From positions 4,278,001-4,342,000 of the forward strand of contig OX637293.1 of the NCBI GenBank assembly GCA_951799445.1: a stretch of DNA of 64,000 nucleotides, given 5' to 3'. The position numbers were made by a program, and so were the translations under genes. This document shows positions 1-64,000 of the stretch, one piece after another (position 1 is the first letter of the stretch; the number at the start of each line of letters is the position of its first letter). Under the pieces are notes generated by a model that was given only the letters and a program-made list of their open reading frames with translations, did no database searches and was not told where the DNA came from. Origin of the DNA: Pseudisothecium myosuroides. Its lineage: Eukaryota; Streptophyta; Bryopsida; Hypnales; Lembophyllaceae.

Positions 1-356
1 TGTAAGAAACAACTATTGGTAGTCATTAAAAATTATGCATAACTTATCTTACTATACATATGCATTAATCTTCTAAAGAACAAATTTATTTGATTTAATA
101 TGACATATTTTATTGATCAAATCTAAAAATCATATAACTTCTATGAGGTCAAATTCAACATTGCATGTGTGAATAACACTATCAGTGTTGTTCAAAAGCT
201 AGACTAGGGCTCTGTTTTTTCTTCAAGTGCTGCTAATAACAACCAATTAAAATACTCAAATCTTCAAATTTCAAAATTTCAATGTATTTAGAATTCATAA
301 CATGTACATTTGAAAACTTATAGTTTATAAACTTATTGTAAAATTAAAAATTGTAG
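1..356. other. AT-rich intergenic sequence, no gene seen
   Basis: No convincing reading frame, RNA gene or terminal-repeat structure was found. The composition is strongly AT-rich, as in the other spacers of the window. Confidence 0.5.
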
Positions 357-1604
357 CATTAGAAGAGACTTAAGCCTCCACAAGACTATTTCAGGGTTGT
401 TCCCGTTGTTGGGAACCAGCCCCATGCTGTCACTCTGTCAAAATAAAAGAATAAAAATAAAAACATTAAAAATTTATTTAAAAATTTAAAAAATATTAAA
501 AATTAATTAATTATTTTTTTTTAAATATTAATTAATTATTAATATTTGACGTGGTAGTCTCTCGGCCACGTCAGATTGGTGATTTGGCAGCGTTCCCAAA
601 GTTCCCACAGTCCGGGAACTCACATGGAACTCGTAGTCTTTTAACCCCTAAAGGACCAAACACCATTTTTTGGCAACATAGCGATTTTGGGCAGCTCACT
701 ACGAATGGAAATTTTATTATTTTTCTTTGAAATTTTCACACAAGATGTGCCCGAGGTGTAGCTTCAAGGCCCAACAATTTTCATAACTTTTGACTACATG
801 ATTAAAAAGTTATTGCATGATATGTAATTTTCCACTTTCGGCGGGCAGCCCGGGCAGCTGAAAAAAATTCTTTAAAAATCACTTTTTTGAAAAATTAAAA
901 TTTGAAATTGGTTCTTTAGGTTTATATATACATGGGAAGCTTTGAATCATTCCATTTGGATTAATGAGTCAAAAGTTATGAGGATTCTTAGTTTGAGTGT
1001 AGTTATGGAATCTCTACTCTAAAATAAACTTTGAAGTCCTTTATTTAACTCAATTTTCAATATTTTTGAAAAAAAATAAAAACATTGGGTGTAGATTGTT
1101 TATTACAACATTACGACCATTGGGATTAGCATTTTTCAATTCCATAATGAAATTATTGACAATTTAGTATTTTGAGTCATTCTCTACCTCTTTCTACTTA
1201 CTATTTTTTTCCTATATATTGCACAATTCCAAATGATTTGAAATTTTTTAAGCATGTAGCCAACTTACCTTGAAGAATGAATCCAAAGAGTAACCACCAT
1301 TTTGGACATTTTTTCATACAAATGTGACCTTGTGAAGGGCAGCTGCCCGTTTTTTCGCAGGGACAAAAAAAGGGTTTTTGTCAATTCAAACGCTAATATC
1401 TTGCAATCCACATGGCGGAAAATTCTGAAATTTTTTCCACATCTTCTTAAACTAGTGTAATACAAGATCCTACGGTTACATGTGTTCAAAAATGTTTTTT
1501 TTCTAAAATTTGGTACTTGTATTAGAAATGGCAATTTTGGAGCGGTTTTGGTGAAAACATAGTCAAAAACCTTTAGGGGTTAAAGGCCCAAAAATCCTCT
1601 AATG
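357..1604. mobile_element. CATTAG-family MITE, split by a TTAA element
   Basis: The left end reads CATTAGAAGAGACTTAAGCC and the right end, read inward on the other strand, CATTAGAGGATTTTTGGGCC, so the ends are imperfect terminal inverted repeats. The inner body (about 360-640) carries GGGAACTC and GACGTGG/CCACGTC motifs shared in inverted orientation with the MITE whose ends are at 1957 and 26378, which gives independent support that it is a repeated unit. A second element (645-1579) is inserted near its right end. I found no clear target-site duplication, so the superfamily is open. Confidence 0.6.
645..1579. mobile_element. TTAA-flanked non-autonomous DNA element, copy A
   Basis: Flanked on both sides by TTAA (641-644 and 1580-1583). 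It begins CCCCTAAAGGACC and ends CCTTTAGGGG, giving inverted ends of about 10 bp. Its length is about 935 bp. The interior is AT-rich with no transposase-like frame; the 89-codon ORF at 1265-1534 on the minus strand has no recognisable family. The same interior recurs at 30838-32702. A TTAA duplication with CCC-type ends resembles piggyBac, although Kolobok elements also use TTAA, so the superfamily is inference. Confidence 0.7.
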
Positions 1605-1956
1605 AAACTTGTGTTATGAGTAGTTTTTAACTAGGGCTGTAGCACTACTCTTTGCACTACTAATGACGTCCATTGAAGATTGAAAAGTTTGGAGGTTTGA
1701 TTTTCAACTTGACAAATTTTGGTAGCAAAGGTTCCAAATGTAGTCTTCACACGGATAAAGATGCCCTCACATAAAAGAGTTATTGTCAAGATCGGCCTTA
1801 TGAAATGGCGTGAACCTCCCATCATTGATGCACTTGCACACTTATCATTGAGACAACGTAAACCAAAGAAATGAAAGTTTACAACAATTGAAGCAAGATA
1901 AGCAACTTTTGCTTGATCAAATACTTTACAACAACCAATTATAACTTTGCAAAGAG
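1605..1956. other. Spacer, no gene seen
   Basis: Sequence between two MITEs. A 128-codon minus ORF (1631-2017) crosses into the next MITE, has no recognisable motif and is probably chance. Confidence 0.4.
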
Positions 1957-2851
1957 CATTAGAGGAGATTTGGGCCTCTAAGAGACTGCGAGTTCCTGGA
2001 CTATGGGAACTCTGCAAGAATGCTGAGACGCTGCCAAATCATCGGTCTGACATGGCCAAGCGACTGCCGTGTCAGATTTTTTTTTTTTGAATTTTTTTGA
2101 ATTTTTTTTTAGTATTCTTTTAACATTTTAATAACTTTTTTTTCTTTTTTTTTCTTTTTCAAATTTCCTCGACGAGTATTAATTTTCAGACTAATATTTG
2201 TATACAAGAGTGCAAGTTTTAATAACCCAAAAAAGGGTTAGATTGTAAAATTAAAAAACAATCTTTTTTCAAAATCTAGGATGCGTACATCCTTAATAGA
2301 GAAAAAAGAGCTATTTTATGATGCCTCAAAATTTTAAAAAAAAACACCCTTCCACCCTTACAAAGATCTTTTAAGGAAGAAAGATTATTTTGTTTGGTTT
2401 GGTTGATCTCAAGCTATCACGAGCTAAAAACCAACAAAATGATAACTCAGCTGGAAGATTCAGATTCAAATTAAAAAATTCCAACCTCCCATCCTGCTTA
2501 ATTTCTCATAGGCAATGGGTCTATTTAGCTATTTAATTAGCTATATATACATTTTTCCTTGTGGTTGAGTTTTAGCTTTCATAAGCTAAAATCAACAGTA
2601 AGGAAGTTCTCACAGTAGAAATGAAATCAAACTAGTTGATACGATGGTTTTAATGACGATCAAGCCAGATCATACGTACATATAGCATGGTTAATAACCA
2701 TCTAGACAAGCTTCAAGTAGTTGAACTGGTGTTTTAACTTTGAGGTTACGGTATGCAGACTGGCTCAATGAACGTTAGGTGTGGTGCTTCCATACTAATG
2801 GAGCCCTCAAATGATAATTAAATGATAAAATAAATTACCAAGTATAACAGT

Positions 2852-3115
2852 CTAAGAGACTGTCTGGCCATTGATGTAAGGTCCCTGAATGTCTCTGTTC
2901 ATCAGGTCCAATTTTGCTGATGAAAGCAACTCAATCCCGATTGGCTCCATTGAACTGAGTCTGGTGCATGATTGAAGGCTAGTCGTTCTTTCCAAAGTTA
3001 GTTGTTGGAAGACTTGGAAGCTACTGTTTGAACTACCGGAGAACGAGTGGTTTGGCTTAACTGCTGAGGGAATCTCAAGCGACTGATTAGTGCACATACT
3101 GAGGGTGTTTTGCAA
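2852..3115 (-). CDS. Small conserved antisense ORF in the terminal repeat, unknown
   Basis: An 87-codon minus-strand frame rich in Ser, Gln and Leu. The same ORF is intact in the right terminal repeat at 25353-25616 with only two amino-acid differences (Ala to Thr, Asn to Asp). Intactness in both copies could simply reflect the low divergence of the repeats. No motif, signal peptide or membrane segment is evident. It is antisense to the presumed element transcript. It could be a real small gene or chance. Confidence 0.2.
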   Translation of the reverse strand: MQNTLSMCTNQSLEIPSAVKPNHSFSGSSNSSFQVFQQLTLERTTSLQSCTRLSSMEPIGIELLSSAKLDLMNRDIQGPYINGQTVS

Positions 3116-3131
3116 GTTGTTTTACTGCAAA

Positions 3132-3167
3132 ATGGCATCATCGCAATCTAACAACGTTCCTTCTCAG
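3132..3167 (+). other. Possible first coding exon with splice donor inside the terminal repeat
   Basis: ATG at 3132 opens a 12-codon stretch (MASSQSNNVPSQ) ending CAG at a GT dinucleotide, which fits a plant splice donor. The in-frame reading stops soon afterwards (TGGTTG then TAA). The right repeat has the same arrangement at 25633. It could be the leader exon of the element's Gag ORF, as an initiator in the terminal repeat spliced to the interior. This is inference only. Confidence 0.2.
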
Positions 3168-4032
3168 GTTTCTTTACTTTGGTGGTTGTAAATATATGTG
3201 TTTTATGGTATCTAAGATGTTTTTTGTGTGAAAGCTATAACACGCGCCATGGGTTGAAGACACCTAATGTATCCTCATTGACATTCAATTTGTTGTCATG
3301 TCTTTGGGATGGGTACAGGTGAGGCCCACGACCTTTCAAGAGCATTTTGGATACTTTACAAATATTTTCAACCTCTAGTTGTTTCACTTTTGGTCCATTT
3401 TGCAAACTTTTGACTATGTTTAAGTATTTTGAGTTATATTAAAAAAATCTGGATATAGTTCCAATAAGCTTTCTTGTCATTTGTAGACTTGTGATTGAAG
3501 CCTTGGAAAATATTAAATGGTGTTATGATATGACACACAAGCTAGTCTTACATGATGTGTTGTAAAACATATCGTGATGTTTGTAAAATCTTTTGCCTTG
3601 ATAAAGATAGATTTTATGGAGCCTAGTAACAATAATTATGCAGTGACTTGATGCGTCAAAAGAATGGCTGGAAACTAATGTGATCTGATTATGGTAAAAT
3701 GGAGAATAGACAAAATCTTGTTAAGCAATTTCTTGGATATGAGGAGAGTTAGATAAGTACTTAGTATAGCTGGGATGTGCTAGATATAAGGATTTTTTTT
3801 TCATATGGACAGAACCTAGTAAATGGTTTTGCTCTATATGGATATGGCCATGGAAAGTGCTTTGTCACTAACATCAAACTCCATATTAAACTGGACGTCC
3901 CTACTGCCAATGACAGAAGGGAGAAACATCCACATGAAATGTGGAATGTTTATCGTCCATATTTGAGATGTGCCTGCCATCCTAAGTCTAACACATGCTG
4001 CCTTTATCTGGTAGGACCATGCTTGTTGGTAC

Positions 4033-4602
4033 ATGGTGAACCATCTGGAAAAAATTTTTACTGATGAAAGTTTTCCAACCTTAAAAGCTAAGTTCATTGC
4101 CTTCTTGATCTGGATGCAAAGTGTGGGATACATGGCAATAAGATGCCAAATTGCCTTTGGTTTCTCACGCACTTGGATGTGCAGTGCTGCACTTCAGTTT
4201 GCAGCAAATTTAAATGGTAGGATTCTTGGTGATCTACCGGACCTACCGGGCCCTAGGAAGATTGAGAGGCTGCTTAAACCAGCGGCTTTTTCTATAGCCA
4301 ATCCTGGGACTACCAGTACGCGCCACCAACAAAAAAAGCAGAAGATTAATTTGAATGCTCCTCTGCCAAGCAATCGACAGATTAATTCTGGAGGCTACAA
4401 TGGACGGGGACGTGGAATGCAAGCACAAGGGAGAGGGAATGGTGGTCAAGGGGGTGCCAACCTCCATCAACAATATTCTGCACTTGTACAAAATGTCTCA
4501 CCTTTTCAATATTTCCCCTCCACTCTTAGAATGGAGCACCTTGCAGTATTTGCGAACAGTGATGGAGGTGGAACCAACTCGGCCTCAAATAAATCAAATT
4601 GA
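4033..4602 (+). pseudogene. Gag-like ORF of the retroelement, RGG-rich C-terminus
   Basis: This 189-codon frame begins inside a longer coding region. Residues about 10-80 are hydrophobic and aromatic (segments such as FIAFLIWMQSVGYMAI and FGFSRTWMCSAALQF). Then comes a proline-rich stretch (LPDLPGPRKIERLL) and a basic, Gly/Arg-rich region from about residue 115 (GGYNGRGRGMQAQGRGNGGQ), typical of RNA-binding tails in Gag-type nucleocapsids. No CCHC zinc knuckle is visible. It lies directly upstream of the reverse transcriptase frame and in a different frame, so expression would need frameshifting, splicing or a separate start. The true N-terminus is probably upstream, possibly by splicing from 3132. 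Gag identity is inferred from position and composition. Confidence 0.45.
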
Positions 4603-6607
4603 ACCAGCAGCTCAATCACCATCTTGGAGATGCCGAGTTCTCCTATTCAAAGCAGATTCTTTAGCTTTGCTGATAACTAGCTACTTTATTAAGTATGGAC
4701 CTCTTACTTTTGCTGATTGGATATAGTGGTTGTGCAATAGAGATCCAGAAGATCTTATCCATCGATCAGTTGGGTCGATCTATTCTTTGCAAAAGTAATT
4801 CAAAAAAATCAATTGGATATATAATACTTACGTACCTATGCTGTTCTTTGGAATGGATTCAAATTCACAAATTGTTTGCTGATTGTTTGAGCAAGTTTTG
4901 TTTGGAACACGAGATTCCTTCCCTTGCAGAGATTACATTTGCATGAAAATATCACAATAATATCGCTTTGGCATTCTACAGGCCTATGGAAGTCTTCAAG
5001 AAATTCTCATTTATTCATCTTCTTGACATCAATGACCAGTGTGTATGTCTTAGAGCTAAATTCTTGGCTAAATTTCTGGATGTGCAAACTAGTTTGGAAG
5101 GGGCACGCTATATACCACCACAAGTACATGTGCGCACTGTGGACGTGAACCTGATTTTGAATCGGGAGCTAGAGCAAGCTGTTTCAATGGGATTAAACCA
5201 TATTCCACTAAAATCCACAAAAATCGCAGTATGTGTTGCAACTATCCTTGTCGCATTTTCGCAACTTATCATGATTCTCGATTTGGAAACAAAGGGATTA
5301 CCAATAGCTGTCGCCATAGAGTAGGTGAGATCGTCATACTTGAAACAGCTTAAATTAGCTTCCAAAGCAAATAATGCGGGTCTACGATTCTTAGACCATG
5401 ACTTATTCATGCAACCGCAAGTCAAAGATGAAATTAATTGGATCACATCGAACCTCTACTGTTCAGGACTTGACAAAACCTCGAACAACATATGCTTCAT
5501 ATATATCAAGCATATTTGCTTATTAGCCTTAGATCGACTCTCTAGCCAGGACTTTGTTCCATGCAGAGATGATGCCAGATGGCTGTTTCCCACTAGGGAA
5601 CTTGAGCAGGTGGCAAAATAGATTTTGAAAATAATTTCATAGCTACAAACTTCATACTTGTCGTTACCATATATCATGCCGACCTTTAAACTGCATAAAA
5701 ATAAGTATCGCTAGCTCACAAATGCCTTCCAAATGATTTTCTCGAATCTGGCCCATATATTGACAATTGCTACAATGTTAATACTTGAGCAAGTGAAAGA
5801 TTGGGCAAGTTCCATAGCAGAAGAATATAAAAAATTTCTACGATTCAACACCTCCCTATACTGGTTGGTAAATTCATCGATAGAACTAGCGCTTAATCTA
5901 CCCCAAAAGATTCATGATATCTTTTTGGCGGATATAACCTATTGTTATGAAACAATCCCATTGACTGGCCGGGATAATCTGAGTGATGTTATCGCACGCA
6001 TCATCATCAAAATTGGCTTTAAGTAAGACCGCATAGCTCATCCGCGCTCGAATCCATCTATCTAGATAAGAGTTGATTCTGAAGGCAAAGCTGCTAGAGC
6101 CACTTGGAGTTCCACCTGTCCTGCATACGGGTCATGGTTCTCATTGTCGGAAGCCAAACTGATAGAATTACACCAGTGGCTGATGATTAATTGTTACGTG
6201 GCCCTAGGAGATAGAGTCTAAAAATAAAAACTTGGTATACCTATGGGATTCTTGTGCTCGCCCTTATGGTGTAATATCTACTTGCTACATAACGAAATCT
6301 CATTTATCCAACGTTTAGCTAAACTTGGTCAAGTGGACCTACTCGAAAAATTTCAATTTGCTTTAAGGTTCATCGATAATTTTTGTTGAATTAATGCTAG
6401 CCAACCAATAGAATTCCTAGTGCCAGAACAAGAACAATTGCAAACTAACCCGTATTGGATATATTCTCTTAATGTGCTGGAAATTAAACTAGAGGTATCC
6501 AAATATTCAGATCTGGACCCTGTGAGAGGCATCCACGCTCACTTTATGAATTTGGAGATCAAAGTCTCCAAATTTGATTCATCAAAATACACCACGTGTA
6601 AGTTTGA
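4600..6607 (+). pseudogene. Reverse transcriptase, N-terminal two thirds, truncated by CACTA insertion
   Basis: Codes in one frame to about 4880, then after an apparent frameshift in a second frame that runs from about 4880 to 6607 with amino-acid continuity but stops at 5322, 5619, 5640, 5712, 6024, 6063, 6219, 6225 and 6387. RT-like blocks are seen in order: a PTFKLHKNKYR block near 5680-5711; an ETIPLTG segment near 5953; GIPMGF at 6234-6251 followed by CSPLWCNIYLL (the primer-grip-side block with PMG and SP residues); and FIDN at 6369-6380 where a YIDD-type catalytic box is expected. Several stops sit where a Trp or Gln would fit the family. The frame is cut at 6607 by the CACTA element and resumes at 10138. 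Upstream sequence (4600-5600) is a long N-terminal extension of unknown function. The enzyme is surely inactive. Confidence 0.6.
6605..6607. repeat. Left TSD (TGA) of CACTA element 1
   Basis: TGA precedes CACTAG at 6608 and is repeated at 10135-10137. Joining the flanks with a single TGA restores a Lys-Phe-Asp-Lys-Arg-Arg reading across the site, which fixes both boundaries. Confidence 0.85.
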
Positions 6608-6829
6608 CACTAGAAGAAACCCGTGTTTTCGCAGATAGTCGATTCTGGACAGGCTGACGTCTATGACGGTGTCCAATTTCGTCACCCGGGACGTCAATTT
6701 TTTCGCGTTACGGTTGACACGCAAAAAACATCGAAAATCTGAGATAACATGGCCTGATGTCTGAATGATTTTTTAAGACATTACAGAGAACATGGGCCAA
6801 CGGGGTCTTCAAAGGCCGTCATGTAGCTG

Positions 6830-6970
6830 CCACCTAAGCGCCACGCATGCACGGGCAGCCACGTAGGAAAATTTTCATCCAATTTTGTCCATGACGTGGC
6901 ATCTGAGGTGGCACCGGAAAAAATGACGTGGCATCCAGCAAGGATGACGTGGCATGCCACGTCAACATAG
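6830..6970. promoter_or_regulatory. Left subterminal repeats of CACTA 1 (TGACGTGGCA type)
   Basis: Repeated words around TGACGTGGCA and GCCACGT occur at spacings of 20-40 bp, mirrored at the right end (9655-9755). In the En/Spm system such subterminal arrays bind TNPA. The ACGT core is also the bZIP recognition core. The binding role here is inference. Confidence 0.55.
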
Positions 6971-6999
6971 TTTTCTGTTGTCTACAAATTTTAATATTG

Positions 7000-7150
7000 T
7001 TTTTGGAGACATCAACTTAGACGTCTAGATGTTTTCTGAGACGTCAACTCTGACATCCACACGTTTTTTGAGATGTTAAATTTGACGTCTACATATCTTG
7101 TGACATCAATGTAGACGTCTGCATTTCACTATGAATACCTCTTGCAATGC
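7000..7150. repeat. GACGTC-rich array inside CACTA 1
   Basis: Repeated AGACGTC, GACATC and TGACGTC words every 15-30 bp, often followed by TAGA or TCT. Related words recur densely at 8390-9610. They look like degenerate tandem units rather than coding sequence. Confidence 0.5.
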
Positions 7151-7284
7151 TTAGGATGATTTAGGGGAACATAATGATGTCATGTTAGACGTTTATGTGA
7201 TTGAATGTATTATTTGGCATGATATTAATATGGACAGTCACACGTATCTAGGTATCCTACATGACATTCATGTGCATTTCACAA

Positions 7285-7400
7285 TGTCCAATACAACATG
7301 CCATACACCGTACACCATACACAATACCTCGTACACAGTACACCATACATAATATACAATACACCATACAAAATATGCCATACAAAATACACCATATTTG
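7285..7400. repeat. CATACACC minisatellite
   Basis: Degenerate tandem of about 10-bp units around TACACCATACA and CATACAAAATA. It creates the Tyr/Val/Cys-rich 76-codon minus ORF at 7268-7498, which is therefore a repeat artefact. Confidence 0.6.
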
Positions 7401-8389
7401 TAAACTATATCACATGGCTTTATAAGCCACCTGATGTGAGTATATAGAGGGAAGAAGATAGGCTCTTTATACAAGTAGGGTGGTAGGAGGGAAGACAAAC
7501 CGTATGGGATATGTAAAACACGTGAATTAAATTTCTATGGAGCAACACCCAGACGTCCGGCAGGACGTCCAAAGGCTAAAGTGGGTTGTCTACTTCTATG
7601 TTCCTCCAAAGATTATCAAAGATTTCATAGAAATACTAGGAGACAATGTTGTGTTGGAAGATGAAGCTTAGCACCTGTTGGTCCTATATATTTCAATGCA
7701 CCAATACACAGATGTCCGAGAGGACGTCTGCAAGATACAATGGGTTGTCTGCATGTATGTCTCTCAAGGCGTACTAGTATCTGCCAAATAGTGATGGGGG
7801 AGGTCTCAAAGCATACCAATGTCTTTTAAACATTTAGGGGAGGAGGAAGGCACGGGTTCTCTATGTAGAGCAAGACAGGCATGTCACATTGTTGCCATAT
7901 TTAGAATTGCTTACATAGATTTGATCGTCGATATTTTAAATTGTCCTGAAAATCGCCCTACCTAGGATGTTGTCATTAGAATCATGGCAGGGACAGTGCA
8001 ACTCAGTTTTTATCTCTGGAGACTATAGTGAATACCTTGTTTGAACCTTTCTTCCTCTTCTATATTCATATGCCGTTCTACGTTTATGTGTATTGTCCAA
8101 ATTGACTAAAAGACATCTTCTGCTAAGATTGAAGAAGAGAGTACCAATGATTACCTACGTTTGTGGTATTTGTCGCCGTATATGGCATATAACACAGAAG
8201 CTGTACGTGACGAATGATGATGTTTTGGAAGGCAGGGCATGAGGTCATATCCTAGAAAGGATATGTAATAAGACGCCTCTATTTCTTGCTGAATGTCTTA
8301 ACTCTCAAAAAATGTACTAACACACACAAGATAGAAGGTTACATTCAAATGCAAATATATCCAATCTTGATCCAAGTTGCATCTCTAAA

Positions 8390-9610
8390 AATGTCCTTAG
8401 GTCTCCATAGACGTCTTTGGAGACATTCTGTTGTCTCTAATAATATCTCCAAAATCATCTACATGTTTTGGAGAACATCTCAAAAAATATCCACGAACAT
8501 CATTATAATATATGTTGGTATGATCCTAAATGTCATGGGCTACTTTTTCCAAGACTGCAATCATGTCTGTCATCTTCTTGCATAAATAGTGAAGAGAGAA
8601 ATGTATTGTCTTTTGAAAAAGCAAACAAACATAGTAAGATATACCATCATTAATTTGTGACCTCATAAAAAAGAAAAAAAGACGAAGACCTCAAAGTTGA
8701 AATGTAGCGTCCCTTTGAATACTTGTACTAATTCTAAGGTATAAAATAAAGACCAGTCTTCTCTGCAAGAATTGAAGTTAGATATTCCATTGCCTAGGCA
8801 AACTCATGAAGCAGAATCATTTCTTCAGTCTTGTTTCCATGAGTTTACAATTCATGTTAGTAAAATGTTAAGAAATACGAAATTGTCTACCACTCACTTT
8901 ACAACATCAATTTTGAGTGTTGGAAACAATGTATTTCCTTAATAAGGTTCAAGAAGGTAATGGGATTCCCATATCTATATGAAGTTTGCTAGCAATACAC
9001 ATTGGATTGATCCTATACATTGCAATTGAAAGATGAAAAATTAATACATCACTTGTGCACATGACGCTATAAGAAAACAACATTTGATTTCATTGCTAGA
9101 TTTTGCATCTTGATGTCTTGTCTGATGTCTTCAAATGTCTACAAACATCCAAAATTTTGCGTTGCCTAAGATGTGCCATATACATCAAAAATCCGTGATG
9201 GAAGTTGATCTTATTGAAAGCATGGTTTTTGATCATGTCCTAGATTGTTGGACATCTAAGACGACGCCCTCATTTGCTCGTTGAACTTCCAAAGAATGTA
9301 CTTAAACGCATAAGGTACAAAATCACATTGAAATGCAAATGTATCCCATCTTAGTCGAAGTTGTGTCTTTTGAAACGTCCTCAAGTCTCCATAGATGTCT
9401 CCATAAACATTTTGCCGTCTTTGACTACGTTTCCAAATATATCGTCACGTCTCAGGCAACATTTTGGTAGACATCTTGACAATTCGTACAATGTCTCTAC
9501 GTCTCCATAGATGTCTCCATAAACATTTTACCGTCTCTCCAAATACATCGTCACATCTCAGGCGACGTCTTGGTAGACATCTCAACGTTTCATACGACGT
9601 CTCCATGTTT
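8390..9610. repeat. GACGTCT/GATGTCT-rich interior of CACTA 1
   Basis: Dense repetition of words such as ACGTCTCCATAGATGTCTCC (seen twice near 9385 and 9497) and AGACATCT across more than 1 kb, with no coding frame. It is partly a tandem duplication: the CTCCATAAACATTTT block is present at about 9400 and 9512. Confidence 0.5.
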
Positions 9611-9654
9611 CTATAGACATCTCTGAAATAAGCATAAATACCTACAATGCAACC

Positions 9655-9755
9655 CTCCTATGTTGACATGGCATGCCACGTCAGCATTATTCAATGCCAC
9701 GTCAGTCAATTTCCACGTGGCATGCCACGTCATCTGCCACATCATCAAAAAAAAT
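9655..9755. promoter_or_regulatory. Right subterminal repeats of CACTA 1
   Basis: Words GGCATGCCACGTCA, TGCCACGTCA and CCACGTGGCATGCCACGTCA are packed within 100 bp in inverse orientation to the left-end set. The arrangement matches a transposase-binding subterminal region. The small ORFs called here are artefacts of these repeats. Confidence 0.55.
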
Positions 9756-10137
9756 TCCAAAGACTGCCCCATGACTGCCCGGTCTTCTTTTTTTACCTTG
9801 GACAAATGTTTTATCCAAAATTGCAATAATTTTTGGACAATTACTCGCAGTGAAAATGGGTCAACAAAGCTGACGTGGCTCTCGATGTTTTTGCTGACAA
9901 TCTTGAGGACATCAGCTCGTCATCAAATATGTCATCAAAAACCTTGACGTCAATGGTAACACCAATTTGTTTTTATTGAAATTTGCCGATGTCATGTGAA
10001 ACATCTTTGGAATTCTATCCTAAACCGCAATCTGTCTCTCAGACATCTTGATGTCCCTGCGGACACCGTATGTTTTGCCTTGGACATTGCATGTTTTGAT
10101 CTAACATCAAAAAAAACACGGGTTTCTTCTAGAGTGA

Positions 10138-10376
10138 TAAACGAAGAGCTCTGCCATTTACTTACACCCAGTATATTAAATTCCAATCTAATAGGCCCAT
10201 AAAACAATCATACAACATTGCTATATCACAAAGTGTGTCTATCTTATACTTGTCAAGTTCAGTAGAAGCGGCCAATATGGAGATTCAAACGTTGATCGAA
10301 ACACTGGTTGCTAATGAGTTCTATGAATCACGAATTAGAAAGACTATCACTAGCTTCCTCAACAAGAGCTCATTTC
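10138..10376 (+). pseudogene. Reverse transcriptase, middle fragment between CACTA and copia insertions
   Basis: This 239-bp segment continues the RT frame from 6607. The reading is open with no stops: a KRRALPFTYTQYIKF block, then NRPIKQSYNIAISQSV, then ILYLSSSVEAA, ending in FLNKSSF at the copia target site. It would correspond to the region downstream of the catalytic box (thumb side). The absence of stops here, against nine in the upstream part, is partly chance on a short segment. Confidence 0.6.
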
Positions 10377-10546
10377 TGTTGTTACAATCGTAGATTAGGT
10401 TTTCATCCTACTGGTACATTCATCCAGTCTACCTTAAAATCCAATTAGGTTATCTCTCTCTGTACAAATACCAGAGCTTCTGGCCTCCAATCTCATCTTA
10501 CTAACAATCAATCCTTTGAGTGTGCTTCTCATTGCTTATGTCAATA
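10377..10546 (+). repeat. Copia 5' LTR
   Basis: 170 bp starting TGTTGTTACAATCG and ending TATGTCAATA next to the primer binding site. Very short for an LTR, near the lower range for copia. It aligns gap-free with the 3' LTR. Confidence 0.9.
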
Positions 10547-10558
10547 TGGTATCAGAGT
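10547..10558 (+). promoter_or_regulatory. Copia primer binding site
   Basis: TGGTATCAGAGT immediately follows the LTR. It matches the complement of the 3' end of initiator tRNA-Met (TGGTATCAGAGC in plants) with one difference, and is the usual primer for plant copia elements. Confidence 0.85.
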
Positions 10559-10713
10559 AGGATAGATCTTCCAGTTAAGTCTAGATACTAAGAGATTAAG
10601 TTTTTTTTTTAAACAACAGCATCATGTAGACTCAGAGAATACCTTACCTCGAGAGTAGTCAGCGCCAATATTAGCCATAACTCGTGCCGCCACCCTCCAG
10701 ATCTAGATCAGCG

Positions 10714-11590
10714 ATGGATCCCAGTATTAGAGAAGTTCCAGAGACCATGAAACTTGCAGGACCATCTAACTATGCAATCTGGAGCTATAAGGTAAAGATG
10801 ATCGTCCTTCAGGAAGGATTGTAGCACTTCATTGAACCTGTCGAATTTGTTGTGGAACATTCCGACACCGCGACTTCAACCCCCACCGTCGTGACAACTG
10901 AAACTCCGACCAGATCTTCTTCGGCAACAGGCGACATCAAAGGAGCGCTCCACCACGCTGCCGCACCTACTGCACCTGCATCAAATCTACCACCAGTAGC
11001 AGTCAACACAGAGACAAACAAGGAGAAAGAACTTCGTTTCAGAGCAGGAAGAATCATCACCTATCTAGTACAAGACTCCATTATCCTCTCTATTATTCAT
11101 TTTATAAATCCTTTTACAATCTGGCAGAGACTTCACACTATATGTGAAGTACGCAGCTCTTCTAGAAGACTCTCTCTTAAAGCGTAGTTCTATTCTCTGA
11201 AGTTGAGAGAAGGCAAAAGTATAGCAGAACACTTACAAGACATCAATGCACTAGTGACCCAACTCGCTAGCCTAGGGATAGGAATCTCATACAAAGATTT
11301 AGTTGATACAACCCTAAACAGCCTACCTAAGTCTTGGGCAACCTTCAAAGCCATCTAAAAGGGTTGCGAACGCACAGCCTCCTTTCCCACGGCCCCAACA
11401 ACAATCTCAAGTCCACCTTGCTGAAGTTGAAGATGATTACTCCTTTGACTACTAGTCTAACTACCAGTCTGACTCACCTCCAAATGAAGCTCAGGCTTGC
11501 ATCGACTTCTTTCTCGAAGACCCAAATCCTGATTCCAAAAACATTCTCGCTTGCTTCACCGCGACTCCAACAGAAGTCAACTGGTTCTTA
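10714..11590 (+). pseudogene. Copia Gag, degenerate
   Basis: ATG at 10714 starts a frame reading MDPSIREVPETMKLAGPSNY then AIWSYKVKM, the familiar start of plant copia Gag (a 'L.G.NY..W...M' pattern). A TAG at 10822 interrupts where Trp is typical. The frame continues to about 11187 through an inserted Thr/Ala/Pro-rich stretch, then shifts frame toward protease. I see no CCHC zinc knuckle, so either it is lost or this lineage lacks it. It forms virus-like particles with the genomic RNA in active relatives. This copy is inactive. Confidence 0.75.
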
Positions 11591-13034
11591 GACTCTGGAG
11601 CCTCTTCACATGTGACGGGAAATTCCAACCTCCTTAAGGATTTAGCACCATTTAGCATTCCTAGTATTCGCACAACAGGAAGTCAAGTAATGCATGTAGA
11701 ATCTCAAGGGACTGTACACATTTCTACTCCATCAGAAGCAATAAAAAGCATCCGCCGAGTTCTCTATGTCCTTGGTGTTCGCACAAATCTCCTATCAATG
11801 GGAAAAATTATAGACGCTGGATACAAAGTTCTATTTGATTCAACTCAGTGACACATCTCTGACAAAGATCAGTCTACTGGCTTTTTTCTCACTGCAATTA
11901 GAGATTCCCAAAATACTCTATACCGTGTCAAATGACACGACATTCACTTCATTCTAGCTACCCGACCCTCAATGTTAAAACCATCACCACTTACTATTGA
12001 GCTGTCCCAAATTCAATCGTCCAACCCTATCATATCATCTCCCGTAGCACTAGAGACACAAAATCTCTTGCCACCCTATTCTCAGCCCCTATCATGCCCT
12101 TCAGACGAGGAGATCAAATTGTGTCATCAACGACTCGGCCATTTTCACTACCAAGGCATCTATCACATGACCACCAAAAATCTCGTAGCCGGCATCCCTC
12201 CATTACCGTTACTCAAATACATTTGCAATTCTTGTATGATGGGTAAACTACCTAGAGACAAAATACCAAAGAAGATAACCACTAAGACTACCCACACCCT
12301 CCAACTCATCCATACAGATCTTTGTGGCCCGATGCTCGTAGCCTCCTGAGATGGCAGTTGTTATATTCTCACCTTCATCAATGATTTTTCGCGCAAAACC
12401 TGGTTGTACTTCCTATCAGAAAAATCAAAAACACTAGACAGCTTCAAAACCTTCTGTGCATTAGTGGAAACTTCCAACCACAAAATAGACACCATTCATA
12501 GTGATAGGGGAGGGGAATACACATCCCAAGCCTTCATCTCATACTGTAACTCCCATGGCATCCATCGTCAATTAAACGCCGGATACTCACCACACCAAAA
12601 TGGCCTAGCAGAGAGAAAAAATAGAACGCTATTAGAGGGCATTAGGAGTGTAGTTACAGATACACAAATTTCAAAAACCCTCTGGCATGAAATTGCTAAA
12701 ACTATAAACTATTTACACAATAGATATCCTACCTGAGCTCTCAAACTCATGACACCAGAAGAAGCCTACACAGGCATCAGACCAAACTTAGGGCATCTTA
12801 AAGTCATCGGTTGTTTGGCATATTGTCACATACTTGACAATGAGCGCCAAAAGTTTGATCCAAAAGTTGTCGCCACCATCCTTCTCGGATATGACAAACA
12901 CAACAAAGCATATCGTTGCTACAACCCCACTACACAAAAAATCATAGTGAGCCGCGACGTCAGATTTGATGAGACAATCCTTAAACTTCCAAATCCTGAA
13001 ACCACTGAACCACTAGAGGACCCTTCCTTTCTAT
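11575..13034 (+). pseudogene. Copia protease and integrase, stop-riddled single frame
   Basis: One frame carries the aspartic protease motif WFLDSGASSHVTG near 11580-11620, a GAG-pre-integrase zinc-binding region (LCHQRLGHFHYQGIYHM near 12120, then CNSC near 12220), and the integrase core: IHTDLCGP (first Asp) near 12310, IHSDRGGEY (second Asp) near 12495, and HQNGLAERKNRT (Glu) near 12595. Stops lie at 11849, 11933, 12347 and 12734, all TGA. Some fall where Trp is expected (for example WDGS and YPTWALK contexts). There are no frameshifts. The frame ends at the solo LTR and resumes in phase after it, since 1811 bp of LTR plus 5 bp of TSD shift the numbering exactly as observed. Confidence 0.9.
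13030..13034. repeat. TSD TCTAT of the solo LTR
   Basis: TCTAT at 13030-13034 and again at 14846-14850 flanks a TG...CA unit, a perfect 5-bp duplication. Confidence 0.85.
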
Positions 13035-14845
13035 TGTGGGAACCCAGAAAACAAGATCCTAGTTACTTAGGATAGAATTAGAAGTAAGAAATCCATTCTT
13101 AGTAAATTTTTTTGGTTCTATGAGATAGAAATAGAGAAATTACTGAGTTTATCTATTAGTAGAATGTAGGATATCTTAGTAGGATAAAAAGGTTAAGGAG
13201 GAAAATTCATTTTTCGTCCTAAACCAAAAATCGGAAACCGGAAACCGGAATTAGGACGAGGTGACACGTGCTACCAAAGCCTCATCAAGTGGAAGCACCT
13301 CCTAAGCGGCTGAAGAAGACTTAGCTGCAGTTATTTCAGAAAAGGAAGTAGGTAGGCGGAGAAAACTAAAAGTCATTTGATTTAGGAAGTTACTTTCAAG
13401 TTGCTTTTAATTAGGAGGAACTTGGACACCCAGATCCGGATTTCTAGGATCTGAAATTCACTTTTTGTGGGTGGGACTAGAAGTAAATAGGAAGTTTCTT
13501 AGGATAGATTTAGACCAGTCGGGCTATAACCGAAGTTTTGGATAAGTAGGAAGCTATTAGCCAGCTGATTTTCAGCTGGATGCAACTGGACTTCACTTTC
13601 CGGGTTTTTAGGATCTGAGATCCGCTTTTTGCGGATCGGCTGGGTTGGTAGGAAGTCAACTTAGATGGATAAGGAATGACGCGTGTCATTCTTAGGTCCT
13701 TCATTTTGGATTGTTGGGGACCTTTAGGGTTTCCCTTGGATTGTTATTTAGGGGTTGGAAGTTAGTTTCAACTCCGGGCGTTTTCATATTCTTGTTTCCC
13801 TATTCAATTTCTGCAAAGAAAGCTTGGATTTCAACTCCATGAGTACTGGTCTGAAAAGTCTTGGTCTTGTGTTGAGGGGTTAGGCGGTGTTTTGATCATT
13901 GCTAGTTCAGGTAGTTTGGTAGTGAAGATTTGAGGAGAGGAGTCGTTCCCGGATTTTGTCCAGATCCGCATCCGAGAATATTGAAGATTGGTTCTGTAAA
14001 CTTTGTGTACTTGGAGGAAATTCTATCTGTTGATGTTTCTTAGGAGTCTTCTGAGCGAGATAGCCATTCCTAGGTTAGGTGAGTCCTTGAGAGGAAGGGC
14101 AAACGCTAGTTGACGTCTGAGAGGTCTTGCTGTAACCGGAAGAGAGGAACTGGAAGGTTGGAGGAATCTCCTAATTAGCAAGGTACCACGTACTCCTCTT
14201 TGGATTGCGTCCGGATTGGTCTGTCATTGTAGTAACGTGGGGATTGTAGGGGTTTCTTGAGTGACCTGCTGGCGCGGATTAGTTTTCGGGTTAGTTGTGA
14301 GGAAGAACTTGCGTCCCATTCTTTTTCAGTCTTTTTATTATTTTCTTTTAGTGAAGTCTTCAGTCACTTTAATCATCTGGAGGGTAGAATTTACGCGTCC
14401 TTCTTTAATCTAAGAGCGGACCCCTCCGTATACGAGGTTAAACTTCTACTATCTGTTACTAAGGATACAGGGTACGGATCTGGATTTGGAAGGGGAACAG
14501 GATTATGACACTCCTTCTGATTCCGCATCCACACTACTGGGTGATAAGTTGTTAATCTGGATAGGGAGAGGCACAGGATAATGACACTCCTCCATGTCTG
14601 GTGAAGTAGTGTGAAATTGTATGGGTTGGAAGAGAGAGTATTTTAGAAGTAAGGGTGCTTAAGAGGCAATATCCGGGTTTCAGTTCCGGATTCCTGTTGT
14701 CTTGGGTTTTGGATTTCCTAATCCTAATCTGAATATATTGAAGAAACTACGGTAAAATCCTTTGGGAACGATATACAGGTCATCTTGGGTGTTTTGGCAA
14801 TTAAAACGCCTAAAGGTAGGATTTGTGCTTCCTTGTGCTACGACA
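13035..14845. mobile_element. Solo LTR (1.8 kb) nested in the copia
   Basis: Begins TGTGGGAACCCAG and ends CTACGACA, with 5-bp TSDs. It contains no coding domain; the 64-, 83- and similar-codon ORFs inside have no family. Composition is less AT-rich than its host. Removing it with one TSD restores the copia reading ...EDPSFLSSLSS... in frame. It is the product of LTR-LTR recombination of a longer element; which superfamily cannot be told from an LTR alone. Its orientation is not determined. Confidence 0.85.
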
Positions 14846-14850
14846 TCTAT

Positions 14851-16196
14851 CTAGTCTATCCTCTCTCAACATTCAAACCTCAATCCCAGCCATACCACAC
14901 ACTACAGTGATACCCACACCCCTACCATTCCAGTCATTTCAGACACCACCCGAAAACTTAGAGCCCCACCCCCCTCACTTGTCCACTCCTTCTCCCACCT
15001 CGTCCAATTCCTCTCCTGAACCTACTCCACCACCTGCCACCGCCCAAAACCCAACCTCCACCCAACTAAAACCCCGCCGCTCAGAGCGCCCTCGTCGCCA
15101 GAACATACGCCTGGATGGCTATGAACTGTGTCTGTCCCTCTAGGACTTCAACATCTGCCTCATCACAGGATCTCGCTCCAAACCTTCTCCAATACCTGCA
15201 CCAAACGAACAAGATCACGACCGCATTACCTTTAAGACGGCCCAACAAGATCCCGGCTGGCGATTGGCGATGTAGGAGGAAATGAACTCCATCTAGAAGA
15301 ACAAGACCTGGAGCCTTGAACCCCTTCCCCCTGACAAGAAAGCCATTTCCTGCAAATGGTTTTTTAAATTGAAACTTGGCATCAATGGAGGACCAACAAT
15401 AAAAAAAGCAAGACTTGTAGCACGGGGATTTGAACAAAAACAAGGCATTGATTTTAAAGAGACATTTGTACCTGTGTACAACATATGCGTCAAGTGGGCT
15501 ACCATCCGCACTGCAATCGCACTTGCCGCTGCAAAATGGTGGAATATCCACCACATGGATGTCAAGACCGCCTTCTTGCACGGACTACTAAAAGAAAAAA
15601 ATTTCATGTGTCAGCCACCTGGGTTTTGCAAAAATGGCTATGAAAACATGGTATGCCGCCTTCACAAGTCCTTGTACGAACTCAAACAGAGTCCTCGTGC
15701 TTGGTATGAGCGTATTGACGCCTCCCTTCGTAGCATCGGCCTGCAAAGAAGCAAATCAGACGCCAACATGTACTATATGCATTTAGAGGGGAATACACTC
15801 ATTCTAATGCTATATGTTGATTACCTATTCATCACTGGCAGCTCAGATAAACTCATCCAATGGCTCAAACAATTTCTCCACAAGGAATATGACATGATAG
15901 ACTTAAGCTACATCAAACGCTACCTCGGCATTACCTTTGAGCAAACGCTCCTCGATATCTTCCTGCACCAAAGGGACTACACGAAATCAATATTACAAGA
16001 ATGTGGAATGATTGAATGCAAATTGGCTACAGCATCCTTACCTGAAGGTCAAATTCTGATCACAAACATCGATTCTTCTCCAATTGATACAACGTACTAC
16101 GGTCGGCTCATTGGCAAGCTCATATTTCTCACAATAATTCACCCAGACATTGCATACTCCGTCAGCTGTCTCAGCTGCTACATGTCGGCACCATAG
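14851..16196 (+). pseudogene. Copia reverse transcriptase with integrase C-terminal linker
   Basis: The frame continues from the integrase through a Pro/Ser/Thr-rich linker (14870-15100, ending in a basic RRSERPRRQN segment), then the RT domain: KNKTWSLEPLP and CKWFFKLK near 15297-15370, ARLVARGFEQKQGIDF near 15412, MDVKTAFLHG near 15557, LYELKQSPRAWY near 15675, and the catalytic box near 15811 reading LYVDYLF, so the second catalytic Asp of YVDD is Tyr. Stops at 15141, 15273, 15294 and 16194 are all TAG. Trp or Gln are the usual residues at several of them. Inactive copy. Confidence 0.9.
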
Positions 16197-17009
16197 CAAG
16201 GTCATCTTGAAGCTGTAAAACACCTGTTACGCTACCTGCAGGGTACACTAGATTTCGGAATACATTATCAAGCCGGAACACCTATCAAGATATCAGACTA
16301 CACAAATGCCGACTAGGGATCGTGCCCCGAAACCCGCCGCTCCATAGGCGCATATGTGTTCACGCTGGCAAGTGCACCTATAACCTGGCAATCAAAGAAA
16401 CAATTGACAGTCTCTCAATCAAGCACAGAATCCGAGTACAGGGCCTTGAGTGACGGTGCCCAGGAAGCTGTGTGGCTCAACTGACTCTTCCAAGAGCTTC
16501 AACCTTATACAAAACCTGCCTGTACACAAGACACAACTGACTGCTCCATCAATTCCAGCATTACCATCTACTGCAACAATCAAGGAGCAATGAAACTTGC
16601 TCACAATCCAGTATTCCACGCTCAATCCAAACACATCGAGATACACTACCATTTTGTACGGGAACAAGTCCTGGAAGGGAAAATCAAATTGGAATATATT
16701 TCCACCGCTGATCAGCTAGCGGATGTGCTTACAAAGCCGTTAGGCCGCATCAAATTTGCCCAACACGGGGAAACCCTAAGGCTATGCAACCTTATCAACC
16801 TTACGCTACAACTGACCTCTTCCACACCAGCGCATCTTGCTAACTCTGCACTATTTGGATTAGATACTTTTCTACCTGCTCAATCGACGAAAACTTCTTG
16901 TGCTCCGCCCCAGAGAAACCGGTCACTTCTCTTGCACAATCCGGCCACAAAAATACAAGCCTGGCCTCCGACCACGTCTCATTGCGTAGAACCGATGCTT
17001 CACCGATGA
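16197..17009 (+). pseudogene. Copia RNase H and 3' region
   Basis: Same frame as the RT. RNase H blocks follow: SDYTNAD then a TAG at 16314, RRSIGAYVFTLASAPITWQS, SSTESEYRAL near 16425, a TGA at 16482, then YCNNQGAMKLAHNP, HAQSKHIEIHYHFVRE and ADQLADVLTKPL near 16710-16740, which is the conserved copia C-terminus. The remainder to 17009 is an unconserved tail. Confidence 0.9.
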
Positions 17010-17375
17010 TGCTGTTGGAATTTTGCGCGCACTGCTCTAACTCTTCCTCGACACCAACTTGTCACTCTCACTCGGCGCTCTCCCAACTCCAAGACCAGCA
17101 CAGACACAACGCTTCGATTGCACCGGTGCCTCGTCAACCTTGACAAAATCCTCTTCACGATCTTGTCCCACGTGCTAGTACTCCACAATTTCACAAACCG
17201 ACTCCAGTAATCGAGCAACAAACACCACACTCAACCAAAATAAGACCCCAGCAAAGCTCACAATCAAAATCCCTTAAATCGACTCACGGATCCTATAAAT
17301 CCGTTGGCCCATGATCTACACCATCCCCAAATCGTTGTACAGATAGTATACATACAGAAAACCCCAATCTCTCGA

Positions 17376-17386
17376 TTGAGAGGGGG
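17376..17386 (+). promoter_or_regulatory. Copia polypurine tract
   Basis: TTGAGAGGGGG directly abuts the 3' LTR start and is the expected plus-strand primer site. Confidence 0.75.
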
Positions 17387-17556
17387 TGTTGTTACAATTG
17401 TAGATTAGATTTTCATCCTACTAGTACTTTCATCCAGTCCACCTTAACATCCAATTAGGTTATCTCTCTTTATACAAATACCAAAGCTTCTGGCCTCTAA
17501 TCTCATTTGACTAACAATCAATCCTTTGAGTGTGCTTCTCATTGCTTATGTCAATA
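17387..17556 (+). repeat. Copia 3' LTR
   Basis: 170 bp, colinear with the 5' LTR, about 12 differences (about 7 percent), nine of them transitions. Followed by GTTTC, the degraded TSD partner of ATTTC at 10372-10376. Confidence 0.9.
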
Positions 17557-17561
17557 GTTTC

Positions 17562-17680
17562 CAGGCTTGAAGTTTGACAGCCAACAGTTATGCAATATGC
17601 TCAGGTTTTATTATCATACCTTGGACCTAAAGGTGTTATTTACTGGAAAAAAGGAAGTTTGCTCTACAATACATGATTGA
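17562..17680 (+). pseudogene. Reverse transcriptase, C-terminal fragment of the outer retroelement
   Basis: Continues the frame broken by the copia: PGLKFDSQQLCNMLRFYYHT, then about 18 further codons and TGA at 17678. No endonuclease, integrase or RNase H domain follows before the right terminal repeat begins near 17797, so the ORF ends soon after the RT. A GC-rich purine stretch (GGGGCGGAGGCGGGC near 17759) precedes the repeat and could be a priming tract. That is speculative. Confidence 0.55.
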
Positions 17681-18933
17681 TTTAGAGCACAAGATGCCTG
17701 GTATGCCCCCTCAGTAAGAGGCTACACCAGGTATTCATATTGAGGGTTCGCACTTCTAGGGGCGGAGGCGGGCTTTTTCCTTTTTTTTTTTTTTCTTTTC
17801 CAGATTTCCACGTCAAGTACTAATTTTTAGACTAATACTTGTATACAAGAGTGCAAGTTTTAATAACCCAAAAAAGGGTTAGATTGTAAAATTAAAAAAT
17901 AATCTTTTTTCAAAATCTAGGATGCGTACATCCTTAATAGAGAAAAAAGAGCTATTTTATGATGCCTCAAAATTTTAAAAAAAAACACCCTTCCACCCTT
18001 ACAAAGATCTTTTAAGGAAGAAAGATTATTTTGTTTGGTTTGGTTGATCTCAAGCTATCACGAGCTAAAAACCAACAAAATGATAACTCAGCTGGAAGAT
18101 TCAGATTCAAATTAAAAAATTCCAACCTCCCATCCTGCTTAATTTCTCATAGGCAATGGGTCTATTTAGCTATTTAATTAGCTATATATACATTTTTCCT
18201 TGTGGTTGAGTTTTAGCTTTCATAAGCTAAAATCAACAGTAAGGAAGTTCTCACAGTAGAAATGAAATCAAACCAGTTGATACGATGGTTTTAATGACGA
18301 TCAAGCCAGATCATACGTCCATATAGCATGGTTAATAACCATCTAGACAAGCTTCAGGCAGGGATTTTTTTTTCAATTTCCGTAGGCAGTATGGGTCGCA
18401 ATACTTTGTGATGGAGAAGGGGCTTCATATGCTAATTTGATTTGGAAAGGTATAAATAATTAGCGAAATCAGTTTTTTTTGTTGCTCTGTGGCGATTTGG
18501 AATTTGAGATGATATTAAAAATTTGCGATTTTAATTTTTTTTTGGAAGCCAAATGTGCAACACACATCAAAAAAATTTTACATATTGAAAATCGATGTAA
18601 CTAGAAAATCAATAGCAAAAATTATGAATTGATATTATAAGTGTAAACATTGAATGTAACACCCTTAATTGAGAAGACAATTTCAACATGAATGCCAAAT
18701 AACTAAATCAACCAATTTCATAATAATCCTAAAGTCAATCAATGTAACCCAAAACTCATCAAATTTTATTGTATAACTCATATATAAGCATTACATATCA
18801 AATCATTCAAACATGCAAAGTAAACAAAAAACATAATTAAAACTCAAATTCATCAAATCTCCATTTATATTGCTTGTAACCATACCTTTCTAACCACCGT
18901 AGTAACCAACACTAATTTCCAAAACAAAAAGAC

Positions 18934-19060
18934 TTAAAACTTCATCAAGCAAACACTTGATATCTTCCATGCTTAGTCTTGGCATTCCTCCAAGAAAGTG
19001 TAAAACTTCATCAGGTATGCACTTGATATCTTCCACGCTTAATTTTGGCGTTCCTCCAAT
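18934..19060. repeat. Two-copy tandem duplication at the transposase 3' end
   Basis: A unit of about 65 bp (TAAAACTTCATCA... CACTTGATATCTTCCA... GGCATTCCTCCAA) occurs at about 18935 and 19001 with a few differences. It duplicates the last transposase codons. Confidence 0.6.
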
Positions 19061-21649
19061 CTGAGACTGCTTCTTTGAATGGCATTGTATGCAAAGTTTA
19101 ATGCTTTTGTGCAAACATCGTAGTCACTAACCCAAGATGATCAGTCAGCCGATTCCTCAATTTGCTTTTCAAAAAACTTACATTTGAGAAAGTTCTTTCA
19201 TCTTCAACGCTCCCTAAAACCTACATATGAAACCAAAATAGACATTAGCTTAGAAACTATAGGTAATTTGTAAATCATAATCAAAAGAATATTTTTTGAT
19301 AATAATACCATAAATTACAAAAATAAACTATAAACCATGTTGAAAACACAACTAACAAAATTCATACATCAACATATAAATTGAATTTACCATGATCATA
19401 GCAAGCTCAGCTAGCTTCAAGAACTCAGGGAAAACGGTTGGCAGCATAGGGGAGGAACTTAAACTCCGCCAAAGCTTGGTGATAGGATGAATATGGAGGT
19501 CAATTCCCCGCATTGCCCCAACGCTGCAATTAGCCATGGAAATACGGAAGCAGTCAAGCTGTTTATTTAGAGCACCAGGAGAAACAAGTTCACGAACCCA
19601 CTCAAACCGGCTTGGTGCAACTTCCATTTCCTTTGGCTCCCCAAATGTTTGCTTGATGACTCCTAGGTGCCGGTGCAAGTCGGTCTCTTCAACTTTGCCC
19701 ATCCAAAATTGGGGATACACTATGGAAAGACCATCCATAATGTGAGAACTCGGAAAACGCCCTTCCAATTCAAAGATCATCTTTGTAGCAGCCTCTGTAC
19801 AACACAAGTTCAAGTAACATGTATAAGATGCATTTACAAAGCAATTGAATAGTTCAATAGAACTTTACACCTAAAGAAATAAAAAATAAAAAATGAATTT
19901 AAAAGTAGAGTTGGAAGAATCAAACCTTCAGCCTCCTTCTTCACTGCCACCTATATACTTGATCCCATAGATTGTGAGTGACCCACTCTCTTGTGTTGGT
20001 GCTCGAGTTCATGCAGTATGCATTCAAATGCGTTCCAGCCCGAGTGGCAGCATGAGCTTCAAAAACAAGCACTTCTTCACCTTCCTCATTCAAATCAGGG
20101 TGCCAACGAAGTTTGATATCATCATGTCGCATTTCGCAGAGGGAGTTAAATGAGGAAAAGACATCAGACTTGAAGGTAGTATCAACTCCAATGTAATGCA
20201 TATGAATGTCCTCAAAACAGAGCTTCAATGCCCTAGTGAAATCACAAACATACATCAAAGGAAACTGAGCAAATTTATTGAGGTCATTCACTATCTGGAG
20301 GAGTGGAAGCACAATAGCAAGGGACAAAAGAGTCTTCACGTCCGCCAAGAGATTATAATTTGCAATTGCCCCCTTCAATTCAAGTTTCACAAATCAATCG
20401 CCATAAATCTTCACAAGCAGCACTCGATACTCGGACAACACCCGTTTTATTGGTTTGAGCATACTGATCCAACCCGTTTTGACATTATTCAATATTTTTC
20501 CTCCTTTTGATTTTAATAGCTCCGCCATTTTCTCCAACTCCAAATGACACTTAGTGCTGGAGGAAAAATATAAGTATAATTTTTCCAAGAGTTTTTCGAT
20601 CGAGGAGATGATGTCAAGGTCTGATAGCACCTCAACAACAAGATTTGTCCGGTGAGCAGCACAATGCATGCCCTACATGTGCAGGGCATGATCGAATTGA
20701 AACTGCCTCACAACGCCCTTGTGTTTTCCTTGCAAAACTGAAGCCCCATCACATACAAAGCAAACAAGTTTGGATCGAACTTCATGCACAGTAAGTCCTC
20801 CATCGCAAATAATGGCAACTAAAACCACCTTGGTTACGTTGTCTGCATTCAATCCATTCGTTAGCTGCTCCAAACTGAGTAGAAGAGGGATCCGCTCCCA
20901 GTTGCAAAGTACATATCCGTGAATGCTGATCCAGCTTTGATTATCGACTATAGTTACTTTGTCACAACTAATAGACATGAAGTTCCTACCACTGAACACC
21001 TCCTTTGTCTTATTTTGAACTACGTTGTATAAACTCTCTGCCATTCCCCAGCCTGAAGAGTCACTCCAATGTTGCATTCGTATTCAACAATCAGACGCCC
21101 AAAGGAAAGCAAATGAAATATAACAGCCATTTGAACCTCCTTCCTCTTTGGCGGAGCACCTTGAGCCACCCTTGTTTGAATGTTCTCAACGGGCAATGAC
21201 AAATATATATGTTCAATCTTCTTGTGTTTGCAATCGTTATTCCACCACGTGTCGCTTTTTTTCTTGTTAATCTTTGATCTATCACGTGAAGCAGTCGTCC
21301 ACCCTTGGTGCATGTAGGTTGTCATCTTTTGCATCCAAAAGAACGTCATGACCCTCCACTCTACTACACATGATGCATTTCACCTTTTCAAAGTTTAGGG
21401 TCTCACTTGGATCCTGCATAGCCCAGTGATACTTGAGGGTCCATTTGTCTTGGTATCCACGCCTGCTATCCAAAAATTACAATAGTATTAAAGAACAAGT
21501 GATGTCAATGTGGAATGACAATATTGATTTCAACAATAGCTATCACATGTAGCACAACACTTGAATCAGGACTTTACACCAAAAAGAAATTCATGAACCA
21601 AACTTTTGTCCATTGTAGATTAGAATTAACGGTTAGCAATGTCCAAATT

Positions 21650-21850
21650 ATGTACACTTGAGGAGGTGCATGATTTTAGCCTCCTATGTCATTTCTACTT
21701 CAAAAATTTGTAATTAATTCCACAAAACTCCAAAAAATATGAAATGACTTGGATTAGATGTCAGTTTTAATTTTTTTTCAAGAATATATTTCAAGAAGAG
21801 TTAGAACACTTACATGGGCGCTTCATGGACCTCCTACCACACATCTATCT
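21650..21850. repeat. Fragment of repeat family R in the hAT intron
   Basis: Shares extended similarity with 34137-34360 in the same orientation: AATTCCACAAA, CCAAAAAATATGAAA, TTAGATGTCA, and CATGGACCTCCTACC against TATGGACCTCCTACC. A dispersed repeat of unknown type. Confidence 0.55.
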
Positions 21851-22833
21851 TACTATGAACATTCCAATTTTTAAAAAATAATTTGAGATAAGACAGAGAT
21901 TGACCAAATTACTAGGTATTTTATAATATATTATGTTAGTATATTGAATATAATTGTCATCAAGTAAAGCTCCAACGTGAGGCTCACAAATAGCCCATCA
22001 TACTATAAAATGAATATAGTATCAGAGATCCAAAATAGGAAGTTGTTAATATATTATTATAGATCCAAAACAGGAAGCCATACATATATTATCACAGACC
22101 CAAAACAAGAAGCCTACCATATATCATCACAGACTTGAGGTTCATAACACAGGTCAAATTCTCCTATGCATTCTAATGCTGAAGGTATTTTAGAAAAATC
22201 TCTAAACGTATTCTAAAAAAGAAGTCCAATGCTTGCTAAAGATTTTCTGATTTCTTAGTGTTGTCATAGCAAATAACTTTCTATCAACAGGACTGTAAAC
22301 TAAACTAAAAGGTAGGACCTTCTAAACCTAACTCCTGAGTCAAATACTCTACATTATATATGTAGCCAGCTAGACAATAAACAAACAAACAAATTTTTCA
22401 AAAAAGCAAGAAAATACATGAGATGCACATCTAAAATGCAAAAACTTCACGCAACTTACTTGAGTCTTAGGCGTTTCTTTGGAGGTTCATGTCGACTACT
22501 GCTTCAACTTCACCAACTGCAGGTGGCGATGAAGCTCCAGTCGATGTTGAAGCGCCAGCAACATTTCCACCTTCGACGTTGGCAGCAGCAGCTACATTCC
22601 TTGTTGCAACTCTCTGACTCTCCATGTCGGCCATAGCTTGAGTCGATAACTCATCCCGGGAGCCGAACATCAGCGCGCGTTGCTTGAATGTTGGCACCTT
22701 TCTTTTCCCCTTGTCCGCCATGGTGTTCACGTACACAAATCTAATCCAACAAGCTAAAAACTCCACAATTTTGGTCTATATAAGTTGCAAGGGATGCAAA
22801 AACATTGAATGCAAACAACATAACCCCTATTTA

Positions 22834-23483
22834 AGGTATGTTTGCACTTGGTGTTAGGGGTGATGTTTACAATGTGAATTTGGTCCAAAAGTAGGGCTAC
22901 CATTAGAAGAAAAATGGGCCCTCGGGAGGGCTCCTTCCCTTTGCAAAGGGGCTATGAGTTCCCCACAATGGAATTCACAGGCCCTTTGAGAGACAATGGC
23001 CACTATTCATCATCATTGATGAATAGTGGCCACAATAAAAAAATTAAAAAAAATTAAAAAATATAATAAAATTAAAAATATATAATAAAAAAATATTTAA
23101 AAATATTTAAAAATATTTAAAATAATAAAATAATAAATAAAATAATAATAAAATAATGATTCTGGCTGACGAGGATTATTTCGGCCACATTAGATTTCAG
23201 AATTTTGAGATTTCATATTTATTTTAATATTAATATTATTTTTATATTTTTTATATTATTTTAGTGAACTGTCCCGCCAGTTCGCCGGCCTGATCAGGCT
23301 CCACGTTCGCTGACCAAAAAAATAAATAAATAAATAAATAAAATTTCCAAATTTTTTTTTTTTTTTTTTTCCGGACAGCGTTCCCTGCTGTCCGGGAACT
23401 CATAGCCCTCCCAAGGGCCCATTTTTCTTCTAATGATTCGTTCCTAAGACCCTAAGGAACAACACTCAAGTGTAAACATAGCT
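22834..23483. mobile_element. PIF/Harbinger-like MITE in the hAT 5' region
   Basis: Ends AGGTATGTTTGCACTTGG and, inward from the right, AGCTATGTTTACACTTGA, flanked by TTA on both sides (22831-22833; 23484-23486). A 3-bp TTA duplication and imperfect 20-bp inverted repeats fit a Tourist-type element. It encloses a second inverted-repeat unit at 22901-23435. Confidence 0.6.
22901..23435. mobile_element. CATTAG-family MITE nested in the TTA-flanked MITE
   Basis: Begins CATTAGAAGAAAAATGGGCC and ends with its near-exact inverse (GGGCCCATTTTTCTTCTAATG), inverted repeats of about 28 bp. It contains an internal hairpin, TGGCCACTATTCATCATC followed by its complement, at about 22998-23032, an AATA microsatellite near 23320, and a motif (CGGACAGCGTTCCCTG) shared in style with the other family members. 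No TSD was recognised. Confidence 0.6.
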
Positions 23484-23486
23484 TTA

Positions 23487-25210
23487 GATACAACACAAAT
23501 CTCAACTTGCAACACTCAGAGATCCTAGACTTGCAATACATCTTCACCTCCAACACTCCCACATCTCGCATGCAACAATCAAAGATCTTGACTTCCAACA
23601 GATCCTTCCAACTTCGTTAATTTAACAAAAATATTTATAGACCACCCAAAACTGAGACTGTAGGCAGCTCATAGTCTCATATAAGTTAACTTGTTGTCTC
23701 TTAGAACTTGCTATCAACAGGAGAACTTGAATTAGGTGATGACTTTGGCTTTGTTAAGTTTGCCATTGTTAATATCTTTGCTTTATCATTTGGTGGTCTG
23801 TATGCAATTTGGGTTCCCTTTCTCTAGTAGACCGAGTGTTTTGGGTACACACCGACTCTCAATTCATTTGAAAGAGCGCATGGTGGATTGAAGATGTGGT
23901 AATATGGACAGCGAGATCCTGAGCTCAACGTCACTTTCGACGAGGCCATGGCGAGCAGGGCAATCGAAATTGTACAATTCCATGGGTCTGAGGGGTGAAG
24001 TGTTCAATTGGTGTCGGAGACGGATCTGATCCTCTCTCAGCCTCAACATAGCCCGACGTCCGACATCACAAGCATCAACTTCGACCAGCCTCATGCCATT
24101 GACGTCTGCCCTGACATACCAGGTAAGAAGTTCCACCATCTTAGATACAGACAGGAAGGTGGAGTCATGTTTCGACGAAGTCATGCCAGTTCTCGGAAGA
24201 GGCTCTGTTTGGAGTCGATGACTTGGATGCTCGATGACTCAGATGCTCGATGTCTAGAGTTTTATGCAATTTAGCGATAAGCTTCAGGTAGCGCCACCCC
24301 TGGCCGATGTTACCAAATTGCAAGAATCTTTCCCTACAAGAATCTCCCACGTAATCCAACACCCGCTACTCAAATCACTGAACTAGGAATCACCTCAAAT
24401 CCCTTGACCTAAAAACCATCGTAACCCTGTGTGACACTTTCTGACAATTCGTCACCAACACTCGCCATCCAGACACCATTCATGACGCAAATCAGAACAC
24501 CTTCAACACCCAACCACATACCCAAATCTACAAACAGGCTCCACTCGTCGAACCCACCTCTGATTCATCAATTCAGTCGGTGTTCCGTTGAAGCAAGCTC
24601 AAAATACTGAAATCATGCAATGTAAGATTGAGTGACCAAATGGCAAATGCTGACAGCAGACACCGAATTGAGCATCCGAACCTCACATTTACAGAGCTGG
24701 AAATTGGTCTCACAAGTCACAATCCACTGTGTGAATTTCCTCTGGCGGCCGGCTAGACGGCCACCGCAAAGCTTAGCAATTCCAACCAACCAACCTATCG
24801 GGTGAATGTGACGCATGGGCGTGACGTATGAATGGCCAAATGGGGGCATTAAGTTAAGGAAATTGCAGATTCGCGGGGACAAGCCAAGATTCAAGCAGCG
24901 CCAGCGAGTATCGACCAACCAAACTTGGCCACCTAAACTTGCATAATAAATTATTTTTTTTAAATTTGAAAATGAAAGTACGCGATGAGCTGGCAGGCCT
25001 ACTTTGCAATGCATGATGAGCAACATATCGTCATCACTCCATGTTGCGATGTACGCCTTTGTCTGGGAAATCAACGGCGCAGCAGAGGGTGTCGCAGCAA
25101 TGTATCTGGCGAATCCAGGCTTTTAAATTCTAACCATTTCCATATACAGATTTTGAGAGGATCAAGTTTCATCGCTTTTTAGCAAATTTTCACTCAAAAA
25201 AAAATCGCTG
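23487..25210. other. 5' region of the hAT, less AT-rich, no intact gene
   Basis: Upstream of the transposase start and clearly richer in G+C between about 23860 and 25100 than the surroundings. Several overlapping ORFs (153 codons at 24613-25074 minus; 106 codons at 23864-24184 minus; 88 codons at 24008-24274 plus) show no recognised motif. It may be transposase promoter and leader, or host sequence captured by the element. Confidence 0.4.
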
Positions 25211-26378
25211 GCTTCAGGTAGTTGAACTGGTGTTTTAACTTTGAGGTTACGGTATGCAGACTGGCTCAATGAACGTTAGGTGTGGCGCTTCCATACTAAT
25301 GGAGCCCTCAAATGATAATTAAATGATAAAATAAATTACCAAGTATAACAGTCTAAGAGACTGTCTGGCCATCGATGTAAGGTCCCTGAATGTCTCTGTT
25401 CATCAGGTCCAATTTTGCTGATGAAAGCAACTCAATCCCGATTGGCTCCATTGAACTGAGTCTGGTGCATGATTGAAGGCTAGTCGTTCTTTCCAAAGTT
25501 AGTTGTTGGAAGACTTGGAAGCTACTGTTTGAACTACCGGAGAACGAGTGGTTTGGCTTAACTGTTGAGGGAATCTCAAGCGACTGATTAGTGCACATAC
25601 TGAGGGTGTTTTGCAAGTTGTTTTACTGCAAAATGGCATCATCGCAATCTAACAACGTTCCTTCTCAGGTTTCTTTACTTTGGTGGTTGTAAATATATGT
25701 GTTTTATGGTATCTAAGATGTTTTTTGTGTGAAAGCTATAACACGCGCCATGGGTTGAAGACACCTAATGTATCCTCATTGACATTCAATTTGTTGTCAT
25801 GTCTTTGGGATGGGTACAGGTGAGGCCCACGACCTTTCAAGAGCATTTTGGATACTTTACAAATATTTTCAACCTCTAGTTGTTTCACTTTTGGTCCATT
25901 TTGCAAACTTTTGACTATATTTAAGTATTTTGAGTTATATTAAAAAAATCTGGATATAGTTCCAATAAGCTTTCTTGTCATTTGTAGACTTGTGATTGAA
26001 GCCTTGGAAAATATTAAATGGTGTTATGATATGACACACAAGCTAGTCTTACATGATGTGTTGTAAAACATATCGTGATGTTTGTAAAATCTTTTGCCTT
26101 GATAAAGATAGATTTTATGGAGCCTAGTAACAATAATTATGCAGTGACTTGATGCGTCAAAAGAATGGCTGGAAACTAATGTGATCTGATTATGGTAAAA
26201 TGGAGAATAGACAAAATCTTGTTAAGCAATTTCTTGGACATGAGGAGAGTTAGATAAGTACCTAGTATAGCTAGGGTGTGCTAGACATAAGGATTTTTTT
26301 TTCTAATAGCAAGGTGTTGTTCCCAACAACGGGAACAACCCTGAAACGGTTTTCCGGAGGCTCAAATCTCCTCTAATG

Positions 26379-26597
26379 TAGAATTTGACTCCAATTAAAT
26401 GGCATGCTAGAACAAAATACAAGCTATAATCAGATGATGAGAGCAAGGAAGCACCAACTTGACTAGGAAACTTAGGAACGCATTAGAAGGAAGGATTGAC
26501 GTGGATGGAGTCAAAATGAGGGAATGCAATGAAAATAGTTGTAGTGACCTTGTTAGACAACTAATTTATCTTAACTTAGAAATCACTTTAAACATCT
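26379..26597. other. Spacer, no gene seen
   Basis: Short AT-rich spacer between the outer MITE and the next DNA element. Nothing recognisable. Confidence 0.4.
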
Positions 26598-26601
26598 CGT
26601 T

Positions 26602-27324
26602 GGGTCATTGCAAGAAAGAAGAGTATTAGGTATGTGTCACAGTGAGAGTGTTTTAGCTTCCATTTGCAATAACTTCTGCAGTATGAATTGCATGAATTTG
26701 AAATTTTTATTGAAGATGTATGTCTTGAGTGTCATCATATCTTATATTTTTTAGAAATTAAAAAAAAAACATTTTATATTTCAAAATCAATTAACTTAAT
26801 ATGTCACGTTTTGAGTTTTAAGGATTTGAGTACTATGGAGTCCCTATATTTAATGATTTAGAGCTGAAATTTCTATGGTCTATTCTCATAGTAGGAACTC
26901 ATGTTTCTACCAAGGGTCATTTAAAAATATTTTATTTTATGTTGTCTATGTCCATGCAAAGAGGGCTCCCTTGCACACGCAATTCTGAACATTGAAAATG
27001 GTTTCAAGATGAAATTTTTTTTGAAATCTCTTCATCATGAAGTCTTTCAAAATGGTCTATTTTTAGTTTCTTTAAAAATATTTATTCCTATTTTTTACTA
27101 ATTAAAACGTCCAAGTATCTATTTTCTGGCGATTCTGCACTTTTCTAGTTCTCCTACTTAAAGAATTTTTTTGGACTTTTCCTTCACAGGGAACCTTTTT
27201 CTTACAAGTCTATACATTGTTCATATTTTTTTTAAATGTTTTTCTAATTTTATAGTACTCCTAGAAAAAAGGCTCAAAATTGCCAAAGTGGAACAAAAAT
27301 AGACACTCTTTCTTGCAACGACCC
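26602..27324. mobile_element. DNA element with 4-bp TSD and GGGT ends, copy 1
   Basis: Begins GGGTCATTGCAAGAAAGA and ends, read inward, GGGTCGTTGCAAGAAAGA. Flanked by CGTT (26598-26601 and 27325-27328). The interior is homologous to each arm of the foldback at 37243-38324, through TTTCTATGGT(C/A)TATTCTC and CTCCCTTGC(A/G)C. No coding frame. The 4-bp TSD excludes hAT, Harbinger and mariner. Sola, Ginger or Chapaev-like groups use 4 bp, but I cannot assign it. Confidence 0.65.
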
Positions 27325-27328
27325 CGTT

Positions 27329-29170
27329 ATACAAGTTAATTATTAATTACTAATTTTAAGTTGCCTCTATGGCCAAGTCACAATCACTCTTGAGAGTATG
27401 TTGGCTTGCGTATACTTGCAATGTACAACATTGAATTTGGAGTGTACTTTTGTCACGGTCGAGACTACAGATTACATGCAAGCAAGGAAATGGTTTTGCA
27501 TAGACAAGGATTTATAGTTTCAAAATGATAGATGCTCTCATGTGCAATTAATTAGAGGTTACTTAAACTTTAATAAATAAAATAATTTCCAAAAATCTAT
27601 AAGTAGAAATAAAGTTGGGTTGAAATAACTCTACAATTGTCAAAGGTCAAAAATAAATTTATAGTAGAAAGGGTTTATATAGATTGAAATACAAAATTTT
27701 GGTTGTTGGATGCACCAAAGGTGTCATTGTGGGGAAAGATTATTATTATTATTATTTAATTTATTTTAGATATATTTGTATATTTGTAACATCTCTTCTT
27801 TGGTCGATGCTAATGGAATTCTTTTTCAAATAAATTAATACCAACTCTATTTTTGAAAAAGATCTTTGTTTCCTTTGTAACTCTTCTTTTCAATACAATC
27901 ATGGACAATTATACGCACTAATGCAATGTCCAATTTTTATTATGTTTTTATATTTTTATTAAAATTTAAGAGAGGGGATATGCAAATTGTATGCACCAAT
28001 AGTTATGGTTGCATTTGTCTAACTTCATATCATCGGTCTAGTCGTCTTGCCTCATAATTCTATAGCCAAGTCATGTCTAAGTGACTCCTAGTGCACCTTA
28101 TATTTGTCAATAGAAAAATTACAAAAAATAAAAATTATACATATATGATAAGAATGGCTAAATCAATTTTTGACCTAAAGATCAACACTAGAATTTGTAC
28201 TAAAAATCATCTTATTTGTTTATTTATTTATTGTATTTTTTATTTTATTTTAATTTATTATTATTATTTTTTATTATTATTATTTTTTATTATTATTTAT
28301 TATTATTATTATTATTATATTGTAAAATAATAATAATTAACTTTTAATTATTTTTGTTGATCATGTTTTTATTTTGTATTTGACTAATCTTTTATACTAT
28401 TTATTTTATATGAGAGACATCAAGCAAATGTGTAAGTCCAAATGGCTAGCCACCTAAAATGCCTTAGCAAAAAAAATAGTAGACAAAATGGTGGACAACA
28501 CACTTGTAAGGATATAAAACTCATGAACTAATATAAGGGCAAGAAATGTAGTCATTAAGACTCAAAATTTACAAGGAATAAACATATTGCTTCAAAGATG
28601 CGCTCTTTCTATAAAATGAAATGTACACTAATAAACTTGAAGATTCATAAATTTAAAAAAAAAATTCAAAGCCTAAACCAACTCCAACAATAAGCCATCT
28701 CTGGAATATTATTAAACCTTTAAATATTGAATTTCATATTATTCATTCAAAATCAATGCTAAAAATATATAATCTATTTTTATAAACACTAATTAAAATA
28801 CAAGATCACATTAATATTTTTTAGTGTTTTTGTCTTCATTAAGCCTTCATTTGCCATGTTGCTAAAATGTGAAATTTCTCTTTTAATTTGGTGTCTCAAT
28901 TTAATGATCTTATCTGATATTTACATAAATGATTTAAAAAATTGGATTTTAATCTCAATATGATGTATACATGCAAAAATTCAGAAGCTCCTTATTTTTC
29001 ATTTTCAAATGAATGGTTGCATGTACTAGTATTAAATGTTATACAGAGTAATATTTACTAGCAACAATCTAGATGGTCTAAAAGTTTATCATAAACATGT
29101 TATAGATAATAACTTATTAGTTTTAGAGCCCTATCATTGGTATTGTTGATCAACCTTTAGTACATACAGT
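27329..29170. other. AT-rich gene-poor sequence with an ATT microsatellite
   Basis: No gene recognised. The 79-codon ORF at 28091-28330 runs into the microsatellite and is not credible. Confidence 0.5.
28250..28320. repeat. (ATT)n microsatellite
   Basis: Imperfect ATT/TTATT trinucleotide run about 70 bp long. Confidence 0.85.
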
Positions 29171-29173
29171 AAC

Positions 29174-29589
29174 TAGGGAAAAAATGAGCCCTCAAAGGGG
29201 CTGTGAATCCCAGCAATAGGGAACGATGTCCCCAAAAAACATTGGCCAGCGAAATGCAAAGCATGATTTGCACAGGATAGATTAATTAAATGATTGAATT
29301 TTAAAAAAATAACAATATTAAAATAAATGCAAAATTATAGAATTTTCAAATTTGATGTGGCATTAGTGCGACCACTTCAAATTGCTATTTTTTAATTATT
29401 TATTTTATATATATATATAATAAATTTAAAATCTTTAAAATTTTAATAATTTTTTGATAATTTTTTATTGTAGCCACTATTCACTATTGATGATGAATAG
29501 TGGCCACTGACCCTAAAAGGGGCAATGAGTTCCAATGAAGGCAATTCCTCAAGGGCAAACAACCCCTTTGAAGGCTCATTTGTTTCCTC
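29174..29589. mobile_element. CATTAG/GAGCC-type MITE
   Basis: Left end GGGAAAAAATGAGCCCTCAA and right end, inward, GGAAACAAATGAGCCTTCAA. The body shares the hairpin GATGAATAGTGGCCAC and the subterminal AAAGGGGCT and CAATGAGTTCC words with the MITE at 22901-23435. Same family, no TSD identified. Confidence 0.6.
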
Positions 29590-30833
29590 ATGTCAACATG
29601 TTTATTGTTTTTCACAATTCAAAAAAATACAAGTTATGAAATTCTAATACTATTATTTAGTATAAGTTTTAAAATATGGAAATAATTAAGTAAAAATAAA
29701 TTTCTAAATTGGACATTGTAGTAATGGCTACTTTTGCAAAATACCTCCCAAAGACTTGGGATTTATAAACAAGGTATAAAGAACTATTGTGCACTTCACA
29801 TAATTTTTTTTGTAAATTTCAAACTTAGTCTTGTATTTATAAGCATCATATAATCAAATTCTCAATTTGATTAAATTTAAAATTTAAAATATCAAAATCA
29901 ACAGCTACACCTTAAGAAAAAAAAATGTTGTTGTTTTTGTATAGATAATAAAAAGATCATATTTACTGCTTAAAATTTCAAGTAGATTCAAATTTATTGT
30001 AAAAAAAATGGCAGATTTTTTATATAATTTTAAGACTAATTTATTATTTTTAAAATTTATGAACATTTATATAATTGTTCTTACAATTTTTTATTTATTA
30101 AAATATTTACATTCTAAATATTGGCAAATATTATATATATGTGTGTAATTCAAATTGTTATTGTACAATTTAATTAGCATAAGATCCAAAGAAAATTTAG
30201 ATGAATAAAACCATAGATTACTTTTGCACTTTGTCCATCTTCCAAAAAATGAACTCTAAAGCTCTTAGGGGTTAAATGGACAAAAATAACTACAAGTTTA
30301 ATTCTAAAACGACAAACTAATCAACATAATCATCAATTACAGAATTGTCATCTAATAGGATGAATATTTGCATTCTTCCTTTTCAAAAAACCTTTGAAAG
30401 TTATTCTTTGGTTACAATGAATCCTCCGCAGTGTAACAATATTATTTCTAAATGTTTACCTATCTACTCAATAGATGGTGAATGTTGTAGAAAGTGATCG
30501 TAATCCAATTAATATTCATTGAAGAAGCTTTTAAAAAATCATAATCATGTATCAATAGAAAGAAAAAAACAATCTACAACACCCTCTCCAAAAAATTGGC
30601 ATCCCTTGTATTCCTTTTTCTAGCAGGAGATTTTTTTGAGAGGGCTTTGTACATGAATCAATGATATAGAATTGTGGGAGAAATTTTGATTATTTATTGT
30701 GAAATTTCCAAAAAAAATTTACTATTTCTAGATCAAGCACTTGGAGGAGAATGGATAAGGTGAAAACACCCAAAACCATCCATATATCCATTCATGTACT
30801 CTAGACTTCCATTAAAATGTCCCTAGACTTCCA
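29590..30833. other. AT-rich spacer with one orphan TTAA-element end
   Basis: No gene. A lone CTTAGGGGTTAA near 30268-30279 looks like one end of the TTAA family. Confidence 0.45.
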
Positions 30834-30837
30834 TTAA

Positions 30838-32702
30838 CCCCTAATGGACCAAACCACGTTTTTTGGCAACATAGTGATTTCGGGCAGCTCACTACAAACG
30901 AAAATTTTATTTTTTTCTTTGAAATTTTCACACAATATGTGCCCAAGGAGTAACTTTAAGGGCCCAACAATTTTCATAACTTTTGACTAAGTGGTTAAAA
31001 AGTTATTGTATGATACAAAATTGTCATTGCTCGGTAGCCAGCTCAATTTTTTTTTTAAATCACTTGTTTCAACAACAGAAATTTGAAATTAGTTTTTTAG
31101 ATTTCTATATACAAGGAAAGCTTTAACCCCTAAAAGCCCGTTGTCCCTTCGGGGGACAAATGCGTTTCCGGGCAGGTACCTACAGGCTGAAATTGTGTTC
31201 TGATTTTTTGAAATTTTTTTTGGAGATAGGAAAACTGATAAGCTTTGTGGGAATATAATTTTTTTCTCAATCGATGCCCGGGAAAAAAAGTTATGACCAA
31301 ATAAGCTCAAAATAGGGGACGGAGGGCAGCCCGGGCAGCAAAAAAAAAATGGACAAAAATTTGAATTTTTTTTTTTAATATTTTTTTTCTCATAGATTAT
31401 ATTTTTTTCTATCTAGAAAGCTTTTATTCATTTCATTTGGATATGTTATGAGAAAGTTATGGACATTCTTGTTTTTCGGGCAGTTTGAGCATCTTCTTGA
31501 AAAAAATAACTTGTAGGACTCATTTCTGAATGCAATTTTTCGAATTTTTCAATTTTTTTTTTTTGGCATAGTTTAGTTTACTTGCTAGAACAATCTCACC
31601 ATTGGGATTAGTGCATTTTAATTCCATCTAAGAGATATTAATATTTTAGATTTTCCTTCTATCTCATACCTACTTCTACTTAACAATTTTTTTAAGGATG
31701 AAAATTAAGTTTTTTTGAGTTTCTTTTTTTTCCCTAAACTCTCAACTCAATTCTCCACTATAAAGATTTAAATCTCAAAACGCAGTAGTGCAAAAATTTT
31801 AAGTTAAAAATGTTTAAAGACAAAAAATCTGGTCCCGCAATGTGCTGAAAAACTTGTTTTTTCCACTTTAAATGCAGATATCTTGCAATCTGTGGTCAAA
31901 AATTCTGAAATTTTTTCCACACATTCTCATACCAGTTAGGTGTAAGATCATACGGTTAGATGTGAAAAAAAAACAATTTTAATTTTTTTTTTACTTTTTG
32001 CTATAGAAATGGCAATTTTCAGTGTTTTTTGGCAGAAAAAAGACCTTGGGCCTTTAGGGGTTAAATCATTCCATTTTGATTAATGAGATGAAAGTTATGA
32101 GGAGTTTCAGTTTGCGATCATTTATGGAATCTTTACTCTAAAATAAACTTTAAGGTCCTTTATTTATTTCAATTTTCAATATTTTTTGAAAAAAATAAAA
32201 TCATAGGATGTAGATTGTTTATTACAAGTTTACAACGTTACCACCATTGGGATTGGCGTTTGTCAATTCCATAATTAAATTCTTAACAATTTAGTATTTT
32301 GAATCATTATCTACTTTTTTGTACTTATTTTTTTTTCTTATATGTTGTACAATTCCAGATGATCTAAAATGTTTCGAGTATATAGCCAACTTGCTTTGAA
32401 GAATTAATTCAAAGAAGCTCCACCTTTTTAAATATTTTTTCATACAATGTGACCTTGTGAAGTGCAACTTTTTTTTTTTTTACAAGGCTGAAAAAGTATT
32501 ATTGTCAATTCAAACGCTAATATCTTGCAATCCATTTGGTAAAAAATCTTGAATTTTTTTCCACATCTACTCAAAGTAGCGTACTGCAAGATTCTATGGT
32601 TATATGTGTCTAAAAATGTTTTTTTTTGTAAAGTTTGGTACATGTACTAGAAATGGTAGTATTCCAACGTTCTGTGTGAAAACATAGTCAAAAACCTGCA
32701 AG
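30838..32702. mobile_element. TTAA element copy B (type A), carrying a nested type-C copy
   Basis: After TTAA (30834-30837) it starts CCCCTAATGGACC, and its body matches the element at 645-1579 (for example TTTTTTGGCAACATAG). It is interrupted at 31123-32064 by a second TTAA element. The right end is degraded (CCTGCAAGGTCAA for CCTTTAGGGGTTAA). Confidence 0.65.
31127..32060. mobile_element. TTAA element nested in copy B
   Basis: TTAA at 31123-31126 and 32061-32064; starts CCCCTAAAAGCCCG and ends GGGCCTTTAGGGG; 934 bp. The uninterrupted homologue (about 938 in the first copy) reads AAGCTTTGAATCATTCC where this copy has AGCTTTAA...TTAAATCATTCC, which documents the insertion and the TTAA duplication directly. 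The interior matches 45166-46084. Confidence 0.8.
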
Positions 32703-33100
32703 GTCAAAGTTTTTTTGCAAAAGCGTCGTTAAACCATCCCAATACTAAATTATGATTTGTTGACTGCTGATTTTATGAGATTTTGGTTATAGATTTAGCA
32801 ATATGATGTTTTCAGTGGTCTAGGGAGTTTCCACTTTGAAATTCACAGAAATTACACACGATATCTGATAAATCTATTATTTATTTATTTATTTTAATTC
32901 ATGATTTTCAATTGCTAATACTACAAAAACATTATTTTTTAGGAAAAGCTGCCTCCAATTATGTTGAATTGCGTATTTGGACGGTTTTAGGTGTTTCCAC
33001 CCTATCCAAGACACCCTTAGCTCATTGCCGAATAATGTGATAGTGCCAATGAAATCATTGATATGTTGGCAAATAATGTAATGAGTGAGGGAAGGATCCG
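32703..33100. other. Spacer, no gene seen
   Basis: AT-rich. The 72-codon minus ORF at 32889-33107 shows no recognisable motif. Confidence 0.4.
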
Positions 33101-33129
33101 CTTGCAATTTTATTTTCCAATAATATTAC

Positions 33130-33480
33130 AGCAGCTGCCACGGCGGGTGAGTGCTTTTAACTCCTCGTCATCACTGAGTACCTGGTAGCAACACAACACA
33201 GGTGGCAGACTCTCATTGGTCAGTCTCAGGTCAATCCATCTCAAACTGGGCAGGATGACCGACACGTGGGGCGAGGAGAAGTGTCCCACGGATCAGCACT
33301 CAGTGGAAAACATCAGTCCTCCTTAACTGAACGTTCAGTTGTCAGGCGGGAATGTGCTGGAACTACTTTAAAAAGTACTTTAAAAAGTACTGGACAGTAC
33401 TGGACCTCTGTTGTGTACTGGACCTGCTGTGGACATTTCAAACTACCATACGACGGTAATTATCTACTGTAGGTAATCAA
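33130..33480. other. GC-richer island with G-box and direct repeats, promoter-like
   Basis: Composition is near balanced in contrast with the flanks. It contains GACACGTGGGGCG (a G-box-type CACGTG core) at about 33261, a tandem ACTTTAAAAAGTACTTTAAA at 33364-33383 and three TACTGGAC words. An ORF of 68 codons starts at 33266 but has no recognisable motif. It could be a relict promoter or an unannotated first exon. Confidence 0.25.
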
Positions 33481-33599
33481 GTGTTTGGGGGTTCAAATGA
33501 GTCAGCACTCATGTGTTGGGTGTGGATTTTAAAATGAAGACTACCTCCATAAACTGTCCCTTCCAGTGTGTGTTTTTAGGGCATTTAAATGCCAAAAAA

Positions 33600-34640
33600 A
33601 AGGCAGCTTCAAGCCTACTAGTGTAGCCCCGTGTCGTTGCCACAATCAAAACAAAAGTAGAAGTCATTTTTAAAACCAAAAATAACTCGAAAATCCATAA
33701 CTTCTCCACTGTAGGTCCAAACACCACAAAACAAAGCCCGTGCACCCCTCCTCGTTGAGCGTTTCCCAATGGTACCAAAAACGTGACAAATTGACACACG
33801 GTTCAAAAGATACATAATTTAGCATAATTTAGTAATTTTTAAGAACAAAAAATAACTCAAAAATACATAACTTTCCCCCCGTAGGTCGGAATGCCACAAA
33901 ACCAAGCCCTTGCACCCCTCCTCGCCGAGGGCTTTCCAATGGTACCAAGCACGTGACCGGGGGACGCGCGGTCCGGGAAATCTCGACGTGACAAACAAAC
34001 AAAACAAAACAAACAAACAACATGTCTTAAGGTATGGATAGAGAAAAGGCGGGTAAGGTAGGAGGCTCGAACTCCAACTGGGCATTAAAAGCGAACATGA
34101 CTCATAGGTACATTTTGCTTTCTTCAATGTACCAACTATGCACATTTCAGGAGGTGGACGTTTTTGATGACCACAAATGACCACTTTTTTCCAACTTCAA
34201 AAATGTGTAACTAATTCCACAAAGGTCCAAAAAATATGAAACAACTTGGGTTAGATGTCAATTCCACTTGTCTTTCAAAGAAAATTTACTTCAAGTTGTT
34301 TTACCTCCCCAAAATTCAGTTTCAACACTTAGATGGTTGCTTTATGGACCTCCTACCTTAAATGTGTTTAAAAATGCCAGACTATAATCATGGCCTTGCA
34401 CACCGGTGCCACAATGTTTCGAAAACCTCACTTCATTTGTCGTGCAAAGCCAACTCATACAAAAATTGCATACAAAAATTACATGCTTAAAATTTTATGC
34501 TCATAATTGGCCTCCTTCAATTGAAGTCTCCAAAATGAAGGAGCCCAAAAACTCATAACCTTCTTGAAAGAAAGGCCACACAACCATTGGTTTGACACCC
34601 CCCCCCCCCAAAAAAAAAAAATTGGTCCCTCCTGTAATGA
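33600..34640. repeat. Dispersed repeat family R, copy 1 (internally dimeric)
   Basis: Two related units of about 170 bp share CATAACTT(T/C)(C/T)CC, GTAGGTC, CACCCCTCCTCG and CCAATGGTACCAA words, and are followed by a CAAA-rich run (33990-34022). The first part is inverted relative to 43360-43765, and the later part (34360-34580) inverted relative to 44340-44560. No TIRs or coding frames were identified. The several ORFs here are antisense readings of the repeat. Confidence 0.6.
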
Positions 34641-35928
34641 CAATCGTTTTTTGTTTTTTTTCATTTTTTATGAAGTGCAAAAGTGGCAATATAAAATGTT
34701 ATAGTGGTGCTCCAAATTTCAACATTCATCCACATATTGGATAGAAATATCACATTAGGACATATCACACGTCCATAATTTTGTTTTCATTCACAATCTA
34801 GCGATTTCATCTAAGATTTTTTTTAACTCAATTTTTTGGAGAAGAAATTCACGTTTTGTTGCCAGTTTCAGCTAATTTATTTTTATCTAGTGCTATTGAG
34901 AAAGCAAAAAAATCAAAAAATCATAGATAGTTAAAGGAAAATGTCACTCTTTTTTATATAGGGAACACACTTAGAATCCAATTGGTTTATGGACCTCCTA
35001 CCTTATACTATAGCTCCAACCAATTTAACAATGTAAGAATGCAGCCCCCCATGACCAAGATAGTCACCAAAATTCTCTGTTTATTCAACCAATAGGCGCA
35101 TTCTCTTTTTCCACAGTTAACAATGAAGTCATCTATCGGATCACTCTGGTCCACAACATCCTTACGGAATTAATCTCTAAGGTTCTTGATTTTTTTCTCT
35201 CGCAAAAGTGTTAAAAAACACCACTTTCTAGTGTGTTGAGAATGACGGAAATACAATAACATTATTCAAACATTTAACTATACACATTTGTACTACACTA
35301 CTACTGGAGTTTGTAGAAAAAAATTCATCCAATTTAATTGTATAGATTGCAAGATTATAATGTTTGAAGATAGAAGAAAATAAATTTTGGGCCCTAACCA
35401 ATAGAGCCAATATAGTTTGATTCCACTTTGTAGAGAAGGAGGTACTATCCAACTTTGGACCACCGAGTAGGTAGTAATGATATTTACTTGCATGCCAAGT
35501 TTTCAAAGATAATAGAAATGTCTAATATCACCAAAAAAAACTTGTACTAAGTGGATGTTTAAAAAAAACAAAACTAGATAGTACATTGAGTAAAAATTGG
35601 ATTTTTTCCATTTCAACCATATATTATTTTCCTACACTATTACGAAAATGTTTGGAAAAAATTTAGCCCATTTGACTTCATAGATTGCAAGATATACGCA
35701 TTCAATGTTAATGGGAAAAAAATTGTATAGTTTGCCTAATTGCTTGTTTGACTATTTGCCTTTTCTATTAGCATGTTGCCCCATGTTGCTCCTAAATTTT
35801 TGAATTCCATAACTTTTGATTTGAGCATTTGAGTGGAAGAACTTGGGAAACTTATAGAAATGTGCACATTTGATAAAAATTTGCTTTCATCCACTCATAA
35901 TTGACTTTATATGAATCTATCCAAGCTT
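34641..35928. other. AT-rich spacer, no gene seen
   Basis: A C12/A12 homopolymer pair sits just upstream near 34601-34620. The ORFs at 35228-35506 lack any recognisable motif. Confidence 0.45.
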
Positions 35929-35932
35929 TTAA

Positions 35933-36515
35933 CCCCTACAAGACCACGAGTGCAAATTTTGAACAAAAAATGAACAAAAAAACATCCCAAATCTACATAT
36001 ATATATTTATTTATTTATTTATTTTCATCTATCATTTTTTTAAAATATTCTTGTGTTAGTTCTTTAATATTTGTATGGTATAGATTACAAATCATTTTGT
36101 TTTGCAAATATTCTATAATTTGAAAGGTATTGGTAGGTTTGGCTTCAAAAAGTAACTTTTTCAATTCAAAAAAAAGCCCTTCAAAAATGACTTGAATCAA
36201 AAAATAAAATAAAATTCTTTAAAAATTTCTATGATTAGAATTCAACATTTTGAACTTATAAGAAAAACATTCTTGTAAATATCATAAATATTCAATCTCC
36301 AACAAAGTTTAGAAGAAATTTTCAATTTCTGGCATTAAATTTTATTGTAAAATGTTGGTTTGTATATTTATTGATCTAATTGTATGGATGTGATCTATAA
36401 ATCATATTTTACAACTATTATTTGAGAATTATCATTAAAATATTGTTCTAAGTTGCATTTTATATTAGATCTTCATAATTTTGGAAATCTTCACACCTCT
36501 TTGGTCCTTTAGGGG
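35933..36515. mobile_element. TTAA element, 583 bp
   Basis: TTAA at 35929-35932 and 36516-36519; starts CCCCTACAAGACCACG and ends TGGTCCTTTAGGGG. A deleted or distinct subfamily with a different interior from the 935-bp copies. A further orphan end (CTTTAGGGGTTAA) lies at about 36544. Confidence 0.7.
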
Positions 36516-36519
36516 TTAA

Positions 36520-37238
36520 GAAACTCCATGGGAGCTCAAAAAACTTTAGGGGTTAAATGTTGGTATAAATTAATAGTCCATTCATCTTGGATTTGACACC
36601 ATGCGTCGAGGGCAAGAATGCAAGATTGAATGACTTCTCCACTATCTATGATTTTAAAATGAACTATAATAACCACACCTAGTATTGTCCCATGGACAAT
36701 CTTGAGCATGGGTTGTATAATCAAATTATCTTTATTTTTGTTGATCTTATTAGTAATTGAAAAAAGTCTTTTTGTCTCATAGTGGGTATGATTTGTCCAT
36801 CACATAAATAATTTATGATTTTTCAAAGTGTTGATGATGGATGTACATAAGACCAACCATAAACTCTCATGTTCAATGAGTCTGTTCCAAGCAAATACAT
36901 TTATCACAACTAAGTTGTAATTACATGTACTTACCTTAGAAGATTTTCAAAAATGAAACCTTTTTTTGGAATTACGTTTAAAAATAAATAAAATTGAATT
37001 TTTATTTTTTATATTTATGAGGTTGGTAATGTAATCAATGGGAATGATCTATGTTATCATGGTTAGTAGTAGATGATGGTTAGTTACATGAACTCAAAGT
37101 TGACATTGGTACCTATAATAAGTATAATATTTAATCCTTAAATGAGATTACAAGTCTAAAGGGTGTTTTCAAGGCCAATATTTTTTTTGTTTTTGCTTTA
37201 AAATGTAATTGAGCTCAACTAAAGAAATGAAACATCAA
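36520..37238. other. AT-rich spacer, no gene seen
   Basis: Nothing beyond the orphan TTAA-element end near 36544. Confidence 0.4.
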
Positions 37239-37242
37239 CAAT

Positions 37243-38324
37243 GGGTGATTGCACGAAACACCTGTACTATTGGTTGCGTTTTTTTTTGGACCGCTATAAC
37301 TTTTGCTATAACTTTTGATTTATAGGTTCAATGCCAAAACCAAAAAAACGCTTTGTAGATGTCCTAATTGTAATTGTATCCCTTATTTTTCAGAAATTAA
37401 AAAAAATCAATTTATATTTAAAATTCAATTTTGTTAATTTGTCACACTTTGACATTTAGGGATTTTTAGTACTATTGAGCGGTTTAAATTAATGATTTTC
37501 AGTTGAAATTTCTATGGTATATTCTCCTAGTAGGTAGACATCTTTCTGCTAAAGATCATTTTAAAATACATTAGTTTATACCCTCCACAGTTGTGCAAGT
37601 AGGCCTCCCTTGCGCGCGCACTTGTGAACAGTAGAAATAGTTTTTACTTCATTTTTTTTGGTCAAATCTCATCACCAAGAAGTCCTCCCAAATGGCCAAT
37701 TTTTAATTTTGTTCAAAATTGTTTTTTCTATTTTCTACAAATTAAAATGTCGAAGGGTGTATTTTCCTCTTCGCTAGAGTAGTCTGCAGAATTGTTCCAG
37801 AAAATACATTCTTCGACATTTTAATTTGTAGAAAATAGAAAAAAAAATTTTGAACAAAACTAAAAACTGGCCATTTGGGAGGACTTCTTGGTGATGAGAT
37901 TTGACCAAAAAAAATGAAGTAAAAACTATTTCTACTGTTCACAAGTGCGTGCGCAAGGGAGGCCTACTTGCACAACTGTGGAGGGTATAAAATAATGTAT
38001 TTTTAAATGATCTTTGGCAGGAAGATGTCTACCTAATAGGGGAATATACCATAGAAATTTCAACTGAAAATCATTAATTTCAACTGCTCAATAGTACTAA
38101 AAACCTCTAAACGTCAAAGTGTGACAAATTAACAAAATTGAATTTTAAATATAATTTTTTTTTTTTTAATTTCTGAAAAATAAGGGATACAATTACAATC
38201 AGGACATCTATGAAGCGTTTTTTTGGTTTTGGCATTGAACCTATAAATCAAAAGTTATAGCAAAAGTTATAGCGGTCCAAAAAAAAACGCAACCAGACAG
38301 TACAAGTGTTTCGTGCAATCACCC
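37243..38324. mobile_element. Foldback element, 1.08 kb, 4-bp TSD
   Basis: Two arms of about 520 bp are near-perfect inverted copies (37243 to about 37757, and about 37799 to 38324) around a loop of about 40 bp. The ends are GGGTGATTGCACGAAACAC and its inverse. Flanked by CAAT on both sides (37239-37242; 38325-38328). Each arm is homologous to the single-arm element at 26602-27324. It would form a very long hairpin RNA if transcribed, a natural small-RNA source. The 66-codon minus ORF spanning the loop is an artefact. Confidence 0.85.
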
Positions 38325-38328
38325 CAAT

Positions 38329-38504
38329 ATGTTTTTATTCCATTTTTTATTTTTCAAAAATGATAAAAATTGAATATTTCTGGTTCTTTGAAATCAACAA
38401 ATGGAATTCGAACATACAATGCAAGTAAATTGTTTTTGTTAACTTCTCGTAATATAAACTCAAGAAGTACACTAATTATCTTGTAACATTCATATTCATA
38501 TTCA

Positions 38505-38536
<32 letters not shown>

Positions 38537-39170
38537 GACATGCTATATTAAATGGTTTCTGGTCACTCTAATTTTTCAATGAAATTATTTAGAAAAATAA
38601 TATAAGTTTCATTTTTATGTTTTAAAGTATAAATAGATCAAAAAAATACAAAATACAAATGAAAAAAATACTAGAAAAATGCAAAGTTTTGAAATATATG
38701 ATTCTACTTAAGAAGTTTAAGAAGTTTAAGCGGCTAATGACATGGTTTGTCATTTATTTTTTTTAATAGCCAAGAAGCCATAAATGGCATCATCCTTTTG
38801 GCATTTTTGAGGAATTCACGTAGAGATTTTTTACAAAACTCGTGAAGTTCAAGGCATGGAATCCTTTGTTTCTCTTTAATTGAGGCTTTTTTCATTGTAG
38901 AAAATCTTGAATGCAAGCTTTCCCATTAATTCTAAGCCACTGTAACAGTGGCACTATAGAAAGACCTCCATCTTGATCTTTATTCAAGAATATTATACCA
39001 CCATACAAGAAAGAAGGTTAGATTCGGCAGAGAGGTGTCAAAATGGAATTTCCTCGTCAAATTTTGACAAGGTGTACATAACCTTGCACCAATCACTATA
39101 TACCATGTGGCAATTTTCGACAAAAATTACTTAATTTATGTTGAATCTAACCTTCACTTAGGGTAAGGTC
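38329..39170. other. AT-rich spacer with (ATT)n
   Basis: (ATT)n at 38505-38535. The 60-codon minus ORF at 38734-38916 has no recognised motif. No gene called. Confidence 0.5.
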
Positions 39171-39174
39171 ACTT

Positions 39175-39300
39175 GTGATCTTGGCTTAGTGACTTTGACC
39201 TTGGTACACTAGTGAGGTGGTCAAGGGTTCAAAACCGGGCGTTGGTACGGTGCTTACTACCATAGTCCACCCAACTAAGGGGGGGGGGATAATTACTTTG
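39175..39300 (+). mobile_element. Possible tRNA-derived SINE
   Basis: TGGCTTAGTGA at 39182-39192 resembles an RNA polymerase III A box and GGTTCAAAACC at 39226-39236 resembles a B box, spaced about 34 bp apart as in tRNA promoters. No cloverleaf folds convincingly, so it is not a tRNA gene. The 3' end and TSD were not found. Confidence 0.35.
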
Positions 39301-39639
39301 TCGTCATATGTGAATATGAAAATTTCTCTAGGAAAGGAACATTGTCAATTCTTTATTACATTACCTACCTCCTAATCGAGGCATCAAGGATAAAATTTGT
39401 CATTCCCAATAGACACTTCATTCATGCCGGTCTTTCATATCAAAGTTACTTTTCTTCTTCTTCACTTAAAATATTGCTCTGAATTATTCTATATATATAC
39501 TATTTTCAACCAACATAAAAATGATTCTCCTTCAAATATGATGGCATAAGAAAGTTCCGAGTTTAAATTATACTTTCCATGACATGATTAATCAAAATGG
39601 TCATTTTGAAAACAATAAGTTTTTATCCTTAAAAGAGTA

Positions 39640-39973
39640 AAGGGTTTGTTTCAAGCGGGAGTGTGCTATACTGTACTATACAATACAATATATGCCACAG
39701 ATCTCTCCAGTCACGTAGGAAATTAAGAAGAAGTTGTCCCGGCCATTTGGAGGGAATGGAGCGCTTGAGTTGACATTGCTTGGTGAGGAGTTGGCGTTCC
39801 AAGGATGTCGAATAGGCTAACAACTGATGCCCAGTGTCCCATTGCCAAAGTCCAGGGTCAAACTTCAAAGATAGAATATCGCCAGAGTAGAAAAGAGAAG
39901 GAGCCCCACCACACTTCTTGCGAAATTCAAGAGCTCTCAAAAAGAAGTGGCGTTTATGTGGTCCGTATAGCAC
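39640..39973 (-). pseudogene. LINE fragment, inverted 5' part
   Basis: The minus strand encodes a LINE ORF2 region C-terminal to the RT: FFLRALEFRKKCGGAPSLFY, GDILSLKFDPGLWQW, then KRSIPSKWPGQLLLNFL and DWRDLWH. This matches, from memory of plant LINEs, the stretch just before the zinc-knuckle (zf-RVT) domain. It is directly abutted by the downstream part in opposite orientation, the layout produced by twin priming. Inactive and 5'-truncated. Confidence 0.6.
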
Positions 39974-40238
39974 AACGCGGTGGCGGTCCATTCGTGGAGA
40001 GTACGTATCAACCCAATTATTGACGTCAGGTGTAATTGTTGTATAGACAATGTTGAGGAAACTTCGATACACAAGTTCTACCAATGTTCTCAAGCTCAAG
40101 AGATGTGGGAGTATGCACAGTCAATTCTCTATCACATACGGGGGGAACAACAGGTTATGGGACCTCACAGCCGGTTTAGTTCAACCCAATGTATCTTCGG
40201 CACTAAGCTTTCATGTAGATTGTATGACCTTAAGACTA
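39974..40238 (+). pseudogene. LINE zf-RVT fragment, plus strand, cut by CACTA 2
   Basis: Encodes HNAVAVHSWRVRINPIIDVR, then CNCC, ETSIHKFYQC and AQEMWEYAQSILYHI, the Cys/His pattern of the LINE zf-RVT domain. The frame continues through TQCIFGTKL to RLYDLKT, where the CACTA inserts. Joined to 42514 it reads LKTIWTLLRGQ, so the coding continues after the insertion. Confidence 0.65.
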
Positions 40239-40792
40239 CACTACTAGAGAATTCAGTGTCCGATTCAACAAGAAAATCAAGAAATATATGTTAATTTGGA
40301 CAGTGGATTAGGACATTTTGATTCGGACAAAAATCAACACTTCTATATTGATTTTATATCTTGATTCGGTCACAGTGAAAAAATTATTATTATTATTCAA
40401 TAATTTGCCACGTAAGCTGCCACATAGGCTGAACGTGCCACGCAGGCAAGACTGCCACGTCACTAGAACGGCCAAACGGATTAGATTGCCATGTCAGCAA
40501 TCAACAAATTGATATTAAATAATTAATTAAAGTTTCCAAATTAAATTCTTAAAGTTAACTTTAAAAAATCCAGTATTATACTCAAAATAATTCAATAAAT
40601 ATATACTACTATAGAGCTTCGAATGCCAAAATCCATCACTACATTCCAAATAATTCAACATATATTCCAATTTAACTTTGAATGTAGCTTACCTTGGTAT
40701 TTGAAGAGAGGGAAAGACAAGGCCTTTATACAAGTGGGGTGGTAGGAGGTAGGACAACCCATATGGGATTTGTAAAGAGTGAGGAATAGTAG

Positions 40793-41235
40793 GAGCTCAA
40801 CCGCTCATACTTAAGTCAAAAGTAGGAATTGTGGTTTAAGTAGAATTTCAGACCTCATTTAGGCATTGTAGAATTACTTTTTTCAAAAAACTTTGAACTA
40901 AGTTATTGTAGAAAATGAATCTAAATTTCATCTCCAAAAATCCGTTTGAGATTTGAAGTCTTCAATTAAAAGTTATGGACAAATTTGAGAGAGGGGTTAG
41001 AAGGGACATTTTTTTTAACAATTTCAAACACCCACTTTGAAATTTGTCCATAACTTTTGATTGGAGGCTTGAAACATCAAACGGTTTTTTGCAAATGAAA
41101 TTTGGCTTGATTTCACAACTTTTTTTAGTTCAAAAAGCTTTGAAAAAAGATATTCTACTATGACAAAATGAGGTTTGAACTTCTACTTTGCACACAATTC
41201 CTACATTTTGACAATGAGCGGTCAAGCTTTCATCT
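40793..41235. mobile_element. Foldback MITE inside CACTA 2
   Basis: Inverted arms: GAGCTCAACCGCTCAT with AGGAATTGTG on the left, and the inverse on the right (CACAATTCCTAC, ATGAGCGGTCAAGC). The inner arms include TTATGGACAAATTTGAGA against its complement. Hairpin of about 440 bp. Confidence 0.55.
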
Positions 41236-41359
41236 TCAAATTATCCCATATTCTTTGATAATTTATGATGAACAATGGATTTCATTGTAAAAACAACCTA
41301 TCTACTATCATTTTTACTAAATGTCAATGAAAAACGGTGACTCCTAGTAGTAGTTGGGG

Positions 41360-42078
41360 CCACCATATAAATTGCTCTCATAAATTGAGAAACTAGAATT
41401 GTGAAGTGAAAATTGGGCATATTGTTGTACAAAAGGGATTCTACAATTTCACTTAGAATGGACTATACTTAGACCTATTATTATTTGAATGAAATTTTTA
41501 TGTAAAAATAACTTTTTTGTGAAAAGTCAAAATGTCTCATTTCTTTTTATAGGAAGAATATACATCTTGACTAGAATTACATATTATAAGTTCCATGAAT
41601 TTTAAATTTTTATTGATTGAATTTTATGGATTGAAATCTTATTGATTAAAATTTGACCTCAAAATTTTCATTTTTTTATTTTTCATTCCATAGATTGCAA
41701 AAAAATAAAATAAAAATTCAAAATAACATCAAATAACTATATATATCAAAAACATATTTGCAATTTATGGAGTGAAAAATTAAAAAGTCAAATTTTAATC
41801 AATAAGATATCAATCAATAAAAATCGAATATTCATGGATCCTGTAGTATGTGATTCTAGTCAAGATGCACATTCTTCCTATAAAAAGAAATGAGACATTT
41901 TGACTTTTCACAAAAAAATTATTTTTCCATAAAAATTTCATTCAAATAATAATAAGTCTAAATATAATCCATTCTAAGTGAAATTGTACATAAAGGTAGA
42001 ATCCCTTTTATACAACATGTCAAAAATTCTCTTAATATTTCCAATTTCTTAGTTTATTAAAACAATTTATATAGTAGC
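41360..42078. mobile_element. Foldback MITE inside CACTA 2, second
   Basis: Long inverted arms: CACTTAGAATGGACTATA on the left matches the inverse near 41965-41985, and TCATTTCTTTTTATAGGAAG matches the inverse near 41875-41895. Whole unit about 720 bp with an AT-rich centre. Confidence 0.6.
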
Positions 42079-42513
42079 CAATTATTTTTGGGAGTCCCAT
42101 AAGTCCATCACCTTGCCATATAGAATATCTTGATTTTAGATGGTCATTGGACTTTATTTTGGACTTTCCCGCTAATATTGGACATTTTTATTTTTTACAA
42201 AATTTTGATCATTTAATTTTTTGCTGAATTTGACATTTTTTTTTAATTCATTTTATTTATTTTTTGGCATACTTTTAAATAGTTATTTTTGGCTCGCCCT
42301 ATCTTACTATTACAGTATGTAGGAAAATGAAAATGATGTTGAGAGGATTGCCGAATCAACTGAGCAAATTTTTTTTTTGTTCAAATCAACCAAATCATGT
42401 TGATTGATGTTTGGAGGACTGCCAAATCAACAGAGCCCAATTTTTTTTTTTTGGTAATCAACGTAAGTGCATTAATTTTCTGTTGATTAGGGCCCCCTTT
42501 TCTAGAAGTGCCA

Positions 42514-42950
42514 TCTGGACTCTGCTTCGAGGTCAAGTACTATGGATTATATGGATTTCAAGGAATAGTAAGGTGTTTGCCAATACTTCTTGGCCTCGAG
42601 CTAATGGGCAACAAGCTCTATGGGAAGCACTTGTAGATGCAGGTTGTGCGGCGCAAATTAAGGCTCAGTGTGGAGCTCGCCATCATCCCCATCTGTCAGA
42701 TAGGTTCCACAATAGGTTTGAGTGTGTCTGGCTTCAATCCCCCGTCCTTGCTAGTAGGAGGGGAGATAAAGAGGTGTCCTGAAACAAGGTTCGCCCTTCA
42801 GAGTGCTCTTTTTTTTAGTGGCTTTTTGGTTCTCTTCGTGGGCCGGTTTTTTGTGGCTCTCATTGTCCAGCCATCGTGGCTTGGTTGTTGTTCTTTGGTT
42901 TCTTTTAATGCAGTGGGTCTTCCATTTGTTCAAAATAATATACAGTACAA
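42514..42950 (+). pseudogene. LINE C-terminus and 3' tail
   Basis: Continues the LINE frame: IWTLLRGQVLWIIWISRNSK, FANTSWPRANGQQALWEALV and DAGCAAQIK, a conserved C-terminal 'IW..LRG..W..W..RN' region of plant LINEs, then an unconserved stretch to TGA near 42779. What follows is T/G-rich, non-coding and probably 3' UTR. A poly(A) tail and TSD were not clearly found. Confidence 0.6.
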
Positions 42951-43359
42951 TACATCAGGCCTCCAAATTTGAAAGTCCTCAGGCTCACATCTGCCCCTCT
43001 GTTCTGTACCTACGGTGTACACGTGCAGGCTACCATGTCACTCTGGCAACAACTTATAGTCTACAATAATACATGTTTTCTATGTTTTTTGTTACACAAA
43101 TGGGCAAACAAACGGGACAAAAATGAACTGTTCAGTTCGGGTATTGAAATGACTCATGCAAGTTAAGTTACAGTGTGTTTTTGTATGCACGATTTTTTGC
43201 CATTTGGCTACAGCCAAAAGAGTTGGTGATTATTTATAGAGGAATTTATTTTAGGCTGACATAGCCAAAATACTCCTGCAATTTAGCCAAATTTTACCTA
43301 CGTATCACCTAGTTTTGATATAGATATCATGCAAATAACACCCAAGTATCACATCCATA
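42951..43359. other. Spacer, no gene seen
   Basis: Mixed composition. Overlapping ORFs without any recognisable motif. Confidence 0.4.
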
Positions 43360-43765
43360 CCTTAGGTTTGGCTGTTTGTTTTGTTTTGTTTTGTTTGTTT
43401 GTCATGTTGGGATCTCCTGGACCGTGGGTCCTCCGGAGGCGTGCTTGGTACCGTCGGAACACCCTCGGCGAGGAGGGGTGCACGGGCTTGGTTTCGTGGC
43501 ATTGGGACCGATGGTGGAAAAGTTATTGAATTTTGAGTTATTTGGGGATCTTAAAATATACTAAATTATGCTGAATCATGTATCTTTTGAACCATGTGTC
43601 AATTTGCCATGTTTTTGGTATCATTGGGAAGCCCTCAGCGAGGACAGGGCTTTGTTTGGACCTACAATGGAAAAGTTATGACTTTTCGAGTTATTTTTTG
43701 TTCTTGAAATGACTTTTACTTTTGTTTTGGGTGTGGCAACGGCACAGGGCTACACTAGTGAATAT
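43360..43765. repeat. Family R, copy 2 (inverted relative to copy 1)
   Basis: TTTTG-rich run (43376-43402), then CTCGGCGAGGAGGGGTGCAC, then TTGGTATCATTGGGAA, ending GGCTACACTAGTG. It is the inverse of 33610-34040, including the terminal CTAGTGTAGCC. Confidence 0.6.
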
Positions 43766-44149
43766 TAAAGAATGAGCTCCAAAATGATTAAAAAAAAAAG
43801 TGTTCATGTACAGTATTTGGAATTTCAGATATCAGTAGATTGTCCTTGACAGACTGTACGTACTGCTACAGTATCTGGAGGTCTCAATCGTTTCCCTTAA
43901 CTTAATACAGGGGCCAACATCAGTTAATCCTGGCCGTCCCATTTCCCAAGACGAGTCCGGGAACAAAGGATTTGGTTCCACCGAGATACTTTAGCTCAAA
44001 ATCAAACAAGAGATTCTACTGGTTGAGAGCAACTGAAAGGAATTCCAACGGAGGCCCAATTTGGAATGTCCCAAATTCCACTATTCCAGTGATTGAACAC
44101 TCCATAACATTACCGGAATTCAGGAAGGGTGAGTGTTTCCTAGATTAAA
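43766..44149. other. Spacer, no gene seen
   Basis: No motif recognised. Composition is less AT-rich from 43860 to 44100. Confidence 0.4.
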
Positions 44150-44735
44150 AGACACTACTGTTTCCAATATTTTTAGTAATCTCTTAAGATCCAAAAATAA
44201 CTCACAAAATCTATAACTTTCAAATTGTAGGTTCAAATGCCATGAAGCAAAGCCTGTACACCCCTCCTCGCCGAGGACATTCTGATGATACCAAGGACGC
44301 ATTTTTTTTTCCTTCTTCTTCTTCTTCTTCAAACAAATGATTATGTGGCCTTTCTTTCAAGAAGGTTTTGAGTTTCGTGGCTCCTTCATTTTGGGGGTTT
44401 GAATTGAAAGAGGCAAACTTTGAGTATACAATTTTGAATATGTATTTTTTGTATGCAATTTTTGTATATTCTCGCTTTGTACGATGGATGAAATGAGGTT
44501 TTGGAAGCATTGTGGCAATAGTGTGCAGGGCCACCATAATAGTCTAGCATTTTTTAACACATTTATTTCCTTTTTTTCTGTAGGCTTGAAGCTCCCCATT
44601 TTTTTTGAAGAAATTGGGCATTTAGTTGCCTAAAAAAACACCTTGCAAGGACGACACTGAGGATGCACAGTTTGGGAGATCTCAACGTAACAAAACAAAC
44701 AAACAAACAAACAAACAAATAGCCAAACTTAAGGT
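44150..44735. repeat. Family R, copy 3, with (TTC)n and (CAAA)n
   Basis: CACCCCTCCTCGCCGAGGAC near 44258, a TTC run at 44312-44332, a segment inverse to 34360-34580, then (CAAA)n at 44693-44727. Confidence 0.55.
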
Positions 44736-45161
44736 TTGGATTTCTTGTCCGGGCTTGGTCAAAGTTCATTAGATTTCTACATTAAAATATACATTTCAAA
44801 ATTTTCATATTTTTCGTTGGTAGTAATATATGCCTTAAATTTAATCTCATTTTTTCATAATTAAAAATACCAAATTGAATTTTGTACTTTTAAAATTTTT
44901 TTTTTGTGAAAATCATGCTTTAAACAGTATGAATTTTTTAATAAAAATGGAAATAATAGTAACAAACATTATGGGGTAGTTGATGTACTTTTTAGGCTCA
45001 CACCAAGAGAAATTTGATAGAGAAAGTTCAAAAAAAGTGTATTTTGAGCTTTCATGATGCTATCTTCAAAGTGTCATGAAAATTAAAAATTTAGCAATTT
45101 TGTAAAAAAATAAAATGGTATAAAAAGTACATCATTGGAACTACGTTTTTTTAGTTAAGCT
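44736..45161. other. AT-rich spacer, no gene seen
   Basis: Nothing recognisable. Confidence 0.45.
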
Positions 45162-45165
45162 TTAA

Positions 45166-46084
45166 CCCCTAAAGGACCGTTGTCCCTTCGGCGGACAAAT
45201 GCGTTTTCGGGTAGGTACTTACAAGCTGAAATTTTCTTGTGATTTTTTGAAACTTTTTTTGGAGATAGAAAAACTGATAAATTTTGTGGGAATGTAATTT
45301 TTTTCACAATTGGTGCCCGGAAAAAAAAGTTATGACCAAATAAGCTCAAAACAAGGGATGGGGGGTAGCCCGGGCAGCAAAAAAAAACGGAAAAAATTTT
45401 AAATATTTTTTTTAGTATTTTTTTCTCATATATTATATTTTTTTCTATTTATAAAGCTTTGATTCATTTCATTTGGATATGTTATGAGAAAGTTATGGAC
45501 ATTCTTGTTTTTGGGGCAGTTAGAGCATCTTCTTGAAAAAAATAACTTGTAGGATTCATTTTTGAATGCAATTTTTCAAATTTTTCAAATTTTTTTTTCA
45601 TGGTTTAGTTTACTTGCTAGAAAAATCTCACCATTGGGATTAGTGCATTTTAATTCCATCTAAGAGATATTAATATTTTAGATTTTCCTTCTATATCGTA
45701 CCTACTTCTACTTAACAATTTTTTTAAGAATGATAATTAAGTTTTTTTCAATTTTTTTTTTCTAGACTCTCAACTCAATTCCCCACTGTAAAGATTTAAA
45801 GCTCAAAACTCTGTAGTGCAAAAAATTTAAGTTAAAAATGTTTAAAGTCAAAAAATCTAGTCCCACAATGTGCTGAAAAACTTATTTTTTCCACTTTAAA
45901 CGCAGATATCTTGCAATCTCTGCAGTCAAAAAATTTGAAATTTATTCCAAACTTTCTCATACTAGTTAGGTTTAAGGTCCTATGGTTAGATGTGAAAAAA
46001 AAATTCTATTTTTTTTACTTTTTGCTATAGAAATGGCAGTTTTCAGTGTTTTTTGGTAGAAAAAAGGCCTCGGTCCTTTAGGTG
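45166..46084. mobile_element. TTAA element copy C, 919 bp
   Basis: TTAA at 45162-45165 and 46085-46088; starts CCCCTAAAGGACCG and ends CGGTCCTTTAGGTG. The body is homologous to 31127-32060, including GTTGTCCCTTCGG and GGGCAGC words. The 64-codon ORF (45155-45349) also appears in the other copy (31089-31310), so it is a property of the family, though too short and divergent to call a protein. Confidence 0.8.
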
Positions 46085-46088
46085 TTAA

Positions 46089-46360
46089 AACAATTGAAAT
46101 CAAGAACTATGTGACAATTTAAGATTTGACTTTCAAAATACCCTTGGGGCTTACATTGCCCTTCAAGGGTTAAGAAGAAAATAAAACAACATTTGGCAAG
46201 TGAATGACATATCAACATTTAAGGTAGAAAGATCTATAATTGTTCACTTTAGTTGATGTACATGTATGGAGTTAAATTTTTTATAAATTTAAAATCATAC
46301 ATATTTTGGAAAAAAAAATTATATTTATGTGAATTTTAAAAGTCAAAACTTGAGAAAATC
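46089..46360. other. Spacer, no gene seen
   Basis: Contains an orphan CCTTCAAGGGTTAA end near 46165. Confidence 0.35.
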
Positions 46361-46364
46361 TTAA

Positions 46365-46931
46365 TCCCTACAAGACCAAGGCCATTTTTTTCCTTCAGAA
46401 ACCACTCAAAATTGCCACTTCTATAATTGCGTTCATCCAAGAAAACTAGAGAGAGAATCTAACCTTTGAATCTCGTACTTCACTTGTCTGAGTTCATGTG
46501 GTAAAAATTTCATCAAATGTGACCATACCAATCGGAAGATATTAGCATTCAAAGTTGGACAAAAAGTTTTTTTTAGATGATGTCTAGATTGCTCAAAAAT
46601 GAAGATTGTCCTAGTTTTTTCACCACTAATCCAAATATAATGAATCAAAGCTTCATAGGTAGACAAAAATATATTATTTTAGGAATTTAAAAAATATATA
46701 TAGTTTGAATTTTTGTGATTTTTTGCCCTATCCACCCACCTTTGTTTTTGGCTTATTGTACCATAGCTTTTGCTGCTAGGCACCGATTGAAATAAAAAAT
46801 TATATATCCACAAAGCTCTCGCAGAACCACATGTCTTCCAAAAGTCTTAAAAACATTTACTACAAATTGAGACAATAGGAACCTACCTAAACCCAAATTG
46901 TCCTCCGAGGAGACAAACGGTCCTTTTGGGG
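46365..46931. mobile_element. TTAA element, 567 bp
   Basis: TTAA at 46361-46364 and 46932-46935; starts TCCCTACAAGACCAAGG and ends CGGTCCTTTTGGGG. Related by its ends to the 583-bp copy at 35933. Confidence 0.65.
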
Positions 46932-46935
46932 TTAA

Positions 46936-48179
46936 AGTGTTTTATAGATGCATGTTTGAAGCATCTTCAAAAAGACCCCCCTAAACCACTTACTAATTAA
47001 AAGTCTTTATTACTTTGCAATTATGTTGCACACACAAACTTAAGATGGTTTAAGGTTATATTTAGCTCCCTTGAAAAGACCTCCATTTCACACAGTTGGG
47101 AGGCAGACAAAATTTGTGTTTTTTCTTCTGTAATTAAATGTTCACTCTCATGATAGCGAGACCACTCTTAAGTAATCGCAATAAAAGATTGTAATTTATC
47201 CCAAATAGTCATACCATTGATTTGTGTAGATCATAATTTCTCCTTTCCATTGCTACATTCCATGATTTTCTTGAAGTTTTTTCAATGAAGAAAATGAAGT
47301 GCACTCTTCAAAACATTGATAGTAAATAGTTGAACATTTAGGAATTAACAAACAAATTGTTAAGGTTAGAAAGTTTATTTTTTGTAGGTTCTTGAAACTC
47401 TAATGTTTTCCAATAGTAAAAACAAGAGTGCACTTGGTAATGTTACGGTAGGTTAACCTTGTTATCGTATGGAGGTGTCACTGAAGGGATCAATGAATGA
47501 CTTCCAAGATTTGTAGGAAAACAAAAAATGAAAATGCCATCTTGTTAGATGATAATTTTGTAGTTGATGATCATTTCAAGTGCACATCCATCTATTTTTT
47601 TTCCAACACATATTTTGTATTATAAGGTACATGGTTGAAGTTCTAGTAAATCATCATTGAAGGACCTCTTCATGTGCACAACCAAAACTAGAGATTAAAG
47701 CAATAACAATTATGGCAAGGCAAACTCTTGATGTGAAACTAAACATTTTAATCTTTTCAATGACACTATGCACTTAAACATTTAAAATCTTTTGATTGTT
47801 TTGTTGAATTTCAAGGTTATATATCATTGTAGATTGCATCAATCGATCAAATGGATTAATAGATTGTCTTATATTGGCATTTACTGTCATTTATTAGTAC
47901 ATTATTGTAATAATTTATGTTGTTTGAAGGCCAACAACAACTTAGAAATAGTGATTCTTGTAGCATTTTACATAATTCAACATTTCTAACATTTGTCTAG
48001 TTTGAACAGAGTTTCAAAATCTATATGAATTCATTCAAGACTAGATGTTTGAACTAACTACTTTTGGCTCCTTTGGATTTTGAAAAGTTTAACTATGTTG
48101 AGAAAATATTGAATAGGAAATTCTATTTCATTTCATAGTGATTTGGTACATGTTAGTTGAACAATAGACAATACAAGTC
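46936..48179. other. AT-rich spacer, no gene seen
   Basis: No recognisable motif. The 65-codon ORF at 47792 is not supported by anything else. Confidence 0.45.
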
Positions 48180-48183
48180 TTAA

Positions 48184-48401
48184 TCCTTGAAAGGCCCTTG
48201 GGATCCTTGTATACGACTTGTATTTAGCCTAAGTATAATTCTTCAACTGTGGTTTAATATATCGATCGTGATACATTGTTATTTACGTTCTAGGGCATGA
48301 TCATTGAAGTGAAAAACATTTTATCAATGTTTTTTTGATCAAATACTACCAAATATAGAGTATATTATATGGCCGCAAAGGGCCTTCATGTCCTTCTAGG
48401 G
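48184..48401. mobile_element. Small TTAA element, 218 bp
   Basis: TTAA at 48180-48183 and 48402-48405; starts TCCTTGAAAGGCCCTTGGG and ends GGGCCTTCATGTCCTTCTAGG G. The inverted ends are imperfect. Confidence 0.5.
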
Positions 48402-48405
48402 TTAA

Positions 48406-49230
48406 TGATTTCTATGGACACACCCTTTTCTCGTCCCTTCTTCATTGCTGAATAATGCTATGACAAGTACATGAATGTGTTTTATGTATTTTATGTTTAA
48501 ATTTGACTTATTAGCACAATCACTTGTTTCTAATCTAATATGAAATATATTGATTATATTCTACCTCTAAAGGACCAAAGCTCATTTTGTGAATACATGA
48601 AAATTTGGGCACATTCATATAATCTCAATTTTTGGCTTGATGTTTGATACTTAATGTTTTGCCATGCAAGAACAAAATGCTCAAGCCCGGGTGGTCATAC
48701 AACAAAAAATAAAAATAAAAAAATAAATAATTCCATAGAAAATATTTCAATGTATACAAATAACTTTGATTCATTCCAACTTTATGTTCATTTAATTTAG
48801 TGTTTAGAAAGTTACTTGGAATTTTATTTTGGAGGCAATCACAGCATTCCTTGGGAAAAATTAATGCATATGATTTGTCCTTGGACTTAATTTTTATAGT
48901 CTTCCAAAATATAAAGTTCATAGGGGTAAGATTGTTTGCTAAGAAAATCACATTTTGAGGTTTTAGATTAGTGTTTCATCAATTTTTTTTTGCAAGAGTA
49001 GGATGTATACCTGGATTTAGAAAGAAGGCAATCCAATACAAGCAAATTATATGCAATCATGCCCTCTTATCATTCCAAAAAAATATGAGAAGAATAAAAA
49101 TTCAAATGCAATCTAAAATAAAAAAAAGACCATATAGAAGGTCTCATTTCATGACTTATGGGATAACTCTATGTTTTTTTATATTTTTTTATATAATTGT
49201 GGCATTGTGAACATTGAAAACAACAACTTG
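48406..49230. other. AT-rich spacer, no gene seen
   Basis: Overlapping ORFs (48625-48951 minus; 48971-49210 plus) are AT-rich with no recognisable motif. Confidence 0.4.
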
Positions 49231-49232
49231 TA

Positions 49233-49416
49233 CAGTAAAACCTCTCTAAGTTGATAGAGTTGAGACGAGTCTGACACATTGAGTTATAGAGGTTATTACA
49301 TTAAGGAGGTCATCATGTTCGTATGTGGTTCATATTGTTAAGTTGGGACCGGCAATCAATACTTCCTGACAACACTTTATTAACTTAGAGGGGATGAACT
49401 TAGAGAGGTTCTATTG
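49233..49416. mobile_element. pogo-type (Emigrant/Lemi1-like) MITE
   Basis: Ends CAGTAAAACCTCTCTAAGTT and, inward, CAATAGAACCTCTCTAAGTT, flanked by TA on both sides (49231-49232; 49417-49418). The end sequence closely resembles the Emigrant/Lemi1 TIR of Arabidopsis and Medicago as I remember it. 184 bp, no coding capacity. Confidence 0.85.
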
Positions 49417-49621
49417 TAGTTACAATGATGAAAAATAAAATGTCATCTATACTCTAGTGCTAAAATTGAACCATCTAGATTTTTGCTAAAAATATAAATT
49501 TTATGTGTATCCAAGCCTTGTGTCAATTTTTGATATATTTATAATTAATACTTTGGAAATTCATAGTTGACTCATATAATATACAAGAAGTATATGCTAA
49601 GAATTTCCTTAAACTATATAA

Positions 49622-49860
49622 CACTATAAAAAAACCCATGTTTTATGTGATGTTTTTATAATTTTAGGGAATGGATTTTAGTGAACGTCCAATTAAACAA
49701 CTTGTGTTTTTATGTCAATAGTAACATCTAATGTAACATCCAGAAGTTACATTGGATGTTATTATTGATATAAAAACACAACTCATTTTAATGGATGTCT
49801 ACTAAAATCCGTTCTCTAAAATCACAAAAACGTCACCATAAACACGGGTTTCTTATAGTG
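49622..49860. mobile_element. CACTA-type MITE, near-palindromic
   Basis: Starts CACTATAAAAAAACCCATGT and ends with the inverse of CACTATAAGAAACCCGTGTT. TSD TAA on both sides (49619-49621; 49861-49863). Most of its 239 bp folds on itself. The ends share AGAAACCCGTGTT with CACTA 1, so it is probably cross-mobilised by the same transposase group. Confidence 0.85.
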
Positions 49861-49863
49861 TAA

Positions 49864-51108
49864 GATTCTACATGAAAATTCTATAGTACAATTTCATCCA
49901 AACTTCAATTCTAAGGGATCCAATCCTAGTTGTTTCATGTGTCAAGTAAATAATCAATGGATCAATTGTAAATTATCTTATTTAGAATATAAGATAGGAC
50001 TCCATCGCAAGTGTGATCAAGTACAAAAATCCACTTAGACTAATCTTAGAGGGTGACTTGAGGTGTGCACTCTATCCCATTCAATCAAATCCTCTCTTCG
50101 AGAAAATTTTGTGTTATCTAAGCAATTATAATGAGGGTATCAAAGTGCAGTGCTTTGTCTAAGCATTTTAATACTTCTCTTCAGTAATAATAACAAAATT
50201 CATCATGAAACTGTTTTTGAATAAAAATGATTTTTCTTCTATAAATGGCAATTTCCTTCAATTTTTGGGTACAACAATTTGAAATGATGTATACCAACAT
50301 GCCAAGGCACAAAAAGTTTTTTCGGAGTTCTAAAAAAAAATTGACAAAAATAAAAGAATTCCAAATCATGTTGAACAAAAATGAGTTTTAGACATGGCTA
50401 ACTTTGAAATTGATTTTCTTTCAAATCACAACTATTTTTTTCTTCAAACTTCCATGGTAATGTGTAGCATGTCGTGCACTACAACTTTCGTATATACACT
50501 TTTGGACTTTGTCCATTGATGCTTACGGTATGGTTGTTTGAATGAAAACGTTTCACAACAATACTCGGTTTCATTTGTCACTGTATGTTCGTTTCAAAAA
50601 TAAAAATTAAATTTGAGCAGCACCTTGAATACGTGATCCATTTTTTTCCCCAAAATCTACCTGCTTCGCCTATTTTGTAATGTCGTCAGTAGTCGTTGTC
50701 CGGTAGTGCTGTCTGTTTTGGCTTGTGTCAGCTGGTCTTGTAAGCTTCACTCTCCTGGCACGGATGGCTGTGTACAATTGTAATTACTGAAATAAATTTT
50801 CGTCATTTGCACCAAAAATAAAACATAAAAAACCTACCTACTTGAGAGAACCCAGTCATCCAATGACGATATGCACTTTGCATAAGTCCGGAAACTATTT
50901 CTGTAAGAAACAGAGCAAAAGCACGGCACAAGCATGGATGAAGGCATTGGCGTTTCGTGTAATAAGCTTGCCTGGAATTTGTTTCATTCAAATGTCTCGA
51001 GCTGCATTCTATGACTCTCAGACTGGGTTTTGGCTACCCTTCCACCTCCAGCACGGCTAAGGAACGATAGCACTAAGGTAAAGGGACGGTAAGGTCATAC
51101 AAAGACAA
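49864..51108. other. Spacer downstream of the multi-exon gene
   Basis: AT-rich to about 50640, then a GC-richer stretch (50650-51060) with AATAAATTTTCGTCATTTGC near 50791, which resembles a retroposon 3' end. ORFs on both strands at 50803-51060 overlap and neither is convincing. It may contain the 3' UTR of the next gene. Confidence 0.35.
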
Positions 51109-53009
51109 TCAAAGGTAAGTTCGATGGTCTATGTCGCTCAGACTCACATCCACCTTGATGTCGTCCCTGCAAATCACATGTGCCCATCAAGGCTAGGTTT
51201 TAGAGCTGAGAACTGAAGACGGTAGCCTTTTGAAAATGCCTTCATATTAATACGTTGTTATGAGTGGTAAGCATGAATGTAACTTGCTGTATTACTGGAG
51301 GTAGCAGAAAAATGGGGAATCAAAAGGAGCGATGGTCTTTACCGACCCATAGTATTAAGCTGAATGAAATTCAAAGTCATGGGTGACGTTGGCATTCAAG
51401 GCAGAAAGTTTTGTCCAAATTCTACCTCCGCTTGATGCTGTCCATCTTGTCAAATGCTGCGTTTCTGATTTCTTCTAGTTCGGCCGTAGCAACTGCAAAT
51501 TCGGCCTCTGCTTCAAGCATTTCCATATCATCATCCTTGATCTTGAGCCTGAACCCAACCAGAGTTTGCAGAACGTCTCATAAATAGTTCTCAAACAATG
51601 ACATTTTGTTTTCACCAGTTTGGTTTGGATAATCATGTTCAAAGTCTTTAACGAAATTTGTGAGTGGTGGTACTAACAGAAGCATTGAGAAATTGGGGGG
51701 ACGATTGGGGGGACTGATTGCCCTAAAACTCTGCAATAAGACAGGATGGCAACTCACTTCGCATTAATCTGATCAATTTCTTTCTTCCAAATGGAAATCC
51801 CATTGGCATCCTCTCTCGTAAGGGGCTTTCCAATGCTTTTTTCCACCTTCGCAAGAGCTGTAAACATCATATCGTCGGCTCCCATGTCATCTTCAATTCC
51901 AGCCCTGCGTACAAATCAAACTCGGTCCAGCTCAGGCAAATGCTGTCTCTCAAGGTAGTCATGAGGAAAATAGGAACGCAAGCTCATGCAACGCATTGAC
52001 ACAATTTCGGCAGTGTGCAAAACAAAGAAATCGAGATAGAACTGGTATTCTCATCTGAACTATGGTAGGAAATCGGGGCTGGATGTTTACTCATGACGAA
52101 GGCTTTTGTTGAGCACCAGTATACTCCGCACATCTGGTGCTTCTTCAGCAGCACCATCCAGAAGATCTGCAATCTTCTGTGTGAAGGAAGGTCTTCCAAG
52201 ACTTGAACCCACAGAGGACATCATGTAAGCACAGAGGTTTGCGGACTTGCCTGGAGCGTTGTTAGTAGGAAATTAGAAGCAGCAGTTGAGAATTCATGAT
52301 CCGTCATGAAATCATGACCGTGAGGATCTGTTTGAGTTGAATGAACGTTGATACGTTGAAATGAACTGTGTGGAGCATTACTCACTTTTCCCTGATTCTC
52401 GCTTGCATCTCGTAGTAGGCCTTCACAGAATTTTGATTATTGTGATCCATCACAAACTTCTCCTTAGAAATTTCCTCCAAGTATGTTCTGAAATTCTTCT
52501 GCTGCCTTATGAATACTTTCTTCACAATGTCATCTATTATCCACGACAAGGAACAAGAAACATTCAAAAACTTGCAAAATAATATGAATTTGAAGTTCTT
52601 ATCTACCACATTTTTCAGTATATTGGACTGTACGATTGATTCCTGCTTACGTACCGATTGTTACTAGGTGAAGGGCGACGATTACTTCCTCTTTATCGAT
52701 AAAATAAACATAACTACACATCATGACACAAACATTGAGAAGAAACCGTAGAGTGATCTTGCCACCAGTTGCATTTCTGAATAAGAGAAGATAGGGTTGA
52801 ATACATCACCGTCTGCTTTGGGAGCAGCACTCAAGAATCTGCAAAATATTGAACTCTTCGGCTTAAGTGCTTTAACCTACATCACACCAGAAACATTTCG
52901 ATTGTCACTGACTTTTTCTCTGTGCCTCATAGAGGCTCTAAGGTTGTGTGGAATTGCATCATAGGCACGCCTCAAAGGAATAGACAATCGTAATCTAATA
53001 ATGCCACGT
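51109..53009 (-). CDS. Multi-exon gene of unknown function (partial 5' end)
   Basis: Eight exon-like segments on the minus strand: 53009-52913, 52838-52810, 52776-52655, 52533-52386, 52250-52091, 51904-51758, 51548-51426 and 51166-51109 (TGA at 51109-51111). Introns are short (roughly 70-240 bp), with GT/AG borders (donors GTCAGT, GTGATG, GTACGT, GTGAGT, GTAAAC, GTGAGT, GTAGAA). The reading phase is carried correctly across six of the seven junctions. The exception is 52386/52250, off by one base, so that border is misjudged or the gene is damaged. The product is hydrophilic and charged, with segments RAYDAIPHNLRASMRH, DDIVKKVFIRQQKNFRTYLE, GRPSFTQKIADLLDG, EKSIGKPLTREDANG and an acidic, probably coiled-coil end (EAEAEFAVATAELEEIR). 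A moderately hydrophobic stretch (LRFLLNVCVMMCSYVYF) might be a membrane segment. I do not recognise the family. The first exons (53009-52913 and upstream) lie in the segmental duplication and are partly copied near 60400-60500. The true start was not found. Confidence 0.55.
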
Positions 53010-53639
53010 CTACCGTTGGTCATCTTGTTCGCGAATGGCCCTTGCTACTCTACGCTGCAGAAATCTGTAAATATCGCAAATCTGTAAATATCACAAATCT
53101 CCGATAGTTTGATTCGAGCACTCCAAGACTTACACAGACGAAAAAAAATGGTTTGGACATGAATTGAAGATGTATCTCAACGAAAGTCCCATTTTCCTCT
53201 TATGAACACAGTCGTTAGAGAATCTCTCGACTAGAATACATTAAAATCCTTGTGAGCGCCCATGAATTATGCGTCCGACAGGAGCTAGCGAAAGATATTT
53301 AGTTCTCCTTCATTCTCGACCTTGGCATCACCCTCTATCCCGCCTTTCAGTTGCCCTCCATAATTTTCACTTTCTGTAATCCTGGCTCTAAATACAAGAG
53401 TGCACTCAACTATACTCTGCTTTACATCTCCGAAACGTCATTGAGACTCTGAGCACTCCGCAAATGGACTTCAAAGAGAGAAAAAAATATGCAAAAATTG
53501 CCTTGTGATCTACTCTTAGCATTGCTTTGTTTTATTTTCTGGAAAATTGCAAAAGGATTCATTGCAAACACTTCACTAAAATTTCATTCAGCGATGGCAT
53601 GCCACGCTCAATTAATAGAACACGATTATCCCTGCTAAC

Positions 53640-54800
53640 TAAAATGAGCTCGTAGCAAGAACCACAATAACCCACACAATGCTGATATCTTTGTTTCTTC
53701 AGCATCAGCTATGTCTCGAAACAAGAAGCATGCACCGAAGCCAAAACAATTCGCTACTCGCTATCTATCAAGAACATTCCATGCATCCAAAGAGATCAAG
53801 AATTACTCAATGGCCTCGTACTCCAACAGACCTAAATCGATTCTCCGAAGTAGGCACATGCAAGTGTTTCTGAAGAGAACTGAAGGATAATTCAGCTATA
53901 TTTTAATATCTCACTCACAATACAAGACGATGCTTCCAGTCCTCTAAAATTTGCTCAGGGCAAGATTCGGCAAATGCCACACAATTTTTTTTTCTATTCT
54001 TCAACATCAGCTGCAGCACGAAATAAGCGACATTGCACCAAAGTCAAAAACTACTCGCTAACCGCCATCAATCACGACTATCCCTTGCTTTCAAGAATTC
54101 AGAATCACTTCTTCACTGATCCATGCAGCAGACCTAAAAGATTCTCCAAAAGCGGCACAAGAAGAGAAGGAAGAGATCAAGAATCCTTTCCCCTTGTTTA
54201 GACGTCATCTCAGTCACAAAAGAAGGTGATTCTTCCTGCCAACTAAAATGATTTCGATGATTCCTATTCCCCGATTTCGATTTTATTCAGTAATAATTTG
54301 CAGAATTTTGAACGTTCATCAATTTTTTGCATGTACACTTACAGCTTCATAACAGAGACTTGAGAAACAGGATTGAAAAAAACGCGGTCTACGGCGATTG
54401 AAAACACGTTTTCCGGAAACAATGGAATCAAGAAATACCACACTATTTTGCTTTCTTTTCAACATCAGCGAATAATACCACGAAGCAAGACACCGTACAC
54501 CGAAATGAAAAACAATTAGCTGATCGCCTTTAATCATGACCACTGCCTGCATACAAGGGATCAAGAACGACTCCATGAACTGACATGTTGAATAGCAAAT
54601 CGATTCTCCAAAAACAGCGAGAGTTTCTGACAGAGAAGAGAGGGAAGGATTGAGATACCGATAGGAGAAAGGATGTAGAGCGGCGACCAAGTGCGGCCAT
54701 GGCTGCCATGTCCGAGCAATTCCAGGTCGCCCTTGCAGTTCGTTGAGCGCCAGTGACGATGATTTTGATTTGCATGGCTCCTGCACGGAATAAAATACAA
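53640..54800. repeat. Three degenerate tandem units of about 0.4-0.5 kb
   Basis: Units at about 53690-53880, 53990-54190 and 54450-54660 share the order: TTCTTCA(G/A)CATCAGC, CGAAACAAG or CGAAATAAG, CACC(G/A)AAG, TCGCTA, GATCAAGAA, GATTCTCC(A/G)AA. The same three occur in copy B (about 61050-61230, 61330-61520, 62160-62370). Reading frames on both strands are interrupted, so these are decayed duplicated exons or non-coding units. The long minus ORF 54319-54804 covers the third unit. Confidence 0.5.
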
Positions 54801-54908
54801 CCAAGTCTACCCGGGTCAGTGAGGCAGGGTTACTCCCCGGAGCCTTAACTCAACCAGGGTAAACCGTAGCTCATGTAGGATTCATTAGGGGCAACTCAAA
54901 GGCCAGCA

Positions 54909-55331
54909 GGAGGATTGACCCCCTCGGGAAAACGCTGAAATTTTTTATTTTCCACGCATGATAAAATCTGCAAATTTTGAATTCACATTTGCAATCAAAG
55001 GCCCCAAATTAGTGAGGATAGATCGAGAAGATACGTTAGTTAGGCACAAAATAGGAAGCTTTTTTTTACTTGCACCTCTAGAATGATTTGGAGGGGCCGA
55101 GTGAGGGGAATTCACTCAGATCCTTATTGCCCCATCCAAGGGCAAATGTAAGAATTGTCCCCAATTTTTGTGCTACCTAAATTTTGCAATTCTTCACCTC
55201 TCCTAGCTCATTTGGGGCCTCCAATTGCAAATATGAATTCAAAACTTGCAAAATACATCATGGGTGGCAAATAAAAAATTCCAGTATTTTTTCCAGGGGT
55301 ACAACATGGAACAATAAGGGGGTTAATCCTC
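54909..55331. mobile_element. Foldback MITE, present only in duplication copy A
   Basis: Starts near GGAGGATTGACCCCCTCGGG and ends in the inverse (GGGGGTTAATCCTCTCGGG). Inner arms such as AAATTTTGAATTCACATTTG match the inverse near 55230. Copy B passes from GTAGCTCATGTAGGATTC directly to the other flank, where a different MITE sits. Confidence 0.6.
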
Positions 55332-56270
55332 TCGGGCCTAACTCAAGGTATTTGTGAAGATTGCTACAAAATATCTATCCCATGGCCCACAAATGAAATT
55401 CTTGATGAAATAGTTTTCATCCAAAATAGAAATGTCTTGTGAATTTCTTCATTTTTTAATTGAAATTTGGATGGATTATAAAAAAATTTGAATGTTTCAT
55501 TTTTTCATACTTCCTATGCATGAAGTTTTTATGTATAGGATGAGTATTGATTCCAAGGAAAATTCCTAAGGAACTAATATACATTTAACATGTAGATCTC
55601 TAGTGATTTTTTGAAGGAAAAGTGAAGAAAATTCCTATCAAATACAAAAATATGCTTCAAAATTTTCAAATTTTCAAAATAGATGTAAATTAGAGAATGG
55701 AACATTAATGTAAAAGCAATTTATTATGGCATTTTGTTTTAAAAAACATTGTAAGTTGAATATGTAAAATTTAAAAAATTTATAGTTGATTGAAATGAAA
55801 TAGTCTATACTACTAAATTTTTTAAAAATTGTACCACACTAATAATAATACAAATAGTTTCTCAATAGGTAAGCGGACTCATCCAACAAAGATAAGGAAA
55901 AAGACAATACACTACAATTATATTATTTATAGTATTGGACAAGATGTCTATAGTTAAATTCAGGTTCAGTTTACATTGGAGACTAAGCCAAGAAAATAAA
56001 ACTTTATTGTCAGTCTAATTGGCAAAGAGTTTAGAAATGGTCCACCTTGACCAATGAAAGTGCTCAATTGTTTTTTGGTCCCTGGTGAAAAATGATCCTT
56101 AGTATATAATGAAATCTTACTATATAGTATCATTTAAAAAAAAAATCATAGTGATTTCACTTAGTGTCACTAAATTCTTCCCTCACTAATAGTATAAATT
56201 AGTGTAAATATTAAGTAGAGGTACCTTTTTACGATAGCCCCCTATGATGGCTTTATACGGTGACCTATTG

Positions 56271-56671
56271 TAGACAATAACTAGCTGCACTGTTTATTAG
56301 AAAAGATTTTCTATTTGTACCTTTTAATCCACTCATCTCTCTTCCCTCTTTACTTATAGAGAAATGTCAAAGCTAACTATAATAGGTTAGTCTATGAGAC
56401 CAAAATGGATCCAAATGAAAAATCCGCATTTATATTGAATAAAATATTCATTCTTGGAAAAAAAATTGTTTTTTTGCATTCTGCCTCATCCTTATTTTTG
56501 CATACATTGAACTCATTAGAAAAACAACAACAGGCCTCAAAAAGCCTCATAAATTTTGAGGAGCTTTGTAGGGCAAGTATTATGGGGCCTAGGTGAAGTA
56601 ACCATAGGATCTGTACAATTACTGTAATATTCAACTTATTGGTATGTGAAGTCCAATTCTGAGAAGTGGTA
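56271..56671. other. Spacer, no gene seen
   Basis: Overlapping ORFs at 56392-56676 minus and 56405-56596 plus are opposite-strand readings without recognisable motifs. Confidence 0.4.
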
Positions 56672-57425
56672 TACAAAATAGTGAAATTGGGTTGCCTTAA
56701 TAATTAGGTTGCCTTCACTAAGAGAATTTACATCACGACTCATTGCTTGTCCATGTGGAGGCGCATGCAATTATCTAAACTTGAGCCATGAATCCAAGCA
56801 CCAATCTATGCAACACACATGGTTTCACATTACTGCATCCTTCTACAATAGTTATACATATTTATATAGTGTAGAATGTCAAGAAATTAGTGAAGAGCAA
56901 CCTAATTAATTTCACTATTTTGTGTATACAAAATAGTGAAATTAGGTTGCCTTACCTCAAATAAATTACCTCATGATACTATGCTTGTCCACATGGAGGC
57001 GCACGGAATTCTTTGAACTGGGCCTTGAATTGATACACTAATCTATACCATACACATGACTCTAAATTGAATGCATATTGTACAATAGCATTGAATATTT
57101 ATATAGTGTGGACTGTCGAGAAATTAGTGTGGGACAACCTAATTTCACTATTTTGTGTATTGTACACTAAATAGTGAAATTGGGTTGCCTTGACAATTAG
57201 ATTGCCTTACCACAGAGAAGTTACTTTATGTTACCTCCTGACTCATTGTTTGTCCAAATAGAGGCACAAGCCATTCTCTAATCCCAAGCCATCAATCAAT
57301 ACAGCAACCCATGCAACACACATGTTTTCCACATCACTACATTCTTCTATAGTAACTGTAATATTGATATAGTGTCGAATGTCGAGATATTAGTGTGGGG
57401 CAACCTAATTTCCCTATTCAGTGTA
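56672..57425. mobile_element. Head-to-tail array of three MITEs
   Basis: Three units (56672-56926, 56927-57159, 57163-57425) each start TACAAAATAGTGAAATT(G/A)GG or a variant and end CCTAATTTCACTATTTTGTG or a variant, and share internal words such as TTGTCCA(T/C)(G/A)TGGAGGC and TATATAGTGT. Adjacent units abut with 0-3 bp between. Inverted ends of about 25 bp (CAAAATAGTGAAATTAGGTT). Unit lengths 233-263 bp. No coding potential. Confidence 0.75.
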
Positions 57426-57531
57426 GTTAGAAGAAGCTCGGAAAATTAGGAGAAAAATGGCAGTGTAGGACACCATGAATTGCTCTCCTAGCATAGGGCG
57501 ACGCAATTGAGTATGCACTACGCAGAGCTTG
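57426..57531. other. Left flank of the small retroinsertion
   Basis: GC-richer; continuous with 57658 onward before the insertion. On the minus strand the restored frame reads MFVAGHSVLETVRSLKMPGL and then FLLEDIGFASSA, which might be a lost exon. No family recognised. Confidence 0.25.
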
Positions 57532-57546
57532 CAAAGCCGATGTCTT

Positions 57547-57642
57547 GGTGCTCCGCCAGGCCGTTCTCGGCTGGCCGGCTTGTATTCTCCTCTTTGCAAT
57601 GAAATTCTCGTTTCATTTGTGTCAATAAAAAACCAAAAAAAC
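57547..57642 (+). mobile_element. 96-bp 5'-truncated retroposon with poly(A)-type tail
   Basis: Flanked by a perfect 15-bp duplication CAAAGCCGATGTCTT (57532-57546 and 57643-57657). The insert ends GTGTCAATAAAAAACCAAAA, an A-rich tail with AATAAA. This is the signature of target-primed reverse transcription by a LINE or of a mobilised short transcript. Confidence 0.8.
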
Positions 57643-57657
57643 CAAAGCCGATGTCTT

Positions 57658-58404
57658 CGAGAAGAAAGCGAAGACCTGGCATTTTCAGTGACCTGACCGT
57701 CTCAAGTACAGAGTGCCCAGCGACGAACATGTCAGTGCTTCAGCGGCATGCCCAATTTGCCCACATTGACCGCTCTAACCGACGAAGACATCAAAACTAA
57801 GTTATTACGATGAGGTTTCCCAAGAATCCAGTACGTTCGAATGAAGCCTGAAGCGTTCGTCTGTGGAGATTTTTGTGCCCACGCCGTCTAAAGCTGCAAC
57901 CGTCCAACCGCCATTTCAGTTACTCAGTATTACTATAATACAATTTGATGCGCCTGCGACACTGGCTTGCCATTCCAAGGCTGCTTCTCATTACTCTTCA
58001 CGGCTTCCTAGAGAATATTCACTTCCCTCTTCTACTGTACTGATTTTATAATCACCGAGCCAAATTGTTTCCAAGGAAACCGAAGGCAGACATCACTGCC
58101 CGAAGGCTACTGCCCCATGTATTCCGAAAACGTCATTCCAGCCCTTCCTTCATATCGGATACACGTAAATTGTACTCCAAACCAGACATGCTTCATGATA
58201 TATGTATTTTTCTCTTCCAGTTCCTCTCCCTAATACACTCATTGTCATCACTGGTGCACTCAAAATTCAAGTCTGAATTTTCCAAAAAAATGGATGAATG
58301 AAATTTCGAATTCTTTAGTGAATTGTGAGTCTTTAATTCTCTTTGTCGTCCACTTTTTGAATTCTTTGGCGCTCAAGGGTTAAGTTATTAGAAATATCTC
58401 TACC
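57658..58404. other. Balanced-composition region, no gene assigned
   Basis: ORFs 57863-58051 and 58065-58301 on the plus strand have no recognised motif. Could contain exons of an unannotated gene. Confidence 0.3.
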
Positions 58405-58407
58405 TTA

Positions 58408-58802
58408 GAGCATCGCCACTCATTCATGGAGAAGCTCCTTGGTCTAGGCTTAGGCGTGGTCGGCCAAGAAAAAATGGTCTACCGTAGACCCGATCAAGGC
58501 CAAAAAAATTCTTTTCACTCAAATTTTTTTTCTCCAAATATTATGAGAGCATCCCCACCATGCTTTGATTCTTGCTTAATTTTGTCAAATTTGTTGGTTT
58601 GTGAGTTACAACACCTCATTTCTTAATCAATTCACATGTTGGTTAACTCATGATTTTGTCAAGTCATTAATACATGAAATTGATTTGGTTTGGCGTATTT
58701 TTGAAAGCGGGGATGAGTGGGGGGACAGAAGCAACCCGAGAGTCACAAGGCTTAGCCACCCCATTTCCCCAGCCCTGTTTGGGGGAATGGGTGGCGATGC
58801 TC
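58408..58802. mobile_element. PIF/Harbinger-like MITE, 395 bp
   Basis: Perfect 12-bp inverted ends GAGCATCGCCAC, flanked by TTA (58405-58407; 58803-58805), typical of Tourist-type elements. An internal related word (GAGAGCATCCCCACC near 58546) suggests a composite. The body is homologous, in inverse orientation, to 62508-62937. Confidence 0.8.
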
Positions 58803-59196
58803 TTAATGCGAGATCGAACTTCTTGCATATGAAACGTCGATCGCACTTCTTGCAGCCGCCAATAAGCTTAGTGCTAACCTGTCTTCTTCAATGCCCGCCC
58901 CCGCTAGACTCTCTGTGTACTTCTTCAGTCTGACATGCTCCGCCCCCGCAGTGTTTAATGCAGTGCATAAGTTGTATAGATTGAATTCTGTGGTCGGTGC
59001 TGGTGCAATTCTAACTCAATTTAATATCCGCATTCAGTCTAGCTTCACCCATTCGAGCTCTCAGTACTGTATAACGTTAGTTATGAAGCAGATGTACTGT
59101 ACATTAGAGCCTTGCATTTGAAGCTGATGTCCTCCCAGGGAGATCTGTTGATGAATGATGATCAACATATATAAGTTAAGCTATGCTTGAAGGATT

Positions 59197-59282
59197 CCTA
59201 GTTTGGAATGAAAGTTTCTTCACGACGGAAGCTCTCACACCTAGTTTGGAATGAAAGTTTCTTCACGACGGAAGCTCTCACA
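59197..59282. repeat. 43-bp perfect tandem duplication upstream of the 236-codon ORF
   Basis: CCTAGTTTGGAATGAAAGTT ... GAAGCTCTCACA is repeated exactly at 59197-59239 and 59240-59282. It is about 420 bp upstream of the ATG at 59705, so it could affect its promoter. Perfect identity implies a recent origin. Confidence 0.9.
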
Positions 59283-59613
59283 AGCTGATGGAAGCTGTGG
59301 AGTTCAGGTTTTCGAGGCAGTCAGTTTTTAAACAGGTCGTCGTTGTGTAGTTACGGATTGATCAAGAGTTTGCGAGCTTGCGTCGTGTTGTTTTTGGCTC
59401 ATTTTTGTACGAGGAGAAGCTCGGAGATTTCCATGATGAGCTTGCTGCTTTCCACTTGCGATTTAGAAAAGAAATTAGGTGTGCCTGTCGCTGGACTCTG
59501 TCTCTTGTTTTCTGCTTCGGGAGATCATATGGTTTGCTGGTAGTTGCCAATTGACGCTGTTTCCTTTTAGTTTAATTCTGCGAATAACTTGTTGTACTGC
59601 AAGAGGAGGTAAT

Positions 59614-59621
59614 TATTTATA
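59614..59621 (+). promoter_or_regulatory. Possible TATA box for the 236-codon ORF
   Basis: TATTTATA lies 84-91 bp upstream of the ATG at 59705. With a start of transcription about 30 bp downstream this would leave a leader of about 60 bp. Only the motif and spacing support it. Confidence 0.35.
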
Positions 59622-59704
59622 GCACTAGTGCTTGATCGCGAAACGTGAAGGGAATTCTAATCAAGCTTAGTCCAGCTGATGCGATTTAGAGGTTTTGATT
59701 CGCC

Positions 59705-60415
59705 ATGGAGTCTCTTCCTAATCTCCATCCTGTGATTCTCAAGTCCACGTTGTGGCCATCGCTCGAATATTCTGAGAAGGGACTCACATTCAGGGGCCAT
59801 GTTCGAGAATCGATCGCTGACCTGAAGTGTTGGCTCTTTCCTACGGGAAAGAACGCTCAACCGCTGGACAAGACCAAAGATTGGTGGATGGCTCAGTTGT
59901 TTCTCTACGGTATTCACGTCAAAGATACGATGCTCAAAGCGGACATCATGGATACTCTCAAAGCCGTGATCAGAGGAGAGTTGAACGGTCCTCCAGAGGA
60001 CCTTCTGCAGGTGGAGGAAGATCTGGAGCGGAAATTTCTATTAGAGAATGCGAAGGCGAGGGACGAGGAATACGGAGCCCTGAATGAGGGGGAACGAGCT
60101 GCGAAGTATAGCGAACGGTATCTGAGGGAGAAATTCTTCAATGGCACAAACGATGAGAACGTGATTGTTCTTCGCTTGCATGAAGAGCGGTACGCAAGGG
60201 AAGTGCATGCCGCGGCCAGAAAGCTGGGCTTGTACTCTGAGGACGCTTCCGCGTCTCGTCGTCGGCAATTGCTCATTGTTGGCAAGGACGAAGCTACTGT
60301 TTGCAAGGAAGTTTTGATTTGGGAACAGGAATGTCATGAGTGGAATGAGAAAAGGAAAGCTGCGAAGCGACGGCGACAACGTGAGGTCGCTGACGTCCTA
60401 CTTTGTGCCTCATAG
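59705..60415 (+). CDS. Uncharacterised 236-aa basic protein, possible SAP-like DNA-binding segment
   Basis: Single-exon ORF starting CGCCATGGAG, a good plant initiation context. The coding stretch is clearly richer in G+C than its flanks, and its length and composition make chance unlikely. The N-terminal third (to about residue 60) has hydrophobic and aromatic residues. Residues about 60-95 (WWMAQLFLYGIHVKD, then KADIMDTLKAVI) resemble a SAP-type helix-turn-helix, L..YGI followed by K.D.. and L. Residues 100-190 are highly charged, mostly Glu, Arg, Lys and probably helical. The C-terminus has EKRKAAKRRRQREV, a strong nuclear-localisation-like cluster. A nuclear nucleic-acid-associated role is inference. 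The last codons (about LLCAS) and the TAG lie in the segmental duplication border (60395), so the original C-terminus may have been replaced. I do not recognise a family. Confidence 0.6.
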   Translation: MESLPNLHPVILKSTLWPSLEYSEKGLTFRGHVRESIADLKCWLFPTGKNAQPLDKTKDWWMAQLFLYGIHVKDTMLKADIMDTLKAVIRGELNGPPEDLLQVEEDLERKFLLENAKARDEEYGALNEGERAAKYSERYLREKFFNGTNDENVIVLRLHEERYAREVHAAARKLGLYSEDASASRRRQLLIVGKDEATVCKEVLIWEQECHEWNEKRKAAKRRRQREVADVLLCAS

Positions 60416-61541
60416 AGGCTCTAAAGTTGTGTGGAATTGCATCATAAGCACGCATCCAAGGAACGGACAATTGTACTCTGATGCCATGTCTACCGTTGGT
60501 TTGAAGCTATCTTGTTCGCGAATGGCTCTTGCTACTCTACGCTGTAGTCCTGTCAGTAGAAATCTGTAAATATCACAAATCTCCGGTAGTTTGATTTGAG
60601 CATCCAGGACTTGTACAGACGAAAAAAGTTGGTTTGGACATGAATTGAAGGACATTATGTTCTTCATTCTCGACCTTGGCATCACCCTCGATCCCAGTAT
60701 CCGCCTTCTAGTTGCCCTCCATCTTTCCTGTTCACTTCCTGTAATCCTGGCTCTAAATAATAGAATGCATTCAACTATACTATGCTTTGCATCTCCGAAA
60801 CGTCATTGAGACTCTGAGCACTTCGCAAATGGACCTCAAAGAGAGAAAAATTGCAAAACCTGCCCTGTGATCTACTCAGCGTTGCTGTATTTATTTTCTG
60901 GAAAATTGCAAAAGGATTCCTAGCAAACACCTCACTGGAATTTCATTCAGCTTGTACCTTCTACGATGGCATTTCCCGCTCATTCAATAGAATACGATTA
61001 TCCCTGCTAACTAAAATGAGATGGTAGCAAGAATTACACAGTGCTGCTATCTTTGTTTTCTCAGCATCAGTTATATCTTGAAATAAAGGAGCGTGCACTG
61101 AAGCCGAGAACAATTCGCTAATCACTGTCTATCAAGATCATTCCATGCATCCAAAGAGATCAGGAATTACTCAATGGCCTTGTACTCCAATAGACCTAAA
61201 TCGATTCTCTGAAGTAGGCTCATGCAAGTGTTTCTGAAGGATAATTGATTCAGCTTAAATAGAGGACGATGTCCTCTAAATTTTGCTCAGAGCAAGATTC
61301 GGCAAATGCCACACTATTTTTCTTTCTATTCTTCAACATCAGCTGCAGCACGAAATAAGCGATATTGCACCAAAGTCCAAAACTACTCGCTAATCGCCAT
61401 GAATGACGGCTATCCCGTGCTTTCAAAAATTCAAGAATCACTTCTTGACTCTTCCATGCAGCAGATCTAAAAAGATTCTCCAAAAGCGGCGCAAGAAGAA
61501 AAGGAAGAGAACAAGAATCTTTTCCCATTGTTTAGACGTTA

Positions 61542-61897
61542 GGAGAGGCAACCCATTCCTGATCACCCCCTCAGGGTGCTCTGTATTTCCAGAGGAATAG
61601 ATGACCTATTCTGACAGTCAATGATTGGTCAACAATTAACCATCACAAGAATGAAGCATTGTCCATTTTGTATCCAGTGCTTGGTCAAAATTGGGGAAAC
61701 CATCTCACTAGAATGGAAAGAACCTAGTCTATTGCTCAAAAATTCATGATAATTTCATTTTGCAATACAAAAATCTGGAAAATTTTGGAAAAATTCCTTT
61801 GTCTATTTCTGCACATTGAAAAATTGATCCAGTGAAGAACAGCGCCCTCCAGATCGTGGAAATGCTTAAGTGATCGGGAATGGGTTGCCTCCCAATT
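61542..61897. mobile_element. MITE present only in duplication copy B
   Basis: Ends GGAGAGGCAACCCATTCCTG and, inward, GGGAGGCAACCCATTCCCG; TTA flanks at 61539-61541 and 61898-61900. The paralogous site in copy A (about 54205) lacks it, reading GACGTCATCTCAGTCAC, so this is a documented post-duplication insertion. Confidence 0.75.
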
Positions 61898-62507
61898 TTA
61901 GTCACAAAAGAAGGTGATTCTTCCTGCCAACTAAAATGATTTCAAAGCAAGAATCAAGTCGTCTTACCACCGATTTCGAGTTTATTCAGTAATAATTTGC
62001 AGAATTTTGAATGGTCATCAACGTACACTTACAGCTTCATAACAGAGTCTTGAGAAATAGGATCGAAAAAAACGCGGTCTAAGTTAAGGCGATTGTAAAC
62101 AGAAGACACTATCAAAATGTTTTCCGGAAACAATGGAATCAACAAATACCGCACTATTTTGCTTTCTTTTTAACATCAGCAATCATACCACGAAGCAAGA
62201 CATCGTACACCGAAATGAAAAACTATTTGCTAATCGCCTTTAATCATGACCATTGCCTGCATAACTTACAAGGGATCAAGAACGACTCCATGAACTGATG
62301 CAACATCTTGAATAGCAAATTATTCGATTCTCCAAAAACAGCGACAGTTTCTGAAAGAGAAGATAGCGAAGGATTGAGATACCGATAGGAGAAAGGATGA
62401 AGAGCGGCGACCAAGTGCGGCCATGGCTGCCAAGTCTGAAGCAATTCAAGGTCGCTCATAGCGACCAAGTAGCAAACCGTAGCTCATGTAGGATTCGTGA
62501 GCCTTGA

Positions 62508-62937
62508 ACAGCCTCCACCCATTCCCTAGAAACAAGGCTGGGCAAATGGGTTGGCCCGTGCCCGGTAGCTTCCGTCCCCCATCCATTCACGGGGAAGTAA
62601 ACACGTCAAAACAAGACAAACGCATGCACTAATGCCTTGTCGTAAGAAAGAGTCAATTAAAATGCTAATTGAATTTAAAAAAATAAAAAAAATGGCCCAC
62701 AAACCAAATCAAGTCAATGAAATGCATTTAGTGACTTGGAAGAATGAAGAACAAACCCGACAGGATCAAGCCTGGGTCAAAGCGTGGTGGGAACAGGGAG
62801 TTGGCGTTTGGAGAGTTCATTTTGGAATGACCGGTCTTCTTTTGTCCTTGGCTGGGTCAGCGGTGGACCACTTTTTCTTGGCCATCCATGCCCAAGTCTT
62901 GCCCGGAGAGCTTCCCCATGAATGGGTGGAGATGCTC
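62508..62937. mobile_element. PIF/Harbinger-like MITE, 430 bp
   Basis: Inverse-orientation relative of 58408-58802: the right end GGAGATGCTC, body words CATTCA(T/C)GGGGAAG, CCCATTCCC and GGCCAAGAAAAA(G/A)TGG. Possible TSD TGA (62505-62507; 62938-62940). The 102-codon ORF 62632-62940 lies wholly within it and is not a gene. Confidence 0.65.
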
Positions 62938-62940
62938 TGA

Positions 62941-64000
62941 AAGCCCTTTGCGGCCGTAGAGTATATTATGAATTTGGTGGTATTTGATTAGAAAAACATT
63001 GACCAAATATTTTTCAATACAAACAAAATTAATGATCATGATACAATAGTACATAAATAACAATGTATCACAATTCATATATTAAAAAAAAATTGAAACA
63101 CAATTGAAGAATCATAAGGGTCACAAAGGAAATTTTTGATAAAATAGTTTTCATCCAACATAAAGACATCTTGTGAAATTCTTCATTTTTCAATTGAAAT
63201 TTAGATGGGTTATAATAAATTTGAATGTTTTTTTTTCCATATTCCCTAAAGAAATTCCTAAGGAAATAAAATATCTTTAAAATATAGACCTCTAATGAAT
63301 TTTTGAAGAAAAAGTAAAGAAAATTCCTATCAAATACAAAAATACACTTTAAAACTTTGAAAATTTCAAAATTGGTGTAAATTAGAAAATGGAGTATCAA
63401 TGTAAAAACCAATTTATCATAACATTTTTTGTTTAGGAACATTCATTTGTTGAATATGTAAAATTTTATAATTTTAAGTTAATTGAAATGAAATAATCTT
63501 TACTACTAATGTTTAAAAAAAAATTGTACCCAACTACCAATAATGTAGACAAATTTTAGATAGGCATAAGTAGACTCATCTAACAAAGTATTGAAAGGAA
63601 CACTACAATACAATACACTAATTTATTACCATCATACTATTTATATTATTAGGAAAGATGTCTCTAATTAAATTTAGGTCCACTTTACATTGGAGACCAA
63701 GTGAAGAAAATAAAACTTTATTGCTGCTCCATTAGCAAAGAGCTTAGAAATGGTTCAACTTAACCAATGAAAGTGCTCAATTTTTTTTTTTGGTCCCTAG
63801 TGATAAACAACCCTTAGTAGTATATAATGAAATATTACTATATTGTATCATTTTCCAAATTAAAAAAAATCAAAGTGATTTTGTATTTAATGTACAAATA
63901 CCAATAACATTTACACCCCTCTAATGGTAAAGTAGGCTGTCTTGAAATCAATAATAGCTAGCTTTGAAAAAAATTCTAAAAAGATTTGATTTGCTTGCAT
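62941..64000. other. AT-rich end of the window, no gene
   Basis: Mostly the second copy of 55390-56270. The 124-codon minus ORF (63068-63442) is Phe/Leu/Lys-rich, AT-driven, and not preserved as a frame in copy A, so not credible. Confidence 0.5.

What the first reader, a model, noticed from the sequence alone, without database searches (positions are those of the whole stretch)
2155..17796. Retroelement with 1.65-kb direct terminal repeats but an RT outside the Ty1/Ty3 pattern and no visible integrase
The rebuilt interior is only about 3.3 kb, with a Gag-like RGG ORF and an RT whose blocks (PTFKLHK, GIPMGF-CSPLWCN, FIDN for YIDD) look closer to Penelope-like or telomerase-like RTs than to LTR elements. 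No protease, integrase, RNase H or GIY-YIG was seen, although the flanking repeats look like LTRs. The combination of a Gag-like ORF, long direct terminal repeats and an endonuclease-free RT does not fit a class I know. This is the best candidate for an undescribed system.
Basis: partly seen in the sequence, partly recalled or inferred. Interest (0 to 1): 0.8.

Follow-up and report, generated by a model that had tools for sequence, protein, structure and literature searches.

The report
Telomerase-like retroelement with LTR-like ends
This plant genome carries a large family of mobile elements that seem to copy themselves with a telomerase-like reverse transcriptase but end in long identical repeats like retrovirus-type elements, with no recognised cutting or joining enzyme, and the stretch in the window is a decayed, interrupted copy of one.

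Summary
At ~2136-26303 lies a decayed copy of a retroelement split by three later insertions (CACTA-like, Ty1/copia, hAT-like). Its 1.66-kb direct repeats, ORF1 (RGG tail) and RT belong to a large family: 138 RT homologues at E <= 10 in the protein collection, and at least 69 RT matches in the host's own 388-Mb genome, 33 near full length, 21 of those open. The four copies inspected at both ends are R-interior-R (6.6-7.3 kb). R (1.24-1.58 kb) is identical or nearly so within a copy but differs between copies, so the ends are remade at each cycle. A G-rich tract marks the 5' edge of the 3' R, next to a covarying RNA element. ORF2 follows a conserved in-phase 3' splice site (29 of 29 loci) that joins ORF1's leader in frame (4 of 4). 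The predicted RT fold matches telomerase best. No GIY-YIG, integrase, protease or RNase H domain was found, and no TSD signal in 8 insertions. Closest known kind: endonuclease-free two-ORF Penelope-like elements. The LTR-like ends and predicted splice switch look like a new variant; how the ends are remade is inferred.

The parts
2136..3802 (+). 5' terminal direct repeat (R1) of the outer element; starts with a pyrimidine tract (exact start uncertain within the T run), ends GGATTTTTTTTTC; not TG..CA
   Evidence: (alignment with 17781-18356 and 25211-26303); counterparts in complete copies
3804..4677 (+). ORF1 remnant (residue ~244 to the C-terminus of a ~540-aa protein; frame change near 4000); RGG tail; N-terminal ~243 codons absent
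   Evidence: (P0130 244-537), homologues
4726..4740 (+). predicted 3' splice site of ORF2 (GTGCAATAG^AGATCC, exon from 4741), in phase with ORF2
   Evidence: window copy = locus L033
4741..6607 (+). ORF2 part 1: TERT/PLE-like reverse transcriptase, N-terminal and palm regions, 10 stop codons in frame
6608..10134 (.). CACTA-like insertion in ORF2: ends CACTAGAAG / CTTCTAGAG, 3-bp duplication TGA (6605-6607, 10135-10137). Named from its ends (motif recalled); no transposase was searched for
10135..10376 (+). ORF2 part 2 (KRRALPF...LNKSSF, homologous to P0004 617-696)
10377..17556 (+). nested Ty1/copia retrotransposon: LTRs 10377-10546 and 17387-17556, primer site TGGTATCAGAG at 10547 (recalled motif), integrase and RVT_2 domains
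17557..17605 (+). ORF2 part 3: C-terminus of the RT (short, weak match)
   Evidence: P0002 701-716, E 0.021; P0004 696-707, E 0.056
17696..17745 (+). 3' UTR RNA element: two covarying overlapping helices (pseudoknot or alternative hairpins)
17758..17773 (+). G-rich polypurine-tract-like sequence AGGGGCGGAGGCGGGC directly before the 3' repeat
17774..18358 (+). 3' terminal repeat (R2), first part (18351-18358 = GCTTCAGG duplication)
18359..25210 (-). hAT-like insertion in R2 (ends CAGGGATTTTTTTTT / complement CAGCGATTTTTTTTT, 8-bp duplication; class recalled from these); two of its minus-strand ORFs scanned, no Pfam family above cut-off
25211..26303 (+). 3' terminal repeat (R2), second part (25211-25218 = second copy of GCTTCAGG)

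Best explanation
The window holds a dead copy of an endonuclease-free retroelement on the Penelope/telomerase side of the RT world, with LTR-like ends. SHOWN by sequence: the four copies inspected at both ends are R-interior-R with 1.24-1.58-kb direct repeats that are identical or nearly so within a copy; ORF1 (~500 aa, RGG tail) is followed by ORF2 (~700-aa RT); a covarying RNA element and a G-rich tract precede the 3' R; solo Rs with the same boundaries occur. INFERRED mechanism: (1) an RNA that starts and ends in the repeats is made; (2) unspliced RNA gives ORF1, while splicing from a donor at about codon 45 of ORF1 to an acceptor just before ORF2 fuses a short leader to the RT and removes the rest of ORF1; (3) ORF1 coats the RNA and the RT binds the 3' RNA element through its telomerase-type RNA-binding domain; (4) reverse transcription remakes both repeats from one source at each cycle, the 5' edge of R being set at the G-rich tract, by plus-strand priming as at a polypurine tract or by RT stop or template switch there; (5) the cDNA enters existing breaks, often at A/T runs, by annealing or end joining, without an endonuclease or integrase of its own and without a fixed target-site duplication.
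Confidence: 0.68

Rival explanations
1. An ordinary endonuclease-free Penelope-like element whose repeats are pseudo-LTRs: they arise because copies or transcripts stand in (partial) tandem and target-primed reverse transcription copies slightly more than one unit. Nothing LTR-like happens at the G-rich tract beyond RT stalling.
For: PLEs have pLTRs from tandem or partial-tandem copies (passages); EN(-) PLEs have two ORFs, measure 4-6 kb, and occur in Selaginella and conifers. A G-rich, possibly G4-forming tract could stop RT and give solo Rs of exact length. 5'-truncation and tandem arrays are reported for the telomeric members, and the window copy's interior does lack its 5' part.
Against: 9 of 9 close R copies reach within 14 nt of the 5' edge; repeats are 1.2-1.6 kb and homogenised within each copy; no telomeric repeats at the window copy's junctions; Rfam found no hammerhead ribozyme in the window or ten loci. 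Inverted repeat pieces, common in PLEs, were not searched for.
Confidence: 0.35
2. A true LTR retrotransposon lineage that lost its own pol, captured a foreign RT, and is integrated in trans by Ty1/copia or Ty3 integrase of the same genome.
For: Identical long terminal repeats, solo repeats, polypurine-like tract before the 3' repeat.
Against: Repeats are not TG..CA, no tRNA primer site recognised, no fixed TSD; ORF1 matches no Gag family in Pfam.
Confidence: 0.06
3. A chance collage: nested insertions of unrelated elements in the window that only look like one element.
For: The window copy is interrupted three times and its right repeat is split.
Against: Complete R-ORF1-ORF2-R copies exist elsewhere in the genome; ORF1 and RT appear to share contigs in other assemblies (P0131/P0006, P0129/P0016, P0143/P0082, inferred from equal contig length and source).
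Confidence: 0.01

Closest known systems
Endonuclease-deficient Penelope-like elements, EN(-) PLE (Athena of rotifers; those of Selaginella, Pinus taeda, Picea abies; Coprina, recalled)
   Same: Telomerase-related RT without GIY-YIG; two ORFs; present in land plants (passages). The original description (Gladyshev and Arkhipova 2007) is not held.
   Different: Here: copies dispersed on contigs C1-C10, 1.2-1.6-kb homogenised terminal repeats, G-rich tract at the repeat edge, predicted splice-coupled ORF2, no telomeric repeats at the window copy's ends. Whether described EN(-) PLEs of plants share these features could not be checked.
Canonical Penelope/Poseidon PLEs, plant Dryads
   Same: KLHK-type RT blocks (recalled), pLTR-ORF-pLTR layout.
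   Different: They carry a C-terminal GIY-YIG endonuclease; the pLTRs quoted for rotifers are about 0.2 kb, with inverted pieces and 5'-truncations.
Telomerase reverse transcriptase (TERT)
   Same: Predicted fold matches across RNA-binding domain, RT and C-terminal extension.
   Different: Multicopy, mobile, with ORF1 and terminal repeats; the host has a separate TERT locus, the only PF12009 match.
LTR retrotransposons (Ty1/copia, Ty3)
   Same: Identical long terminal repeats, solo repeats, purine-rich tract before the 3' repeat, Gag-like ORF1.
   Different: Different RT; no protease, integrase or RNase H found; no TG..CA; no tRNA primer site recognised; no fixed TSD.

Membership tests
EN(-) Penelope-like elements | RT specifically related to telomerase/PLE | tested here: inconclusive
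   Fold: telomerases rank first. Sequence: no significant profile match. No tree with named PLEs was built.
EN(-) Penelope-like elements | no GIY-YIG endonuclease, two ORFs, about 4-6 kb | tested here: met
   Pfam scans of 25 RT and 12 ORF1 proteins find no nuclease; one unit (R plus interior) is 5.4-5.7 kb with ORF1 and ORF2.
EN(-) Penelope-like elements | direct pseudo-LTRs | tested here: met
   Direct repeats at both ends in 4 of 4 copies inspected.
EN(-) Penelope-like elements | 5'-truncated copies in tandem arrays with telomeric repeats | tested here: not met
   9 of 9 close R copies reach within 14 nt of the 5' edge; no telomere repeats at the window copy's junctions. Reported for telomeric members, so it may define only a subgroup.
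Canonical Penelope (EN+) | GIY-YIG domain on the RT protein | tested here: not met
   RVT_1 was the only Pfam family matched by more than one member (23 of 25).
LTR retrotransposon | identical terminal repeats homogenised at each cycle | tested here: met
   (8 of 8 sites separating L010 and L012 agree within each element).
LTR retrotransposon | polypurine tract at the 5' edge of the 3' repeat | tested here: met
   Edge seen in 4 copies and the window; tract plus pyrimidine run in 28 of 28 loci tested of 30. Use as a primer not tested.
LTR retrotransposon | tRNA primer-binding site after the 5' repeat | tested here: inconclusive
   None recognised by eye in two subfamilies.
LTR retrotransposon | protease, integrase, RNase H | tested here: not met
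   no such Pfam match in the RT and ORF1 proteins scanned.
LTR retrotransposon | fixed-length TSD | tested here: not met
   8 insertions, longest matches not above shuffled pairing.
TERT | RNA-binding domain, RT and CTE fold | tested here: met
   model 67-712 aligned to TERT 324-1076; whole-model alignment, domains not searched one by one.
TERT | Pfam Telomerase_RBD; single cellular gene | tested here: not met
   PF12009 finds one other locus only; no member of A1 matches it at E <= 10.

The most novel reading that the evidence does not exclude
A distinct, undescribed order of retroelements: a telomerase-type RT (RNA-binding domain, RT, C-terminal extension) that replicates with LTR-like logic (plus strand started at a polypurine-like tract, both repeats remade from one template), switches between its Gag-like protein and its RT by alternative splicing from a shared leader exon, and inserts without any endonuclease or integrase of its own.
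Probability: 0.33. Interest if true: 0.92.

Novelty: new variant of a known kind. Interest (0 to 1): 0.78.

Why it matters
Telomerase and Penelope-like RTs are thought to share an ancestor, and LTR elements are held to be a separate solution to copying ends. A family that joins a telomerase-type RT with homogenised terminal repeats, a purine-rich tract at the repeat edge and a conserved 3' RNA element bridges the two. It makes testable how an RT without a visible RNase H or integrase can remake terminal repeats, and how telomerase-like enzymes work as mobile elements. It is multicopy with many open frames here, so it can be studied in a living plant. The listed relatives are nearly all unnamed and mostly without Pfam annotation; the two with an organism name are from a moss and a liverwort.

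Tried and rejected
Pfam, NCBIfam and PDB sequence searches with window fragments and family: nothing beyond sub-threshold RVT_1 or group II RT for the RT. IMG/VR scans with P0004 and A1: no relative. Rfam, also at permissive thresholds: no hammerhead or other credible RNA. ORF1 model (pLDDT 66.8): no PDB fold match at E <= 0.001. The viral structure library gave RNA-virus polymerases for the RT, TM 0.23-0.32 (50 of 1274 matches shown). Tree of 90 family members without outgroups: the window copy falls near P0004-P0007.

Considered and dropped: my first reading, that the repeats are merely pseudo-LTRs because the interior is 5'-truncated at the repeat border; the truncation is true of the window copy, but the complete copies have full interiors and identical repeats. 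Also dropped: dating the outer element by its repeats. R1/R2 differ at 22 of 1663, yet the nested copia LTRs differ by 7%; 14 of the 22 mismatches lie in the outer 170 bp (0 of 100000 permutations, the end zones chosen after seeing the sites), so the central repeat was probably homogenised by gene conversion. The RNA-element alignment holds 10 loci and the window; left out were near-duplicates, L019 (insertion) and the more distant L027-L038 types.

Not obtained: GIY-YIG search of the own genome, R search of the L009 subfamily, own-genome ORF1 search (not completed). Key papers on EN(-) PLEs are not held, so novelty against them is untested; the papers cited were seen as passages only. Searches for a prior description.
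Full report
What is in the window. Self-comparison shows one 1.66-kb direct repeat: 2140-3802 equals 17781-18356 plus 25211-26303 at 98-99%. The right copy is split by a 6.85-kb insertion with an 8-bp duplication and hAT-like ends. A CACTA-like element with a TGA duplication interrupts the RT at 6608-10134. A Ty1/copia element with its own LTRs, primer site, integrase and RVT_2 sits at 10377-17556.

A real family. A read-through of one RT piece (stops as X) found 138 proteins with E <= 10, 120 of them listed, best 1.9e-227, full length ~700 aa; the one with an organism name is from the moss Ceratodon purpureus. Relatives carry YIDD and GIPMGFSCSPLWCN-type blocks. ORF1 has its own family of ~500-540 aa with an RGG tail and a conserved C-terminus; the one with an organism name is from the liverwort Riccia sorocarpa. 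Three ORF1/RT pairs share contig length and source, so probably the contig. The window ORF1 lacks about 243 N-terminal residues, cut at the repeat border.

Fold. The model of P0004 (pLDDT 93, pTM 0.87) matches telomerases first in Foldseek and VIA-align, over the RNA-binding, RT and C-terminal regions; group II intron RTs come next over the RT alone, and the weakest telomerase rows tie with them. Sequence profiles are too distant to show this. The host has a separate TERT locus.

Complete copies. The genome holding the window has at least 69 RT matches; by my count of that table 33 span 700 residues or more and 21 of these are open. In the four copies for which both flanks are in hand the layout is R-interior-R: L009, R 1584 bp with no difference, interior 4135 bp; L010, R 1240 bp with no difference, interior 4115 bp; L012 one difference; L011 one or two, by where R is taken to end. 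L010 and L012 differ in both repeats at 8 R sites, and at 8 of 8 the two repeats of an element agree. So the two repeats are remade from one source at each cycle. Searching R of L010 (40 of 147 candidates scored) finds nine copies at 98% or more, all reaching within 14 nt of the 5' edge: six in three elements, three without an RT match nearby; the flanks of two of these confirm solo Rs. Two older copies (85-90%) appear as pieces that add up to about the whole R. Three L009-type Rs (L042-L044) are also solo; L043 and L044 share flanks and count as one insertion.

The edge of R. In 28 of 28 loci tested, of 30 held (L033, cut by the CACTA-like insertion, and L037, with N, left out), a G-rich tract is followed at once by a pyrimidine-rich run. 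In the four copies with both repeats, and in the window, that point is the 5' edge of the 3' R; in the rest the edge itself was not seen. Upstream lies a conserved RNA element. On 11 sequences (10 loci and the window) two helices are supported: 92.5% of cells paired against at most 49% when slid; 5 pairs with changes on both sides (3 of 500 shuffles); covariation 0 of 500; further pair types not above shuffles (93 of 500). The helices overlap as in a pseudoknot, but the connecting loops are short, so they may alternate. Relatedness can inflate such counts.

Splicing. In 29 of 29 loci (L024 left out), an AG after a pyrimidine-containing stretch lies 11-23 nt upstream of the aligned ORF2 start in the same phase; a first rule gave 28 of 29, with 18 distinct contexts. 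The second rule was set after the first, admits TAG for the window copy only, and 6 of the 29 loci also have an AG in another phase nearby. In 23 of 29 no ATG lies between the upstream stop and the aligned start, but in L010-L014 the aligned start is itself ATG. ORF1 has a G^GTGAG donor at codon ~45; joining it to the acceptor reads in frame in 4 of 4 copies, two subfamilies. One database RT of 120, P0008, begins with such a leader (E 2e-10 to P0130). I infer that splicing chooses between ORF1 and a leader-RT protein.

Insertion. Eight insertions show no TSD above shuffled pairing. The window copy has TAATAAC/TAATAGC next to its ends, which may be chance. Flanks are often A/T runs. No nuclease domain was found in the proteins scanned, though ORF1 has no recognised fold and could hide one.

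Comparison. Reviews state that EN(-) PLEs have two ORFs, lack the endonuclease, measure 4-6 kb, and occur in Selaginella and conifers (passages), and that PLE tandems make pseudo-LTRs. The element therefore works and looks most like an EN(-) PLE. What does not fit the accounts I could read is the long homogenised repeats with fixed edges, the purine-rich tract, the lack of truncation in the R copies examined and the predicted splice switch. I file it as a new variant and keep the order-level reading open, because the key papers were not available.

Noticed in passing
2140-3802 versus 17781-18356 and 25211-26303: Mismatches between the two repeats cluster in the outer 170 bp (14 of 22), with the centre nearly identical although the nested copia LTRs differ by 7%: probable gene conversion between the repeats.
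   Followed up: yes
L062 and L042 right flanks: Solo repeats of two different subfamilies sit beside nearly the same sequence (TTGGGTAATTAGG...), so both may have entered the same T-tract of another repeat: possible target preference.
   Followed up: partly
31118-32068 and 45157-46092: 0.95-kb direct repeat (90%) 14 kb apart, perhaps the LTRs of another nested element.
   Followed up: no
37271-38295: Long inverted repeat, 496-nt arms 95% complementary with a 33-nt spacer.
   Followed up: no
52904-56157 and 60386-63881: Two diverged (76-84%) copies of a ~3.3-kb segment, direct orientation; an ORF of 238 aa (59699-60415) beside the second copy matches no Pfam family.
   Followed up: no
13075-15297: The copia element has ~2.2 kb between its integrase and RT parts with a reversed GC skew at 13-14 kb, possibly a further insertion.
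   Followed up: no
L069 (C6:24472203-24472655): Host TERT gene (Telomerase_RBD, E 3.3e-32), the only such match in the genome.
   Followed up: partly
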